Shown piece by piece: positions 1 to 44,584 of a DNA stretch of 44,584 nt (position 1 is its first letter; every line of letters begins with the position of its first letter). The stretch comes from a virus. The stretch lies in the IMG/VR virus record IMGVR_UViG_3300042905_001985, positions 1-44,584 of that record. One strand, 5' to 3'. The translations under genes were made by a program, and so were the position numbers. The notes beneath the pieces were generated by a model. The model was not told where the DNA came from. It saw only the letters and a list, made by a program, of their open reading frames with translations, and made no database searches.

Positions 1-908
1 ATACCGAAGATGGATGTTGTCATTCCTGCTGGACCACCAACGCGGGCTGGTGTGCCACGGAGAACTCCTGAGGCAATGTCCTCTGGAACCCCACCTGATC
101 CGAGTTGACGGAGATCGGTTAGGAGTGTCTGCACGTTCTTTGTTGAAGCGTAGAACTTAAGTTCACCTCTACGAGCCTTGTACTTACGTCCAAGTGCATT
201 GTAAAGTGCTTCGAAGAACACGATTGCAGAACCAGTCTTCAACTGACCAGCAGTTGTTGCAGCAGTGAAGTAGTTTGATGCTGTATCCACTGTTGCTGCT
301 GTTCCAAAGTGAGTGCCACCAGCGGCACCATCGGCCAACTTAACAAATCCATCAATTGTGTATGGATATGTTGTGCCAGCGTAGGAAGCCGTGCCCTGAG
401 CAGCGAGACCATTGATGGCAATGTCCTCAAGATCGTTACCGAATTGTGTTGCCATTAGGCGTACAATGTGATCTTCAAGGGCTGACCCTTCAATGTTGTC
501 CTCAAGACCCTCAGTTGAGAGTTCGTAATCAAGACGGAACTTGGTTGTTACGATTTCAACCTTGGTGAACTGAGCACCACGGTTGACGTAAGCACCTTCT
601 CCTGATCCTGCATCAAAAACGTTCTCTGATGCCTGTGAAGCCTTACGGATCAGTCTTGTTCCAACCTGAACCTTGTCGAATTCTGCTGTGTTTGCTCTCA
701 TGATTTGTCTACGGCCATCATTACCGAGGACCATCTGATCGAAAACATAGTCAAGGAACTGACGAGATTGTTCTGGAAGTAGCGTGCCACCTGCCTGTGT
801 TGCTGGGTTTGTTGTTAGGTTCTCCATGTTGACGTTTGCAACATCAGAGATGATTGCACCTGTTCCAACGTTAACAGCGGCAGCAGCCTTATTGATAATA
901 TCGCTCAT
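1..908 (-). CDS. Major capsid protein, HK97-like fold (3' part cut by window edge)
   Basis: I translated this myself; the frame is open from the ATG at 906-908 to the window edge, so 302 codons are visible and the C-terminus is missing. A ribosome binding site (GAGAGGTG, about 7 nt upstream) supports the start. The protein has an Ala-rich N-terminus, then a segment around residues 50-85 (FLDYVFDQMV, NDGRRQIMR, VQVGTRLIRKA), a pattern typical of HK97-fold capsid proteins of actinobacteriophages, and an E-loop/P-domain-like middle (LEDHIVRLMA, DLEDIAINGL). It lies directly after the protease-scaffold gene with a 27-nt gap, the normal protease-scaffold-capsid order. It should assemble the icosahedral head. 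Family assignment rests on motif resemblance plus position. Confidence 0.85.
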   Translation of the reverse strand, partial: MSDIINKAAAAVNVGTGAIISDVANVNMENLTTNPATQAGGTLLPEQSRQFLDYVFDQMVLGNDGRRQIMRANTAEFDKVQVGTRLIRKASQASENVFDAGSGEGAYVNRGAQFTKVEIVTTKFRLDYELSTEGLEDNIEGSALEDHIVRLMATQFGNDLEDIAINGLAAQGTASYAGTTYPYTIDGFVKLADGAAGGTHFGTAATVDTASNYFTAATTAGQLKTGSAIVFFEALYNALGRKYKARRGELKFYASTKNVQTLLTDLRQLGSGGVPEDIASGVLRGTPARVGGPAGMTTSIFG

Positions 909-935
909 TTATTTACACCTCTCTTTCATAATTTG

Positions 936-3125
936 TTATAGATCTGCGGAATTGAGGAAACGTCCGCCCCATAATGACTTCTTCATTACGGGTTGCTCTG
1001 GAGTACTGTTTTCCAGTTCACCAGACTTCTTCATTGCTGTATCTTCTTCTACAGACTCAACTCTTGCAGCGAGTTCTTCGGCTCCCTTAGAAATATCAGC
1101 GATACTCTTGGCAAGTTCCTCGTACTTGCCACTAAGTTGTCCAACTTTTTCATCGAAAGACTTGAGTAGTTCTGAGATTGACTCAGAAATTACAGTAAAG
1201 CCTTCCTTGCTAGCCTCAGCGGACTTTGCTAGCGCATCATTTATAAAACTCTTGACTTCGCCAAAAGCCTTCTCAAGATCAATTTGTTCGGAAGTGTCAA
1301 CGGCCAGATCCTCTGCATCAACAGCCTTGGCAAGTTCTTCGTCAGCCTCATCTACTTCTACCTCTTCGACTGACTCTTCGACCTCAAATTCGACCTCTTC
1401 AACTTCAGCGGTGTCAAGTTCTTGGGCCTCTACGTTATCAGCCACTTCAACACCTCCTTCTTCATTAACATCACGAAATTTTTTCATTCGTGAGTCCTTA
1501 TTTGCTTTTGTTGACAAGGGATGACCCGAAGGCAACAAATCTGTGTCAAACGGCCTTCTTCTGAACCTACCAGTTCTTACTGCCTGTAGAAAGCCGTTCA
1601 CCCTAGCGTATGCCCATTGCTCTGCCGACGCTACGTTTGGTCGAACAGAGCCAGGGTTTGTACGATAGGCACCTATTCCACGATTGTAAACTTGCCTAAG
1701 CATAGACACAGTTACTCTCTTAGAAGCAACACTACCATATTTTTGGTTATGTTGCGTTACTAATTCGTTAAGTCTTGATTGAACAGAACTTGGTTCTGCC
1801 TTTTCCATATGCATTTTTGTTTGCAGTGGCTTCAATTTTCTTAGGTTTGAGATGTTTTTCGCTACTCTTCTGTCTGTAGGAACGTATTTGTTTCCAGATG
1901 CTTGGCGATAAACTCTAACTATGGCAACGGGATTTTCTTCTGTTGCCATAACGGACTCATTGGTGCCGCGCACCTTGACAGACCCAGAAGTTTTTATGGA
2001 CTCTACTTTGCCTTTTGCATATTGTGTTGCTGCTGGTGGCTTGGGAACCGCATATGCAACGAAATCTCCAGAAGAAATGCTTCCAGCGGCGGCCTTATAG
2101 ACAACCTTCTTCTTTCTTCTTCTCATAGATCTTGAAACACCACCTGGAAGACCTTGTTGTGCATTTCTAGTTGGAACACCAGTGTCTGTTGAGATAACTT
2201 GTTTATCAGACATATCCATGTCATCGTCCATGTCATCCATCATGTCTGCTCTTAGTGCAGCCTCAGCCATTTCTCTAGACTCAAAGCATCCTTCAAGTTC
2301 TCCATCTTCATCAACAACGGCAAATCCTGAATTACACATTGGATGATTCTCAATAACTCTCTTTTGCTTCTTCATGTCCTCATCTTCGTGCATTGATTTA
2401 ATCATTACTGAATCAACACATTTTGCAATCTCTTCATCTTTAGATGGATCATTGGACTCTACCCAACCAACATTTTCCATTGCTTTATGGCAGATAGAGC
2501 ATTCCATAGATTCAGCAGAATCAGGTATTGCGATCTCATCTTCGGCACACCAGAAAATATTTTCAACTGAGAAGGTGGTGGCAATTCCACTAGTAACAAC
2601 TTCGTCATTGACCTTTTGGATTGATAGAATATTGGCAAACTGATTTGCTGGGCTATCAACTAGTGACAATTCCATAAGTTCATATTTCTTTACAAGTCTT
2701 ATTGGTTGATCGGTCTCATCGTCCATAGATGGCTCGGACTCAAGGATTCTTCCGCCAATTGAAAATCCTGTTAGTGTCCCGTCTAGAACCATCTGCCAGA
2801 CATTTTCTGCGCCCTTGGATATGTATGCGTCAACAAAGACTCCACTGTATGTCTTGGCAGTCTTTGGATCATAGAAATTGTTTTCTTTAAAAGAAATAAC
2901 TTTACCCGCTGGAATTGGCTGGTGCATCAGACGCACGTTGCCACGGAAATTATCAAAGGCTTCTCTTGAAGCCTCAGAAAGCAATTTATCTCCTTGACGA
3001 TCTATATTGTCAAGGGTGGCGAATCCACTAACTACTCTTCTCTCTGCATCGACTTTGGCAATCGGCATAGTGAAGCGCAAACTGTTATCATCGCTTTCGA
3101 AGTGTGCCTTAAAAATTTCTTTCAT
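936..3125 (-). CDS. Prohead protease fused to a scaffold-like C-terminal region
   Basis: The N-terminal ~190 residues match the HK97-type prohead serine protease pattern: a VSGFATLDNIDRQGD segment, a candidate catalytic His at residue 68 (RLMHQPIPAGK), Ser 122 in GFSIGGRI, then ELSLVDSPAN. After it come a Cys-containing stretch (CSICHKAM), a segment resembling small Tudor-like beta domains (around 350-410, GDFVAYAVPKPP), a segment ending RTGRFRRRPFDTDLLPSGHP that recurs in phage structural proteins, and a very acidic, coiled-coil-prone C-terminus that would suit a capsid scaffold. At 729 residues it is far longer than a lone protease (about 200). I start at the ATG at 3123-3125 because the longer frame would overlap the portal gene; no good ribosome binding site distinguishes the two. 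Confidence 0.85.
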   Translation of the reverse strand: MKEIFKAHFESDDNSLRFTMPIAKVDAERRVVSGFATLDNIDRQGDKLLSEASREAFDNFRGNVRLMHQPIPAGKVISFKENNFYDPKTAKTYSGVFVDAYISKGAENVWQMVLDGTLTGFSIGGRILESEPSMDDETDQPIRLVKKYELMELSLVDSPANQFANILSIQKVNDEVVTSGIATTFSVENIFWCAEDEIAIPDSAESMECSICHKAMENVGWVESNDPSKDEEIAKCVDSVMIKSMHEDEDMKKQKRVIENHPMCNSGFAVVDEDGELEGCFESREMAEAALRADMMDDMDDDMDMSDKQVISTDTGVPTRNAQQGLPGGVSRSMRRRKKKVVYKAAAGSISSGDFVAYAVPKPPAATQYAKGKVESIKTSGSVKVRGTNESVMATEENPVAIVRVYRQASGNKYVPTDRRVAKNISNLRKLKPLQTKMHMEKAEPSSVQSRLNELVTQHNQKYGSVASKRVTVSMLRQVYNRGIGAYRTNPGSVRPNVASAEQWAYARVNGFLQAVRTGRFRRRPFDTDLLPSGHPLSTKANKDSRMKKFRDVNEEGGVEVADNVEAQELDTAEVEEVEFEVEESVEEVEVDEADEELAKAVDAEDLAVDTSEQIDLEKAFGEVKSFINDALAKSAEASKEGFTVISESISELLKSFDEKVGQLSGKYEELAKSIADISKGAEELAARVESVEEDTAMKKSGELENSTPEQPVMKKSLWGGRFLNSADL

Positions 3126-3156
3126 AGTAGTTATTATTATATAATCTTTTGGTTTA

Positions 3157-4758
3157 TTAATTCTGTTGCCTACCGTCGCCTTGTGTTGCACGACCAGTTT
3201 CATCTGAGTCTGGTGCATTTGCAGCGCGATCTTGGTCTCTTCTTCTGTTGCCAGTTGCCTGTGCGGTTTGTTCTGCTGCTTGTTGTGCAGTTAAAACTAC
3301 TGGCGCATCGCCATCTGGTATGCTTGGAAGTTTGAGGCGCGCTCTAACTTCATTTGGAAGAACAGTCTTCATTCTAAGATATCTTTCATCTATCTTAGAC
3401 TGCGTTTCTTCGTCAGTTAGCGTAAGTTCATTGAATTCAAATCTAAAGATATCTGTTTTCTCGCCAATAATCTTGTTGATTTTCTTTTCAAGGGAGTCTT
3501 GTGCTGGACGACAGACTTGCTCCTTAAAGGTTCTGTCTGCCTCTCTCGCTGCTGCTAGGCCAATTCCTTCTGCCGCTCCAACCTTAGATGCTGGTGTTCT
3601 ATGCACCATAAGTATTTCTGATACGTTGCCTTTTCTGTAGTTAGCAAAAGAAGATTCTTGAACGCCATTCTCAATGGCCTCCATCTTCATCTCAACCTTG
3701 CCGTCTGGTGTATCTGAAGGAATCGGAATGACAACCGTTCTATGGTTTTGGCCTCTTAGATTACCTTGGAAGAACTCAAACAATCTTTCCTCTGCTTCGC
3801 GCGACATCTTGGCACCTTTAAGCCAGAATACATATCTTGGAACAGCCTTATTCTCAAAGTACTCAAGGTTGAACTTGGACGAGAATTCGTTACCAGCCAT
3901 AGCATTTTTAGCAGCAACAATTGCTGGTACACCATAGTAAGTATTGGTTGGGGTGTAGTTCTTGATATGAATAATTTCATTTGGACGAGGATCTGTGGTA
4001 ATTGGATTCTTGGTAGTTGTATCTTGGAAGTTTCTAAAATACACCGCCTTACCAGAAACTATTTGAACATATCCGTCTCTTGTTCTACGAACTCTCATTG
4101 TTGGAGATGGAATATGACCTATGTAACCAATTTCTCCATTAGACTTTCTACCAATTTCTATGTATCCATTTCCAGTTGCTTCGGCATCGGTATACACCTT
4201 CATCAGTGTGGCAGTAAGAGTGTCGTCATCATTTCTGCTTTCTAGCCAGTCTATTACTCTGGTGCGCGCACGCGCAATATTTCTTCTTAGCCTTGCCAAA
4301 TCATCTGGATTCTCTGCGTCTTCCATTCGCTGCATAGTTTCTGGAGACGGTAGCAAGTCATATCCAAGACCAACAATATTGGCGACCTTGGCATTAATAG
4401 CCGCATAATTAGGAGCGGAAAGTTCATAAATCTTAGCAAGGGCATATTGATTGTATTGTGGCTCAACTACGTCAAATATTCCATATCCAAACTTGTCTGG
4501 AATAATCTGCTTTGAGGTTGCCTCGTCGCCAGAATATTGGTTGTCATCTGCCTCAACAATTTGGCCACTAACAGTGACGAGAGCCTTCGCAATCTTTCTC
4601 TTAGCATTCCGCTTGAAATTTTGAGACAGTCCAGAAAGTTCTAGCAGATCATCAGATGACTTCTTAAAGTCATCCTGCTCTAGAACAACTGGCTCAGACT
4701 TAGTTAAGCCTGGTAGCCTTACTCCATCAACTAAGGCTTCTTCTCGCTCTTGCTGCAT
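3157..4758 (-). CDS. Phage portal protein
   Basis: A 533-residue protein with the pattern of PBSX/HK97-type portal proteins: an N-terminal SAPNYAAINAKVANIVGLGY helix, an NGYIEIGR strand, IIHIKNYTPTNTYYGVPAI and an NRTVV-like IPIP loop (NHRTVVIPIP), and a Gln/Ala-rich C-terminus. It forms the dodecameric channel at the capsid vertex through which DNA is packaged. I choose the ATG at 4756-4758 because AGGAG lies 9 nt upstream; the longer reading begins with TTG and would overlap the previous gene by 56 nt instead of 32. It is followed by the protease-scaffold and capsid genes, as in most tailed phages. No terminase is in the window. Confidence 0.9.
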   Translation of the reverse strand: MQQEREEALVDGVRLPGLTKSEPVVLEQDDFKKSSDDLLELSGLSQNFKRNAKRKIAKALVTVSGQIVEADDNQYSGDEATSKQIIPDKFGYGIFDVVEPQYNQYALAKIYELSAPNYAAINAKVANIVGLGYDLLPSPETMQRMEDAENPDDLARLRRNIARARTRVIDWLESRNDDDTLTATLMKVYTDAEATGNGYIEIGRKSNGEIGYIGHIPSPTMRVRRTRDGYVQIVSGKAVYFRNFQDTTTKNPITTDPRPNEIIHIKNYTPTNTYYGVPAIVAAKNAMAGNEFSSKFNLEYFENKAVPRYVFWLKGAKMSREAEERLFEFFQGNLRGQNHRTVVIPIPSDTPDGKVEMKMEAIENGVQESSFANYRKGNVSEILMVHRTPASKVGAAEGIGLAAAREADRTFKEQVCRPAQDSLEKKINKIIGEKTDIFRFEFNELTLTDEETQSKIDERYLRMKTVLPNEVRARLKLPSIPDGDAPVVLTAQQAAEQTAQATGNRRRDQDRAANAPDSDETGRATQGDGRQQN

Positions 4759-5059
4759 CTCTCCACGCTCCTGTATCTCCAAATGTAAGCAGTCCGCTAT
4801 TCATTCTCTCTAGATCTTCCTGATATTCTTCTTCAGTGACTCTACCGACACCTGCAATAAAGACTGCCTCGCCATCTGGTTGGCCATAATGAGATGCAGC
4901 CTTTTTTATTTCTACCATTTTGGTGATATCTCCACGCTCGGCTGGTATGTTAAGAACATTTCTGTCCTCATCAGCAAAGATAGAGCCGTCTGGAAGTCTC
5001 CAAACGTATATTCCGTATCTTGATTTGTCCTCTACTACAGATAATTTTGGCTTATTCAT
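4727..5059 (-). CDS. Conserved small phage protein upstream of portal
   Basis: A 110-residue soluble, charged protein with no membrane segment or recognised domain. It has a beta-rich N-terminal half (RYGIYVWRLPDGSIFADEDR) and a helical C-terminal half that ends in a basic tail. The stop lies 32 nt inside the portal gene, which suggests translational coupling. Its place between tail fibre and portal genes suggests a head or connector accessory, but that is inference from position only. Confidence 0.7.
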   Translation of the reverse strand: MNKPKLSVVEDKSRYGIYVWRLPDGSIFADEDRNVLNIPAERGDITKMVEIKKAASHYGQPDGEAVFIAGVGRVTEEEYQEDLERMNSGLLTFGDTGAWRDAARARRSLS

Positions 5060-5092
5060 ACCACAATGTTAGCACATTATGATTATTTTTGG

Positions 5093-5929
5093 CTAAGATT
5101 GGTCCAAGAAGTAGACAATTTTTTCTAATGTTGGCACTTTTGTAAACGATCCACTAGTCTTTAGCCACACGGTATCAATATACTCAAGACCATCTATTAC
5201 ATTTATATAATCTCCATTAGATGTTGTTACAAGGGTGACTCCACCGTTAAGATTTAGTTGATATACAGCATTATCTGAGATACTTAGAACTCTATCTGGA
5301 ACAACGCTTTCGACGCCATCAAAATACTTTAGGTCTCCTGTTAATTTAACAGCAGGATTGCCAATGTATGAAGAAAGAGAGTCTTCAGTGACAAGACGAA
5401 CGTCTGATGCGAATCGTAGTTGATCTGAATATGGCTGATATATCGTTCCTGTAACGGACGATGTGTGTCTAGATTCATCTTTATCAAATAGCCTGATTGA
5501 ACCAGATGCCGATTCTCCAGTAGATATTGCAGCAGACGCACCAGTGAAAGTTATATGTATATTTCTTATGTCTTGTGCGCCTAGACTTGTATCTAGCATA
5601 TAAAGATTTTGTATATTAAAGTCACACGACCCAGTGTTTCCAAATCTTACTAAAAAGTTGTTAGACGAATCAGTTTCCAGTTTCGGATCAAACGTAAATG
5701 CGATGTGCTGCCATTGATTCATTATCACAGACGAAGTGCCTTGAGCAACGCCGTTTAGAAATATAGATGATGAATTAGATACGGCAATTCTATTTGAAGA
5801 ATTTAGGCTGGCTGAAAAAAGACTTGATGATAGGGCAGAAGAAGAAAATACTTCAAGAATCTTTGTTCTTGTAGAATTCTGATCATTCACCTTAATAAAA
5901 AAGCCTATAGTTCCAAGTTGTTTAATCAT
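5093..5929 (-). CDS. Tail protein with lamin-G/concanavalin-like domain
   Basis: A 278-residue Ser/Thr/Asn-rich beta protein. Residues ~10-130 follow the LamG/ConA-like pattern: GFFIKVND opening strand, SSSIFLNGVAQG, MNQWQHIAFTFDP, then a closing LDTSLGAQDIRNI segment. The rest is beta-rich with no family I recognise (VVPDRVLSISDNAVYQLNLNGG). AGGTG sits 8 nt before the ATG. It is encoded 11 nt after the much larger tail protein at 5941-9228 and looks like a smaller relative, so a role in host-surface glycan recognition at the tail tip is likely but inferred. Confidence 0.7.
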   Translation of the reverse strand: MIKQLGTIGFFIKVNDQNSTRTKILEVFSSSALSSSLFSASLNSSNRIAVSNSSSIFLNGVAQGTSSVIMNQWQHIAFTFDPKLETDSSNNFLVRFGNTGSCDFNIQNLYMLDTSLGAQDIRNIHITFTGASAAISTGESASGSIRLFDKDESRHTSSVTGTIYQPYSDQLRFASDVRLVTEDSLSSYIGNPAVKLTGDLKYFDGVESVVPDRVLSISDNAVYQLNLNGGVTLVTTSNGDYINVIDGLEYIDTVWLKTSGSFTKVPTLEKIVYFLDQS

Positions 5930-5940
5930 TTATTTCGCAC

Positions 5941-8900
5941 CTACCAAGTAATATTATAAGCATCTTTCATCCAGTCGGTTATTCTATCTATTTCAGTCTT
6001 AGTGTGAGCAGTATTAAATACCAAAACCCCAGAAACGTCTCCGTTTAAGAATCTGCTGGTTCCAGATGGATCTTGTCTATATCCTATCCTCATTGCTGAA
6101 GAATAACTTCCTGTTCCAGCATTTCCTGAAACCACAGATGAGTTGACAAAGAATGAACTTGAGTTGTTATTAAAGACTCCAACTAAAATGTTAAAGTTAT
6201 TATTAATTGACGCTCCTACAAGAACCTGGCCCGCTGCCATTCTAAATGTATTATTTTCAGTGTAGATCGCTGGCGCTGACGCGGAGTGTCCGACAATAGT
6301 ATTATTGCTATCGAATGCTCTACCGACAACATATACTGTCATTGGCTGGTTAATTGTTACACTAGAAGTAAAATAGTGATTTAATCCATTAAACTTATAT
6401 GTTGGTCTATCATCAAATAGTTCAAGCGGCTCATACCAAGCAATAGGTGAGCCAGACACCGTTGATCCAGAATATATTGCCATGTTATCCCAATATACTG
6501 GATCGCCAGATACTGAAGACCCATTATAGAATCTAAAACTTAACCAATTGGTTCCAGACGGAACCGTCATAGTTACCGAAGCAAAGTATGTGCCTACCTC
6601 ATTTGGAACTGAGGCAGAAAATGATGACAAGAGTACGCCAAGCGGAGAAGTGCTTGCGGCATACAACCCTATCCTTCTTGCACTAGCAGATGCAACAGAT
6701 TGGGTTTTCAATAAAGAAATATTTCCGATAACAGTGTATTGCTGACCTGGGAATATAAATCTTTTTGCACTGGATGAGGTTAAGTCATAAAAATATTCAA
6801 TAAAGGAGTCGGCTGAGGTGCCAGAAGGGACAACCTTTATGGATCGCACTCCGCCCGATGCAGTCTCGGTAGATGACTGTGCAGAAGCATTACTCGTCAA
6901 AAAGTCTGTTACGCTACCACTCTCAGATCCATTTGCTTGGTTTACCGTCAGAATATTTAAAGATTGGTATCTGTACTCTGGATTATTGGCAGTAGCCAAT
7001 ACAGATGCTGTTATTGCACTGCCAGACAAACTTGTCCACAATCTATTTGACGCTGATCCATCTGGATGTGGATCTTGTCCAAGTCCATTTGGAAATCTAG
7101 AGTCATACCATAGCAATAAATTAGAAGATAGCGTTGGGTCTAAAGATTTGGATGCTGGACTGAACTCAACATCAGCGGTATTTCTATATATGCGTACACC
7201 AGATCCATCAGTAAGGTATGTGGTGGGGGTTAAATCTAGTTCTGGCACATAAATTTGTGCGGAGGCAACAGATGCACTATTTATCCTTATTCTGTCTCCA
7301 GAATTATCTAGTATCTCAACATACGATCCACTGAACGGATAGGTTTCTATTTTAAAGTATTTTATTATTGGTGCATAGTTTGTTACATCGTCTGCCAAAA
7401 TATCTATATCAAATTGTATATATTTGTCCGATAGATCTATAAGATTAAGCCACTCTAAACTATTTACTTTCTGTAACTGAACACGCGATCTTATCGCCAC
7501 GCTAGATGAGTAATTATATAAAGATGCATATATCTTTACCTGAGATGCTGAAATAACATCTGGATATCCAAACTCAAATCTGTTTGCAGATATTATGGCA
7601 CTGCCAGAGTCTAGGTATTCTCCTAACGCCGCCCCATGAAGAATAAAGTTAGCATTTCCAAAAGATCTATTTCTAAACGACCCCTTTGTTGAGTCATATA
7701 TTAAAGAATATACTGGCTGCTCGTATTGATCAACTGATACAAAAGTAGATCCAGAAAAATTATCTTTGGTAATTATGAAAGATAGGAATGTTCCATTAAA
7801 CTGAGCAACATTATTAACGCTAGATATTACAGAAGAGTCGTCATATGTCAGCCCGCTACCTATTCTTATTACAGTATTGTCTGTTGGCGGGAAGTAACTA
7901 GATATTGGATCAGCGTCAAAAACGCTACCAGAGAATGATACAAGTGATGCAGTTTGAAGAGTCGATCCAGAAAGACCGAAATAAACAATACTTTGATTTT
8001 CAAAATTCATTCCAGTAACTATTGTTGGACTAGAAGTTATGTTGGGTATCCAGAATCTGGCGGAGGATGTTGATACATTGCTCTTAGCAACTAGATAGTA
8101 TGATCCAGAAAAGTTGGCAAAGTTAAAATCAATGACGCTACTAAACGGTGCCTGCCCATAAGACATTATTGTCTGTGGAAGACCTTCCTGTGGCAGAGTG
8201 CCATTAAGCCTCACCTCAACAAAAAATGGGTTCCCTCCCTGACCAAGAAGAGACTGTAGATTTTCTACTTCCAAATATGTTCCATATGTATCGCCAGCAG
8301 ATGATGTAAAGGCGACAACGTTATTTGATGTGTTAATTTTATTATCAAATGAAACTATACTTGGAACATCATATGGTATCGGCCTGATTCCATCCGAAGA
8401 ATGAATTAAGTTGTCATACTGAGTTAGTGACCATTCCTGAGGCTGATCCCATAGAGCATAAAAAGATTTCCTGCTTGCCTGTGTTGAGAAATTATAAAAG
8501 TCTCCACCAAGACTAATGAATATATTTTCATTAACGCTTTTACCAAGCCCGTAAACATAATGAGTTTTTGCTGTGTTGGATCTAATGTTAAATGCATATA
8601 ACGCAATTGAGTCTACCACGACTGCATAGTCTGAACTTCCATAGAAATCCATATAGTCGTTTGTGGAATGGCTTGTGTCGATTGGCAATGATATATTTGC
8701 AAAATTGTTTGTTATTGTTGATACTCCATTTACTATCAACTCTATTCCAGATCTATTCTGATTCATAACAATATGAGTTGGCTCATTAAGTTCTGCCATG
8801 CCATATGCAGCCTCTATATATGTAGTAGAAGTTCCGTATCTAAACATTAGATAGTTGTCTTTTAGATAAAGTCCGATATTCGGATTATTTCTTTTTGTTG

Positions 8901-9228
8901 CTATCCTAACTTCTCTAGAAGGAACTTTGTCACATCTAAGCCAAAACTCTATACATGATTCTCTTTTATCGTACAGTTCAGAAAATCTGCTTAGTAGTGG
9001 AATACTGATATTGGGGGTGGCCGAACTAGTTAGTCTTAATGCAGTACCTCCGCCAAAAACAATTGGTATGTTCAGAAGCACTGTGTTGGCTGCACTAATT
9101 GAGGCAGCATACTGTGATGCAGAATTGCTATAAAAGTTTATAGGCAATGAAATCGAAGACGACTCATTTATATTCTCAAAGGGCCAGACTATATCTGGTC
9201 TATCTTTAAGAATTAATCTGCTATACAC
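5941..9228 (-). CDS. Large tail protein with several LamG/ConA-like domains (receptor-binding candidate)
   Basis: A 1095-residue Ser/Asn/Tyr-rich protein with almost no Cys. At least three LamG-like stretches can be seen: ~1-210 (opening PDIVWPFENINESS, IEFWLRCDKVPS, VVDSIALYAFNI), ~270-480, and ~960-1095 ending SGVLVFNTAHTKTEIDRITDW, a typical last strand and helix of concanavalin-like folds. A carbohydrate-module-like region lies near 750-930 (the segment PSGTNWLSFRFYNGSS). The architecture suits a tail fibre or tip protein that binds host envelope glycans. The start is GTG with GGAGG unusually close (2 nt). It is followed by the second LamG protein and preceded by the ribonucleotide reductase gene. 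Confidence 0.8.
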   Translation of the reverse strand: MYSRLILKDRPDIVWPFENINESSSISLPINFYSNSASQYAASISAANTVLLNIPIVFGGGTALRLTSSATPNISIPLLSRFSELYDKRESCIEFWLRCDKVPSREVRIATKRNNPNIGLYLKDNYLMFRYGTSTTYIEAAYGMAELNEPTHIVMNQNRSGIELIVNGVSTITNNFANISLPIDTSHSTNDYMDFYGSSDYAVVVDSIALYAFNIRSNTAKTHYVYGLGKSVNENIFISLGGDFYNFSTQASRKSFYALWDQPQEWSLTQYDNLIHSSDGIRPIPYDVPSIVSFDNKINTSNNVVAFTSSAGDTYGTYLEVENLQSLLGQGGNPFFVEVRLNGTLPQEGLPQTIMSYGQAPFSSVIDFNFANFSGSYYLVAKSNVSTSSARFWIPNITSSPTIVTGMNFENQSIVYFGLSGSTLQTASLVSFSGSVFDADPISSYFPPTDNTVIRIGSGLTYDDSSVISSVNNVAQFNGTFLSFIITKDNFSGSTFVSVDQYEQPVYSLIYDSTKGSFRNRSFGNANFILHGAALGEYLDSGSAIISANRFEFGYPDVISASQVKIYASLYNYSSSVAIRSRVQLQKVNSLEWLNLIDLSDKYIQFDIDILADDVTNYAPIIKYFKIETYPFSGSYVEILDNSGDRIRINSASVASAQIYVPELDLTPTTYLTDGSGVRIYRNTADVEFSPASKSLDPTLSSNLLLWYDSRFPNGLGQDPHPDGSASNRLWTSLSGSAITASVLATANNPEYRYQSLNILTVNQANGSESGSVTDFLTSNASAQSSTETASGGVRSIKVVPSGTSADSFIEYFYDLTSSSAKRFIFPGQQYTVIGNISLLKTQSVASASARRIGLYAASTSPLGVLLSSFSASVPNEVGTYFASVTMTVPSGTNWLSFRFYNGSSVSGDPVYWDNMAIYSGSTVSGSPIAWYEPLELFDDRPTYKFNGLNHYFTSSVTINQPMTVYVVGRAFDSNNTIVGHSASAPAIYTENNTFRMAAGQVLVGASINNNFNILVGVFNNNSSSFFVNSSVVSGNAGTGSYSSAMRIGYRQDPSGTSRFLNGDVSGVLVFNTAHTKTEIDRITDWMKDAYNITW

Positions 9229-9240
9229 ACAGCCTCCGCA

Positions 9241-11166
9241 TTATACTTGAGTTATGTCACAAGCCCCTGATACACATGCGAGTTCCTGGCTTCCGGTTGT
9301 GCCATCAGATGTTTCATAATACGTTAACCAGTTCCAGTCAAGTGTTTTTGGAGTCTTGTCTAATATCTCATTATACTCCATTTCAGAGATTTCCTGATAT
9401 GGGGCTTGCTGGTATGTGTGATCAGAATAGGGGAGGAATGAGATTCCTGAAAGTTCATCTATATGTGTGTACACCCAAGCACCAACGTCCATCCATTCAT
9501 CTTCTTTTACAGACACGGTAATAGATGGCTTGTGCTCCGTCCAATGTCTTTGATATGCCAGCCATAGTTCTAGATGCTGAATGGCTCCGACATCTTTTCT
9601 GGTTAAGGCATTGCTAGGCGCTTTAATTGGAAATGTAAATACGGTAGTGTCATTTGGCTTCATTACGTCTGGCTCTCCAATAACACCAGCCTCTTTTAGA
9701 AATGTTGTAACTGGATCTTTATTGTCTGCACGGATAGTTCTAGCATAAAATTCACTATGCCATGTGTGCATTCCGCTAGAGCAGTTGACTAGTTGAGATA
9801 CCGTGCCAGATGGCTTAACACATGTAATTGCTGTTGACTGATTAATTCCTAATGCTGATGCATATTCCTTATTTGTTTCAACGGCCTGTAGTCGCATTGC
9901 TGTTAGCCATTCCTCAAGTTTATCTAATCCTTGTGAGCCATTAAGAACTGGATGCCCAAGTTGTCCAGTGAGGGATACGCCAAGTAGTCTTTCTTCTTCT
10001 GAGTTCTTCTGCCATATCTTACGAAGATACTTAAATCTAGTAAATGTTGACTGTAGAGTTCCAAGAATTGTGGCTATGCGAACCTTGTTGAGTAGGTCTT
10101 CTAGTGTGTCGCCTTCTCTAACCACAACCTCTGTCAGATTACAGAACTGGTATGGACGAAGAATAATTTCACTACATGGGTTAGTTCCAAACTCATGTCC
10201 TGGTTCACGACGGCCATTCTTTGATGCCACCTTCTGTGCGGCTGCTCTAGAGAATATTCCGCGCTCACCACTCTTAGAATCGTACAAAGACTTCCACTCT
10301 GCCATGAAAACTTCCATACTTGGTCTTTTTTCATATACGGCTGAGTTATTGGCGAGTGCTCTTTGAGAATTATATTCCCACCAAGAACCTGCCTTCGCCG
10401 CAGCCATGTTACGGTCTTCTAGGTCAGACAGGGAGATCATTGCTGATCTACGCACTCCACCAACAACTACAACCTCTGCGATCTTGCACATAATGTCGTG
10501 TGCCTCTAATGGCGTTAACTTACGTCCAGATGCAGATCTTATAGTTTCAACCGTAAACCTGAATAGTCTATCAAGGGGGTCAGGGCCAGATGCCCTGCCA
10601 CCGAAAGTCTTAAGTCTTGCGCCTGCTGGTCTAACAGCAGACAGATCCCAACTAGGAACCTGTCCTTGATAAAGAAGCGCAATCAACTCTCTAAGGGCCT
10701 TTGCCCAACCAGCCTTTGAATCATCGACAACTATGGTTGTTGGTGAAATTTCAAAGTGCTCGTTAATAACGGGAAGTTGATTAACATATTTTGATTCTAC
10801 TGAATACCCAACTCCTGTTCCACACATAAGAATGTACATCGCTTCATCGAATGACCTAAGTGAATCGACTGGCAGGTAGGAACAGTTGTAGATACAGGTA
10901 TTATCTCTTTCTAGCGCAGGGCCAGCAGTCATAAGACCGCGCATTGATGGCATAACTTCTGTTCTTAGAATTGCGTTATGAATATCTTGAAAAACTTCTG
11001 GAGAGATTGTGAAATTGTTATATTTTTCTAGGCTGTCATAAATATAGTTTATATATCGTCCAACAGTTTCGTGCCAGTCCTCCCTGCGGTTTTCTTCTTC
11101 AATCCATCTTGCATATCTTGTCTTGTGAATAACCTGCTGGTACGCTGTAGGCAAGGAAACTGTCAT
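9241..11166 (-). CDS. nrdJ: Adenosylcobalamin-dependent (class II) ribonucleotide reductase
   Basis: A 641-residue monomeric class II RNR of the Lactobacillus leichmannii type, which reduces ribonucleotides using a B12-derived radical. Key residues, numbered from the chosen start, are redox Cys 91 in NTCIYNCSY, thiyl-radical Cys 331 and Glu 333 in NPCSEI, partner Cys 342 (spacing 11, as in the family), and a C-terminal CVSGAC shuttle pair at 631/636. The L. leichmannii enzyme is 739 residues, so this one is shorter. I start at the ATG at 11164-11166 (GGAGAG 6 nt upstream); the longer reading starts with TTG and would run across a terminator hairpin and the opposing gene. It sits between tail genes, with its own upstream hairpin. 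It requires host cobalamin. Confidence 0.93.
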   Translation of the reverse strand: MTVSLPTAYQQVIHKTRYARWIEEENRREDWHETVGRYINYIYDSLEKYNNFTISPEVFQDIHNAILRTEVMPSMRGLMTAGPALERDNTCIYNCSYLPVDSLRSFDEAMYILMCGTGVGYSVESKYVNQLPVINEHFEISPTTIVVDDSKAGWAKALRELIALLYQGQVPSWDLSAVRPAGARLKTFGGRASGPDPLDRLFRFTVETIRSASGRKLTPLEAHDIMCKIAEVVVVGGVRRSAMISLSDLEDRNMAAAKAGSWWEYNSQRALANNSAVYEKRPSMEVFMAEWKSLYDSKSGERGIFSRAAAQKVASKNGRREPGHEFGTNPCSEIILRPYQFCNLTEVVVREGDTLEDLLNKVRIATILGTLQSTFTRFKYLRKIWQKNSEEERLLGVSLTGQLGHPVLNGSQGLDKLEEWLTAMRLQAVETNKEYASALGINQSTAITCVKPSGTVSQLVNCSSGMHTWHSEFYARTIRADNKDPVTTFLKEAGVIGEPDVMKPNDTTVFTFPIKAPSNALTRKDVGAIQHLELWLAYQRHWTEHKPSITVSVKEDEWMDVGAWVYTHIDELSGISFLPYSDHTYQQAPYQEISEMEYNEILDKTPKTLDWNWLTYYETSDGTTGSQELACVSGACDITQV

Positions 11167-11191
11167 ATTGATCTCTCCATCATAAATAAAA

Positions 11192-11208
11192 TACCGCAAA
11201 ATGCGGTA
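11192..11208 (-). terminator. Intrinsic terminator upstream of nrdJ
   Basis: Perfect inverted repeat TACCGCA-3nt-TGCGGTA followed, on the minus strand, by a T-rich run (TTTTATTTA). It would stop transcripts arriving from the tail/lysis genes at 11.5-14.0 kb just before nrdJ, so nrdJ may use its own promoter or read-through. Confidence 0.6.
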
Positions 11209-11261
11209 AGATTTATTGTAGCGTAAACGGCTTTCAAAGTTCAAAAAATCTGCTGTGATAT

Positions 11262-11280
11262 AGTTATCATCATGATAACT
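11262..11280. promoter_or_regulatory. Palindrome spanning the start codon at 11272
   Basis: AGTTATCA-TCA-TGATAACT is a perfect 8+8 inverted repeat whose 3' arm overlaps the start codon of the small plus-strand gene. A TATAGT -10-like hexamer (11259-11264) overlaps its left end. It is well placed to act as an operator for that gene or for nrdJ on the other strand; the function is inferred. Confidence 0.4.
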
Positions 11281-11484
11281 ATTCAAGAGTTACACAAGTA
11301 TCACAAACTTTCAGAGATCGGTGTTGCTCCTCCTCTACCCTGTCCAATTGATGAAAACGATGGCAATATGGTTCCTTGGGTAGATCAAGATGGTAACGCA
11401 TGTTTCTGGTGTTTATCGTGTGACACAAAATCATATTTGGGAATTAATCAGATAGAGAAAATTAGGTCGCTACTTCATCATTAA
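11272..11484 (+). CDS. Small Cys-rich protein encoded opposite the structural genes
   Basis: A 70-residue protein, the only plus-strand gene inside the structural block. It has a Cys near residue 24 and a CFWCLSC cluster around residues 45-51, suggesting a small zinc-binding fold, and a C-terminal helix (INQIEKIRSLLHH). No Shine-Dalgarno is obvious; a TATAGT hexamer ends 7 nt before the ATG, so the transcript could be nearly leaderless. Its 3' end overlaps the convergent tail gene by 23 nt. I do not recognise the family. It could be a regulator of nrdJ, but only its position suggests this. Confidence 0.55.
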   Translation: MITIQELHKYHKLSEIGVAPPLPCPIDENDGNMVPWVDQDGNACFWCLSCDTKSYLGINQIEKIRSLLHH

Positions 11485-11800
11485 CGAAGATATTTCCATA
11501 AAGAAGAGTAGTGACTACTGATGCAGAGTCTTTCATCTGAACATCATATATCCAATTCTTTTTTGCAGAAAGTAGAGCAGACGTTGATGCTGAGAGGGTT
11601 ACTCTTACTGACCCCGCGCTGGCAGATAGAATATCTGTTGTCATGTCGTATGTGCTTGTAGTGTTCTTTTCCTTAACGGCAGCACTAAAGATTGTTCCAG
11701 CGGGAATTGCATAGGCGCTTCCAGAAGCCTTCAAAGCCATATTAAAACGGAGGGTATCGCCCTTCCACAACTTGAATGAAGAAAATGCTGGATTGCTCAT
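11462..11800 (-). CDS. Tail/baseplate protein, BppU N-domain-like
   Basis: A 112-residue beta protein whose pattern (FKLWKGDTLRFNMAL, AIPAGTIFSAAVKEK, NWIYDVQMKDS) resembles the immunoglobulin-like N-terminal domain of baseplate upper proteins (BppU family). The start ATG overlaps the stop of the preceding gene by 4 nt. It probably forms part of the tail tip. Similarity is by eye and moderate. Confidence 0.65.
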   Translation of the reverse strand: MSNPAFSSFKLWKGDTLRFNMALKASGSAYAIPAGTIFSAAVKEKNTTSTYDMTTDILSASAGSVRVTLSASTSALLSAKKNWIYDVQMKDSASVVTTLLYGNIFVNDEVAT

Positions 11801-12291
11801 CTTTGCACCACTACCTTAAAGTTATTCATGTTTGACTGAGAGCGAATTTCAATAGTATTTGCATCTATTGCATCGTGCTCCACAATCACTGTTTCATTAT
11901 CTGTATTATACACCATGACTATTGGGTTTTCGTACCCAAGATTGTGTGTTACTGTGTATGTATAAACCCCACTTACTGGTGAGACATATGTTAACGTAAC
12001 AATGTATGTTAATACGACATCTCCTGAAAGAGAGTTCACAGAACCTACAGCAGAAAAGACTGTGCCAATCTCTATGACTTGTATATTTGGCACAGCCTCT
12101 TCAACTGTTATTATATCTATGTCCTGGGAAAAATTAACATCTATAGAGTCGATTTCTGATTGAAGATCTAGTGTTATCTGATCTATTCCATCTACTGAAT
12201 CTATAGAAATTATGTCAATTGGGGAATCATAGTTGATTGCAATCTGATCTATACCAGAATCAACCTCAACATCAATCTGCGGATCGGACAT
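11797..12291 (-). CDS. Tail protein with Ile/Asp-rich repeats
   Basis: A 164-residue protein. The first ~75 residues consist of degenerate repeats of an I-D-x-I pattern (DSGIDQIAI, DSPIDIISI, VDGIDQITL, SEIDSIDVN), probably a beta-helical or fibrous stalk. It continues through a SVNSLSGDVVL segment, common at junctions of phage fibre domains, to a C-terminal beta domain (YTVTHNLGYENPIVMVY) like those at the tips of phage tail proteins. I use the ATG at 12289-12291 rather than an upstream TTG. It overlaps both neighbours, so it is co-translated with the BppU-like gene. Confidence 0.7.
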   Translation of the reverse strand: MSDPQIDVEVDSGIDQIAINYDSPIDIISIDSVDGIDQITLDLQSEIDSIDVNFSQDIDIITVEEAVPNIQVIEIGTVFSAVGSVNSLSGDVVLTYIVTLTYVSPVSGVYTYTVTHNLGYENPIVMVYNTDNETVIVEHDAIDANTIEIRSQSNMNNFKVVVQR

Positions 12292-12679
12292 GTGATTCCA
12301 ACTTTTCTTCAACTAGTTGCAGTCTTAATTGAATCTTATCAACGGCATCTCTCATACTAGTGCCGTGGTTGGGATGCAATTCTTTTTCTATGAGGATCAC
12401 TTTATTTTCAATCTTCTTAATAGACTCTGATGTGTCATTGAGAGAGTTTACTTTTTGTCCCACCTCTCTCATGCATTCTTCAAGATCTTTTATTCTTTCT
12501 GGAAAACCTGGGCGGTGGTCTTGCCCAGGTCTTTCTTCTACTCCATTGAAGTCGTCCAGAAATCTTACAAACTTTCTTAGAACCTTGAATATTTTATTAG
12601 CGAATACTGCAATAACAGTTCCGGCAGTGATAATGCTCGCTACCACGATTAAAGTTTCTACAATACCCAATGTTCCCAT
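12272..12679 (-). CDS. Membrane protein with N-terminal TM helix and coiled coil
   Basis: A 135-residue protein with one strong transmembrane segment at residues ~5-27 (ETLIVVASIITAGTVIAVFA), a basic patch, then a long heptad-rich region from ~65 to the end. The pattern resembles DUF2746-like proteins near actinophage lysis genes. AGGTGG lies 5 nt before the chosen ATG. It follows the amidase, so it could be an accessory holin, a lysis regulator or an envelope-disrupting factor; position is the only support for these. Confidence 0.7.
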   Translation of the reverse strand: MGTLGIVETLIVVASIITAGTVIAVFANKIFKVLRKFVRFLDDFNGVEERPGQDHRPGFPERIKDLEECMREVGQKVNSLNDTSESIKKIENKVILIEKELHPNHGTSMRDAVDKIQLRLQLVEEKLESHVRSAD

Positions 12680-12730
12680 AATGACCACCTATGAAATTGT
12701 ATTTAGAAGTACATTATACCAATCTCACAA

Positions 12731-13633
12731 TTATGGCTTCACCCCACCGAACATTCTTTGTTGTGTGCGCTTGGTAAACAGACCAGTTGGCTCCCAACCC
12801 TGCTTTATCTGGAACTTCTTGATTGCTGGAGTTGGAATAGTTGCCCTAGTCTTGCTTGGCTTGATGGTTCTAAATCCAAGATCAAACAGTCTGCACTGTA
12901 GGCGATAGATATCTTGTTTGTCTCCGTCACGCACGGCGGCGCGGGAAGGAATGATACCATCCCATGTTCCATTCTGCTTGACATACTTCTTAGCCTCTTG
13001 ACGCCAGAAGATTGGATTGTAGTTTTCTGCCTTCGTTGATCCTGGGTATTCTCTCCAAGCCTTGTGAATTGTATCACCCTTACGGCCCAAGAATGGAGAG
13101 GGTCCATTTGGATTTACTCCGTAAGAACCATCTGTCCATGCCTGGTGCGTAACAATTCTTTCTGCTCCCCACCCACAAAGATCCATGAGTGCCGCATTAA
13201 CTCTAGCGGTGTACTCAATTTGTGAATCTGTTAGCGTTAAGCCAAGACCTGGATCGTCAATCTCAATTCCAAAAAGTCGGAAATGGCCGACGTTCGCTGC
13301 TTGATTAATGCCAATGGCTGGCCAAGGACCACCATTGCCACTATGCCAACATGAGCCTCCAGATGCTAGCCATACGTCTTTATCGCCACGACCAATGAGC
13401 ATGTTCGCTGCTGGCCGATCATATGCATTCAGCAACCACCACAATGATGGCGCACCCTCTTTGCCAGTTGCACTTTGAGTGGCGGTGTGGTGATTTACGA
13501 CACCATAAAGTCCACCACCATCATAGTTCCATGCACGACCACGCTTGTCCCATCCTTCTGCAAGACGAACGGGAACACCATGATCACGAATTGCCTCTAG
13601 AACTTGTTGTGGGGTCGGATTAGTATTTGCCAT
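12731..13633 (-). CDS. Endolysin: N-acetylmuramoyl-L-alanine amidase with peptidoglycan-binding domain
   Basis: A 300-residue lysin. The N-terminal ~190 residues are an amidase_2/PGRP-type zinc amidase: zinc-site His in GVVNHHTAT, FGIEIDDPG in the core strand, and IVTHQAWT with the second His. The C-terminal ~80 residues read as a peptidoglycan-binding domain (DIYRLQCRLFDLGF, TPAIKKFQIKQGWEPTG). It cleaves the bond between MurNAc and the stem peptide, and has no signal peptide, so it relies on the holin. The ATG follows GGAGG by about 7 nt (a GTG one codon upstream is possible) and overlaps the preceding stop (TGATG). Confidence 0.93.
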   Translation of the reverse strand: MANTNPTPQQVLEAIRDHGVPVRLAEGWDKRGRAWNYDGGGLYGVVNHHTATQSATGKEGAPSLWWLLNAYDRPAANMLIGRGDKDVWLASGGSCWHSGNGGPWPAIGINQAANVGHFRLFGIEIDDPGLGLTLTDSQIEYTARVNAALMDLCGWGAERIVTHQAWTDGSYGVNPNGPSPFLGRKGDTIHKAWREYPGSTKAENYNPIFWRQEAKKYVKQNGTWDGIIPSRAAVRDGDKQDIYRLQCRLFDLGFRTIKPSKTRATIPTPAIKKFQIKQGWEPTGLFTKRTQQRMFGGVKP

Positions 13634-13779
13634 CACTGATCCTCCTCAATGTATTCTGTTGCATCATAAACCTGAACGGGCTGCCAGCCCGCTGGTGGTA
13701 TCATTTCTACGTCTGGAGTATCAGAGGCATCATGTAGCCCCTGGTTACGGTCCAGCCATCTTTTAAGATTATTAAGCAT
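13633..13779 (-). CDS. Small protein between holin and endolysin
   Basis: A 48-residue ORF, translated by eye. It has a basic N-terminal helix (NNLKRWLDRNQ) and an acidic C-terminus (YIEEDQ). It overlaps the holin stop by 8 nt and the amidase start, so it is co-translated within the lysis cassette. The family is unknown to me. GAGGAGG inside its last codons serves as the ribosome binding site of the endolysin gene. Confidence 0.65.
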   Translation of the reverse strand: MLNNLKRWLDRNQGLHDASDTPDVEMIPPAGWQPVQVYDATEYIEEDQ

Positions 13780-14011
13780 TCTTAGAGCCTTTCCCGGGGA
13801 ACGAGAATCTCTTATCTGCTGGATTAAGAGCAGTAATGATCAATGGTAGCACGGAGGCCACGCCTGCTGCAACCCAAGTCTTTAGTTCACCAACGGAAAC
13901 AGAAAATACATCTGCACCATCTGCTAAGAATAGACCTAGCACAACTGCTGCAAATACCTTGACGTAGGATTGCACTGCTCTTCCAACTGCTGATTCATTC
14001 AACCAACTCAT
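13772..14011 (-). CDS. Holin, two transmembrane helices
   Basis: A 79-residue protein with two predicted membrane helices (VKVFAAVVLGLFLA, then VAAGVASVLPLIITAL) separated by a short loop, and a basic C-terminus ending GKGSKNA, the layout of a class II holin. It would open the membrane for the amidase encoded just downstream. The ATG at 14009-14011 follows AAGGAG by about 7 nt; the longer reading starts upstream with a basic leader and is unlikely. It is the first gene of the minus-strand lysis/tail operon. Confidence 0.85.
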   Translation of the reverse strand: MSWLNESAVGRAVQSYVKVFAAVVLGLFLADGADVFSVSVGELKTWVAAGVASVLPLIITALNPADKRFSFPGKGSKNA

Positions 14012-14167
14012 TTTTTTCTCCTTTTCTTGACTCTTATAATTCATATGCATTACAATTTTCTACATATATAAATATAAGAGATATATTAGATATTAGAATA
14101 TATATAAAATTCTAGATAAAAGTATACTCTTTCTTTTATTAAGAACATACGAGCGGAGATTTCTAGA
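14012..14167. promoter_or_regulatory. AT-rich divergent intergenic region between holin and thyX
   Basis: About 155 nt with very high A+T and several TATATA/ATATAT tracts. It separates the minus-strand structural block from the plus-strand thyX. A TATACT hexamer at 14123-14128 is a plausible -10 for thyX; I see no convincing -35 in either direction and no TGTC-type motif as used further right. Confidence 0.45.
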
Positions 14168-14857
14168 ATGAAGATAGATGTACTAGATCATGGATATGTT
14201 AGATTAGTTGGTAACTTCGGCTCTGACCTTGAAGTAGTGAATGCCGCTAGAGTATCTTATGACAAATGTGTTGATTCCTTTTCTGAGAGAGATGAAAAAC
14301 TCCTTGAATTCCTAATTAGAGAAAAGCATGATTCCACACTTAGACACTGTACAATCTCGTTTGAAATTTACGCTCCGCTGATGATTGCTCGCCAGTGGTA
14401 CAAGCACGCGGTAGGAAGTACACATCTTGACGATCAAAGTGGATGGAATGAATCGTCGCGCAGGTACGTCACAGAACAACCTGTATTCTACATCCCTCAA
14501 GCCTGGAGAACGGCTCCAGAAAATTCGAAACAAGGAAGTGGACCAGACATCCATCCAGAATTATCTCAACGCTTCTACGAGCGTTTAAAGTACCATGTAG
14601 ACGAATCCGTCAATCTGTACAACCAATTGCTCGCAATGGGCGTCGCAACAGAACAAGCCCGTTTGTTTTTACCCGCATATGGCATGTATGTCCGCTGGCG
14701 CTGGACAACGAGCCTGAATGCGGCTTTGCATTTCTGTTATCTGCGTCAGGCAGAAGATGCTCAATCAGAAATACAAGAGTACGGAGATGCAGTTATGACT
14801 ATCTTGAAAGACTTGTATCCATTTTCTACAAAATTCTGGCGGCAGCATCGTGGATGA
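14168..14857 (+). CDS. thyX: FAD-dependent thymidylate synthase
   Basis: A 229-residue flavin-dependent thymidylate synthase that makes dTMP from dUMP with methylene-tetrahydrofolate and NADPH. The signature region runs from R75 (RQWYKHA) to NESSRRY (94-100), followed by the PxxWR and NSKQGSG segments seen in many phage ThyX proteins. The usual RHR triplet reads KHA here, and about nine extra residues separate it from NESS; comparable variants occur in phage ThyX as far as I recall. GGAG lies 9 nt upstream. The next gene overlaps its stop. Confidence 0.93.
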   Translation: MKIDVLDHGYVRLVGNFGSDLEVVNAARVSYDKCVDSFSERDEKLLEFLIREKHDSTLRHCTISFEIYAPLMIARQWYKHAVGSTHLDDQSGWNESSRRYVTEQPVFYIPQAWRTAPENSKQGSGPDIHPELSQRFYERLKYHVDESVNLYNQLLAMGVATEQARLFLPAYGMYVRWRWTTSLNAALHFCYLRQAEDAQSEIQEYGDAVMTILKDLYPFSTKFWRQHRG

Positions 14858-15065
14858 GTCAGGAGTAGAAGATATCAATGAGCATCTAGGTATGGTTACA
14901 TTCATCATGTTAGCCAGAGTGTATGATATGCTTGCTTTGATCGCAGATGGAGTAGGTAAAGGCGAAGAAGCCCTACGCCTTATTGAACTCCATAGATCAG
15001 GAGAATTGATGTCACCACCGCCCAGTTTAGCAGTAGATACAGAGGATGAGCATGAACAATCTTAA
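14850..15065 (+). CDS. Small helical protein after thyX
   Basis: A 71-residue protein that starts with GTG inside the last codons of thyX (8-nt overlap). It is largely helical (VTFIMLARVYDMLALIADGV, EEALRLIELHRSGEL) with an acidic C-terminal tail. No known motif is visible. It could be a partner of ThyX or of the HNH protein that follows; only the coupling suggests so. Confidence 0.65.
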   Translation: MDESGVEDINEHLGMVTFIMLARVYDMLALIADGVGKGEEALRLIELHRSGELMSPPPSLAVDTEDEHEQS

Positions 15066-15336
15066 AATTCAAGTTATGAGATATAAACTTGACAATGGTT
15101 GTCAAATCTGTGGATATAACAGAAATCCTAGAGTGCTGCAATTTTCACACAGAGATCCAGAAACTAAGTATCGTGATAAGAATGGTAAGGTTGTAGAACC
15201 ATCAGATATGATCAAAGGTCGCCTCCGCCCCCGATATGGTCCTGAAACCGTATGGAATGAGATTTCAAAATGCGATGTTCTCTGCGCCAATTGTCATGCA
15301 GAGAAAACCTTTCCTCTTGATATCACACCGTTATAA
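15052..15336 (+). CDS. HNH-type zinc-finger nuclease-like protein
   Basis: A 94-residue protein with the framework of a compact HNH domain: CQIC near residue 17, a LQFSHRDP segment carrying the His of the beta strand, KCDVLCANCHAEKT at ~75-88 providing the second Cys pair and the final His. It likely nicks or cuts DNA in a metal-dependent way; it may be a free-standing homing-type enzyme or take part in genome processing. An ATG two codons upstream also exists; I prefer the one with GAGG 6-7 nt away. It overlaps the previous stop. Confidence 0.8.
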   Translation: MNNLKIQVMRYKLDNGCQICGYNRNPRVLQFSHRDPETKYRDKNGKVVEPSDMIKGRLRPRYGPETVWNEISKCDVLCANCHAEKTFPLDITPL

Positions 15337-15505
15337 AATCGTTATATTCAATTTTGATAAAATGTGAATGATATTTTTATTTGTATGATGCTATCATCTG
15401 CGCGCAGCATTATGCGGATTCTAGCGCGCACATAATGTGACGTACCCCACACAAAAAAGTCTAGAAAAGTGCCCGAAAGTGGCCCCGAATGTCGTACCCC
15501 CATGC
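15337..15505. other. Intergenic region with hairpin
   Basis: No ORF supported. It holds a possible stem of TGCGCGC (near 15398) with GCGCGCA (near 15422), and marks the change from AT-rich to GC-richer sequence. The right end leads into the first TGTC-type promoter. Confidence 0.4.
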
Positions 15506-15511
15506 TAGGAT
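15490..15511 (+). promoter_or_regulatory. Promoter P1, leaderless, for the gene at 15518
   Basis: TGTCGTACCC, six nt, then TAGGAT (-10). Exactly 6 nt separate the -10 hexamer from the ATG, so transcription should begin at or next to the start codon. No clear -35 hexamer. Confidence 0.6.
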
Positions 15512-15517
15512 CATTCC

Positions 15518-15724
15518 ATGAACGAAATGATGAACACCAGCAAGGTGCAGGCCCGTGGGGGCCTCGTGACCGTAGGCGCGTGGGACATGACCAACGCCTA
15601 CCACATGGGGCGCGTATTCGTGCGCGTCACCTGCCGCGATTGCGGCAACGTATCGGGCCACGCTCGCGCGTGGAGTGTTGACAGCGTGGCCGCTAGTGCG
15701 TGCCGCAAGTGTGAAGGGAACTGA
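15518..15724 (+). CDS. Small zinc-ribbon-like protein
   Basis: A 68-residue protein with two CxxC knuckles, CRDCG (~40-44) and CRKCE near the C-terminus, the spacing of a small zinc ribbon. It is first in a run of small plus-strand genes and is driven by a leaderless promoter with no Shine-Dalgarno. The function is unknown; zinc-ribbon proteins of this size in phage early regions often bind nucleic acid or host proteins. Confidence 0.7.
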   Translation: MNEMMNTSKVQARGGLVTVGAWDMTNAYHMGRVFVRVTCRDCGNVSGHARAWSVDSVAASACRKCEGN

Positions 15725-15725
15725 C

Positions 15726-15884
15726 ATGCGTGCAAAGATCACCGCGCTCTCGCAATACAGCGGCGAGCAGGTTCACATCGTTGAGGTAGAAGGTCATACC
15801 TTCTACGCGACAGTAGTTGGCACCGTCAAGGGCATCACGCTCGCTGGTGCCGTTGTCACCGCCCTTGAGATTGAGAAGGTGTAG
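15726..15884 (+). CDS. Small beta-rich protein
   Basis: A 52-residue protein that begins at the ATG 1 nt after the previous stop, with AAGGGA about 7 nt upstream. The sequence alternates hydrophobic strands (HIVEVEGHTFYATVVGTV, ITLAGAVVTALEIEKV), suggesting a small beta barrel. I do not recognise the family. Confidence 0.6.
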   Translation: MRAKITALSQYSGEQVHIVEVEGHTFYATVVGTVKGITLAGAVVTALEIEKV

Positions 15885-15886
15885 GA

Positions 15887-16033
15887 ATGAGCCTAATGCG
15901 TAAGTGTCCGACGTGTGGCGACACCTATTGGCCCGCCACTATGCATGAGTGCGACCTATGCCGCGCAGCGCGCGCTAGCCGTTACCCGTTGTCTGAATTG
16001 GCTATGCGACAGGCACGCAAGGCGCGCGCATGA
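15887..16033 (+). CDS. Small zinc-ribbon protein with basic tail
   Basis: A 48-residue ORF, translated by eye, with AAGGTG 6 nt before the ATG. It has CPTCG and CDLC knuckles (residues 7-10 and 22-25), then an Arg/Ala-rich basic C-terminus (RQARKARA), a plan that suits a nucleic-acid-binding zinc ribbon. Its stop overlaps the ATG of the membrane peptide that follows. Confidence 0.6.
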   Translation: MSLMRKCPTCGDTYWPATMHECDLCRAARASRYPLSELAMRQARKARA

Positions 16034-16101
16034 TCATCCTATGTCTAATAGTCGGGGGGCTAATCCTATTTGGCCTGACCTTCGGGATATCCACAAGATA
16101 A
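16030..16101 (+). CDS. Tiny single-TM peptide
   Basis: A 23-residue ORF starting in an ATGA overlap with the previous gene. It begins MIILCLIVGGLILFG and is almost entirely one hydrophobic helix with a short polar end. It belongs to a set of similar tiny membrane peptides at unit ends (17570, 19042, 19695, 26763, 26849). Its 3' end runs into the first DnaA-box-like sequence. Confidence 0.45.
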   Translation: MIILCLIVGGLILFGLTFGISTR

Positions 16102-16333
16102 TCCACAGGCTAGAAAGTTATCCACAGATCTGTCTTTCTATCCACAGGGTTAGGGTAGTTATCCACAGATGAGTTGGATATTAGTCAGAGTTATCCACAG
16201 GTCCGCCGCCCAAACTGTGGATAACCATGTGACTAATGTGGATAACCTGTGCATAACCTGTGTATAACTTGTGGATAACCTGTGGATAAGTTGTGCATAA
16301 CGTTATCCACACCTGTGGATAACCTGTGGAAAA
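16087..16333. other. Candidate replication origin: array of 16 DnaA-box-like 9-mers
   Basis: Nine exact copies of TTATCCACA or its complement start at 16118, 16159, 16191, 16216, 16237, 16270, 16281, 16303 and 16314. Seven single-mismatch copies start at 16087, 16099, 16138, 16248, 16259, 16292 and 16325. The left six boxes are on the plus strand; those to the right are on the minus strand except 16303. Apart from the end of a tiny ORF, nothing is encoded here. This is the strict bacterial DnaA-box consensus and its density equals that of a chromosomal oriC. It could be a DnaA-dependent phage origin or a site that titrates host DnaA. Confidence 0.75.
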
Positions 16334-16354
16334 CCCGGGCGCTTTTTCCAGATT

Positions 16355-16392
16355 TGTCAAGTTTACGACCGTTACGAAAAAATCCCTGAAAT
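16355..16392 (+). repeat. TTACGA...TCCCTGAAA element, copy 1
   Basis: TGTCAAG-type start, two TTACGA hexamers (16363, 16372), an A-run, then a variant TCCCTGAAAT. It is the first of ten related elements and lies directly after the DnaA-box array. Confidence 0.5.
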
Positions 16393-16394
16393 CA

Positions 16395-16516
16395 CAGGCT
16401 TTTTGGCGTGCGAGGCTGAAAAGCCTTGCAGCATAAGGGTTTTCGACATGCCAAAAGTTGTTGCATACCAAGGGTTTTCGGCTGCGGCTGAAAAGCCTTG
16501 CGGCATAAGGACTTTT
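16395..16516 (+). terminator. Hairpin cluster downstream of the origin
   Basis: Two stems with GAAA tetraloops (AGGCT/AGCCT at 16413-16426; GGCT/AGCC at 16486-16497) are interleaved with three AAGG-type hairpin repeats ending in GGGTTTTC or GGACTTTTT. It resembles the insulator cassettes further right in a different order and probably stops transcription leaving the origin. Confidence 0.5.
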
Positions 16517-16618
16517 TGCATGGTAACGATTCTGTAACATCGATGTGATGTAGACCACATTAGAGACACCCTAGATATGTCCACATATCGGTCATATGGG
16601 TGTGTCAGATTAGGTAGA

Positions 16619-16640
16619 TGTCAGACCCCCATGATAGCCT
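16619..16640 (+). promoter_or_regulatory. Promoter P2 for the 16668 operon
   Basis: TGTCAGACCC, six nt, TAGCCT. Unlike the leaderless set, about 27 nt with an AAAGGAG ribosome binding site separate it from the ATG. An inverted repeat (ACACCC/GGGTGT around 16565-16605) lies upstream. Confidence 0.55.
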
Positions 16641-16667
16641 TAGGGCGTAGAAAGAAAGGAGCGCACC

Positions 16668-16820
16668 ATGCGCAAGGTAATGATTCGCCTCGTCACCTCC
16701 GGCCTAGAGTGGACCGAAGAACTGAACGAGGATCAGGTGGCCCTGTACGTTTCGGGGGTTACTCGCGCTGGCACGTCAGTAGTGACGGGCCTTGAGTTTC
16801 TAGAGGAGGTGTCCGCATGA
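16668..16820 (+). CDS. Small protein, first of a four-gene unit
   Basis: A 50-residue ORF, translated by eye, with AAAGGAG 7 nt upstream. It is an acidic alpha/beta protein (MIRLVTSGLEWTEELNEDQV, TGLEFLEEVSA). Its stop overlaps the next start (ATGA). The family is unknown. Confidence 0.65.
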   Translation: MRKVMIRLVTSGLEWTEELNEDQVALYVSGVTRAGTSVVTGLEFLEEVSA

Positions 16821-17104
16821 TTGAGGTGTCGCGTATCGTCAAGGGCTTCGCCCATGATCTGCCTGCCTTGTTTGAGGCTCCCATCGTTTCGGGCAACTTT
16901 GTCGCCACTCTTTGGATGACCGCCGAACCTATGACGGACTGGCGCAACTATGAGTTTGTGCGCGTCACTGAGGTTGAGTCTGGCGAAAGTATTGACCTAG
17001 ACATCTATGACAGCGTAACATGGCTACAGCCCGAAGATGCCGACAGCCCTGCGCTACAGGCTGAACTCATTACCGCACTCGCTGCGAAAGGAATAGAACT
17101 GTGA
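16817..17104 (+). CDS. Hypothetical early-region protein
   Basis: A 95-residue acidic soluble protein with AGGAGG upstream and ATGA coupling to the previous gene. It is mixed alpha/beta (VSGNFVATLWMTAEP, YEFVRVTEVESGESIDLDIY) with a C-terminal helix. No motif recognised. The next gene starts with GTG overlapping its stop. Confidence 0.7.
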   Translation: MIEVSRIVKGFAHDLPALFEAPIVSGNFVATLWMTAEPMTDWRNYEFVRVTEVESGESIDLDIYDSVTWLQPEDADSPALQAELITALAAKGIEL

Positions 17105-17397
17105 TTACCACCGCTGAGACTCTGCCGACTGGTGACAGGTTTGTCACCGCTCGCACTCGCATCGATCACCCGATGGCCGATGAGGTTTCCATCGCGCTAG
17201 GTGACAATGGCTACTGTAACTTTCCGCACTCCGTCGAACTCGCATTCTTCATGAATGGTGAGTGGGTGTCTGAGGTTGTTCCTGAGTTTGCGGAATATGC
17301 CGACGCTCTCGCCTATGACACTCGCGTCTATGGTTGGGTGCCGCTCTCCAAGTTTGCTTCCTTCATTGCTACCTACTCCGCTAAGATTGGTGCATGA
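17101..17397 (+). CDS. Hypothetical early-region protein
   Basis: A 98-residue protein starting with GTG in a GTGA overlap. It is beta-rich with aromatic strands (VSIALGDNGYCNFPHSVELAFF, TRVYGWVPLSKFASF). No known domain. It is third in the unit 16668-17635, whose tight overlaps imply co-translation. Confidence 0.7.
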   Translation: MITTAETLPTGDRFVTARTRIDHPMADEVSIALGDNGYCNFPHSVELAFFMNGEWVSEVVPEFAEYADALAYDTRVYGWVPLSKFASFIATYSAKIGA

Positions 17398-17573
17398 TGA
17401 CATACACACGGCGCGACGGCTATAAGTTTGTCTGGAACGGTAGCAAGACTGTCAACGTCTACGACTACAAGGGCTACAACATTGACTGTTTCTCACTTGA
17501 CTATGGCCGCGCATGGTCTGAGTCTGACATGCTGGAAATAATGGACCACTGCGACGAATGGGTGATCGTGTGA
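17394..17573 (+). CDS. Small acidic protein
   Basis: A 59-residue ORF, translated by eye, starting ATGATG in an overlap with the previous stop. It is rich in Tyr, Trp and Asp (YKFVWNGSKTVNVYDYKGYN, WSESDMLEIMDHCDEW). No family recognised. It is followed by a GTGA-coupled membrane peptide. Confidence 0.65.
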   Translation: MMTYTRRDGYKFVWNGSKTVNVYDYKGYNIDCFSLDYGRAWSESDMLEIMDHCDEWVIV

Positions 17574-17635
17574 TCATTCTGGCCTGCATCGCTGGCGCGT
17601 TGCTCGCGCTTGGATTCGCATTGGGGATGCGCTAA
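17570..17635 (+). CDS. Tiny single-TM peptide
   Basis: A 21-residue ORF starting with GTG in a GTGA overlap, beginning VIILACIAGALLALG and ending GMR. It is one hydrophobic helix and a terminal Arg, closely alike in plan and ending to the peptide at 19695. It is the last gene of its unit, immediately before an insulator cassette. Confidence 0.5.
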   Translation: MIILACIAGALLALGFALGMR

Positions 17636-17637
17636 AA

Positions 17638-17726
17638 GTGCTTGGTATATAAGGGTTTTTGAGGTGCCAAAAGTCCTTATGTACCAAGGCTTTTCGGGCG
17701 TGAGCGCCCGGGCACGTTTCGTGCCC
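17638..17726 (+). terminator. Tandem-hairpin insulator cassette A
   Basis: Four hairpins in series: two weak AAGG-type stems ending in T runs (17641-17659, 17675-17694), then GGGCG-TGAG-CGCCC (17696-17709) and GGGCACG-TTT-CGTGCCC (17710-17726). It separates the 16668 unit from the next promoter. Confidence 0.7.
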
Positions 17727-17728
17727 GT

Positions 17729-17766
17729 TGTCAAGTTACGACACGCCAAAAAAAGTCACTGAAATA
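17729..17766 (+). repeat. TTACGA...TCACTGAAA element, copy 2
   Basis: TGTCAAGTTACGA, an A-run, then GTCACTGAAATA, between cassette A and promoter P3. Confidence 0.55.
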
Positions 17767-17796
17767 CGACCGATATGCGAACGTCGATTAGGTGAA

Positions 17797-17818
17797 TGTC
17801 AGACCCATAGTGTAAGGT
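17797..17818 (+). promoter_or_regulatory. Promoter P3, leaderless
   Basis: TGTCAGACCC, six nt, TAAGGT; 6 nt to the ATG at 17825. Confidence 0.6.
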
Positions 17819-17824
17819 GGAACC

Positions 17825-17989
17825 ATGATGACCATCCTATCAAGCGCCTGTGGCGCGTCCCTTTCCGTAGTCGATGAGGCTACATTCGATGCGAACCCTA
17901 ACGGATTCGCTTGCTGCTCCGTGTGCGATTCGATCCTAGCGTGCCGTAACGCTTGGATGTCAGACCCAGATGCTAAGGTGATCGCATGA
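17825..17989 (+). CDS. Small Cys-containing protein, C-terminus built on an embedded promoter
   Basis: A 54-residue ORF, translated by eye, with no ribosome binding site; the upstream promoter predicts a leaderless mRNA. It has a CCSVC...C cluster (residues 30-40). Its last residues (WMSDPDAKVIA) are encoded by the next TGTC-type promoter, so the sequence is read both as protein and as promoter. Function unknown. Confidence 0.6.
   Translation: MMTILSSACGASLSVVDEATFDANPNGFACCSVCDSILACRNAWMSDPDAKVIA
17958..17979 (+). promoter_or_regulatory. Promoter P4, leaderless, inside the upstream gene
   Basis: TGTCAGACCC, six nt, TAAGGT; 6 nt to the ATG at 17986. It lies wholly within the 3' end of the 17825 gene. 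Confidence 0.6.
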
Positions 17990-18105
17990 ACAAGATGACA
18001 CACATTGACTATTCCGCCGCCGCGCAGGAGCGCGAGGCATGGAAGGCATGGCTCCAAGCCAAGGCCGCAGAGCGTAGACTGTCAGACCCTAGTGATAAGG
18101 TGTAG
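17986..18105 (+). CDS. Small helical basic protein with embedded promoter
   Basis: A 39-residue ORF, translated by eye, overlapping the previous stop (ATGA). It is mainly one amphipathic Ala/Lys/Trp helix (EREAWKAWLQAKAAERR). Its end LSDPSDKV is encoded by promoter P5. Coding is supported by the conserved layout of three neighbours, but it is short. Confidence 0.5.
   Translation: MNKMTHIDYSAAAQEREAWKAWLQAKAAERRLSDPSDKV
18080..18101 (+). promoter_or_regulatory. Promoter P5, leaderless, inside the upstream gene
   Basis: TGTCAGACCC, six nt, TAAGGT; 6 nt to the ATG at 18108. Confidence 0.6.
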
Positions 18106-18107
18106 TC

Positions 18108-18212
18108 ATGAATGAAGAAGAACTGTATGAGAACTTCCTCCGCTTGGAGGCCACCCTTGACCTTGACCCTAACCCTTGGGTGTCAGACCTAGATGCTAAG
18201 GTGGGTGCATGA
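18108..18212 (+). CDS. Small acidic protein with embedded promoter
   Basis: A 34-residue ORF, translated by eye, with an acidic helix (MNEEELYENFLRLEATLDL). Its C-terminal WVSDLDAKVGA is encoded by promoter P6. It starts from its own leaderless promoter. Confidence 0.5.
   Translation: MNEEELYENFLRLEATLDLDPNPWVSDLDAKVGA
18181..18202 (+). promoter_or_regulatory. Promoter P6, leaderless, inside the upstream gene
   Basis: TGTCAGACCT, six nt, TAAGGT; 6 nt to the ATG at 18209. Confidence 0.6.
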
Positions 18213-18340
18213 TGTGGAATGTTGTCTACAATGAGCGCGTGATCGCGGCATATGAGAGCCTGCAAGGTGCGCGTATGCACTTCGGCATGGTAATGAGTGC
18301 CGACAACTGGAACAACCTATACATTCGGAGGGAATGGTAA
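18209..18340 (+). CDS. Small protein preceding whiB-like gene
   Basis: A 43-residue ORF, translated by eye, ATGATG start overlapping the previous stop. The sequence contains NERVIAAYESLQGARMHF and ends NLYIRREW; the layout beta-hairpin plus helix suggests a small soluble fold. Its 3' end carries GGAGGG, the ribosome binding site of the WhiB-like gene. Confidence 0.6.
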   Translation: MMWNVVYNERVIAAYESLQGARMHFGMVMSADNWNNLYIRREW

Positions 18341-18342
18341 GC

Positions 18343-18588
18343 ATGTGGCAGGATAAGGCGGCGTGTCTTGACGCCGATTCATCGTTGTTTCTCACGGGCG
18401 TCACGTCCCGTGTCCTACAGGCTAAGGCAATCTGTGAGCGTTGCCCTGTAATTGACGATTGCCTTGCGTTCGCGCTGGACAATGAGGACTTTGAGCCGCA
18501 CGTCTATGGCGGCATGACTGGCGATGAGCGTAGGGTTATCGCTAAAGAAATCGAATCGGAAATGATGGGAGAGTATGTCAGTGCCTGA
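18343..18588 (+). CDS. WhiB-family Fe-S transcriptional regulator
   Basis: An 81-residue WhiB-like (Wbl) protein. The four Fe-S cysteines are at 8, 31, 34 and 40 (spacing Cx22Cx2Cx5C) in AACLD, AICERCPVIDDC, and the Gly-rich turn VYGGMTGDERR follows, as in the family. Such proteins carry a 4Fe-4S cluster, bind region 4 of the primary sigma factor and alter promoter choice; phage versions are known from mycobacteriophage TM4. Wbl proteins are essentially confined to actinobacteria and their phages, so this is good evidence for the host group. An ATG three codons upstream (18334) is an alternative start. Confidence 0.93.
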   Translation: MWQDKAACLDADSSLFLTGVTSRVLQAKAICERCPVIDDCLAFALDNEDFEPHVYGGMTGDERRVIAKEIESEMMGEYVSA

Positions 18589-18751
18589 CGTTAGCATCTT
18601 TGCGCTGGCCGCGTTTCTCGCGGTCGCATCACTCGCGGTGTTCGCACTTGCCTATGGGTGGTTCGACAATAAGCGCGAGCAATGGTATCAAGACGGGTGG
18701 ACCGATGGATGGGAAGCCTATAGCGAGGTGTCGAAAGTCCTTGATACATAA
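18575..18751 (+). CDS. Small membrane protein with soluble tail
   Basis: A 58-residue ORF, translated by eye, overlapping the whiB-like stop. The first ~30 residues form one TM helix (IFALAAFLAVASLAVFALAY), then a charged Trp/Tyr-rich tail (QWYQDGWTDGWEAY). A GTG two codons downstream has better ribosome-binding spacing. The last codons extend into the first hairpin of cassette B. Confidence 0.6.
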   Translation: MSVPDVSIFALAAFLAVASLAVFALAYGWFDNKREQWYQDGWTDGWEAYSEVSKVLDT

Positions 18752-18826
18752 GGGTTTTCAGGCGTGCCCGAAAGTCCTTGGTACATAAGGGTTTTCGGGC
18801 CTCGCGCCCGGGCACGTTCCGTGCCC
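18739..18826 (+). terminator. Tandem-hairpin insulator cassette B
   Basis: Two hairpins of type CCTT-7nt-AAGG followed by GGGTTTTC (18739-18753, 18776-18790), then GGGC/GCCC (18797-18809) and GGGCACG-TTC-CGTGCCC (18810-18826). Same order as cassettes A and C. Confidence 0.7.
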
Positions 18827-18827
18827 A

Positions 18828-18866
18828 ATGTCAAGTTACGACGGTGTGAAATAAGTCACTGAAATA
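18828..18866 (+). repeat. TTACGA...TCACTGAAA element, copy 3
   Basis: TGTCAAGTTACGA...AAGTCACTGAAATA, directly before the TTGTAT of promoter P7. Confidence 0.55.
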
Positions 18867-18868
18867 TG

Positions 18869-18898
18869 TTGTATCCTGTCGTACCCGTATGCTAGGAT
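18869..18898 (+). promoter_or_regulatory. Promoter P7, leaderless
   Basis: TTGTAT (-35), 18-nt spacer containing TGTCGTACCC, TAGGAT (-10); 6 nt to the ATG at 18905. Confidence 0.65.
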
Positions 18899-18904
18899 TG
18901 GTCT

Positions 18905-19045
18905 ATGTCAAATCGTACTAATCATCGAAGGTCAGCCGACGCGCAGCGTCGGGTTATTGAGTTGCGGCGGTCTGCCGCAGCATCGCCCCATCGTAATCGG
19001 GCTAAGTATTCGCGCAAGGTCAAGCATCCTAAGGCGGAATGGTGA
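18905..19045 (+). CDS. Small very basic protein
   Basis: A 46-residue ORF, translated by eye, rich in Arg/Lys/His throughout (NRTNHRRSADAQRRVIELRR, HRNRAKYSRKVKH). It probably binds nucleic acid. Its leaderless promoter and lack of a ribosome binding site match its neighbours. The stop overlaps the next GTG start. Confidence 0.6.
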   Translation: MSNRTNHRRSADAQRRVIELRRSAAASPHRNRAKYSRKVKHPKAEW

Positions 19046-19119
19046 ATGAGTTCACCGCCATGTTCGCCTGTATTGCAATAGGCGCTATCGTCCTAGTGAT
19101 CATTGCTAGATTCTTCTAA
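19042..19119 (+). CDS. Tiny single-TM peptide
   Basis: A 25-residue ORF with a GTG start in a GTGA overlap: short polar N-terminus, then one TM helix (ACIAIGAIVLVIIARFF). It shares the unit-end position with the peptides at 16030, 17570 and 19695. Confidence 0.5.
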   Translation: MNEFTAMFACIAIGAIVLVIIARFF

Positions 19120-19125
19120 CACCCC

Positions 19126-19155
19126 TTGACCGTTGTCAGTCCCCTAGTGTAAGGT
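19126..19155 (+). promoter_or_regulatory. Promoter P8, leaderless
   Basis: TTGACC (-35), 18-nt spacer with TGTCAGTCCC, TAAGGT (-10); 6 nt to the ATG at 19162. It has the best -35 of the leaderless set and no hairpin cassette before it. Confidence 0.7.
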
Positions 19156-19161
19156 AGTCCT

Positions 19162-19698
19162 ATGATTACAACCGATACCCCCACCGCCCTTGACCTGTTC
19201 CGTTCCCTCATCATGACCGCCACCCTCTCGCAAGTTGAGGCCGCTAGCGTCTGGTATCACGACGCGCAAGAGGTGGCCGAAGATGTGGCCGAGAATCTGA
19301 ACGCTACGCTAGAAGTTGGCGCGTCTGTCGTGTCCGCATTCTCGCCGCGTGAGCGTTGGTCTACTAATGTCGCTAAGGCTCTCGCATTCTCGCAGGGTAA
19401 GCCTGTCGCGGGTCTGTCGAATAATGTTCGCATGGCCGAGGCCGCACTAGTGCAGGGCTTCGATGCGCTAAAGGGTCTAAAGACTAATGCGTTCGCTCGT
19501 GCTATCGCGGGCGATACTGACGCGGTAGTGATCGACGTGTGGATGTGCCGTGCCGCTAACCTTGACTCCGACTCTCCTAACGTGGGACAATACAGGATGC
19601 TAGCCGATGCCGTGCGAGAGGTTGCGGCAGAGTTCGGCATCACGCCGCGCACCGCGCAGGCGTTGATCTGGATTATCGTTAGGGGAGGTGCCGCGTGA
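19162..19698 (+). CDS. Helix-hairpin-helix glycosylase-like actinophage protein
   Basis: A 178-residue mainly helical protein of a family common in actinophages. It has SAFSPRERWSTNVAKAL (~58-74), GLKTNAFARAIAGDTDAVVIDVWMCRA (~105-131) and a C-terminal TAQALIWIIVRG. The KTxxFxxxIxGD...VIDVWM pattern resembles the HhH-GPD module of DNA glycosylases, where the Asp is catalytic; the similarity is by eye and the enzyme activity is inference. It is driven by P8 and coupled to the membrane peptide after it. Confidence 0.7.
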   Translation: MITTDTPTALDLFRSLIMTATLSQVEAASVWYHDAQEVAEDVAENLNATLEVGASVVSAFSPRERWSTNVAKALAFSQGKPVAGLSNNVRMAEAALVQGFDALKGLKTNAFARAIAGDTDAVVIDVWMCRAANLDSDSPNVGQYRMLADAVREVAAEFGITPRTAQALIWIIVRGGAA

Positions 19699-19763
19699 TC
19701 ATCTTGCTAAGCGTGCTAGGGATGCTACTCATGCTAGGGCTAATGCTAGGGATGCGGAGGTGA
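19695..19763 (+). CDS. Tiny single-TM peptide
   Basis: A 22-residue ORF with a GTG start in a GTGA overlap. It begins VIILLSVLGMLLMLG and ends GMRR, a Leu/Met/Gly helix with a basic end, very like the 17570 peptide. Its stop codon abuts cassette C. Confidence 0.5.
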   Translation: MIILLSVLGMLLMLGLMLGMRR

Positions 19764-19857
19764 AAACCCTTATGCCATAAGGGTTTTTGGCAGGTCCGAA
19801 AAGTCCTTGTATACCAAGGGTTTTCGGGCCTGCGGCCCGGGCACGCTTTGCGTGCCC
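19763..19857 (+). terminator. Tandem-hairpin insulator cassette C
   Basis: Four hairpins: AAAACCCTTATG/CATAAGGGTTTT (19763-19787), CCTTG-TATAC-CAAGG plus T-run (19805-19823), GGGCC-TGC-GGCCC (19826-19838), GGGCACGC-TTT-GCGTGCCC (19839-19857). Base changes in both arms relative to A and B preserve pairing. Confidence 0.75.
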
Positions 19858-19858
19858 T

Positions 19859-19901
19859 GTCAAGCCTTTTACGACGATCATTACGAAATCACTGAAATAT
19901 T
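19859..19901 (+). repeat. TTACGA...TCACTGAAA element, copy 4
   Basis: TGTCAAG, TTACGA twice, AAATCACTGAAATA, followed by a second TCACGGAAAAA copy at about 19902. Confidence 0.55.
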
Positions 19902-19926
19902 CACGGAAAAATCTTTCCAGAAATCC

Positions 19927-19955
19927 TTGAGACTGTCAGACCATACTGCTATCTT
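19927..19955 (+). promoter_or_regulatory. Promoter P9 with leader
   Basis: TTGAGA (-35), 17-nt spacer with TGTCAGACCA, TATCTT (-10). A 27-nt stretch with AGGAGG follows before the ATG at 19983, so this unit uses an ordinary leader. Confidence 0.7.
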
Positions 19956-19982
19956 ATTACTACCAACCTATTAGGAGGAAGT

Positions 19983-20147
19983 ATGAAGGCTAAGCACACC
20001 GCCCCCGTCTACCGCTACTTGGAGACGTGGGACACGCGCTTCGGCAAGAGCCAGCGCATCGTCACCCGTGACGCGAACGGCAAGTTCCTTGACACCGTTT
20101 CGCTGTCGGGTCTGCTCAACGCCCCCAACTACAAGGGCAAGCGGTAA
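19983..20147 (+). CDS. Small basic protein ahead of the structured RNA region
   Basis: A 54-residue ORF, translated by eye, with AGGAGG 5 nt upstream. It is basic, with a likely beta sheet (PVYRYLETWDTRFGKSQRIV, RDANGKFLDTVSLSGLL) and ends YKGKR. Family unknown. It is the only protein gene between P9 and tRNA-Asp, so the RNA structures downstream are probably on its transcript. Confidence 0.7.
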   Translation: MKAKHTAPVYRYLETWDTRFGKSQRIVTRDANGKFLDTVSLSGLLNAPNYKGKR

Positions 20148-20154
20148 GGGAGAG

Positions 20155-20447
20155 CGTCCCCGAATACGCTAGACACCACTCTCTGATTAGCATATACTAG
20201 ATTCAGAGACTAGCAGGTGCTAAGGTGTCGGAGTCCTGAGTATGACTTGATAAACTGCTCACACTACAATACAATAGAGACTTGGGGATATGCGACCCAT
20301 ATGGATGTAGAGTAGGAAACTAGTCTAGACAAGTCCTAAGCCATGAAGAATGGTCTCCATATATCGACTCGCTTCCCCAATGTGCGCCCACGGTGCTAGA
20401 CACCCAGCACATGAGCATGGCTAAGTTAGGGATGACATGCTCACCAA
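20155..20447 (+). ncRNA. Candidate structured RNA region upstream of tRNA-Asp
   Basis: No ORF is supported over ~290 nt, but complementary arms are dense. A first element pairs GACACC (20172-20177) with GGTGTC and, inside it, TCTCTGA with TCAGAGA. Next comes TGAGTA...TGCTCA. A second element has nested helices TTGGGGA (20282-20288) with TCCCCAA (20374-20380), GCGA (20292) with TCGC (20369), ATATGGA (20299-20305) with TCCATAT (20356-20362), enclosing hairpins TAGGA...TCCTA (20313-20338) and CCAT-GAAGA-ATGG (20341-20353), a three-way junction. Hairpins GTGCT/AGCAC and TGAGCATG/CATGCTCA then lead to the tRNA. It has no T-loop or tmRNA signature. Class unknown. Confidence 0.5.
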
Positions 20448-20520
20448 GCGTCTGTAGAGCAGCGGAGTGCTCGCCACCCTGTCACGGTGGAGGTCGTGGG
20501 TTCGAATCCCATCAGATGCG
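20448..20520 (+). tRNA. tRNA-Asp (GTC)
   Basis: 73 nt with acceptor GCGTCTG/CAGATGC, anticodon loop CTGTCAC giving GTC, T-arm GGTTCGAATCC and discriminator G; no encoded CCA. A perfect hairpin (TGAGCATG...CATGCTCA) ends 4 nt before it. Confidence 0.92.
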
Positions 20521-20552
20521 CGTAAACAAACTACAAACTCTAAGGAGTCTAG

Positions 20553-20687
20553 ATGGTAAAGGTAGAGATGCCGCGTGGTGATTGGGATGCAGTCCTAACG
20601 TGCCTCCGCGAGTTGATGGATCAGGGGTGGATCGTAAAGTCCCTATACAATGACATTATCGACCAAGTAGACGAACAGGAGTATTAG
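20553..20687 (+). CDS. Small acidic protein
   Basis: A 44-residue ORF, translated by eye, with AAGGAG 6 nt upstream, starting 32 nt after tRNA-Asp. It is helical (DWDAVLTCLRELMDQGW, YNDIIDQVDEQEY). Family unknown. First of four small genes up to tRNA-Asn. Confidence 0.65.
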   Translation: MVKVEMPRGDWDAVLTCLRELMDQGWIVKSLYNDIIDQVDEQEY

Positions 20688-20688
20688 A

Positions 20689-20856
20689 ATGGCTTTGCTT
20701 ATCGTACACCCAGGAACAGGCACGATCATCGATGTCAACGATGGGACGCTCATTGTTGATATTCCAGACACGAGAGAGGGAATCGGAAGTCTGGATGATG
20801 AGGACATTCTCCTGTATGCTGAACGTCACGGGAAACTGCTAAAGGGAGAGGTGTAA
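20689..20856 (+). CDS. Small acidic protein
   Basis: A 55-residue ORF, translated by eye, starting 1 nt after the previous stop. It has a beta N-terminal half (LLIVHPGTGTIIDVNDGTLI) and a helical C-terminal half (DDEDILLYAERHGKLLKGEV). Similar short proteins occur in actinophage early regions; function unknown. Confidence 0.65.
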   Translation: MALLIVHPGTGTIIDVNDGTLIVDIPDTREGIGSLDDEDILLYAERHGKLLKGEV

Positions 20857-20858
20857 CA

Positions 20859-20990
20859 ATGGCACACTTGCCGCCGCTTCATTGGGACTTCTGTCTCAAC
20901 TGCGAGGGTGCGCTAACCGATCAGCAGATCGATGACGACGATTCGTATTGCCCAACATGCATTGACCTACTCGTAGGAGTGTCCGAATGA
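20859..20990 (+). CDS. Small zinc-ribbon protein
   Basis: A 43-residue ORF, translated by eye, with CLNC (residues 12-15) and CPTC (31-34) knuckles 15 residues apart and an acidic middle. It overlaps the next ORF (ATGA). A zinc-ribbon fold is likely; the partner is unknown. Confidence 0.6.
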   Translation: MAHLPPLHWDFCLNCEGALTDQQIDDDDSYCPTCIDLLVGVSE

Positions 20991-21070
20991 AACTTGACTT
21001 TGCCGATCACCTGATGGCATCCTTGTTTGACCCTAATCACTGGTGCAAGTATTGCGAGGAAGGCGAGTAG
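20987..21070 (+). CDS. Tiny protein with CxxC
   Basis: A 27-residue ORF in an ATGA overlap with the previous gene, ending HWCKYCEEGE. Short, but the coupling and single CxxC knuckle favour real coding. A run of nine C and tRNA-Asn follow. Confidence 0.4.
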   Translation: MKLDFADHLMASLFDPNHWCKYCEEGE

Positions 21071-21082
21071 CCCCCCCCCTAA

Positions 21083-21154
21083 TGGCGTGTGGCGCAATGG
21101 CAGCGCAATCGGCTGTTAACCGATGGGTTGCAGGTTCGAATCCTGCCACGCCAG
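21083..21154 (+). tRNA. tRNA-Asn (GTT)
   Basis: 72 nt with acceptor TGGCGTG/CACGCCA, D-arm GCGC...GCGC, anticodon loop CTGTTAA giving GTT, T-arm CAGGTTCGAATCCTG, discriminator G. A GC hairpin follows after 5 nt. Confidence 0.92.
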
Positions 21155-21159
21155 CGCCC

Positions 21160-21176
21160 GGGCACGTTCCGTGCCC
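21160..21176 (+). terminator. GC hairpin after tRNA-Asn (cassette D)
   Basis: GGGCACG-TTC-CGTGCCC, the same terminal hairpin as cassettes A-C, without the AAGG-type hairpins. Confidence 0.65.
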
Positions 21177-21177
21177 T

Positions 21178-21231
21178 TTGTCAAGTTACGAACCGTGTGA
21201 TTACGATCACAGAAAAAGAGTCACTGGAAAT
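21178..21231 (+). repeat. TTACGA...TCACTGGAAA element, copy 5
   Basis: TGTCAAGTTACGA, a second TTACGATCACAGAAAA, then GTCACTGGAAAT just before the -35 of P10. Confidence 0.55.
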
Positions 21232-21233
21232 GC

Positions 21234-21262
21234 TTGATACTGTCGTACCCTACTGCTAGTCT
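21234..21262 (+). promoter_or_regulatory. Promoter P10 with leader
   Basis: TTGATA (-35), 17-nt spacer with TGTCGTACCC, TAGTCT (-10). The ATG at 21295 is 32 nt downstream with a purine-rich AAGAGAAAGAGAG before it. Confidence 0.7.
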
Positions 21263-21294
21263 GTATATACCTACTAAGAGAAAGAGAGTCCAGC

Positions 21295-21681
21295 ATGGGA
21301 GACCGCGCTAACTTCGGAATCCGTCAGACTGACGGCAACACCATCTTCATCTACGGCCATTGGGCAGGTGAGGGTATGCTTGCACGATTCGCAAATGCAC
21401 TTGATAAGGCTGACGTTCGTCTGCCTTATGACGATGCCTATGGCACTCGTATCATCGTCTCGCAGTTGATTGGCGATGATTGGAACCAGCCGCTTGGTTG
21501 GGGCATCACGCTCAACAAGTTGTGTGACAACGAGCACAAGGTGCCTGTCTACGATCTAGAGACTGATACTGTCAGTCTGTATGACTTTGACTGGCATTAC
21601 AACAAGACCACCGACCTTATCTTCACGATGCCTCGCATCGACTTTGTTCGCAAGTATTCCAAGACCAAGATTGGAGTCTGA
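21295..21681 (+). CDS. Conserved actinophage protein (GDRANFG family-like)
   Basis: A 128-residue soluble alpha/beta protein. The opening GDRANFGIRQTDGNTIFIYGHWAG is a pattern I associate with a family of short proteins in actinobacterial phages and hosts whose function is unknown. Further segments are YGTRIIVSQLIGDDW and VPVYDLETDTVSLYDF. It is first in the two-gene unit ending at tRNA-Glu. Confidence 0.75.
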   Translation: MGDRANFGIRQTDGNTIFIYGHWAGEGMLARFANALDKADVRLPYDDAYGTRIIVSQLIGDDWNQPLGWGITLNKLCDNEHKVPVYDLETDTVSLYDFDWHYNKTTDLIFTMPRIDFVRKYSKTKIGV

Positions 21682-21683
21682 GC

Positions 21684-22070
21684 ATGAGCAACTACACAAT
21701 GACCGCCGTTACTGGCGTAGCCGTGTCTGAGCATGAGAAGGCGCTAGCCGATGTTGAGAGGCTAGGCAGGCGTGTATCCGAACTAGAGGGTATGCGCGAG
21801 CGGCTGTCTGAATATCTTTCAGAGTTAGAGATTGGCGACGAGATTACTCTAGGGTGTGCCCAACAGATCGCAGAGATCATGGCCATCACGCCTCGTCGGT
21901 ACATCAATCTGCGAGTGTCTGCTGAGTTTGATGTAACGGTGTCCGTTCCATTTGACTATGACGTAGACACAGACAATCTTGAGAATGATCTATCCGTGTC
22001 GATCAGTGAGCATGGTGATGTTAGTATTCTTGATGTCATGAGTGAAGTGGTCAACATCGAAGAGCAGTAA
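21684..22070 (+). CDS. Hypothetical protein with N-terminal coiled coil
   Basis: A 128-residue acidic protein. Residues ~15-50 are a heptad-rich helix (EKALADVERLGRRVSELEGM), the rest a beta-rich domain (RYINLRVSAEFDVTVSVPFDYDVD). No enzyme motif. It starts 2 nt after the previous stop and is co-transcribed from P10. Confidence 0.7.
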   Translation: MSNYTMTAVTGVAVSEHEKALADVERLGRRVSELEGMRERLSEYLSELEIGDEITLGCAQQIAEIMAITPRRYINLRVSAEFDVTVSVPFDYDVDTDNLENDLSVSISEHGDVSILDVMSEVVNIEEQ

Positions 22071-22084
22071 GAGGAAATGGCGCT

Positions 22085-22108
22085 AGCATACCGCTGCCAA
22101 CGTATGCT
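22085..22108 (+). other. Hairpin abutting tRNA-Glu
   Basis: AGCATAC-10nt-GTATGCT, perfect 7-bp arms, ending 3 nt before the tRNA 5' end. Similar hairpins precede tRNA-Asp and the tRNA-Trp candidate. Confidence 0.5.
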
Positions 22109-22111
22109 GAT

Positions 22112-22184
22112 GTCCCCATCGTCTAGTGGCCAAGGACGCCGCCCTTTCAAGGCGGTAGCACGGGTTCGAATCCCGTTGGGGATA
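22112..22184 (+). tRNA. tRNA-Glu (TTC)
   Basis: 73 nt with acceptor GTCCCCA/TGGGGAT (one G-T pair), anticodon loop CTTTCAA giving TTC, T-arm CGGGTTCGAATCCCG, discriminator A. A GGGAGGGC...GCCCTCCC hairpin starts 2 nt after it. Confidence 0.92.
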
Positions 22185-22186
22185 CT

Positions 22187-22256
22187 GGGAGGGCGGTTGT
22201 GACTGGACTCCGACTGCCCTCCCTCCAACTTATAGGCCCGGGCGCGTTTCGCGCCC
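22187..22256 (+). terminator. Hairpins after tRNA-Glu (cassette E)
   Basis: GGGAGGGC (22187-22194) pairs with GCCCTCCC (22216-22223); then GGGCGCG-TTT-CGCGCCC (22240-22256), a covarying version of the terminal hairpin seen elsewhere as GGGCACG. Confidence 0.65.
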
Positions 22257-22257
22257 A

Positions 22258-22311
22258 TTGTCAAGCCTTTTACGATCCCTTTACGACGATCACTGAAAAA
22301 TCACAGAAATA
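22258..22311 (+). repeat. TTACGA...TCACTGAAA element, copy 6
   Basis: TTGTCAAG, two TTACGA hexamers, then ATCACTGAAAA and ATCACAGAAAT in tandem, upstream of P11. Confidence 0.55.
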
Positions 22312-22337
22312 TCATCAATGTTTATCTTGGAAAAGTC

Positions 22338-22366
22338 TTGTGACTGTCAGACCCGTAGTGTATCGT
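22338..22366 (+). promoter_or_regulatory. Promoter P11 with leader
   Basis: TTGTGA (-35), 17-nt spacer with TGTCAGACCC, TATCGT (-10). The leader to the ATG at 22406 carries GGAGA. Confidence 0.7.
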
Positions 22367-22405
22367 TGTCCCATAAGTTGATTCACTACCGATTGGAGAT
22401 ACACA

Positions 22406-23407
22406 ATGTCACATGATCTAGAGAAGGGTAGCAATGGTGAGGTTTCTTTCGCCTCCCTCCGCGAACCCGCATGGCACGGCCTTGGCACCGTGTTCACTGA
22501 GGAAAAGTCCACCCGTGAGATGCTGTCTGCCGCGTACCTTGACAACTGGAACGTGCGTCTAGAGTCCGTCAACGCGCTTGCTCCCGAATACAACTTCGTC
22601 AGCGATTCGTTCATGGTCGTGCGCGATAACCCGTTCGACAACTCGCAGGACGTTCTCTCCGTCGTGGGTGAGCGTTACAACGTCGTACAGAATGAGGAAC
22701 TGTTCTCGTTTGGTGACAATATCCTTGACGGCGGTGGCCGTTGGGAGACTGCTGGCTCTATCAAGCAGGGTCGCGTGGTGTTCGGCTCACTTGCGCTGGA
22801 GCGTGAGACCGTCCTTGATCCTAGCGGTGTGAGTGACAAGGTGCTGTCGTATCTGCTGCTGCACACCTCACACGATGGTTCGGTGGCTGTTCAGGCTTCC
22901 ATCACGCCCATCCGTGTCGTGTGCCAGAATACGCTCAACTTCGCTCTCAGGTCTGTCAAGCAGTCTTACAAGATTCGCCACACCTCTACGGTGTCTGGCA
23001 AGGTTGCTGCTGCGCGTGAGGCGCTTGGTCTTGCTCATGCCTACATGGACGAGTTTGATACAATGGCTCAGGCACTCATTGAGGCTGAGATCACCAAGGC
23101 TCAGTTCGATAAGATCGTTGAGACCGCCTACCCTCGTCCTGACAAGGATGTCAAGGGTGCCATGACCAAGTGGCAGAACAAGGTTGACCAGATTCAGGAA
23201 ATCTGGACTTCCGACACGACCAACATGATCGCCACGACTGCGTGGGGTGCTCTCAATGCCATGACGGAGCGCCTTGACTGGTTCCGTACTGGTCGCGGTG
23301 AGCGTGGTCAGGAGAACGTGCTCGCTGCCGCGAGCGGCTTCGATCCTGTGACCAACGCAGAGAAGGGTCGCCTGCTCTCCATCGTGAAGCAGACGGTCGG
23401 AGTCTGA
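22406..23407 (+). CDS. DUF932 phage/plasmid-like protein
   Basis: A 333-residue protein of the DUF932 family (phage/plasmid-like protein TIGR03299 type): REPAWHGLGTVF near the N-terminus, LNWNV-like strand (DNWNVRLESV), VVGERYNVVQNEELFSF (~90), GRVVFGSLALERE, and TPIRVVCQNTLNFAL followed by RHTSTVSGKVAAAREAL. Family members are widespread on phages and plasmids and lie near replication or recombination genes; the molecular function is not established. It is a monocistronic unit from P11, with the tRNA-Trp/Tyr pair just downstream and probably on the same transcript. Confidence 0.88.
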   Translation: MSHDLEKGSNGEVSFASLREPAWHGLGTVFTEEKSTREMLSAAYLDNWNVRLESVNALAPEYNFVSDSFMVVRDNPFDNSQDVLSVVGERYNVVQNEELFSFGDNILDGGGRWETAGSIKQGRVVFGSLALERETVLDPSGVSDKVLSYLLLHTSHDGSVAVQASITPIRVVCQNTLNFALRSVKQSYKIRHTSTVSGKVAAAREALGLAHAYMDEFDTMAQALIEAEITKAQFDKIVETAYPRPDKDVKGAMTKWQNKVDQIQEIWTSDTTNMIATTAWGALNAMTERLDWFRTGRGERGQENVLAAASGFDPVTNAEKGRLLSIVKQTVGV

Positions 23408-23417
23408 TCCACCGTCC

Positions 23418-23440
23418 TGAGCATGACGCTAAACTGCTCA
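23418..23440 (+). other. Hairpin abutting tRNA-Trp candidate
   Basis: TGAGCA-11nt-TGCTCA, ending 3 nt before the tRNA. A near copy (TGAGTA...TGCTCA, with shared flanks GTCC and TAAAC) lies at about 20237-20260. Confidence 0.5.
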
Positions 23441-23443
23441 CAT

Positions 23444-23512
23444 GCCACCAGCGCAGGGACGCAGACGAGCCTCCAAAACTTGTCGTGCTAGGTTCGATTC
23501 CTAGTGGTGGTG
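23444..23512 (+). tRNA. Probable tRNA-Trp (CCA) with short D-arm
   Basis: 69 nt. Acceptor GCCACCA/TGGTGGT, anticodon loop CTCCAAA giving CCA, T-arm CTAGGTTCGATTCCTAG, discriminator G. The D region is about four nt short and the anticodon stem closes with a C-A mismatch, so it may be atypical or decayed. It lies 4 nt before tRNA-Tyr. Confidence 0.65.
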
Positions 23513-23516
23513 CTCC

Positions 23517-23596
23517 GCCTAGTAGCCCCCAAGGTGGGGGAGCGGTCTGTAAAACCGTCGCCGTTGGCATGGTTGGTTCGATTCCAACACTAGGCA
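23517..23596 (+). tRNA. tRNA-Tyr (GTA)
   Basis: 80 nt. Acceptor GCCTAGT/ACTAGGC, anticodon loop CTGTAAA giving GTA, a long variable arm as expected for bacterial tRNA-Tyr, T-arm GTTGGTTCGATTCCAAC, discriminator A. Confidence 0.88.
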
Positions 23597-23612
23597 CAAA
23601 AGACTTGACAAA

Positions 23613-23648
23613 GGGCGCGCCTCGCGCCCGGGCACACTTTCTGTGCCC
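23613..23648 (+). terminator. Hairpins after tRNA-Tyr (cassette F)
   Basis: GGGCGCG-CCT-CGCGCCC (23613-23629), then GGGCACA-CTTTC-TGTGCCC (23630-23648). Both arms differ from other cassettes but pairing is kept. Confidence 0.7.
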
Positions 23649-23700
23649 TGTCAACCTCTTTACGAACCTTTACGACGAATCACGGAAAATCACGGAAAAG
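23649..23700 (+). repeat. TTACGA...TCACGGAAA element, copy 7
   Basis: TGTCAA, two TTACGA hexamers, then AATCACGGAAA twice in tandem, immediately before P12. Confidence 0.55.
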
Positions 23701-23702
23701 TC

Positions 23703-23731
23703 TTGATGCTGTCGTACCCTCATGCTAGCCT
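23703..23731 (+). promoter_or_regulatory. Promoter P12 with leader
   Basis: TTGATG (-35), 17-nt spacer with TGTCGTACCC, TAGCCT (-10); AAAGGAG precedes the start at 23757. It appears to drive the 13-gene run to 26.53 kb. Confidence 0.7.
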
Positions 23732-23756
23732 TTATAAAACGACGAAAGGAGACATG

Positions 23757-23927
23757 ATGGACCCGAATACAACGCTTGCTCGTATCAAGACGATTTGTGA
23801 TAAGTGGGAAGAATGGGGTACACTTGAGTCTGACCCATTGGAAACTCTTGATGAGTTGACTGAACTTGTGCAATCATTGGATGAGTGGTTGTCCAATGGT
23901 GGCTTCCGCCCCGACAATTGGAGTTGA
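23757..23927 (+). CDS. Small acidic helical protein
   Basis: A 56-residue protein, AGGAG upstream (an ATG one codon earlier is too close). It is a helical bundle-like sequence (TTLARIKTICDKWEEWG, LETLDELTELVQSLDEWLSN). First gene of the long operon from P12. Family unknown. Confidence 0.65.
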   Translation: MDPNTTLARIKTICDKWEEWGTLESDPLETLDELTELVQSLDEWLSNGGFRPDNWS

Positions 23928-23928
23928 G

Positions 23929-24234
23929 ATGGAACCTGGAATCTACATTGATGGTAGTCATATGAGTAGCACCGACTTCTCTATCGCTGTTATTCGTTTT
24001 GCAGTCGCCAACGGACTAGAGATTGACATTGAGCAGTTTGAGAAAGATCAAGTAGCACTTGAGCAACAAGACCTTGTTGACGATGACCTACTTGATATCC
24101 TTGATGCTATTGACTGGACCTATGAGGATGCGATAGACTATCTCAATGACACCGCCCCCGAAGGTACATTCTGGGAGGTCTCAGATAGCAGTCTCTATCT
24201 TACGTCTGAGGAGGAGCAACTAAAATTATGGTAG
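23929..24234 (+). CDS. Acidic hypothetical protein
   Basis: A 101-residue, very acidic protein starting 1 nt after the previous stop. It contains HMSSTDFSIAVIRFAVANGLEI and a Leu/Asp-rich stretch (LVDDDLLDILDAIDW). High net negative charge recalls DNA-mimic proteins, but there is no further support for that. Its stop overlaps the next ATG (ATGGTAG). Confidence 0.65.
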   Translation: MEPGIYIDGSHMSSTDFSIAVIRFAVANGLEIDIEQFEKDQVALEQQDLVDDDLLDILDAIDWTYEDAIDYLNDTAPEGTFWEVSDSSLYLTSEEEQLKLW

Positions 24235-24614
24235 AGCGTATAGAGGTGTATTACAATCTTCATAAGCATTGCTTGTCCTACCGCCCGTCTGGTGGCAAGG
24301 TGAAGCATACGCAGGCAGTTATTCTAAACGATGTTTCATTCGACGTTCAGCCTGCGGGCAACGCGAAGGTGCGTCGTGAGGGCAAGAAGAATGTTCACGC
24401 CTTTGTTCGTGGCGTTCCCGCATGGATAAGCGACGGTAGCCTAGAAGATTACAATTCAGAAAACATGGAGCGTCAGGGCTACCGCAAGATCACCTATGAC
24501 CCTTACAAGAATGAGTCATTCGTTATGACAGACACAGGTGCGCCAATCAAGCGTGCTACTCAGGTTGTAATCACAGGTAAGACTATCTGGCTCTCAGGAC
24601 AGAGGTGGGCATGA
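24228..24614 (+). CDS. Conserved actinophage hypothetical protein
   Basis: A 128-residue basic, beta-rich protein: YYNLHKHCLSYRPSGGKV, VILNDVSFDVQPAG, KNVHAFVRGVPAW, and a C-terminal ATQVVITGKTIWLSG. The YYNLHK...KNVHAFVRG pattern is one I associate with short actinophage proteins of unknown function. It is coupled on both sides. Confidence 0.7.
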   Translation: MVERIEVYYNLHKHCLSYRPSGGKVKHTQAVILNDVSFDVQPAGNAKVRREGKKNVHAFVRGVPAWISDGSLEDYNSENMERQGYRKITYDPYKNESFVMTDTGAPIKRATQVVITGKTIWLSGQRWA

Positions 24615-24814
24615 CAAACAAGATGACTGAGGCAGAGCGCCTTGACCTCCTTGACCGCATGGCGGCAGGGGAAGATGTATGTAGACTACAATGTATCTGC
24701 GAAGAATTGGGGATTGACAATGATGGACACTGTGATCGTTGCTATTCCTATGAGGAAGATGATATCCTTGCCATGAACAATGGCATCTGCGAGTCGTGTA
24801 GAGTGGAGGGGTAA
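24611..24814 (+). CDS. Small Cys-rich protein
   Basis: A 67-residue acidic protein in an ATGA overlap. The N-terminal half is helical (EAERLDLLDRMAAGEDV); the C-terminal half has Cys pairs CRLQC, CDRC and CESC, suggesting a zinc-binding domain. The stop overlaps the next ATG (TAATG). Confidence 0.65.
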   Translation: MTNKMTEAERLDLLDRMAAGEDVCRLQCICEELGIDNDGHCDRCYSYEEDDILAMNNGICESCRVEG

Positions 24815-24999
24815 TGATTCACATTTATGAAATAGACAATGATGGGCGTGGTCCCAATACCTACCAGATTCATGAAGGCGGTGAGTTGATCGCCCACGTT
24901 GCTCCAAAGACATTCGGAGAATTGCTGGAATACTACGACCTGAAGGGCGTAGACTATGAGGTACATACTGTTGATGAATACTATAGGGGGCATGGATGA
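24814..24999 (+). CDS. Small hypothetical protein
   Basis: A 61-residue acidic protein, TAATG-coupled: beta strands (IHIYEIDNDGRGPNTYQI) and a helix (FGELLEYYDLKGV). GGAGGGG lies just upstream. Family unknown. Confidence 0.65.
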   Translation: MIHIYEIDNDGRGPNTYQIHEGGELIAHVAPKTFGELLEYYDLKGVDYEVHTVDEYYRGHG

Positions 25000-25124
25000 A
25001 ACATACATTCATTGTGACGGTGGACACAGACCTGCCAGCCGACGCACAGATCGTAATGCAAGAGCGCATGGAGCATGACGAGGACTATGGTTTTCCCTAC
25101 TCAGTAGATTGGAAGTGGAAGTAA
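24996..25124 (+). CDS. Small hypothetical protein
   Basis: A 42-residue ORF, translated by eye, ATGA-coupled and TAATG-coupled to its neighbours, beginning MKHTFIVTVDTDLPADAQ and ending SVDWKWK. The TFIVTVDTDL opening looks like one strand of a ferredoxin-like fold; function unknown. Confidence 0.6.
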   Translation: MKHTFIVTVDTDLPADAQIVMQERMEHDEDYGFPYSVDWKWK

Positions 25125-25375
25125 TGCAGTTTCATTATGTTGTATTCTATGACACAGATACTCAGAAGTGGGGGGTAGAGTTTGATACCGCCGCCTACTT
25201 TGCAGATGGTAATATCTATGATGATGATTCTGCTACGCAGACTGGCTATGGCTGGTTTGCTGCTGGTGATGATACGCCTTTGGAGGCGGCACTTGATGAG
25301 TCTCTAGTTAGACTTCTTGGATACATTGTCGATACTTGGCCTGCTCCTGGGGTGGTGGCAAGTGTCTCTTCCTGA
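25124..25375 (+). CDS. Hypothetical protein
   Basis: An 83-residue acidic alpha/beta protein starting at the TAATG overlap, with FHYVVFYDTDTQKWGVEFDT followed by a Tyr/Asp-rich loop and a helix (LEAALDESLVRLLGYIV). Family unknown. The next gene starts with GTG inside its last codons. Confidence 0.65.
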   Translation: MQFHYVVFYDTDTQKWGVEFDTAAYFADGNIYDDDSATQTGYGWFAAGDDTPLEAALDESLVRLLGYIVDTWPAPGVVASVSS

Positions 25376-25568
25376 GCGTATCAACGCTATCAAGGTCGTT
25401 ACCTATGATGTTGTCCAGATTGTAGAATCATTGCAGGCTATGAATGATGATGATGCCTATGAACCTACCATCGAAGAGGTGCTGGGGTATATCGAAGATT
25501 GGGTATATGAGGACTTTGGCGATTCCTATGGAGTTGTCTATCAGGATGAGAATGGGGAGGAACTGTAA
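25362..25568 (+). CDS. Hypothetical acidic protein
   Basis: A 68-residue protein with GTG start (GGTGG upstream). Helical first half (RINAIKVVTYDVVQIVESLQ), acidic second half (EEVLGYIEDWVYEDFGDSYG). TAATG-coupled to the next gene. Family unknown. Confidence 0.6.
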   Translation: MSLPERINAIKVVTYDVVQIVESLQAMNDDDAYEPTIEEVLGYIEDWVYEDFGDSYGVVYQDENGEEL

Positions 25569-25747
25569 TGGCTAAGTATGTAATCAGTTATCAAACCGAG
25601 GACTGGTGGGATCTAAAGGTAGAGGCATACTCTATGGATGAGGTCCTTACCAAGTTTCACAATGGGGAATATGACCACAACAGGGCCACTCTAATAGAGG
25701 GCGGCTATCTGCAAGGTTCCGTAGAGATTCGGGAGATCAGTGAATAA
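25568..25747 (+). CDS. Hypothetical protein
   Basis: A 59-residue ORF, translated by eye, starting in a TAATG overlap: beta strand MAKYVISYQTEDWWDLKVEA, helix DEVLTKFHNGEY, strand YLQGSVEIREI. Its stop overlaps the next GTG start. Confidence 0.65.
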   Translation: MAKYVISYQTEDWWDLKVEAYSMDEVLTKFHNGEYDHNRATLIEGGYLQGSVEIREISE

Positions 25748-26105
25748 GAGAGACTATCTTAGGAGTCTAGGCTTTGAGGTCGGTGAGCGAGGTCGATTCT
25801 CAGCAGAGATGCAAGAAGCCCTAAAGTCATTTGTAGAAACAGATAAGCATATTGAGAGCACTAGGAAGGTTCTAGAGCAGGCGCGTGAGCGCATTGTCCT
25901 ACCGCCTCGCATCAAGCAGCGGGAGGACAGTATCTACTGTGCAGTGCTAGAGGGTGGCACTCTTATTCGCATGGGCATGTGTTCAGACTGTCGTCAGTCA
26001 TGCGTGTGGTGCATGTGCGACGGTGGACCACAGCCTCCCAGATATCTTGATAAGCCCATCGTTTCATGGTATCCTGAACGTTCCACGGAAGGAGCATTGT
26101 GCTAG
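25740..26105 (+). CDS. Lsr2-like DNA-binding domain with C-terminal Cys cluster
   Basis: A 121-residue protein with GTG start. Residues ~4-30 (YLRSLGFEVGERGRFSAEMQEALK) match the C-terminal AT-hook-like DNA-binding domain of Lsr2, the actinobacterial nucleoid protein, including the RGR core. A helix (ESTRKVLEQARERI) follows, then a cluster CSDCRQSCVWCMC at ~82-94 that probably binds zinc. Phages are known to carry Lsr2-like genes; the pairing with a Cys cluster is unusual to me. Role in silencing or regulating DNA is inferred. Confidence 0.65.
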   Translation: MNKRDYLRSLGFEVGERGRFSAEMQEALKSFVETDKHIESTRKVLEQARERIVLPPRIKQREDSIYCAVLEGGTLIRMGMCSDCRQSCVWCMCDGGPQPPRYLDKPIVSWYPERSTEGALC

Positions 26106-26320
26106 AGGATAAGATCGCTAGGAAGATGGCCGATATGTTTGCGGATAGTCGCATCAACGTATTCGTGCTGGCTGCCATGACTCGCAGACACCTAAGTCCT
26201 AGAATGGTTCAGGTCATTGAGGAATGGTGGGACTTGCACAAGGCTGACGCAAGCACCTACATTGACAACGGACAGATTCGTCTGCCGTTCGATATTGACA
26301 CTTACAAAGTAGATTACTAG
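26099..26320 (+). CDS. Small helical protein
   Basis: A 73-residue protein starting with GTG after GGAAGGAG. It is helical and mildly basic at first (DKIARKMADMFADSRINVFV, RRHLSPRMVQVIEEWWDLHK). Family unknown. It overlaps the Lsr2-like gene by 7 nt. Confidence 0.65.
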   Translation: MLEDKIARKMADMFADSRINVFVLAAMTRRHLSPRMVQVIEEWWDLHKADASTYIDNGQIRLPFDIDTYKVDY

Positions 26321-26328
26321 GAGGAATG

Positions 26329-26532
26329 ATGACGGTCGGTGACGTTATTGACATGCTCGAATACTACGATAGGAACACAGAGATTCGCCTTGCCACACAA
26401 CCCTCATGGCCCCTTGAGTATGCAATCGGATACTCAACTGCAATGTCGGATGATGGGATCGTCTACATCGCAGAGTCCGATCAGATTGGCTATCTCCCTG
26501 GGGAGGTTGCCGCAGACTTCGGGTGGAGGTAG
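26329..26532 (+). CDS. Small hypothetical protein, last of the P12 operon
   Basis: A 67-residue acidic protein, TAGGAGGA upstream (an ATG one codon earlier also exists). The sequence (VGDVIDMLEYYDRNTEIRLA, SDDGIVYIAESDQIGYLP) has the look of a small family found in actinophages where VxDVIxxLxxxxxDxEV opens the protein. A strong terminator follows 8 nt downstream. Confidence 0.7.
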   Translation: MTVGDVIDMLEYYDRNTEIRLATQPSWPLEYAIGYSTAMSDDGIVYIAESDQIGYLPGEVAADFGWR

Positions 26533-26540
26533 TCTAACCA

Positions 26541-26568
26541 CCACCCTTGCCCTTCGGGGCAAGGGTGG
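26541..26568 (+). terminator. Perfect UUCG-capped terminator (cassette G)
   Basis: A 12-bp stem (CCACCCTTGCCC and its complement) closed by a TTCG tetraloop, with a GGGCACA remnant and AT-rich sequence after it. It ends the long P12 operon. Confidence 0.85.
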
Positions 26569-26600
26569 CCCGGGCACATAACAAATTTATTTTTAATCCA

Positions 26601-26632
26601 TTACGAACCCAATGAAAAAAGTCACTGAAATT
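26601..26632 (+). repeat. TTACGAACCC...TCACTGAAA element, copy 8
   Basis: TTACGAACCC, A-run, GTCACTGAAAT. No TGTC-type promoter follows within 60 nt. Confidence 0.5.
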
Positions 26633-26719
26633 TCTGGACATCGGATATTTTCGAATGATATGATGAAGGGCCACAGAATTGTGGTTTGGCCGGGATTTTA
26701 CAATTGTACTTTGTAATAC

Positions 26720-26752
26720 ATTACGAACCCTTCAAAAAAAATCACTGAAAGT
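26720..26752 (+). repeat. TTACGAACCC...TCACTGAAA element, copy 9
   Basis: TTACGAACCC, A-run, ATCACTGAAAG, ending about 10 nt before the ATG at 26763. Confidence 0.5.
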
Positions 26753-26762
26753 TTGGAGAAAC

Positions 26763-26849
26763 ATGGAACAAATAATATTTTGGCTGGCAATTGTAGGATT
26801 GCTGGCATCAATAGCAGTTTGGACAATCATCAAAGGCCCGGAGGACTAA
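26763..26849 (+). CDS. Tiny single-TM peptide
   Basis: A 28-residue ORF, translated by eye: MEQIIFWLAIVGLLASIAVW and a polar end KGPED. GGAG lies 7-8 nt upstream. TAATG-coupled to the next peptide. Confidence 0.5.
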   Translation: MEQIIFWLAIVGLLASIAVWTIIKGPED

Positions 26850-26923
26850 TGGAATTCCTCCTAATTATCATATGTATATTACTTATACTAGGTATGATGC
26901 AACCTCCACCACCCCGAAAATAA
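26849..26923 (+). CDS. Tiny single-TM peptide with proline tail
   Basis: A 24-residue ORF: MEFLLIIICILLILGMM then PPPPRK. A GGAGGAC before it serves as ribosome binding site. Pairing with the preceding peptide suggests a two-component membrane element; function unknown. Confidence 0.5.
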   Translation: MEFLLIIICILLILGMMQPPPPRK

Positions 26924-26999
26924 TAGTCTATAAATCTACCTGATTATCTATATTTTTATTCATTTTTCCGGTAACTTTTATATCTTTTCTGGCAAAAAC

Positions 27000-27032
27000 C
27001 TTTACGAACCCTCGAAAAAAAATCACTGGAAT
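27000..27032 (+). repeat. TTACGAACCC...TCACTGGAA element, copy 10
   Basis: TTTACGAACCC, A-run, ATCACTGGAAT, in noncoding sequence with no promoter or gene after it. Confidence 0.5.
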
Positions 27033-27106
27033 TGTGGTCATTTGTCATTCATACCACTATATGTAGTGGTTGGATATATAAATGACTATGTAATTTGTAT
27101 TACGAA

Positions 27107-27126
27107 GGGGTCTGATATATCACCCC
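27107..27126. terminator. Possible bidirectional terminator
   Basis: GGGG-TC-TGAT-AT-ATCA-CCCC lies between the converging units. The T-rich tails are modest, so this is tentative. Confidence 0.4.
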
Positions 27127-27207
27127 ATATCTCAATAATTTAATATTCAGTCTCAAATTAGTATCTATTTTCATAAATATATGTGACTTTTGAGAAATCA
27201 GAAGACT

Positions 27208-27369
27208 TTATTCCTCAGGCTCGTATATTCTTAGCATAGGTATACAGGGATCTTCTCCTGTTTCAAAGGCTTGTTCTTCTTCTATAGTAATAGGGAGATC
27301 ATGGGTGTAACATGCTCCCACCGCCCAGCCTTTTGATAGTCCTATTTCAATCCACTCATTAAAGTTCAT
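27208..27369 (-). CDS. Small acidic protein
   Basis: A 53-residue ORF, translated by eye, beginning MNFNEWIEIGLSKGWAVGAC and ending YEPEE. It is acidic and mixed alpha/beta, last in the minus-strand small-gene run. Family unknown. Confidence 0.65.
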   Translation of the reverse strand: MNFNEWIEIGLSKGWAVGACYTHDLPITIEEEQAFETGEDPCIPMLRIYEPEE

Positions 27370-27504
27370 TTATTTAATCCTTGTCTCATACTGACAGTAG
27401 ACACATCTTTGTCCTACTTCTTGTATGGTTGTATTGTTATATATTACTTCTATGGGGAGAAGGGTATGATTGCATTCCACCGCCCGAATTTTGTCATTTA
27501 CCAT
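27370..27504 (-). CDS. Small Cys-containing protein
   Basis: A 44-residue ORF, translated by eye, ATG start overlapping the previous gene by 11 nt; the stop abuts the next ATG. It has AVECNHTLLPIEVIY and CVYCQYETR, i.e. a C...H and CxxC set that may bind zinc. Unknown family. Confidence 0.55.
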   Translation of the reverse strand: MVNDKIRAVECNHTLLPIEVIYNNTTIQEVGQRCVYCQYETRIK

Positions 27505-27712
27505 CATCTAATCTCTCCCATTTTAGTTCGACAATAGTGTCTGTTCTACCACGCATGTAGCCGACCGCATAAGACCGCTCAATCTCGTACTGATCCTTCT
27601 TCTTTTGATCATTACGAACAGCAGTTATAACATGACAGTAGCATTGGGCAGGCCAAAGAATCTGACCGTCCCAATGCTCTGGTTTGTTAGGGCATAATGG
27701 ATCGTGGTTCAT
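27494..27712 (-). CDS. Small hypothetical protein
   Basis: A 72-residue protein beginning MNHDPLCPNKPEHWDGQILW, with CYCHVI at ~24-28 and a charged C-terminal half (YEIERSYAVGYMRGRTDTIV). The MNHDPLC...C-C-I opening is a pattern seen in short phage/actinobacterial proteins and suggests metal binding. Function unknown. Confidence 0.65.
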   Translation of the reverse strand: MNHDPLCPNKPEHWDGQILWPAQCYCHVITAVRNDQKKKDQYEIERSYAVGYMRGRTDTIVELKWERLDDGK

Positions 27713-27720
27713 TTAGAATC

Positions 27721-27993
27721 CTATCTTGGGAAAATAACTCCAGACCAAATAGACTTCTTGGCATCTGGATTCATCCATTCTTCTGGAAGCATGGACTCAG
27801 CGTTGAGTTCCCTTGCTCTACGGATAATGTGTGCCTTTACGTCTGCTCTAGCACCACCGCGCCCCCATGAACGAATAGCGTTCATGAGATCTTCTCTGTT
27901 GGCGATTGGGTAGGAGCCGTCTGGCATGGCTGCACCGCTGCGTGCCATTCTTTGACGCTGCTCTTGTGAAAACTCTCTCTTCATCATGTACAT
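27721..27993 (-). CDS. DUF6582-like protein
   Basis: A 90-residue protein: MARSGAAMPDGSYPIANREDL, NAIRSWGRGGARADVKAHI, RRARELNAESMLPEEW. This PDGSYPI...DLxNAI...RAxVKxHIxxRAxxL pattern is common in phage proteins, free-standing or fused to head proteases, and is usually called DUF6582. GGAGGTG lies 5-7 nt before the ATG. Function unknown. Confidence 0.75.
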   Translation of the reverse strand: MYMMKREFSQEQRQRMARSGAAMPDGSYPIANREDLMNAIRSWGRGGARADVKAHIIRRARELNAESMLPEEWMNPDAKKSIWSGVIFPR

Positions 27994-28021
27994 ATATGTC
28001 ACCTCCAAGGAACAATAAATA

Positions 28022-28195
28022 CTATTTTACATTACTCCAGTCTATTTTTTGAGACATTTCTTCATGGTATTTGGAACGTTCATCAAGACGAATCGCTGCC
28101 TCAAAGTCTCGCAGGGCCTGGTTAATATTAGCAACTGGATCATGACTTGCTGCAATCATAGACTTTAATTTTCTGACAATGCTATTGATATCCAT
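28022..28195 (-). CDS. Small helical protein
   Basis: A 57-residue ORF, translated by eye, with GAGGTG upstream: INSIVRKLKSMIAASHDP, INQALRDFEAAIRLDERSKY. It is a helical, charged sequence with no known motif, between the GuaB-like gene and the DUF6582-like gene. Confidence 0.65.
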   Translation of the reverse strand: MDINSIVRKLKSMIAASHDPVANINQALRDFEAAIRLDERSKYHEEMSQKIDWSNVK

Positions 28196-28210
28196 AATTC
28201 ACCTCATTTC

Positions 28211-29248
28211 CTATCTTGTAGCGTGTGGCTTATTCTCAGCAACCGCAACACTAGAGATATCTACATACTGTGCATGTGCATGTAAGTCATTTAGACTACG
28301 AACACCAGTATATGATAGACCACTTCTAATGCCACCAGCCCAAGAGTCTAGAACGTTCTGTACGGGGCCAGCAAAAGTTACCCTAGTCTGGGCACCCTCT
28401 ACCACCGAAACAGATCCTCTCCAGTCCTTCTGAGCCGATTCTGAGGCCATTCCACGCAACATCTTATAGGATTTATCCCCATCAAAAATTAGATCGCCAG
28501 GAGTCTCCTGTGTGCCAGCAAGGGCAGAGCCAATCATAACTGCGTCAGCGCCAGCAGCGAGAGCCTTGACAGCATCTCCTGAATTCTTAATTCCACCATC
28601 AGCGACAATGGACGGACCTGTTCCCTTTGGAAGAGCCTCACGAATATCTATAATTGATGATAGAGTAGGCATACCGTGTCCAGTTACGATACGGGTCGTA
28701 CACATTCCACCGCCGCCAATACCAACACGAATAGAGTCCGCACCAGCATCTGCCAGTGCCATGAAGCCATCGTATGTCGATACATTGCCAGCCATGATAT
28801 GAATACTATGACCAAGAGATTTCCTAAGATCGGCCACCGCCTTGATTGCGTATTCGCTGTGACCATTGGCAGTATCTACTAAAATCAATCCTGCGCCAGC
28901 CTCACATAAAACTAAGGCACGATAAAAGTCATGATCTTTTGCTCCAACAGCAGCGCCTACAAAGAATCCACTATCTTTTGTATGACAAACTTGATTACTC
29001 TGTTCCTCAACAGACAGATACCTATGGATGATGCCAAGACCACCATTACGACGCATAGCAATGGCCATGTCTACTTCACAGACAGTATCCATCGGAGCGG
29101 CAACGATTGGCAGGCTAAGATTAATTGATCTAACAGACTCTCCAATCTTAGTAGAGATATCTACATCGTGACGACTATCAATGTCAGAATACTGAGGAAT
29201 AAGAAGAATGTCGTCAAAGCACGGTGAGTACTCTCTGTAAGCCTTCAC
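28211..29248 (-). CDS. IMP dehydrogenase/GMP reductase family enzyme
   Basis: A 345-residue TIM-barrel enzyme of the IMPDH/GMPR family without CBS domains. The NAD(P)-site strand AAPMDTV (~51), HxYL-type motif GGLGIIHRYLSVEEQ (~70-84), the catalytic-Cys loop GIGGGGMCTTR (~176-186), TGHGMPT, ADGGIKNSGD (~217-226), GADAVMIGSALAG and MRGMASESAQ are all present. The usual GPGS before the Cys is GGGG-M here. IMPDH makes XMP from IMP; GMPR does the reverse from GMP; I cannot decide which. It starts with GTG overlapping the previous stop and presumably adjusts guanine nucleotide pools for replication. Confidence 0.88.
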   Translation of the reverse strand: MKAYREYSPCFDDILLIPQYSDIDSRHDVDISTKIGESVRSINLSLPIVAAPMDTVCEVDMAIAMRRNGGLGIIHRYLSVEEQSNQVCHTKDSGFFVGAAVGAKDHDFYRALVLCEAGAGLILVDTANGHSEYAIKAVADLRKSLGHSIHIMAGNVSTYDGFMALADAGADSIRVGIGGGGMCTTRIVTGHGMPTLSSIIDIREALPKGTGPSIVADGGIKNSGDAVKALAAGADAVMIGSALAGTQETPGDLIFDGDKSYKMLRGMASESAQKDWRGSVSVVEGAQTRVTFAGPVQNVLDSWAGGIRSGLSYTGVRSLNDLHAHAQYVDISSVAVAENKPHATR

Positions 29249-29436
29249 AGTCCAGACCGATACTTTCTACGAAGTGGAGGCTTGATGCCTGCTCGTACAC
29301 ATGCAAGATACGCTATACCGTATCGCTTCTCTGCGCCCTCTCCTGCCTTACCACCGACCGCCCTACGCAGTTCCTGCGCGGCAGACTCAAGGCTTCTCAG
29401 CAGTCTTTCTTTTTCCTCGTTGCTTAGGTTCTCCAT
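29245..29436 (-). CDS. Small basic helical protein
   Basis: A 63-residue protein: NEEKERLLRSLESAAQELRR helix, then GIAYLACVRAGIKPPLRRKY. Basic C-terminus. It is coupled to the GuaB-like gene by a GTGA overlap. Family unknown. Confidence 0.6.
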   Translation of the reverse strand: MENLSNEEKERLLRSLESAAQELRRAVGGKAGEGAEKRYGIAYLACVRAGIKPPLRRKYRSGL

Positions 29437-29599
29437 AAATCACTTTCCCATCGTCTATATATTGTTTGTACTTTAACTTACATGGCTCGCACCATTGAAT
29501 TGCTGTAAACTTTTTACTACTCACACCGTACTTTGTCATACAATCGAACTCCTGATGTTTAGTGCTGATGCAGGTGCTATTGTAGTTGTGCTGATCCAT
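29387..29599 (-). CDS. Small Cys-containing basic protein
   Basis: A 70-residue protein with scattered Cys (C10, C20) and WCEPCKLKYKQYIDDG at ~36-50, then a basic tail (KQRGKRKTAEK). The 50-nt overlap with the next gene is large but the CxxC motif and pattern support coding. Possibly a small zinc protein. Confidence 0.5.
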   Translation of the reverse strand: MDQHNYNSTCISTKHQEFDCMTKYGVSSKKFTAIQWCEPCKLKYKQYIDDGKVIYGEPKQRGKRKTAEKP

Positions 29600-29756
29600 A
29601 ACGCTCCATATGCATTGTCAGTGTTTGTCTCATCATTGCATTATATGCTACTGAAGCAAGATCTCTCCAGGTTTTTTCATCTGAAACCTTGTCATATTCT
29701 GCCATAGCGATTGCCATAGCCTCAATGCATCTAACATCTTCCGGTCTAGTCATCAT
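29577..29756 (-). CDS. Small helical protein
   Basis: A 59-residue ORF, translated by eye, ATGATG start overlapping the previous stop: CIEAMAIAMAEYDKVSDEKT, WRDLASVAYNAMMRQTL. Helical, Met-rich. Family unknown. Confidence 0.6.
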   Translation of the reverse strand: MMTRPEDVRCIEAMAIAMAEYDKVSDEKTWRDLASVAYNAMMRQTLTMHMERYGSAQLQ

Positions 29757-29980
29757 AGCACCCGAATGCTAGACATCTGACGATTGCTCTTAAGATTAAT
29801 AGTATTAGACAGAGTGCTACACATCACATCAAGTACAATTGATATGTTATTGTATAGATCTTCTGGGTGACAACGGATTCCTGTATCTTGCTTGCCGTGG
29901 GCATCTTCATATGCTATTGACAATAGACCTAGAAACTCTTCGAACGTAAAATAGTAGTTATCATTATACGACATCTGCAT
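29753..29980 (-). CDS. Small hypothetical protein
   Basis: A 75-residue protein; I start at ATG 29978-29980, which overlaps the preceding gene by 17 nt, rather than the longer frame that overlaps it by 170 nt. Sequence includes YYFTFEEFLGLLSIAYEDAH and DLYNNISIVLDVMCSTL. Acidic and helical at first. Family unknown. Confidence 0.55.
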   Translation of the reverse strand: MQMSYNDNYYFTFEEFLGLLSIAYEDAHGKQDTGIRCHPEDLYNNISIVLDVMCSTLSNTINLKSNRQMSSIRVL

Positions 29981-30452
29981 TATCCAATCTATGCGTGGGC
30001 CAGTAATAGTTGCAGTCCTCGCAACATACATAGTCTCTATAAAAGGCTGTCTCCAGACCGTATTCAGGATAGAGTTCGGGAGCCTTGATGTGCAGGTTGG
30101 CACGATGAGTTGCGATAACTTTTTCAAATCTATCATCTAGCATCCATGCTGGACGCAATTGGGATGAAGAATGCTCAAACTTTGTCAGATACAGGTTTGC
30201 AATCACCGCCCAATTGTTTTCCCACTTATAGCCGCGCTTAGCCATTTCTCTGGCAATCCAGAAAAGATAATTTGTCAGGGCTGCTTCATGGCCAGCAAAC
30301 ATTTTAGTGGCTGGGTGATTTACCCAACCCTTAGTCTCGCCAGCCAAAGCGGAAAGAATCTGGCGACCCTCCAGCAGTTGCTTGACCAAACGTTTGTTGT
30401 CTAAGGTCTCAGCGCACACTTTGAATGATCTATCGGGAAGAAATACCTGCAT
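29964..30452 (-). CDS. MSMEG_6728-type conserved protein
   Basis: A 162-residue protein of the family typified by actinobacterial MSMEG_6728: opening MQVFLPDRSFKVCAETLDNK, RLVKQLLEGRQILSAL, GWVNHPATKMFAGHEAALTNY. Family members are common in actinobacteria and their phages and are sometimes described as related to pyrimidine-dimer glycosylases, which I would not assert here. The conserved NHPATKMWxGH-like centre suggests an enzyme active site. AAGGA lies 7 nt before the ATG. Confidence 0.7.
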   Translation of the reverse strand: MQVFLPDRSFKVCAETLDNKRLVKQLLEGRQILSALAGETKGWVNHPATKMFAGHEAALTNYLFWIAREMAKRGYKWENNWAVIANLYLTKFEHSSSQLRPAWMLDDRFEKVIATHRANLHIKAPELYPEYGLETAFYRDYVCCEDCNYYWPTHRLDNADVV

Positions 30453-30454
30453 TA

Positions 30455-30703
30455 CTATTCCTTGTCTTTGATGTGGTTTCTTTCTTTGTACCAAGAAATT
30501 GCATTACGAGAGAATACTATCATGTATGCGAATGCAAAAGCAATAAATCCATACTGCTGTGTTACAAGCGCATAGATGATCCATAGAATCTCAGAAAAGA
30601 TTCCTATAAGCCAAGCCCACCACAATTTTCTACCAGCGAGCCAGAGTCCTGTGACGCCCACGACCATGAGAAGCCATGACCACCACCATGCAATATCATG
30701 CAA
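30455..30703 (-). CDS. Small multi-spanning membrane protein
   Basis: An 82-residue protein with three hydrophobic segments (WSWLLMVVGVTGLWLAG, LIGIFSEILWIIYALV, FIAFAFAYMIVF) and a basic tail. The WAGRKxWWAWxxGIxxExLWxxYA pattern is common in phage-encoded small membrane proteins and faintly resembles part of PnuC transporters. It starts with TTG directly after the previous stop; a later ATG at codon 13 would cut the first helix. Confidence 0.65.
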   Translation of the reverse strand: MHDIAWWWSWLLMVVGVTGLWLAGRKLWWAWLIGIFSEILWIIYALVTQQYGFIAFAFAYMIVFSRNAISWYKERNHIKDKE

Positions 30704-30769
30704 TTAAAAATCATCGCCATTCATCTGGCGGAACTTCTCTTCGAAGTAGTCGTCAATACTGTCGTTCAT
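30704..30769 (-). CDS. Tiny acidic protein
   Basis: A 21-residue ORF (SIDDYFEEKFRQMNGDDF) with AAGGGAG upstream and ATGA coupling to the zinc-ribbon gene. Small, but both junctions are tight. Confidence 0.4.
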   Translation of the reverse strand: MNDSIDDYFEEKFRQMNGDDF

Positions 30770-30951
30770 GATATCTCCCTTGGTAGGTCTAGCGGCGTTG
30801 GTGCCGTGACCTTAGTATGACACATAGCGCACTCAGCGTCAAGCAAATACTGAGCAATATTATACTCTTCATCGAACGTAACCTGGACAGTGAGCAGCCA
30901 ACTCCCACACATCGGACACTCAGGGGTTGGGATTCCTCTAGCATCTATCAT
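30766..30951 (-). CDS. Small zinc-ribbon protein
   Basis: A 61-residue protein with CPMCGSW (~12-18) and CAMCHT (~41-46), a two-knuckle zinc ribbon separated by a beta-rich acidic stretch (LLTVQVTFDEEYNIA). Function unknown. It follows the HslV-like gene by 9 nt. Confidence 0.65.
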   Translation of the reverse strand: MIDARGIPTPECPMCGSWLLTVQVTFDEEYNIAQYLLDAECAMCHTKVTAPTPLDLPREIS

Positions 30952-30960
30952 AACGCCTCA

Positions 30961-31497
30961 TTAAATAGTAACGTAGTTGAATGGTGTCTTGACGAATGGA
31001 GAAAATTCTAGAGCCGCCTCAAGGCCCACGCGGACCATGACACGGGGATCTTGATCCTTGGTGGCATACATTGCACCAAGAGCATAGTCTCCCCCAGATC
31101 CAATTGCAAAGTAATTGTTTATATCGTGCCCGACATGATAGTCAGATTCAACATAGAAGATCTTTCCCTTTACACCAACGATGATTGACCAATCTTCCTT
31201 TTCATCATCGTGATATGGATACCAGTTTTCTTCTAGACACTTCTTCATGGCTGGAACAAAAGACCTTACCATGTATTCCATCATGCTTGCGTCTTTAGTT
31301 CTTGGGACTGGTGGCGGAGAGAACATATATTCCAGAATCTGCCCTAGCCTGAAACTCTGACAATATCCTATAGCAAGTTCACCCTTTTTAAATACTTTAG
31401 GATGAACTCTTGCAGATATTGTAGAGTTATCAACGGCACATGAGTCACCGCCGATGGTTACTGTGTGCCCATCGGTTGCAGCGACAACGCAGGTCAT
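30961..31497 (-). CDS. Proteasome-beta/HslV-like Ntn peptidase
   Basis: A 178-residue Ntn-hydrolase of the T1 family. Met is followed by Thr 2, the expected nucleophile after Met removal (MTCVVAATDG), then IGGDSCAVD (~16-24) with the acidic residue, KVFKKGELAIGYCQSFRLG (the Lys strand and Gly turn) and FAIGSGGDYALGAMYAT (~131-147), which matches the conserved SGG/ALGA region of HslV and proteasome beta subunits. The missing propeptide resembles HslV. GGAGG lies 7 nt upstream. It may form a peptidase ring; no ATPase partner is encoded nearby. Confidence 0.8.
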   Translation of the reverse strand: MTCVVAATDGHTVTIGGDSCAVDNSTISARVHPKVFKKGELAIGYCQSFRLGQILEYMFSPPPVPRTKDASMMEYMVRSFVPAMKKCLEENWYPYHDDEKEDWSIIVGVKGKIFYVESDYHVGHDINNYFAIGSGGDYALGAMYATKDQDPRVMVRVGLEAALEFSPFVKTPFNYVTI

Positions 31498-31515
31498 AAA
31501 GATTCCTCCAACTAA

Positions 31516-31620
31516 TTATCTGTTTGATCTTTTTTGATTGACAATTCTCTTTTGCTTGCGTAGGTCATTGATGAGTTCGTCTAGTTCTTCTTCTTCCTCG
31601 TCAATCCACCACTCGCTCAT
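31516..31620 (-). CDS. Tiny Glu-rich protein
   Basis: A 34-residue ORF, translated by eye: SEWWIDEEEEELDELINDLR then a basic end KQKRIVNQKR. Its ATG overlaps the stop of the sugar dehydratase gene. Probably one charged helix; function unknown. Confidence 0.5.
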   Translation of the reverse strand: MSEWWIDEEEEELDELINDLRKQKRIVNQKRSNR

Positions 31621-32621
31621 AGAGTTAGCCATTCTGGGTGTGCCAATGTCCACTTCACCGTTCTTTCCAAAGATTCTTCTAACGATAACGGAGCCTTCCA
31701 GCCCGTAGCAGCAATTTTATCACCGTCCAAGGCATAACGCAAGTCATGTCCTGGGCGGCTTGAGTGGAAGTCTACAAGTTCATAGTATAGTGGCTTGCCC
31801 ACATAAGATGAAACCATTTCTGCCATTTCAAAATTATTGACCTCACGATTACCAATAATATTAAACTTGGCAGGCACGGAACTCTGTCCGTATAGCGGGG
31901 AAGGCAACTGAAGGCAGTGAAGAAGGGCATGTGCCTGGTTCCTAGCGTGTAAATAATATCTACTGCCAAACTCACCAGTCGGAGAACTATGAATTGTTAC
32001 AGTCTCTCCAGCAAGCACCTTCTTGATAATCATAGGAACAAACTTCTCTGGATCTTGCATTTCTCCGATAATATTCATGGTGTTGGTGATGATCAGAGGT
32101 ACGCCATATGTTCGCCAATACGAGAAGGCAATAGATTCTTGTGCCGCCTTGGACGCACTGTATGGATTAGATGGGTAGTATGTCTCCCATTCCTTATGGT
32201 TGTGACCTAGTGGCGCTGGCCCGTAGACTTCATCTGTGGATACATGCAAAAACTTTTCTATGTCTCTAGTCCTTGCCCAATCAAGCATGTTGCAGATCAA
32301 AGCAACATTGTTCTGCACGAATGGTCCTGGCTCAATAATAGATCTATCTACATGTGATTCACTTGCTACGTTCATCACATAATCTATGTGGCCGATCTTG
32401 GCATCAAGCACGGGAGAGATTGGAGCACAAAGATCATGGATGAGAACATGAACGCGGTCGGCGTAATCTAATCCATCGACCGCCACTCGTATACGGTCAG
32501 TGATCCCACGATGCCTAAAACTAGATAGGCAAACTATTTCCCAATCAGTGTTGATGAGTAGGTGTCGTAGCACATGGCTACCGACGAAGCCGCTGGCTCC
32601 TGTTAGCAAAACTCTTTTCAT
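31617..32621 (-). CDS. dTDP-glucose 4,6-dehydratase-like enzyme
   Basis: A 334-residue extended short-chain dehydrogenase. The NAD site is TGASGFVGSHV (~8-18), the catalytic strand is HVSTDEVYGPAP (~118-129, with the TDE signature of RmlB-type dehydratases), YSASKAAQE carries the catalytic Tyr-Lys, and the C-terminal RPGHDLRYALD (~285-295) is the substrate-binding motif typical of RmlB. It would make dTDP-4-keto-6-deoxyglucose. Together with the PLP aminotransferase at 37774 and the GNAT domain at 39613 this suggests an acetylated amino sugar. ATGA overlap with the methyltransferase gene. Confidence 0.9.
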   Translation of the reverse strand: MKRVLLTGASGFVGSHVLRHLLINTDWEIVCLSSFRHRGITDRIRVAVDGLDYADRVHVLIHDLCAPISPVLDAKIGHIDYVMNVASESHVDRSIIEPGPFVQNNVALICNMLDWARTRDIEKFLHVSTDEVYGPAPLGHNHKEWETYYPSNPYSASKAAQESIAFSYWRTYGVPLIITNTMNIIGEMQDPEKFVPMIIKKVLAGETVTIHSSPTGEFGSRYYLHARNQAHALLHCLQLPSPLYGQSSVPAKFNIIGNREVNNFEMAEMVSSYVGKPLYYELVDFHSSRPGHDLRYALDGDKIAATGWKAPLSLEESLERTVKWTLAHPEWLTL

Positions 32622-33205
32622 ACTTTCCAAATTCCAATCACTATGCTATCATCTTCTGTATTTTCTGGAACAGTATCGATTATACGGTATGCCACATCGG
32701 TTCTTCCAGAAAGAAATGTATCCCATTCGAATATTGTCTGCTGCCACGACTCTCGTTTCTTTGATACATCTTCGATCATATATAATCCATCATTCTTAAG
32801 ATGCCTAATCATATATTCAAACGTGGCCCTAGCGTGCTGGAAAACATGAGATCCATCATCTAAAACGATATCAAACTTAGGATACTTAAACTCATTCATA
32901 AAGTTTGATAAATCTAAAATTGATGACTGGTCTGCCTCATAAGTATAGATATTATCCTTCTGAAATATCTTAGACGCTGCTATATCAATTCCATAAACAG
33001 AGGCGCTAGGGAAAAGTCTACCCCAAGCATGTAGCGAACTATTTTCTGGCCTGGTGTTTGTAATTCCAATTTCTAGAAATGATTGGACATTATCAAAGTC
33101 CAATCTTTCAAATAGTTCGTAGTATGCACCGCAGTAGTTGTGGCTCGTCTGCTTATCCGAACCGCTTGAATTTATTTCTTCAATTAAGGTTTCTAAACTA
33201 AACAT
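32618..33205 (-). CDS. Class I SAM-dependent methyltransferase
   Basis: A 195-residue methyltransferase: SAM-binding FLEIGITNTRPENSSLHAWG (~43-62), ASVYGIDIAAS (~67-77, motif II), FDIVLDDGSHVF (~109-120, motif IV with metal-type acidic pair) and LKNDGLYMIEDV (~135-146). This layout matches the sugar O-methyltransferase/cephalosporin-hydroxylase-like group found in antibiotic and glycan clusters. The substrate is likely a sugar of this cluster. Confidence 0.8.
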   Translation of the reverse strand: MFSLETLIEEINSSGSDKQTSHNYCGAYYELFERLDFDNVQSFLEIGITNTRPENSSLHAWGRLFPSASVYGIDIAASKIFQKDNIYTYEADQSSILDLSNFMNEFKYPKFDIVLDDGSHVFQHARATFEYMIRHLKNDGLYMIEDVSKKRESWQQTIFEWDTFLSGRTDVAYRIIDTVPENTEDDSIVIGIWKV

Positions 33206-33959
33206 ACCCTAGCCTCTTTTTCTCATTGTAGGTAGAAGCCCAAGACTGAACCTCATGGTAGTAATCTAATTCTTCTTGTGGCACTGGCTGGTCTTTCCAC
33301 CAGCCCATATGCTCACATGTAAATCTTCCAGCAATTCTTACACCAGAAGTTCCAGTCAATCCGTTTCTATTTGCCCTGAGTTCTTGAATAAGTCGGCTCT
33401 TCTTAAATAGACAAAAGGTTGTGTCAATCGGGGCAGAGTATACTGGATCTTTTTCTTCGTATACTTTAACTTCATTCGTCCAGTACGCCCCCTCCCAGAT
33501 ATGAACCTGATTATGATTAAAAAACTTATCCTTTGTTTCGAATATATCTATCGCAAAGCCAGCCTTCGATACATTGTAGGTGTCAATTATTCTTTTCATC
33601 TTGGAAATAAAATTCTTTGGCAACGATGAATTGAATACTAGATCTGGGTCAGTCAGGATAAAATATTCTGGTAGCACAGAAAGTATCTCTGGACTTTCTC
33701 CAAATATTCTAGGCCCCCAGTTATTATCGAACCTAACAACTCTCTTGCCATCAGAGGATAGGCTATCTAGAAAATCAATCATCGGCTGGTAGGTGGATTT
33801 ATTGTCGCAAATAATAAAGTTGGTTAGCCCACGCTCTTCTAGTTGATCAACCATAAACTTTGCATACGTCACCAAATTAAATGTGGGAATGAGAATAGGG
33901 ACCGAATCTGGTTCAATGGTTTGAATTTGATGATAGAGTTTGGCAGCCTCACAAATCAT
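33198..33959 (-). CDS. GT-A-type glycosyltransferase
   Basis: A 253-residue protein with an opening nucleotide-sugar fold (VPILIPTFNLVTYAKFMVDQ, NFIICDNKSTYQPM), an FILTDPDLVFN segment with DxD-like Asp pair (~97-107), and PIDTTFCLFKKS towards the C-terminus. No membrane segment. Probably a soluble GT2-like transferase acting on the glycan built by this operon. The next gene overlaps by 8 nt. Confidence 0.75.
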   Translation of the reverse strand: MICEAAKLYHQIQTIEPDSVPILIPTFNLVTYAKFMVDQLEERGLTNFIICDNKSTYQPMIDFLDSLSSDGKRVVRFDNNWGPRIFGESPEILSVLPEYFILTDPDLVFNSSLPKNFISKMKRIIDTYNVSKAGFAIDIFETKDKFFNHNQVHIWEGAYWTNEVKVYEEKDPVYSAPIDTTFCLFKKSRLIQELRANRNGLTGTSGVRIAGRFTCEHMGWWKDQPVPQEELDYYHEVQSWASTYNEKKRLGYV

Positions 33960-34564
33960 CTATTTTCTCCCAATACTTCTGGTACATGAACGTATCCATA
34001 TCTTTTTACTAGTTCTTGAAATATGTATCCATCTGCTGAGTGATCATATCTATACCACCAGCCAATTGACTCCCAAGCAGATCTACTAATGACACATTGT
34101 AGCATATCAACCTTGCCCATTACGGGTGGAATCCCAGAGAAATATTTGATACCAAACTTCTCATGACTACATGCAAACACAAGACAGTCCGCCTTTGTCT
34201 TATCAAGTTTGTCAGATATAGCCTGCAAAGCCTGCGGGTAAAGTATGTTGTCGATATTAAAGTTTATTATGTATTCGCCCTCTGACTGACGCATACCAAG
34301 ATCTCTAGAGTGATGGCCCCATCCGTAGCCAGCGTAGAATTGTTCAGTTCCGTAGACACCATAATGCTTATCAGTTTCAATATATTTGAACTCTATGCCA
34401 GCAGACTCATACTCTTCTGGTCCAGAGGGTTTTGGTCCGTCATGAACAATGATCAACTCAAAGTCTTTAAAGGTTTGTGCGGCTAGAGATCGAAGCCCCT
34501 CCAACATTCTATCTCTTGGAACATATGGCTCATAGTCAGTTGCTACGATTGAAAATTTTGTCAT
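33956..34564 (-). CDS. Glycosyltransferase family 2-like protein
   Basis: A 202-residue GT2-like protein: FSIVATDYEPYVPRDRML, QTFKDFELIIVHDGPKPSG (~31-49), HHSRDLGMRQSEGEYIINFN (~83-102) and INFNIDNILYP (DxD equivalent NID). Short for GT2 but complete in the catalytic half. ATGA overlap with the following gene. Confidence 0.78.
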   Translation of the reverse strand: MTKFSIVATDYEPYVPRDRMLEGLRSLAAQTFKDFELIIVHDGPKPSGPEEYESAGIEFKYIETDKHYGVYGTEQFYAGYGWGHHSRDLGMRQSEGEYIINFNIDNILYPQALQAISDKLDKTKADCLVFACSHEKFGIKYFSGIPPVMGKVDMLQCVISRSAWESIGWWYRYDHSADGYIFQELVKRYGYVHVPEVLGENR

Positions 34565-34605
34565 ACTTATATCCTATACCTTAAACAATCCATAGTCCAT
34601 CGTTT

Positions 34606-35502
34606 TTATATTTGTCCATCTATCCAAGACAGTGCATCAACATTCGGAACCCATCCAATTGCATTAGATATCTTGCTTATATCGGCTAATGTTTCTATTG
34701 CCTCTCCTAAACGACTTTCTATGAATACTATGTTGCTAGAAATACTTTTAGCAATCTCTATTACTGACAAGTTTGTCCCTGTTGCTACATTATAAATTTG
34801 TCCAAATGAAGATGGTTGAATGTCTGCCTCTGCAAACATTATATTTGATCTAACCACATCATGAACATGAACGAAATCCCGCCTTTGACTTCCATCTCCG
34901 ACAACAGTAAGTGGTAGGCCGTCTCTATATTGTTTTAGAAAAATTCCTATGACTGGAGCGTACTGCCCACCATCTGGTGATCTTTCCCCATATACATTGA
35001 AATATCTTAAAATAATTGTCTGTAGCCCATATAAATCTGTGTATAGTTTACAAACTTTTTCAGCGGCTACCTTTGACATAGAATAGGGGTTTAAGCAGTC
35101 ATCTTTCTGATCTTCATAATTTGGTTTTGGATTATTTCCATATCCAGATGAAGTAGATGAGTATATAAATCTTTTAACGTTGGCTTCCCTGGAACATTGC
35201 AAGACTACTGTTGTCCCAAAAACATTTTTAAATACTGCACCAGTAGGATCTAAGATTGCTGGTTGAAGGCGAGATTCTGCGGCTAGATGAAAAACAAAAT
35301 CAACGTTATCAAATAGGGGCCTTATGGAATTGTAGTCAGTTATGTCCAACTTATAATTTTTTGCTAGGTCATTCCAATAAAAATTAGTATTTAGACCAGA
35401 ACTTTCATTATCAATACAAATAACCTCATGACCATTAGATATCAACGTATCAACCAAATGCGATCCAATAAAACCAGCCCCGCCCGTTACTAAACTTTTC
35501 AT
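34606..35502 (-). CDS. NAD-dependent sugar epimerase/dehydratase (GalE-like)
   Basis: A 298-residue extended SDR: TGGAGFIGSHLVD (~5-17) NAD site, YSSTSSGYGNNPKP (~113-126), YSMSKVAAEKVC (catalytic Tyr/Lys ~138), YFNVYGERSPDGG (~165) and VGDGSQRRDFVHVHDVV (~199-215). It fits UDP-sugar 4-epimerases and related nucleotide-sugar epimerases of O-antigen clusters. The substrate is unknown. I use the ATG after the overlapping TAG stop. Confidence 0.85.
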   Translation of the reverse strand: MKSLVTGGAGFIGSHLVDTLISNGHEVICIDNESSGLNTNFYWNDLAKNYKLDITDYNSIRPLFDNVDFVFHLAAESRLQPAILDPTGAVFKNVFGTTVVLQCSREANVKRFIYSSTSSGYGNNPKPNYEDQKDDCLNPYSMSKVAAEKVCKLYTDLYGLQTIILRYFNVYGERSPDGGQYAPVIGIFLKQYRDGLPLTVVGDGSQRRDFVHVHDVVRSNIMFAEADIQPSSFGQIYNVATGTNLSVIEIAKSISSNIVFIESRLGEAIETLADISKISNAIGWVPNVDALSWIDGQI

Positions 35503-35503
35503 T

Positions 35504-36124
35504 CTATATTCCATTCTGTCTAAAAAAACTATAATCGACATTAGAATTTTCTACATCAGAAAATCCATTGCTTTGAAATGCTAAATGAGGAATTGTGATA
35601 TAGCAGTTAAAGTGTTTTTGCAATTCACCATAAACAACATCTACTTGATAGGGCATTGATAATATAGCGTCTATTGCTTTTTTAAAAAACGTATTTCTCA
35701 TTATAATTGAATGTGAAGAATATCCTCCAGTCATTTTGTAAATATTTTTATTTACAAACTTTCTCTGTCCAGTATGAGGATTGGCACAAAGATAAATCAA
35801 ATCCCAGTCATTTGGTATCTGTTCTTCTAGGCTCTCAAACTTTTCGTTAAAATTGTCATCAAAAATGATATCATCTTCTGCAATAAATATTTTATCGTAT
35901 TGATTTTTTATAGCCATATTTAAGACTTTAAGATGGGACAGTCGGCACCCATTAGCGCCAGGTTTTAGTCCAGCGTATTCTGGATATAAACTTCCATCTA
36001 TAGCAGACACTCGGCGGACAGAAATTCCAATTTTTTTAAACTCTACCTGTGCCTGTTCCCACCTATCAGTTCTTTTATCCAAGTTAATGCAATATGTTAT
36101 GTCAAAATAATCTTTAAAACTCAT
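35504..36124 (-). CDS. Glycosyltransferase family 25-like protein
   Basis: A 206-residue GT25-type transferase (LPS galactosyltransferase LgtB family): ITYCINLDKRTDRWEQAQ near the N-terminus, GANGCRLSHLKVLNMAI (~54-70), and IFIAEDDIIFDDNF (~79-92) carrying the DxD-like acidic pair. ATGA overlap with the GT11 gene. Acceptor unknown. Confidence 0.85.
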   Translation of the reverse strand: MSFKDYFDITYCINLDKRTDRWEQAQVEFKKIGISVRRVSAIDGSLYPEYAGLKPGANGCRLSHLKVLNMAIKNQYDKIFIAEDDIIFDDNFNEKFESLEEQIPNDWDLIYLCANPHTGQRKFVNKNIYKMTGGYSSHSIIMRNTFFKKAIDAILSMPYQVDVVYGELQKHFNCYITIPHLAFQSNGFSDVENSNVDYSFFRQNGI

Positions 36125-36903
36125 ACTATAATCCAATCATTTGGTATGATATCGCCAATATCATGATTGGCATGGGCTGGGCCAAACCATTCTCTTGGCG
36201 CAACAATTTTTTTATCTGAATTTTTGTTCAGATACGCAGCCCACCAACTAAATGTACTATTTGCTAGTATAGATGATTTACATCTGGATATCAAATAAAA
36301 ATCTTCCTGGTAGGTCCCCGACTGAAAAATAAATCTATCTCCATTAAAAATATCTTGCCGTTTACACCATTCTATATCATCTGAAAATACCATTATCTTT
36401 TCATCTGCAAAATATTTTAATGCATTTTTATAATATCTAGGGAATATGTTTTTTAAATTATCTTCTATTCCAATGTAGTCGGTCCTTCTGACATGTAAAG
36501 AAACATAGTCCAGTGGGCCGTCTAAAATATCTATCGAACTCTTAAAAGTAAAGTCACTAAGTATTTGATCTTTAATATGATCAAAATATTTCCATGACTG
36601 AAAGTATCCATCTAGATCTGTATCATCTTCTACTGAATTAAATAACGACTCATCAAAATTCATAGATTTTTCAATATAAATTTTTGATGGATTAATAATT
36701 TCAATATTATTCTTAGCAATAGATGAAAGTTTAAATAAACTAAAAATATTACTTCGTAACTGATACTTAGATCCAAATTGTTGTGGAGGAGGAATCTTCC
36801 ACTCAAGTCCGTTCTTATCTGCTACGCCACGCAAACAAGCATATTGAAACATTTGATTCCCCAAATGTCCATTATTTCCAATTTTTGTATTATAGATTGC
36901 CAC
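36121..36903 (-). CDS. Alpha-1,2-fucosyltransferase-like (GT11)
   Basis: A 260-residue GT11 protein. All family motifs are present: GHLGNQMFQYA (~12-22), YVSLHVRRTDYIG (motif I, ~133-145, with the GDP-binding HxRRxD), IMVFSDDIEWCK (motif II, ~170-181) and SSILANSTFSWWAAYL (motif III, ~210-225). Such enzymes transfer L-fucose (or a similar GDP-6-deoxyhexose) in alpha-1,2 linkage. The donor can come from the Gmd/Fcl pair at 42.7-44.6 kb. Start codon GTG. Confidence 0.92.
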   Translation of the reverse strand: MAIYNTKIGNNGHLGNQMFQYACLRGVADKNGLEWKIPPPQQFGSKYQLRSNIFSLFKLSSIAKNNIEIINPSKIYIEKSMNFDESLFNSVEDDTDLDGYFQSWKYFDHIKDQILSDFTFKSSIDILDGPLDYVSLHVRRTDYIGIEDNLKNIFPRYYKNALKYFADEKIMVFSDDIEWCKRQDIFNGDRFIFQSGTYQEDFYLISRCKSSILANSTFSWWAAYLNKNSDKKIVAPREWFGPAHANHDIGDIIPNDWIIV

Positions 36904-37777
36904 GCCTGTCCCTTAAAAATTCTTTATATCTGTTTAAGATATACCTGTCTTCAAAAAGATGTGTAGTATGTTGATCGGGTCGGCGTAACTTTCCATCTTT
37001 TGTGGAGTTGCACTCCCATTCATTTTTTAATTCAGCCTGATCTGAAAGAAGAAGATTGCCAAGTCTTTGGCATTCCCATCCATGTTTCTTACTATATTCT
37101 TGTTGAATAAGCCGCACACCATGTTCTGCCTTCCTAATCAAATGATCGTAGGATCGTACTGGAACCTGATAACATTTAAAATTTTCGGAAACCTCATTTG
37201 TATTAAAAATAATTTTATTTAAATCTTTGTATTTGAAATAATGTGCCCCTGGCCCTACATGGGTGTATGGAGATACCTTTAGGATAAATTTACTAGGCCA
37301 CCGATATTCTACTGTAGATCGAACACCATTGATGATATCTTTTTCTTCTGTAGTATATTCAACTACTTTCCAAATAATATTTTTATAAACATTATTTAAA
37401 TTATATGATTTATTTTGAACAAAGTTTTCTATTTCTACTTCAATGTAATCAGAGTTTATGTTGTTTATATCTACTGCAAGACCGTTGTCAGATTTCCAAA
37501 TCTCATCTGCATCAAAGAACACCGCCCATGAAAATCCCATACCAAGAGCCATATCATAGAGTTCATTCATAATCTGCTCCTGATGAAATGGTCCATCATT
37601 AGATATTACAGTAACTCTTTTATCCCCAGTAGATATTTTATTCAACAACTCTAAAGTTCCATCTGTAGATCCATTGTCACATATTATTATTCCATCTAAT
37701 CCTTGGTTTAAGTGATGCCAAAGACAAAACTCTATTATATCTACTTCATTTCTTACTATAGAAATGCCACAAATCAT
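36890..37777 (-). CDS. Glycosyltransferase family 2/92-like protein
   Basis: A 295-residue transferase: SIVRNEVDIIEFCLWHHLNQ (~5-24), GLDGIIICDNGSTDGTLELL (~25-44), AVFFDADEIWKS (~84-95, DxD), then RWPSKFILKVSPYTHVG and the histidine-rich GAHYFKYKDL. This pattern fits Glyco_tranf_2_4-type enzymes. ATGA overlap with the aminotransferase gene. Confidence 0.82.
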   Translation of the reverse strand: MICGISIVRNEVDIIEFCLWHHLNQGLDGIIICDNGSTDGTLELLNKISTGDKRVTVISNDGPFHQEQIMNELYDMALGMGFSWAVFFDADEIWKSDNGLAVDINNINSDYIEVEIENFVQNKSYNLNNVYKNIIWKVVEYTTEEKDIINGVRSTVEYRWPSKFILKVSPYTHVGPGAHYFKYKDLNKIIFNTNEVSENFKCYQVPVRSYDHLIRKAEHGVRLIQQEYSKKHGWECQRLGNLLLSDQAELKNEWECNSTKDGKLRRPDQHTTHLFEDRYILNRYKEFLRDRRGNL

Positions 37778-38853
37778 TTATATTCCGTTACTTTTTCTAT
37801 TATGTATTCTACCTCAGATTCCGACAGCCACCAGCCGACAGGAATGTTTATCTGATTCTTTGAAAAACTGTCAAGCCCTGGCAGTTCTTTCTCATAGAAT
37901 TGTTTAGTGATATCGAACTGGTCATTTCTAAAATGAACATCGCTTGATTCGATACCGTTTGACTTTAGGTAACTAGCAAACTCTTCCTTATCCCGATCTT
38001 CATTCATAATCATGGAGAAGATCCAGTATGAGCAGTTGTCATCGAACGGTAGTACGGACGCAAAAGAAAGATCCTTAAAGGCATCACAATATTTTTTTGC
38101 ATTTTTTCTGTGAGCAACAACAGACTCTTTTGCTGAATCTAAATTTGCCAAGCCTATGGCGGCAGCAATGTCGTTCATGTGATATTTGTATCCAGCATAC
38201 TGAATATTTTGGTTTATTCTAAAACTTTCATTCTTAGTTCTGTCTAGACCAAACCATCTCTTTAATCTTGCCTCATGTTGTTTTTCTTCTGGACACAACA
38301 GGATACCACCATCTCCAGTGGTAAGAAACTTTATTGCCTGAAAACTATATATTGTATAGTCCCCACGCTCAACTTTATCTGCTAAAAAAGTGTCCCAACA
38401 ATGAGCAGCATCTTCTATAACTGGTACTCCAAATGATTTTAGAACAGCATAGTCTGCTATCTTTCCTGCCCAATTAACTGCAACTATAGCCTTGGTTTTA
38501 TCTGTGATTAAATCACGAACGGATGCTGGATCAATAAGTCCACTCTTTGGGTCAATATCTGCCCATCGAATGATAGCCTTCTTATGTAGCAGACCCACCT
38601 GAGTAGCGAAACATGTTTGTGGAGTAGAGATAACTTCATCTCCTGGTTGGATATTACACAGATCCATAGCAAGACTTAGGGCACTTGTAGCAGAGTTTAC
38701 AGTGATTGGACGGCACTTAGAACCTAGTTCTTCCTGTAGCCTATCCTCAAACTCTTCAACCCGTGGCCCCTGCGTAATGAATCCAGAATTTATTGTTGGA
38801 GCAATTCTATCCATTACGTCGTCAGACATTTTTACTTTAAAAAGTGATATCAT
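37774..38853 (-). CDS. DegT/DnrJ/EryC1 sugar aminotransferase
   Basis: A 359-residue PLP enzyme: TVNSATSALSLAMDL (~51-65), GDEVISTPQTCFAT (~71-84), VIEDAAHCWDT (~145-155) and SFQAIKFLTTGDGG (~170-183) with Lys 175 as the internal aldimine residue. This is the normal aminotransferase form, which transfers an amino group from Glu to a 4-keto or 3-keto sugar nucleotide, probably the product of the dTDP-glucose dehydratase at 31617. Contrast it with the enzyme at 41536, where the Lys is replaced by His. Confidence 0.9.
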   Translation of the reverse strand: MISLFKVKMSDDVMDRIAPTINSGFITQGPRVEEFEDRLQEELGSKCRPITVNSATSALSLAMDLCNIQPGDEVISTPQTCFATQVGLLHKKAIIRWADIDPKSGLIDPASVRDLITDKTKAIVAVNWAGKIADYAVLKSFGVPVIEDAAHCWDTFLADKVERGDYTIYSFQAIKFLTTGDGGILLCPEEKQHEARLKRWFGLDRTKNESFRINQNIQYAGYKYHMNDIAAAIGLANLDSAKESVVAHRKNAKKYCDAFKDLSFASVLPFDDNCSYWIFSMIMNEDRDKEEFASYLKSNGIESSDVHFRNDQFDITKQFYEKELPGLDSFSKNQINIPVGWWLSESEVEYIIEKVTEYK

Positions 38854-39613
38854 TCAAGTCTCCTCTTATCGGGATTATTATATCATCGCCCTCGCCCATC
38901 TGTTCAAGATTTCCTAGGTTGTGATTAAAAATTGCTGAATACTGATCTGATATATCTGTGATTGCATATCCTTCTGTTGTAAAAGTCTCTAGAAACATAA
39001 GTTGATTTGTTTCTGCCATTTCATAAGACGTTGATCCATATAAAAGAAAAATATTGTCCTTATTTTTCAATATATGTTTTGCTGCCGCCCCATTTAAAAG
39101 TCCATTTGAAATTGAAGCATGAATCTTTGGTGCCAAATCTATAGACAATCCTATTCTTTGTGTAAGATTTTGTATGTCTGCATATGTAGGAGGAGTTGTA
39201 CGAACGGCGACGTATGCAATATTTTCTTTCATTCTATCTAAAAACGCATCAATAAAATTAGTACTCTTTGGTATGTAATCATCCTCTATCAAAAAGTAAT
39301 AGTCGTGACCGCCAGCAATCAAGTCTTTTTTGATAATGTCATTCCACGCTCCATAAGAAAAGTCAATATTTTCTCTGAACATTACAGTGATTTTTTTATT
39401 TATATTGTATGAATTAACGATATCTATAATTTTTTCTACATCAGTGCTTTCACTTTTATTAATAACAAAGTAAACAGTATTTATTTTTTTTGGCCTTTTC
39501 TTAACAAACTGTAGATGTTTTTCTAAGAAATAGTATTGATCGTAGTAAATTCCAGAAACTCTATTGAACCTTCTTTCTTCAAAGAAGAAGCATACGCAAT
39601 ATGCTATTTTCAT
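38837..39613 (-). CDS. GT-A-type glycosyltransferase-like protein
   Basis: A 258-residue protein opening MKIAYCVCFFFEERR, with NTVYFVINKSES, AWNDIIKKDLIAGGHDYYFLIEDDYIP (~90-115), where FLIEDDY is a DxD-type metal-binding strand, and a region (VRTTPPTYADI, NGLLNGAAAKHIL) as in many polysaccharide transferases. No family number assigned. It overlaps the aminotransferase gene by 17 nt. Confidence 0.65.
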   Translation of the reverse strand: MKIAYCVCFFFEERRFNRVSGIYYDQYYFLEKHLQFVKKRPKKINTVYFVINKSESTDVEKIIDIVNSYNINKKITVMFRENIDFSYGAWNDIIKKDLIAGGHDYYFLIEDDYIPKSTNFIDAFLDRMKENIAYVAVRTTPPTYADIQNLTQRIGLSIDLAPKIHASISNGLLNGAAAKHILKNKDNIFLLYGSTSYEMAETNQLMFLETFTTEGYAITDISDQYSAIFNHNLGNLEQMGEGDDIIIPIRGDLNDITF

Positions 39614-40776
39614 TATTTTCTTAACTCCATAAAGAAAACAAAATCATTGTTATCCTTTATTTTAAATCCAAGATTTTTATATGTTTTGATTGCTCTATTA
39701 TTAGTTTTTAGAACCTCAAGTTTTGGATTTTTATTCATCTCTTTGCTTTTATCTATAAGCATCTGGAATAATTTTTTACCGTGCCCAAGTCCGCGAGCGG
39801 ACTCAATTAGTCCACCAGTTAAAATAGCATCATTCCCATCAATTTTAATTATTGCATATCCTATTGGCTCTATGCCTTCATATAAAATAAAAGGAATAAT
39901 TGTCTCTGGCTTGTTTAAAAACCATTCTTCTTGTTGTTTTTGACTAATAGGATTTTGATTATTAGTCATGAATAGGCGGCAGTCATTTCTAATTATTCTC
40001 ATAACTTCTATTGTATTGTTCGTAGTTTCTAATAAGTTTAATTCTGGAGAGTCGAAACCCTTAACATGTTTATCTTTACAATACTTGATTTCTTTTGCCA
40101 TCATTTTATTGTATGAAACTAGATCACTGGTCAACTGAGACTGAACGCTATTCTCATCAGTAGAGGTCACCAGGATAATGTCTTCAACAATAACTGGTGG
40201 ACCAAAATGTTTGTAGTAATTATAATATAATTCAGTATCCACAAGCATTCTTATTTTTGTATCAAAAACAAGTTCTCTTTCCTTCTTATAGGCGAATACT
40301 GATGGAGAGCCTATTGTATTGTCACCCATTAGTAATTTTTTCCCAGTATGAAAACTTGGAACATGTGGTCTATAAAACTGCAACCTTTGCTCATCATAAT
40401 GTATCGTTCCTGCTGCAAGCCATGAGCGATCTGATTGTGTTAGGCCATAATATATTTTTTCAAGAGCATCATTTTTATAAAAGAAGTCATCCATAAAAAT
40501 TATCTTAACTATTTCAGCATCAGTTCCCGCCATAACGTTATTAAAGTTTTGAGCGGCAGAGGAGCGTTCTCTATTCTTCATGTACTTTATATCAAACTTG
40601 CTATCAAACTTTTTGCAGACATTTAAAATTGTATCGTCCCCACTTTGATCAGATACGCAGACAACTATGTCCTTAAAGGTTTGTGACTCAATCGTGCTAA
40701 GAAGCCTATTCATTAAATATTCTGATCTATCATTATATGAATGAGTTGGAATGGCTACGCCAATTTTATTTTCCAT
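39613..40776 (-). CDS. Fusion: GT2-type glycosyltransferase with C-terminal GNAT acetyltransferase
   Basis: A 387-residue two-domain protein. Residues ~1-235 are GT2-like: VAIPTHSYNDRSEYLMNRLL, QTFKDIVVCVSDQSGDDT (~33-50), NRERSSAAQNFNNVMAGTDA (~72-91) and IFMDDFFY (DD pair). Residues ~255-387 are a GNAT domain: FILYEGIEPIGYAI, SARGLGHGKKLFQMLIDKSK (acetyl-CoA loop), EVLKTNNRAIKTYKNLGFK. It would join transfer of a sugar with its N- or O-acetylation. The ATG is preferred to an upstream TTG. Confidence 0.85.
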   Translation of the reverse strand: MENKIGVAIPTHSYNDRSEYLMNRLLSTIESQTFKDIVVCVSDQSGDDTILNVCKKFDSKFDIKYMKNRERSSAAQNFNNVMAGTDAEIVKIIFMDDFFYKNDALEKIYYGLTQSDRSWLAAGTIHYDEQRLQFYRPHVPSFHTGKKLLMGDNTIGSPSVFAYKKERELVFDTKIRMLVDTELYYNYYKHFGPPVIVEDIILVTSTDENSVQSQLTSDLVSYNKMMAKEIKYCKDKHVKGFDSPELNLLETTNNTIEVMRIIRNDCRLFMTNNQNPISQKQQEEWFLNKPETIIPFILYEGIEPIGYAIIKIDGNDAILTGGLIESARGLGHGKKLFQMLIDKSKEMNKNPKLEVLKTNNRAIKTYKNLGFKIKDNNDFVFFMELRK

Positions 40777-41536
40777 AGAATTCTCTTTCAATTATTTTAT
40801 AGATATTATCAAATACGTCAAAATATTTTTGAGACTCAACAAAGTTATTTTCTACAATACCTAAGGACTTATCATAGTCTTCAGGGGTTAGGGCACAGAT
40901 AATGTTTATTAATTCTGGCAATGAATTAAATTTTATGATTCCACCAGGGTCAAAGAAGTCCTCTATATTAGGGCATCCATAATAAATTGGTATAGTTTTA
41001 CTAGCAAAGCAATCTATAATCTTTTCAGTAAAATAGTTATTAGAGTTATCATTTTCTATGATAATAGAAAATTTAGAGTTATCTAATATTTCATCTTTTT
41101 TTTCTATTCTTGGTGGAGTCATCTTACATATGATATCGAATTCATTTATAGATGTATGCTCAACAAGGGCATCGAAAACTTCATATCTAAATGTATGGTT
41201 AGGAGTCATTAATTTACTTGACGTAAGAAAAGAAATAATATTTTCCTTTTCTCTTTCCTTGTATGGATCTACCCACACCGTTCCAAATGGCATAAACCTA
41301 AAGTTTGGTAATTTTGATAGATCATCTCTGTATGACAAAACTAGATCAAATTCTTGTAACGCTGTCAAATTGATATGTGAGATAGGAACAATTGTTGGAG
41401 GTTCGAATATAACTGCAACATTATATCTAGCCAGTGGATTTTTAATGTGATGATTATAGGTTATGTTAATAATATCTGGATAGTTTCTAGCGGTATACCC
41501 AATTCCATCTGCATTAGTATGCTGAACTTGAAACAT
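40766..41536 (-). CDS. Alpha-1,3-fucosyltransferase-like (GT10)
   Basis: A 256-residue GT10 protein with the FutA-type signature FSIIIENDNSNNYFTEKI followed by IDCFASKTIPIYYGCPNI (~155-192) and DPGGIIKF. Preceding NVAVIFEPPTIVP and DLVLSYRDDLSKLPNFRF segments correspond to the acceptor half. It would use GDP-fucose or a related 6-deoxyhexose. It overlaps the ColD-like gene by 1 nt and the GT2-GNAT gene by 11 nt. Confidence 0.9.
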   Translation of the reverse strand: MFQVQHTNADGIGYTARNYPDIINITYNHHIKNPLARYNVAVIFEPPTIVPISHINLTALQEFDLVLSYRDDLSKLPNFRFMPFGTVWVDPYKEREKENIISFLTSSKLMTPNHTFRYEVFDALVEHTSINEFDIICKMTPPRIEKKDEILDNSKFSIIIENDNSNNYFTEKIIDCFASKTIPIYYGCPNIEDFFDPGGIIKFNSLPELINIICALTPEDYDKSLGIVENNFVESQKYFDVFDNIYKIIEREFYGK

Positions 41537-42699
41537 TATCCATCAACCAATCTAAGGATAGAAGTTAACACATCAAAATTCTTTTGATTAACAAAATGAT
41601 TATTGCCGATATAAAGTCCAGTATTAAGTTTATGAACATTATAGTAGTCCTGACCGCTTGCCATTTTTTCAGAAGATAAAAATGGTTGTCTCAGTAGGTC
41701 TCCGCTTACAACTGGCCTATACTCAATTCCGTTTTTTTGGAAAAGTATTTTTAGACTATCGAAAACTGTTTTATTTTTTGCAATAAATGGAAATGCAAAA
41801 CTACTATTACCAGTTGAATACTCAGGAACGTAGAACTGATCACTATAGTTTAGTACTATCTTGTAATACTTTTCAAAATTAGTTCTTCTAGTGTCAATCA
41901 TCTTGTCTAGTCTATTGAGTTGAGAGATTCCTAGAACTGCTGGAATCTCATGATTTCTAAAGTTATATCCATCAGTAATAAAAAGAAATGACTTCTCCAT
42001 GTAATCATATTTATCTGACCAGTAATCAAAGTTTATAGACTCTCTAGCCAAGCCATGACTTCTTTTCATCTTCATGAGATCATACAAGTCGGTATCGTTA
42101 GTTGATACCATGCCTCCCTCAATGGTGGTCATATGGTGCCCAAAATAAAAACTAAATGTGGCACCCAAACTGTTAGATCCTACTTTAGACTGATTATCAA
42201 ACTTGCATCCATGAGATTCACACACATCATCGATAATAAGAGCATCTGGAAATATTTCTTGGTACTTATTATTGTTCGCTGGGAAGCCAAGTAAGTGAGT
42301 AACAAATATTAATTTAATGTCCGGATGAAGCGACTTAATTCTTTTTAAATCATCAGTATCAAAAGAATAATTTTTCAAATTAATGTCTGCAAAGATAGGC
42401 TGTAGACCTAGTTGAATTATTGGAGCAACATTAGTCATCCATGTACATGCTGGCAGGAGAACCTTATCTCCATTTTTCAATCCATACTTTTCCTTTATGG
42501 CTGCTACCAACAAGAAATTTGCAGTAGACCCAGACGATACGAATAAAGAATGTTTTGATCCCAGCCACTTACTCCAGTCAGATTCAAACTTTTTGACCAT
42601 ACCGTTGCTAGTAAACTTCTTGGCAGTCAGGATGAACTTAATCATTCTGAGTTTATCCTTCTTACTTATAGTGTCATGCATCAGAGGCCAGTTATACAT
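41536..42699 (-). CDS. ColD-like PLP-dependent sugar 3-dehydratase
   Basis: A 387-residue DegT-fold enzyme in which the PLP-anchoring Lys is replaced: SFYFGHHMTTIEGG (~183-196) has His 188 where aminotransferases have Lys. GDP-4-keto-6-deoxymannose 3-dehydratase (ColD) uses His at this place, and other regions agree with that group (FVSSGSTANFLLVAAI ~53-68, IIDDVCESHGCKF ~155-167, RPVVSGDLLRQP, TGLYIGNNHF near the C-terminus). It would remove the C3 hydroxyl to give a 3,6-dideoxy sugar nucleotide, e.g. on the way to GDP-colitose. It lies between GDP-sugar genes and the GT10 gene. The exact substrate is inferred. Confidence 0.8.
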   Translation of the reverse strand: MYNWPLMHDTISKKDKLRMIKFILTAKKFTSNGMVKKFESDWSKWLGSKHSLFVSSGSTANFLLVAAIKEKYGLKNGDKVLLPACTWMTNVAPIIQLGLQPIFADINLKNYSFDTDDLKRIKSLHPDIKLIFVTHLLGFPANNNKYQEIFPDALIIDDVCESHGCKFDNQSKVGSNSLGATFSFYFGHHMTTIEGGMVSTNDTDLYDLMKMKRSHGLARESINFDYWSDKYDYMEKSFLFITDGYNFRNHEIPAVLGISQLNRLDKMIDTRRTNFEKYYKIVLNYSDQFYVPEYSTGNSSFAFPFIAKNKTVFDSLKILFQKNGIEYRPVVSGDLLRQPFLSSEKMASGQDYYNVHKLNTGLYIGNNHFVNQKNFDVLTSILRLVDG

Positions 42700-43618
42700 T
42701 GCTCTCGTACCACCTTACTGTTTTAACTATTCCATCATGGAGTGAAGTTTCTGGCTTCCATCCCAGGCTCAATATTTTAGATATATCAAGTTTTCTTCTT
42801 GGTGTGCCATTGGGCTTTGTAATATCCCACGCTATCTCTCCACGGTATCCTACGATATCAGCAATTTTATTTGCAAGATCTTTGATAGACCATTCTTCTC
42901 CAGAGCCGATGTTGATATGATCTGGATCGTCATACTCATTCATTAATTTAATACATGCCTGTGCAAGATCGTCCACATATAGAAACTCTCTAGTTGGAGA
43001 TCCGTCTCCAAATAGGACAACCTCTTTTTGCTTATTATTGCGAGCGGTGACGAACTTTTTGATCATGGCTGGAATTACATGACTTTTATTGAGATCGAAA
43101 TTATCATTAATGCCGTAAAGGTTGGCTGGCATAATAGAGATAGAATTCATTCCATACTGTTCTCTATACATCTTGGCCATCTTGAGGCCCACAATTTTAG
43201 CCAAAGCATATGCCTCATTTGTTGATTCCAGAGGGCCAGACATTAAATGCTCTTCTAAAATTGGCTGTGGGCATTCTCTTGGATATATGCATACAGATCC
43301 CATAAACATAAATTTTTTAACAGTATTTTCATAAGATGCATTTATAACATTATTCTGTATGCTTAAATTATCGTAAAGCATCTTTGCTTGATTATTATTA
43401 TTGTACTCTATACCACCGACTCTAGCGGCGGATAAGAATACATACTCTGGGCTAGACAATCTAAAAAACTTATCTACTTCATGCTTATTTCTAAGATCTA
43501 ATACGCTACTAGACATAAAAAACACGTTCGTATATCCAGATTGCTTGAGTGCTCTGACCAATGCTGATCCGACTAGACCACGGTGTCCAGCAACATATAT
43601 CTGAGAATCAAGTTCCAT
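42692..43618 (-). CDS. fcl: GDP-L-fucose synthase / GDP-colitose synthase-like epimerase-reductase
   Basis: A 308-residue GDP-4-keto-6-deoxymannose epimerase-reductase: [15 protein letters not shown] (~8-22) NADP site, AARVGGI (~64-70), [16 protein letters not shown] (~105-120, GSSCIYP-type), [11 protein letters not shown] (catalytic Tyr/Lys ~137-147), [11 protein letters not shown] and [11 protein letters not shown] (~164-190, with the epimerase His). Standard product is GDP-L-fucose; with a ColD-type partner the same fold (ColC) yields GDP-L-colitose. It overlaps both neighbours by about 10 nt. Confidence 0.9.
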
Positions 43619-44584
43619 TCTTACACATATCCTCTACTAGTTCAGCAAAGGAGACCTCTGGCTGCCAGCCAAGTTTTTCCCTGGCCTTTGAAGGATCACC
43701 CAAAAGTGATTCTACCTCAGCAAGTCTGAAATATCTAGGATTAATTCTGATGATTTCTTTACCAGTCTTGGTATTGATTCCAACTTCATCTTTTCCAGAT
43801 CCTCTCCACTCAATATTCAAACCAAAATACGGAGCGCAGGCTTCGATAAACTGGCGAACAGAATACTGTTCTCCAGTTGCAATAACATAATCATCTGGCT
43901 CGTCCTGTTGAAGCATGAGCCACATAGCGCGTACAAAGTCTTTAGCATGGCCCCAGTCTCTAAGGGCATTTAGATTTCCAAGTTCTAGGGCCGCAGACTT
44001 ACCTTGCTGGATATCTCTTAGTCCAAGAACTATTTTTCTGGTAACAAAGGTCTCGCCTCTACGCGGAGATTCATGATTAAATAGAATTCCATTACAGGCA
44101 AAGATATTATATGCCTCACGATAATTTGTAGTAATCCAATGAGAATATAATTTTGCCACGCCATATGGTGATCGTGGATAAAATGGAGTAGTTTCTTTCT
44201 GTGGCGTCTCTTGCACCATTCCAAACATCTCTGATGTTCCAGCCTGATAAAATCTAATATCAGTAGGATCGGTCTGTCGAACGGCCTCTAGAATTCTTAG
44301 CGTGCCCATAGCATCAGCATTGGCGGTGTACTCTGGGGTCTCAAAAGAGACCTGGACGTGGCTTTGAGCACCAAGATTATATATTTCATGTGGATGGATT
44401 TCACGAACCAAAGATCCTATATTACTTGTGTCAGTGAGATCTCCATAATGCAAGTATAGTTTTGGATTATCAAAAAGATGGTCAATTCTTTGTGTATTAA
44501 AAGAAGACGATCTTCGCTTTATTCCGTGAACCTCATATCCCCTATCCAATAAAAATTCAGCAAGGTAGGAGCCATCCTGACCAG
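43608..44584 (-). CDS. gmd: GDP-mannose 4,6-dehydratase (5' end beyond window)
   Basis: 325 codons visible; the frame runs off the window edge, where [20 protein letters not shown] still reads, so only about ten N-terminal residues are missing. Further motifs are [79 protein letters not shown] (Tyr-Lys) and [19 protein letters not shown]. These are diagnostic of Gmd, which turns GDP-mannose into GDP-4-keto-6-deoxymannose, the common precursor for GDP-fucose and GDP-colitose. It is coupled to the Fcl-like gene. Confidence 0.95.

Follow-up and report, generated by a model that had tools for sequence, protein, structure and literature searches.

The question raised by this locus is how transcription and translation begin on a series of small genes whose ATG lies at one fixed, very short distance from a −10-like hexamer. 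An earlier note had listed seven such genes, and a rescan of the window (the whole stretch analyzed, 44,584 nucleotides of the viral record IMGVR_UViG_3300042905_001985) recovered all seven coordinates and the 6-nt spacing between hexamer and ATG exactly. The repeated element can be written as TGTC(AG/GT)(A/T)CC-N7-TANNNT. In seven copies it is followed by 6 nt and then ATG; five further copies have leader distances of 22 to 39 nt to the ATG. The features that we assign to the region are as follows.

15490..15517, plus strand: candidate leaderless promoter 1, TGTCGTACC-N7-TAGGAT plus 6 nt, before ATG 15518
15518..15724, plus strand: small ORF, 68 aa; no orthologue among the fetched loci
16619..16667, plus strand: candidate leadered promoter, TGTCAGACC-N7-TAGCCT, 27-nt distance, Shine-Dalgarno (SD) AAAGGAG, before ATG 16668
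17797..17824, plus strand: candidate leaderless promoter 2, TGTCAGACC-N7-TAAGGT plus 6 nt, before ATG 17825
17825..17989, plus strand: small ORF, 54 aa, with a C-terminal tail (MSDPDAKVIA) that the sequence of promoter 3 encodes; leadered in homologues from relatives
17958..17985, plus strand: candidate leaderless promoter 3 (TAAGGT), inside the 3′ end of ORF 17825-17989, before ATG 17986
17986..18105, plus strand: small ORF, 39 aa; leaderless-type orthologue, judged from sequence, in relative L176
18080..18107, plus strand: candidate leaderless promoter 4 (TAAGGT), inside the upstream ORF, before ATG 18108
18108..18212, plus strand: small ORF, 34 aa; TANNNT-N6-ATG in 7/8 orthologues
18181..18208, plus strand: candidate leaderless promoter 5 (TAAGGT), inside the upstream ORF, before ATG 18209
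18209..18340, plus strand: small ORF, 43 aa
18334..18588, plus strand: WhiB-family protein (Pfam Whib, E=3e-17), distal gene of the leaderless array; ATG 18343 (MWQDKAACL) is a more likely start than 18334
18877..18904, plus strand: candidate leaderless promoter 6, TGTCGTACC-N7-TAGGAT plus 6 nt, before ATG 18905
18905..19045, plus strand: small basic ORF, 46 aa; 6-nt geometry in 23/58 orthologues
19134..19161, plus strand: candidate leaderless promoter 7, TGTCAGTCC-N7-TAAGGT plus 6 nt, TTGACC upstream, before ATG 19162
19162..19698, plus strand: DUF7178 protein, 178 aa (Pfam PF23802, E=4e-35)
19934..19982, plus strand: candidate leadered promoter (TATCTT), SD AGGAGG, before ATG 19983
21241..21294, plus strand: candidate leadered promoter (TAGTCT), weak SD, before ATG 21295
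22345..22405, plus strand: candidate leadered promoter (TATCGT), SD GGAG, before ATG 22406 of a DUF932 gene
23710..23753, plus strand: candidate leadered promoter (TAGCCT), SD AAAGGAG, before ATG 23754

Neither the element nor its placement looks accidental. Allowing up to 3 mismatches, the 22-nt element matched 10 times in the window against 0.55 matches expected, and none of 100 shuffles reached 10. An ATG at one identical offset in 7 of 12 elements has a chance probability of about 1e-7 to 1e-9, with 20 offsets allowed for, and neither of the window's two blocks of minus-strand genes showed a spike at 6 nt. In all seven leaderless-type genes of the window, the first T of TANNNT lies ∼12 nt 5′ of the start codon. 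Actinobacteria commonly have leaderless genes that carry TANNNT ∼12 bp upstream (PMC3160421), and in mycobacteria leaderless genes appear to be robustly translated (PMC7148126). The region reads as an array of putative σA-type extended −10 promoters in a gene block, presumably early, of an uncultivated actinophage. We give roughly three chances in four to this explanation as a whole, including leaderless starts and a −10 hexamer that overlaps both an SD site and coding sequence.

The earlier note had proposed to check whether the 6-nt spacing is kept in related phages. Searching the phage collection for DNA close to that of the window gave no match, and for all comparisons between promoter classes we used loci of relatives fetched by protein homology. 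A first pattern scan demanded TAAGGT and ATG, is biased for that reason, and was not used for these comparisons; a second scan without the ATG returned mostly distant phages among the matches listed. In the protein-anchored loci, the −10-to-ATG distance was bimodal, with 6 nt at 41 sites and 7 nt at 7 (48 together), and 8 to 18 nt at 3, the rest falling mostly at 19 to 57 nt; the same distance classes held 38, 4, 2, and 132 sites in a wider set. A pyrimidine stands directly 5′ of the ATG in 42/42 leaderless versus 47/132 leadered starts. This matches the YA context of transcription start sites and supports a 5′ end at the start codon. Counting from the end of the hexamer, position 7 is A at 297 and position 6 is C or T at 311 of 366 sites, a set that includes loci found by the ATG-containing pattern.

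The layout is also kept gene by gene. TANNNT-N6-ATG is retained by most orthologues of gene 18108, by part of those of gene 18905, and by 17/33 of those of gene 19162, about a third of which are without the geometry. Several orthologues keep the 6-nt spacing though TGTC is lost (18905 in L168, L026, and L167; 19162 in L016, L169, and L172). The arrangement is absent from orthologues of the leadered genes 21295 (0/60), 22406 (0/115), and 19983 (0/14). The earlier note had further suggested two cleanly divided expression classes. The geometric gap between them is real, but genes 17825 and 23754 switch between leaderless and leadered class among relatives, so that class is not fixed per gene. Taken together, the bimodal distance, the YA context, and the absence of a minus-strand spike make leaderless transcription of the seven genes, in a layout conserved in relatives, a well supported prediction.

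The hexamer itself carries a second signal. The leaderless-type genes had been described as being without an SD site, which is correct for the six nucleotides between hexamer and ATG; however, AAGG or AGGA lies inside the hexamer at the correct SD distance in 7/7 of these promoters, versus 0/5 leadered promoters of the window. The AGGAG-type sites ascribed to the leadered promoters are good at four of the five, but at 21241 the site (GAGAAAGAGAG) is weak. Among relatives, TAAGGT makes up 18/42 leaderless versus 1/132 leadered hexamers, and AGG occurs in 27/42 versus 22/132 (p=1e-8), leaving about a third of the leaderless-type sites without it; close relatives show the same hexamer contrast (17/36 leaderless versus 3/60 leadered). 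The AAGG of TAAGGT falls at −11 from the ATG, the SD optimum, and in leadered genes AAGG peaks at −11/−10 among the matches listed. Among those listed for the distant phages of the second scan, 8/188 were leaderless and there was no AGG excess, which indicates that the hexamer bias belongs to the closer relatives of the window. Leaderless promoters without AGG exist in more distant relatives (L172, the AT-rich group), and an SD-like −10 is therefore not required for leaderless use. In a comparison of AGG with the lack of an upstream hairpin, TAAGGT was also found behind a strong hairpin (17797).

TAAGGT is the hexamer of 13/18 leaderless promoters that are embedded in the upstream gene, versus 4/18 of the other leaderless promoters (p=0.007), a comparison chosen after the data were seen and made on 36 sites from related phages that are not independent events. 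At embedded promoters, the TGA of the upstream gene overlaps the downstream ATG (ATGA), as the TGA of ORF 17825-17989 does with ATG 17986. We infer from this arrangement that the −10 probably doubles as an SD for read-through mRNA. RNA polymerase would start on the A of the ATG at the seven promoters, yielding leaderless mRNAs, a kind that actinobacterial ribosomes translate well. Several of the promoters sit within the gene before them, at its 3′ end, with the stop codon overlapping the next ATG. On a read-through mRNA, TAAGGT would there be translated as part of the upstream gene, while its AAGG at −11 would serve as the SD of the downstream gene. One sequence could thereby serve a primary transcript that is leaderless as well as a polycistronic one led by an SD.

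A separate matter is what reads the TGTC element. TGTC lies at −28 to −25, in the same register as in the PafBC promoters of the actinobacterial DNA-damage response. It is concentrated at one offset, with 283/984 and 147/249 candidate promoters against 36 and 7 at the runner-up; a Streptomyces phage has it at that offset in 5/12 candidate promoters. PhiC31 has no TGTC-N12-TANNNT. The published PafBC motif, tTGTCRgtg-8nt-TannnT, places TGTC exactly 12 nt before TANNNT (PMC5656591), and PafB contacts a −26 motif (PMC11804915). In the window, the TGTCR core precedes TANNNT by 11 nt, the PafBC/RecA-NDp spacing, and the full TGTCRGTG is present in many relatives (AGTGG 55 and GGTGG 8; L240 has 11). 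We looked for a phage σ factor or WYL protein that might read TGTC, and this candidate was rejected: genes for WYL (PF13280) and σ70 region 2 (PF04542) occur in 0/25 phage records, some of which may be fragments, which makes a host factor the simple choice. Against PafBC stand the tail after TGTCR in the window, which is ACC (once TCC) and not gtg, and the TTG −35-like triplet at some sites (14/69 leaderless versus 99/266 leadered), which PafBC promoters do not need. On balance, the host's PafBC or a host WYL paralogue, that is, a LexA-independent DNA-damage activator that works by σ adaptation, is a serious candidate at somewhat less than even odds. This proposal concerns the identity of the activator and does not conflict with the leaderless reading. 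A scan of host genomes gave a single contig, with six array-type sites, in a metagenome-assembled genome (MAG) labelled Acidiferrobacteraceae; the contig is probably a misbinned phage.

Activation of the TGTC promoters by a protein of the phage itself, with WhiB as the likeliest one, seems improbable. WhiB proteins bind region 4 of σA, one is encoded within the array, and 24/25 records that have these promoters, or relatives of them, include a WhiB. However, WhiB is common across actinophages generally, early promoters must fire before phage proteins exist, and G005, the record with the most sites, shows no WhiB, although it is a fragment. It is more doubtful still that a phage repressor uses TGTCAGACC as its operator over each early promoter. 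The tail after TGTCAG does vary among phage groups (ACC, TGG, CCC, and AGG), which would fit operator specificity, but different tails also occur within one phage (e.g., L190 and L252), the sites are asymmetric and in fixed register to the −10, and no repressor was identified. Least probable is that TAAGGT and TAGGAT are mainly SD sites, with transcripts starting further upstream and a secondary promoter role: the optimum position of AAGG/AGGA, its presence in every window site, and its enrichment in leaderless-type sites agree with this, but leadered genes, which carry the same TGTC-N12-TANNNT, have their YA start site 7 nt further on and lack an SD at that point, the AGG-less third and the pyrimidine before all 42 leaderless-type ATGs, unlike SD-led ATGs, do not fit, and an SD without promoter function leaves the conserved TGTC and extended −10 unexplained.

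Returning to the leaderless array with its overlapping signals, a broader picture can be offered tentatively. Widespread uncultivated actinophages and their Streptomyces relatives might run early genes on promoters modelled on those of PafBC, fired by the single-stranded DNA of infection; in some of them, one hexamer might be −10, SD, and coding sequence at once, each cassette carrying the next promoter and being translatable from either kind of mRNA, leaderless or read-through.

Actinobacteria commonly have leaderless mRNAs, but a single phage family in which one promoter type serves many genes of both the leaderless and the leadered class supplies matched natural pairs for testing leader loss. 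The overlap of −10 and SD, if true, would be a compact means of translating one gene from two kinds of mRNA, with promoter, SD, and coding constraints separable by mutation. The TGTC register in common with PafBC promoters makes a claim about takeover of host transcription directly testable, and Streptomyces phages offer a cultured system.

Among known systems, actinobacterial leaderless genes share with the array the hexamer, its distance (hexamer start 12 nt before the ATG), the ATG start, and the SD-led genes alongside (PMC3160421), whereas here we find a phage array with an extra conserved −28 element, embedded promoters, and an SD-like −10. The predicted leaderless promoters of mycobacteriophages (Cluster O PL1/PR2, PMC4351075; Adephagia P90, PMC11373665) are single, in contrast to the many in series described here, which share an upstream element and are conserved across a large family. 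Mycobacterial PafBC-dependent RecA-NDp (P1) promoters have the same TGTCR core, 11 nt to TANNNT, and a position of about −26, with TGTCRGTG in many relatives of the window; here, the window tail is ACC and not gtg, the genes are phage and not repair genes, and the likeness is one of sequence. In Stanwilliamsviridae (Streptomyces phages NootNoot and Samisti12), the genes of the terminal repeat include related DUF932, ThyX, and HNH genes that lie close together. All forward sites of these two phages, 7 and 5, respectively, show TGTC-N12-TANNNT and a YA start site, as in the window; their tail after TGTC is mostly C-rich, their −10 is mostly TAGACT, and they are all leadered, with no leaderless copies seen.

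Twelve copies of the element TGTC(AG/GT)(A/T)CC-N7-TANNNT were located in the window, all on the + strand from 15490 to 23731 and usually with a TG directly upstream of the hexamer (extended -10). In 7 of the 12, at the genes starting at 15518, 17825, 17986, 18108, 18209, 18905 and 19162, the ATG lies exactly 6 nt past the hexamer, as the earlier note had stated, and the remaining five have leaders. A chance origin of this array and its 6-nt geometry is excluded; the two minus-strand gene blocks of the window show no excess of TANNNT 6 nt before ATG. From sequence comparison, leaderless transcription is a well-supported prediction for the seven genes.

The 6-nt spacing is kept in related phages, where the earlier note had proposed to look for it. 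From the window and 22 loci retrieved through their similarity to the DUF7178 protein, a choice independent of the motif, we obtained 141 nonredundant sites whose -10-to-ATG distances are bimodal: 41 sites have 6 nt, 7 have 7 nt, 3 have 8 to 18 nt and most of the others have 19 to 57 nt. Adding 80 DUF932 loci under a stricter motif gave 38, 4 and 2 sites in these classes and 132 leadered ones. The exact 20-base form including the ATG occurs in 36 IMG/VR contigs, and in whole records the sites mostly share a strand and cluster in a single region, where controls match rarely. Among orthologues, the 6-nt geometry was found in 7/8 for 18108, 17/33 for 19162 and 23/58 for 18905, versus 0/60, 0/115 and 0/14 for the leadered genes 21295, 22406 and 19983; some orthologues retain the spacing even though TGTC is lost or replaced by TTGACA. 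The clean division into leaderless and leadered units claimed earlier thus stands for the distances but not for gene identity: homologues of 17825 are leadered in distant relatives and the 23754 orthologue is leaderless in one relative (locus L155), so that genes can switch class. In another (L172, record G005, 138-7775), an uninterrupted series of about 26 TGTCAGACC promoters gives almost every gene its own; most lie directly behind a GC-rich CCCGGGC sequence, and leaderless and leadered units are interleaved.

Over 366 sites, a set that includes loci found with an ATG-bearing pattern, 81% have an A as the seventh nucleotide past the hexamer and 85% have a pyrimidine as the sixth; this YA start site is also present in 104 of the 132 leadered sites taken alone. 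Given that a pyrimidine precedes the ATG in 42/42 leaderless versus 47/132 leadered genes (mostly A in the latter), leaderless ATGs obey the start-site rule rather than the usual start-codon context.

The hexamers differ as well. All seven leaderless hexamers of the window contain AAGG or AGGA (0/5 leadered). At protein-anchored loci, TAAGGT occurs in 18/42 leaderless versus 1/132 leadered promoters and AGG in 27/42 versus 22/132 (p=1e-8); in close relatives, TAAGGT occurs in 17/36 versus 3/60. The AAGG of TAAGGT-N6-ATG falls at -11, where SD cores of leadered genes begin (mostly -11 and -10 among the matches listed). Half of the leaderless promoters in close relatives (18/36) lie inside an upstream ORF ending near the start codon, mostly with its TGA overlapping the ATG and then always in the same frame, so that different proteins share tails like SDPDAKVIA. 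AGG was found in 17/18 embedded versus 9/18 other leaderless promoters (p=0.007) and TAAGGT in 13/18 versus 4/18, in a comparison devised after seeing the data and on sites from related phages. This bias would fit SD use on read-through mRNA.

The window, a virus record of 44.6 kb, encodes ThyX, WhiB, DUF7178, DUF932, an L5 gp82-like protein, a prohead protease and a sugar-modification block, and is probably a fragment, because related records reach ~100 kb. Its DUF932 and DUF7178 proteins match Streptomyces, Mycobacterium and Gordonia phages, and near ThyX, HNH and DUF932 it has a set of genes similar to that in the Stanwilliamsviridae terminal repeats, so that the host is likely actinobacterial. 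From synteny with that repeat, the array genes may be early.

Other features of the window and, in the last line, of relatives
20448-20521, 21083-21155, 22112-22185, 23517-23597: tRNA genes Asp, Asn, Glu, Tyr, among leadered units
28211-44582, - strand: genes for GDP-mannose dehydratase, epimerases, DegT aminotransferases, fucosyltransferase-like proteins and several glycosyltransferases, forming a large sugar-modification block that also encodes IMP dehydrogenase and pyrimidine-dimer glycosylase
16087-16333: 16 DnaA-box-like sites (TTATCCACA, <=1 mismatch; 9 exact) in ~250 noncoding bp, with strict 11-bp spacing in the right part; candidate replication origin or DnaA-titration site
16360-16545, 17625-17770, 18724-18870, 19753-19900: repeated intergenic module upstream of several transcription units, with hairpins (AAGTCCTTGGTAC..AAGGGTTTTCGG; GCCCGGGCACG-TTCC-CGTGCCC), probably terminators or insulators, then TGTCAAGTTACGAC..TCACTGAAATA
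L156:5187, L163:5082, L165:5667, L160:2582, L161:3360 (relatives' loci): short conserved unit ATAACTAAATA..CCTAGGCAAATAAGCC under a TGTC-type promoter, lacking a clear ORF

The relatives have only looser DnaA-box-like clusters, of up to 7 sites. The short unit, which has no match in the window, is perhaps a small RNA or, in some phages, a mini-ORF starting MSLAN.

To examine the upstream element, we collected candidate promoters in a motif-free way (TANNNT, a YA start site and an ORF with an SD or with ATG at 6). TGTC precedes the hexamer by exactly 16 nt in 283/984, 147/249 and, in the Streptomyces phage NootNoot, 5/12 candidates, all other offsets being far lower. Of the forward TGTC-N12-TANNNT sites in the NootNoot and Samisti12 terminal repeats, 7/7 and 5/5 have a YA start site, versus 0/2 in the mid-genome 38 kb. 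Counted from the inferred start site, TGTC occupies -28 to -25. Its tail is AGACC (166), AGTGG (55; the full PafBC form), then AGCCC, AGTCC, AGTAG and others; it differs between phages, with TGTCNNAGGG, TGTCAGTGG and further forms at L198, L192, L174 and L240, in unchanged register, and different tails are sometimes mixed within one phage. Phage WYL and sigma70 region 2 genes were not found in 25 phage records, 24 of which contain WhiB. Titles and abstracts on PafBC and phage yielded no report of PafBC-type phage promoters, although this does not prove absence.

The PafBC-dependent RecA-NDp motif, tTGTCRgtg-8nt-TannnT (PMC5656591), has a TGTC-to-TANNNT distance identical to that of the phage element, and PafB binds the -26 motif in RecA-NDp promoters (PMC11804915). 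Leaderless expression is of a known kind in actinobacteria (PMC3160421, PMC7148126), and single mycobacteriophage promoters were earlier predicted to be leaderless (PMC4351075, PMC11373665); new here are the serial, family-wide array and, as we infer, an embedded -10 that resembles an SD and the connection of TGTC with the -26 motif.

Follow-up and report, generated by a model that had tools for sequence, protein, structure and literature searches.

The window analysed here, a 44.6-kb fragment (44,584 nucleotides) of a tailed phage from IMG/VR, contains 16 TTATCCACA-like 9-mers within positions 16087–16333, and the interpretation of these sites as DnaA boxes used by a phage is well supported. 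The element that they form would almost certainly bind host DnaA. We tentatively regard it as a host-DnaA-binding cis element of an early, terminal-repeat-like block, most likely an origin of replication, an interpretation to which we give slightly less than even chances. How replication starts in large lytic phages endowed with their own helicase and polymerase is often unknown, and a cluster that changes place while being mostly kept, as described below, provides a direct and testable case for such phages depending on host DnaA, or capturing it.

Our recount agrees with the original prediction on both the number and the layout of the sites: nine are exact TTATCCACA copies (i.e., all those of the whole window) and seven carry one mismatch, which amounts to 16 sites where no 247-bp stretch held more than three when the window was simulated 300 times with a first-order Markov model, a DnaA-box cluster far beyond chance. 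On the left, all the sites are on the plus strand, then come seven on the minus strand, one on the plus strand and two on the minus strand, the two halves thus mostly facing inward, as in the layout of a bacterial oriC. Spacings in the left half (12, 19, 20, 21 and 32 bp) are close to multiples of the helical turn, while nine starts of the right half, between 16237 and 16325, are spaced by exactly 11 bp (Table 1). As the relaxed DnaA consensus TTWTNCACA is matched by 13 of the 16 sites (nine TTATCCACA, two TTATGCACA, one TTATACACA and one TTTTCCACA), most of the variants differ where DnaA tolerates change; the three that do not match, all in the left half (ATATCCACA, TAATCCACA and CTATCCACA), would be weaker candidates. 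The stretch, first described as largely noncoding, is indeed so from about 16102, but a possible ORF of 23 codons (16030–16101) runs into the first site; longer ORFs spanning the array look spurious. Folded as single-stranded DNA, the segment 16080–16560 is predicted to do far better than its shuffles (z = −10.2), a property that inverted boxes necessarily confer. The DNA beside the array is mildly unstable (least stable 60-bp windows at −1.25 vs. a mean of −1.32 kcal/mol per step over all 44.6 kb), and no strongly unstable DNA was found there. Finally, when the array was compared with phage records at the nucleotide level, only box-like matches came up and no homologous element, while a literature search found no paper describing such a DnaA-box array in actinophages.

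Table 1. Location of the array, of the elements around it and of the genes used to position it (coordinates of the window).
Feature	Position	Strand	Remarks
ThyX thymidylate synthase	14168–14857	+	First plus-strand gene beyond the block
Early/terminal-repeat-like block	15400–27300		Gene-order homology to the 11,063-bp direct terminal repeat of Bmoc; approximate bounds
Segment missing from G017 (L352)	15891–16778		0.9 kb, includes the entire array; flanks 97% and 95% identical
Array, left half	16087–16199	+	6 sites (16087, 16099, 16118, 16138, 16159, 16191), 3 exact and 3 with one mismatch
Array, right half	16216–16333	−	10 sites, 9 minus and 1 plus (16303), 6 exact
TTACGA-N-TCACTGAAAT-type element	16363–16392	+	Adjoins the array
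Three direct repeats (AAAAGCCTTG..GCATAAGGGTTTT type)	16409–16520		Adjoin the array; more copies out to 19.8 kb
Promoter-like TGTCAGACCC..ATGATA element	16619–16641	+	About 290 bp past the array; putative function
WhiB-like regulator	18334–18588	+	Points to an actinobacterial host
DUF932 protein	22406–23407	+	58.9% to Bmoc gp2, within the Bmoc terminal repeat; anchor for aligning relatives
Three TTACGAACCC-N-AAAAAATCACTG elements	26601–27034	+	Outer noncoding stretch, where relatives also have DnaA boxes
Decayed outer site	26690–26715	+	TTTTCCACAAGTTATCCACA / CTATCCACAAGTTATCCACA at the aligned position in G017 and G001

The genes of the window include those for a portal protein, a prohead protease, RNR, an amidase, ThyX, WhiB and IMP dehydrogenase, along with sugar-modifying genes. 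In phage records, the best matches of the portal, ThyX and DUF932 proteins are Streptomyces phages of the Stanwilliamsviridae, a kinship also visible in the gene order that they share with the window and in homologues of portal, RNR, ThyX and DUF932. The portal is up to 58% identical to those of the Streptomyces phages Bmoc, Mildred21 and kin, which resemble the window in having thyX, RNR, endolysin and portal in this order and an early block with DUF932. The window represents part of a large, lytic actinophage with affinities to the Stanwilliamsviridae. The host is probably a low-GC actinobacterium, since the window encodes both a WhiB-like regulator and an Lsr2-like protein (weak match), and since its GC content is 43%; WhiB has been proposed as an actinophage marker (PMC10202952). 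In Bmoc (132,885 bp), bases 1–11063 are identically repeated at 121,823–132,885, and this repeat contains DUF932 (gp2) and ends ahead of ThyX (gp23), after which come RNR, endolysin and portal. The same gene order is found in reverse in the window, which places a repeat-like block at about 15.4–27.3 kb, with a GC content of about 0.47–0.57 over most of its length vs. about 0.31–0.48 outside. By this synteny, the array would sit some 1 kb inside the inner end of the block, which we infer to be a terminal repeat in the window phage. The terminal repeat of Bmoc, unlike the window, is devoid of DnaA boxes, and the position syntenic with the array (9992–10412, locus L315) is occupied by a ATATGGGTA-type repeat array instead. 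The Streptomyces-type box TTGTCCACA was considered as well; Bmoc has four scattered sites of this kind, none of them in its terminal repeat.

To what extent the boxes are shared was examined in 80 loci of relatives anchored on DUF932. Exact boxes occur there in three zones (8–5 kb before, about 1.1 kb before and 3–5 kb after the DUF932 gene end), with almost none between the zones and a reversed-motif control near zero, and most of them are pairs 11–12 bp apart in these intergenic zones. In the 14 large relatives, 96 of the 124 exact boxes fall within the homologous 15.5-kb block (−10 to +5.5 kb of DUF932), i.e., 0.50/kb vs. 0.022/kb outside, a 23-fold ratio that is descriptive, because the block bounds were picked after seeing the box distribution and the relatives are not independent. 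The relatives carry only about 2–10 exact boxes in the block, and in some (G024 and G026) exact boxes are missing altogether. Since relatives keep smaller sets of boxes elsewhere in the block, the capture of host DnaA in this early block is probably a real function, most likely that of starting phage DNA replication. In distant relatives (L168 and other loci), the region 3–5 kb after DUF932 brings together a pair of DnaA boxes, ATTACGA and repeats of the AAGGTTTG and CTCCAC types, which gives the outer noncoding zone of these loci an origin-like layout. In addition, a search of 8-mers near the boxes showed that motifs of the AGGTTTG and CTCCAC types are enriched in distant relatives.

The original prediction called for a search for the array at the same position in related phages; its position is not conserved. 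G017, the closest relative covering the array site, joins the homologues of positions 15890 and 16779 and is without the segment in between, which rules out a conserved array position among relatives. The relatives are metagenomic contigs; G017 closes on itself through an exact 69-bp end overlap and, therefore, is probably complete. Its three exact block boxes are located at 5680–6268, in the outer noncoding stretch, and G017, L130, L131 and others all have their box clusters at the outer end of the block, while that of the window is at the inner end. In the aligned outer stretch, G017 has TTTTCCACAAGTTATCCACA vs. TTTTACAATTGTACTTTGT in the window. As the nearest relatives have their boxes at the opposite end, and those of the window have decayed there, the DnaA-box cluster appears to have moved and grown, its place changing while some cluster persists in most relatives. 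Moreover, the outer site is common to G017, L130 and L131, so the window phage would be the lineage whose cluster changed place. Its site being empty in G017 and flanked by similar gene ends, the array was gained or lost by recombination. Such a change of place within the block, with the cluster kept, is as expected of an element working anywhere in the block, and it is because of this independence from position that an origin or a DnaA sink fits better than an injection stop or a single promoter.

If the array is an origin, host DnaA would fill both rows of boxes, which face inward and are phased with the helix, the array-bound DnaA would act as the initiator and open the DNA, and it would then recruit the DnaB-type helicase of the phage. 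Replication genes are missing from the window, itself a fragment, and the pattern of an own helicase with no DnaA is the one seen in relatives: a DnaB-type helicase (DnaB_C) is present in 14 of the 16 relatives, and neither Bac_DnaA or Bac_DnaA_C domains nor an IstB/DnaC-type loader occur in any of the 14–16 relatives searched. Bmoc itself encodes a helicase, a primase, SSB and a DnaE polymerase, with no annotated initiator. Hence, the box cluster, its enrichment in the block and a helicase without DnaA or loader in relatives all count for an origin. Counting against it are the lack of a skew turn at 16.2 kb and of strong unwinding DNA, the absence of the array in G017, the two relatives without exact box and the Bmoc repeat without any, as well as the fragmentary nature of the window, an initiator gene being possible elsewhere in the genome. 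Regarding skew, the predicted inflection at 16.2 kb is absent: the cumulative GC skew of the window changes direction at about 14.0 kb and 26.9 kb, both of them points where the coding strand switches. In G017, too, the minimum (90.7 kb, at ThyX) and the maximum (5.9 kb, in the outer box zone) fall on strand switches and thus do not identify an origin; with skew following the coding strand in both sequences, a skew-based origin call was ruled out. The original prediction is thus partly supported: that a phage puts DnaA boxes to use is backed by their conservation in the block of relatives at 23 times the outside density, but neither skew nor array position agrees with it, two reasons for which the evidence for an origin exactly at 16.2 kb is indirect.

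DnaA boxes with a defined position and orientation are parts of the origins of the phage-plasmid P1 and of other plasmids (PMC4980987). Like these origins and oriC, the array is a TTATCCACA cluster, proposed to recruit host DnaA. Unlike the array, P1-type origins also employ a Rep protein and its iterons, and neither a Rep-type protein nor a strong unwinding element was found beside the array. An array copied from a host oriC was also considered. Four consecutive same-orientation boxes spaced by 11 bp occur in only 51 stretches among the roughly 85,000 genomes searched, none of these stretches being titled as an actinobacterium, so capture from a host oriC receives no support.

Among the alternatives, the one that survives best, though we hold it unlikely, is a sink: early in infection, the boxes would take host DnaA out of circulation and so halt new rounds of host replication. 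Many apparently high-affinity boxes, independent of their position within the block and present in two copies per virion if the block is a terminal repeat, would suit such a sink. Nonetheless, the number of exact boxes in the block of relatives is small for titration before replication, and a sink has no need for ordered pairs 11–12 bp apart or for inward-facing halves. Clustered DnaA boxes outside oriC are also found in titration loci of the datA type, from which the array differs in being viral and in having many more boxes, in tandem.

Alternatively, host DnaA might act as a repressor or timer of early phage promoters, a role that we consider improbable. In about 31 of the 80 relatives, exact boxes (usually a pair) are found upstream of DUF932 near promoter-like sequence, and a promoter-like element lies downstream of the array in the window (Table 1), but the boxes are not tied to one gene and the outer cluster of relatives sits between convergent genes. 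The promoter-like TGTCAGACCC..ATGATA element is repeated upstream of several small early ORFs. More generally, cassettes recur between the early genes from 15.4 to 24 kb; these include AAAAGCCTTG..CATAAGGGTTTTCGG repeats, a GCCCGGGCACGTTTCGTGCCC hairpin, the TTACGA..TCACTGAAAT element and a promoter-like TGTCAGACCC/TGTCGTACCC element. TTACGA is found 16 times on the plus strand vs. three times on the minus strand between 15.4 and 27.2 kb.

The density of such sites had been thought untypical of large lytic phages, which is only partly right, as T5 has three exact boxes, all of them in its terminal repeat, while its 101,312 bp of unique sequence lack any. A 2026 paper attributes repeats, inverted repeats, palindromes and DnaA boxes to the injection stop signal of this phage (PMC13250531). 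Its annotated iss spans 9140–10149 of the 10,219-bp repeat and combines several repeat families with four DnaA-like boxes (9437, 9449, 9498 and 9510), i.e., two pairs 12 bp apart. Like the iss, the array belongs to noncoding DNA in which repeats, inverted repeats and DnaA boxes occur together, and synteny would put it close to the inner end of a long repeat. Strong folding of single-stranded DNA is also predicted for the array. Hence, the array might be a DnaA-bound element that pauses or times DNA entry as the iss does, but we see little chance of this. First, of the four boxes of the iss, one is exact and three are close to the consensus, a set unlike the 16 sites with an 11-bp period seen here. 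Second, unlike in T5, the nearest relatives of the window phage have their boxes at the other, outer end of the block, which makes no sense for a stop signal if that end enters first, and the terminal repeat is itself a deduction here. Third, the role of the DnaA boxes is unproven in T5 itself. In turn, the parallel opens the unexplained DnaA boxes of classic T5 to comparison.

An unrelated repeat that resembles DnaA boxes, be it a site for a phage protein or a functionless chance expansion, is very improbable: an array site that is empty in a close relative, between similar gene ends, would fit recombinational gain or loss, but the variants fall mostly at loose positions of the DnaA consensus, diverse relatives have the same 9-mer concentrated in their homologous block and the outer boxes were lost in the very phage that has the array.

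Box arrays are also found at the genome ends of Berlinvirus A7, Vibrio phage BD1, Arthrobacter phages Seahorse and Tiff81 and some Klebsiella phages, and P483 has one at its terminal junction; all these represent a few related groups. Those of A7, P483, Seahorse, Tiff81 and BD1, at or next to the genome ends, were seen in loci L321 (1–1648 of MK685668), L322, L320, L326 and L323, and the arrays of A7 and P483 lie at the junction between gene 19 and the early genes. It is conceivable, if doubtful, that long terminal repeats (in T5 and these actinophages) and the ends of some smaller phages (A7, P483, Seahorse, Tiff81 and BD1) each acquired DnaA-box clusters, in which case DNA that is terminal or enters first would generally capture host DnaA as an early step in the control of phage replication or DNA entry. 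In Microvirus mar31 (L327), a 120-bp DnaA-box-like stretch (1953–2076) that is 81% identical to the array lies between the capsid and pilot protein genes, and other ssDNA microviruses have similar DnaA-box-like matches to the array.

Within the early block, four tRNA genes are found at 20448–23597, for Asp (GTC), Asn (GTT), Tyr (GTA) and Glu (TTC). Those for Asp, Asn and Tyr represent three of the four queuosine-type anticodons, and the four genes are possibly replacement tRNAs against anticodon nucleases. Beyond the block, a minus-strand cluster (28211–44549) encodes IMP dehydrogenase, sugar epimerases, a DegT aminotransferase and glycosyltransferases, and the GC content goes down to about 30–35% at 35–42 kb, within this cluster of sugar genes.

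Follow-up and report, generated by a model that had tools for sequence, protein, structure and literature searches.

Three small proteins of an uncultured actinophage appear to owe their C-termini to the promoters of the genes that follow them. In the viral DNA analyzed here (the whole of a 44,584-nt stretch from IMG/VR record IMGVR_UViG_3300042905_001985, hereafter the window), three predicted promoters, P4, P5, and P6, lie inside the last codons of small genes. The reading that we favor, at a probability of about 0.7, is that these are three of at least eight plus-strand actinophage promoters of the RecA-NDp class, that the peptide tail shared by the upstream proteins is a by-product of promoter sequence, and that host PafBC is the likely reader.

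Four copies of the element and three small genes are found within 17797-18212. P4 (TGTCAGACCCAGATGCTAAGGT, 17958..17979, + strand), P5 (TGTCAGACCCTAGTGATAAGGT, 18080..18101, +), and P6 (TGTCAGACCTAGATGCTAAGGT, 18181..18202, +) all conform to TGTCAGACC-N7-TAAGGT, with an ATG exactly 6 nt downstream of each; the full segments read TGTCAGACCCAGATGCTAAGGT-GATCGC-ATG (from 17958), TGTCAGACCCTAGTGATAAGGT-GTAGTC-ATG (from 18080), and TGTCAGACCTAGATGCTAAGGT-GGGTGC-ATG (from 18181). The fourth copy (17797..17818, +) is intergenic and stands 6 nt from the ATG of the first small gene, a 54-aa ORF at 17825..17989 (+) that was assigned to no family and has no homologue among the fetched loci. The second gene (17986..18105, +; 39 aa) has orthologues in seven viral loci, and the third (18108..18212, +; 34 aa, ending in DPNPWVSDLDAKVGA) has orthologues of two kinds, some bearing the promoter tail and some lacking it; the coding status of both is backed by these orthologues, changes in the body of gene 18108 being mostly synonymous. 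The translations of the three ORFs end in WMSDPDAKVIA, RRLSDPSDKV, and WVSDLDAKVGA. The initial annotation had placed P4-P6 within the last codons of these genes and had called the three C-termini nearly the same; sequence and translations confirm both statements, with P4 encoding SDPDAKV in gene 17825, P5 SDPSDKV in gene 17986, and P6 SDLDAKV in gene 18108.

Further copies extend the set along the same strand. A 43-aa ORF (18209..18340, +) is the one predicted to be started by P6, and the P4-P6 transcription unit also includes a WhiB-family transcription factor (18334..18588, +; E = 3e-17). Another leaderless copy, TGTCAGTCCCCTAGTGTAAGGT (19134..19155, +), again lies 6 nt before an ATG and is predicted to start a DUF7178 / phrog_3842 phage protein (19162..19698, +), homologues of which are sometimes annotated as glycosylase. 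Three copies are leadered: 16619..16640 (+) is followed by AAAGGAG and the ATG at 16668, 19934..19955 (+) by AGGAGG and the ATG at 19983, and 22345..22366 (+) precedes gene 22406; in all three the -10 differs from TAAGGT and the leader includes a Shine-Dalgarno-like sequence. The eight window copies all lie on the + strand, the first at 16619 and the last at 22345, with TGTCAG in 8/8 and mostly ACC in the letters that follow. In 200 first-order Markov simulations of the window, the pattern TGTCAGnCC-N7-TAnnnT, present eight times in the window, had a mean count of 0.05, and the strict leaderless form TAAGGT-N6-ATG, present five times, a mean of 0.0.

The shared tail can be understood from the geometry of these units. 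The parts of the predicted promoter would be a -26 element, TGTCAGACC, and an extended -10, TGnTAnnnT (here with TAAGGT), 10 nt after TGTCAG; transcription would begin 7 nt past the -10, which in P4, P5, and P6 is the A of the next ATG (17986, 18108, and 18209, respectively), giving a leaderless mRNA. Leaderless initiation with the start site on the A of the ATG is probable for all three. Promoter, start site, and start codon would in this way be held at fixed distances, and neighboring genes touch or overlap, so that the promoter must occupy the last approximately eight codons of the upstream gene. At P4 and P6 the stop of the upstream gene is the TGA within an ATGA overlap, and at P5 it is an in-frame TAG 5 nt ahead of the ATG. 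All three promoters are read in the same frame because the distance from -10 to ATG is fixed at 6 nt and because of where the upstream stop lies (ATGA or in-frame TAG). The codons forced in this frame are nTG TCA GAC Cnn nnn GnT AAG GTG, and since the ATGA overlap fixes the frame, the motif would be read as (M/L/V)-S-D-x-x-(D/A)-K-V in any gene; the tail can thus be regarded as a by-product of promoter constraint on the last codons. One alternative frame ends at the TAA or TAG of the -10, where present. In the related loci, ORFs of 25 aa or longer that extend from upstream into a leaderless copy, some of which may be chance open frames, use the SDP frame in 35 cases, the frame ending in VRPLC in 14, and the CQT frame in six.

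Comparison with relatives indicates that the tail comes and goes with the promoter. With P6, gene 18108 is 34 aa long and ends in DPNPWVSD..KV.. (the window, L020, L019, L024, L003, L036, and L008); without P6 it is 26 aa long and ends in DPNPWEN or DPNPWEA (L013, L023, and L015). Full-length orthologues accordingly divide into seven with promoter and tail (window counted) and three with neither, the sequences being few and not independent, with L013 and L023 apparently one phage type. The promoter-less orthologues break after CCCTTGGG and are followed by a different gene. The initial annotation had attributed the tails to dual use of the DNA and not to homology, and had named as contrary evidence any homologue with the same C-terminal peptide and no promoter; the three promoter-less orthologues, which end in WEN or WEA instead, bear it out. 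P5 is kept in L013, L023, L021, L020, L019, L031, and L029, where gene 17986 retains RRLSDPSDKV or a close variant along with it and the downstream gene varies between phages.

Codon usage in the tail points the same way. Across orthologues TCA, GAC, and AAG (and the GT after AAG) are invariant, and the spacer codons change amino acids, with L, P, or H, then D, S, or H, then A or D in the variable positions; in the body of gene 18108, seven codons vary synonymously and one nonsynonymously. An alignment of C-termini had been proposed as a check on whether conservation follows promoter consensus, and in the few sequences at hand it does, with motif bases fixed, spacer amino acids variable, and the 18108 body mostly synonymous in its changes. 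The tails might alternatively reflect common ancestry or selection for a peptide function (as a degron or for binding a partner, for example), the likeness in DNA being secondary, and an SDP.DAKV tail does recur in several protein families. That account is very improbable, however: orthologues without the promoter are intact genes yet lack the tail, spacer residues change freely while synonymous positions of the motif codons do not, the element is also found between genes, and where the upstream ORF is in another frame it ends in VRPLC or CQT. Homology as the cause was rejected on the promoter-less orthologues and the codon pattern, and a tail set by the promoter, and not by protein ancestry, is the reading well supported by these alignments.

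The suggestion that a promoter-gene module was duplicated by insertion at gene ends fares less evenly. Comparison of gene order in relatives did reveal gain or loss of modules: in L031 and L021 the DPNPWVSDP.DKVKP end, the promoter, and the downstream gene are fused to another upstream half, and gene 17986 with P5 stands before different genes. The direction of change, insertion or loss, cannot be polarized from these cases, and the unit that is swapped includes the downstream gene.

Is the element a promoter at all? The strict leaderless form was found by pattern scan in 40 stretches of IMG/VR viral contigs, many of which carry 5-26 motif copies on one strand; the extended form TGTCRG-N7-TGnTAnnnT reaches 26 per record when whole records are searched, nearly all on one strand, and the reversed pattern was absent (0) from the virus records. 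Spacing is tightly held. The distance from TGTCRG to TAnnnT is 10 nt in 334 instances vs 2-92 at any other distance, and a spacer one base shorter, used as a spacing control, gave two matches in all 39 records. ATG lies 6 nt from the -10 in 94 cases vs 0-25 at other distances; because the 40 loci were selected by the strict pattern, the proportion of leaderless copies is inflated, an effect that is smaller for the spacing peak, the +1 A, and the non-seed copies. Leaderless ORFs reach at least 30 aa in 89/92 cases vs 34% for random ATGs. For the 178 leadered copies (no ATG at 6 nt), the +1 base is A in 89% and is preceded by C/T in 92%, a pattern that transcription starts would be expected to show. 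The TG of the extended -10 is present in about 90% of copies. Alignment columns -9 to -3 contain no TTGACA, and some window copies have TTG around there. Two related phage records (L009 and L037), with about a dozen copies, mostly use TGTC[AG]GTGG, with host-like letters in the -26 element, and not TGTCAGACC; the TGG form also occurs in scattered copies outside these two.

An element with no promoter function, acting instead in translation (with TAAGGTG serving as Shine-Dalgarno sequence) or as a regulatory or recombination site, would explain why TAAGGTG resembles anti-16S sequence 5-6 nt before the ATG and why gene modules are swapped beside the element. It is nonetheless improbable, given that 149/178 leadered copies are followed by a Shine-Dalgarno-like leader and then a start codon, so that these genes have a translation signal of their own downstream of the element; that the 10-nt box spacing, the extended -10, and the C/T-A 7 nt past the second box are promoter features; and that -10 letters besides TAAGGT are common. 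On these patterns, the predicted promoter type is one that recurs across many uncultured actinophages. The predicted geometry fits that of mycobacterial leaderless transcripts, which begin, past a -10, at the first base of the start codon and have no Shine-Dalgarno sequence (PMC4633059); the phage class differs from these in being recurrent and in being predicted from sequence only.

The phage copies probably belong to the RecA-NDp/PafBC promoter type, which in hosts drives DNA-damage genes and which the initial annotation had not named. The RecA-NDp consensus is tTGTCRGtg-N8-TAnnnT, and the host letters after TGTCAG are TGG. TGTCRG, the 10-nt distance, TAnnnT, a -26 element without a conserved -35, and an occasional 6-nt distance to ATG, as expected of a leaderless gene, are common to both; the phage copies differ in that they are often many per genome, mostly have ACC for TGG, and lie inside upstream coding sequence. 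One host example is close: the region of the Streptomyces coelicolor gene SCO6735, which has a RecA-NDp promoter, can be read from a knock-out primer as TGTCAGTGGTGGCCCGTACGGTGGCGTCATG and matches the phage copies in boxes, spacing, and the 6 nt to ATG (PMC5087735). Two further papers identify RecA-NDp with the site at which PafBC activates transcription by sigma adaptation (PMC6789036, PMC8223512), and according to a third PafB recognizes the -26 motif, PafC touches domain 4 of SigA, and single-stranded DNA switches PafBC on (PMC11804915). No report of phage promoters of the RecA-NDp type was found in the literature covered, which takes in a minority of subscription journals and preprints.

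The leaderless phage-type pattern has only seven matches in 84,980 GTDB genomes, all actinobacterial, before genes for RadA/Sms, uracil-DNA glycosylase, DprA, a DUF2779 protein weakly similar to RecB, a DUF222-HNH protein, and, twice, mycothiol-S-transferase/DinB-like proteins. These matches precede DNA-damage or repair genes, a result that concerns the motif in hosts and not phage genes. Strict leaderless forms are rare in hosts: the ACC form was found in 2/396 genomes of the phylum, both of them metagenome-assembled genomes (MAGs) already found, and the TGG form twice in 80 genomes. One MAG (G039) encodes two adjacent WYL proteins, one with an HTH_PafC domain, and has motif copies ahead of a RecQ-like helicase gene and of an ORF with weak RecF/SMC similarity, its other matches being without such a gene; a second (G040) also has two adjacent WYL genes. 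Both are actinobacterial and neither is a known host of the phage. Within the window, ORF 18575 begins with a sequence (18576-18597, TGTCAGTGCCTGACGTTAGCAT) that agrees with the motif as hosts have it (TGTCAGTG-N8-TAGCAT); no gene starts at the expected place, and the match is probably due to chance.

Which protein reads the promoters can be approached by elimination. A phage-encoded PafBC-like or sigma factor was considered and rejected, as the window and 38 related records yielded no detectable WYL protein and the 22 records searched no sigma70_r2; the promoters are therefore most likely served by host SigA, probably together with host PafBC. Host RNA polymerase with SigA and with PafBC activated by single-stranded DNA would then read the promoters, and phage replication, by exposing single-stranded DNA, would raise expression of the phage genes. 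The motif with its spacing, strand, and position, the joint gain or loss of tail and promoter, and the sites ahead of host repair genes are direct observations; for the phage promoters we infer where transcription starts, that translation is leaderless, that PafBC is required, and that single-stranded DNA sets the timing. The timing idea is attractive because a DnaA-box-like array, a possible origin, adjoins the promoter cluster. Three features count against PafBC, namely ACC for TGG after TGTCAG in most phage copies, the rarity of the ACC leaderless form in hosts, and an extended -10 that could act without it.

These features lend some weight to another arrangement, in which the copies are plain SigA extended -10 promoters (TGnTAnnnT) and TGTCAGACC is bound not by PafBC but by a phage factor, most likely WhiB. 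The TG of the extended -10 in about nine-tenths of copies, the presence of WhiB in the same unit as P4-P6 and in 28/38 related records, and the dominance in phages of an ACC variant that is rare in hosts would all fit. This is the less likely arrangement: 10 motif-bearing records, which may be fragments, have no detectable WhiB (e.g., G006 with 26 copies and G008 with 16), host sites of the same layout precede DNA-repair genes, and the WhiB proteins known so far work alongside SigA close to -35, not at -26. With host PafBC as the preferred reader, a broader proposal has about even odds, that in a broad group of uncultured actinophages many units of nonstructural small genes are under PafBC-type promoter copies, with the host sensor of single-stranded DNA as a replication-timed activator and the leaderless form writing the shared tail.

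If this is correct, a host activator that senses single-stranded DNA would be the on-switch for many phage genes, an activator-based counterpart to prophages listening to LexA. Actinophage transcription units might then be readable from sequence alone, and the hundreds of copies would offer a natural test bed for the grammar of PafBC promoters. The tails would furnish a clear case in which a promoter, and not protein function, dictates a C-terminus, and would caution that a C-terminal peptide common to several small phage proteins is no proof of homology.

WhiB, the closest isolates, and the related loci together point to an actinobacterial host. The closest isolates are Stanwilliamsviridae, the Streptomyces phages Wakanda, Yaboi, and NootNoot, with about 56% identity in the portal and about 59% in phrog_1221. 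Like the window phage, NootNoot and Wakanda have tRNA genes and WhiB; unlike it, Stanwilliamsviridae have no motif array in the parts examined. The array was not found in NootNoot and Wakanda (both covered in part), phiC31, or Gordonia phage Yvonnetastic, which counts against the reading favored here; Microbacterium phage Savannah has one good motif copy. That the array came from the closest isolates was rejected (NootNoot, Wakanda, Yvonnetastic, and Kimona are at or near background), as were phiC31-type early promoters, phiC31 containing no motif copy. The region has no DNA similarity to cultured phages and no meaningful match to plasmids. Freshwater whiB-encoding actinophages, uncultured or recently cultured and including Planktophila phages E7/F5, share whiB and moderate GC; E7/F5 encode a sigma-70 factor, in contrast to the 22 records searched here, in which none was found (PMC10202952, PMC6802176). 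The word "promoter" is absent from PMC6802176, and no promoter is named in the part of PMC10202952 covered.

Other features of the window deserve mention. Sixteen DnaA-box-like sites (TGTGGATAA, with at most one mismatch, on both strands and partly at 11-nt spacing) are packed into about 250 bp at 16087-16333, just upstream of the first promoter, a density not found in the fetched relatives; the array is possibly a replication origin. Strong hairpin arrays at 16415-16520, 17640-17735, 18728-18832, and 19760-19865 are built of AAAGTCCTTGGTAC..AAGGGTTTTC plus GCCCGGGCACG..CGTGCCC (z of -5.6 to -7.7 for the three that were folded), with TTACGAC..GTCACTGAAATA repeats nearby; they stand between the units headed by promoters and resemble terminators. 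Small genes at 20448-23597 are interspersed with four single tRNA genes (Asp, Asn, Glu, and Tyr). On the - strand from about 31600 to 44500, a long run of ORFs judged by eye to resemble glycosyltransferases, sugar epimerases/dehydratases, and aminotransferases is possibly a surface-glycan island.
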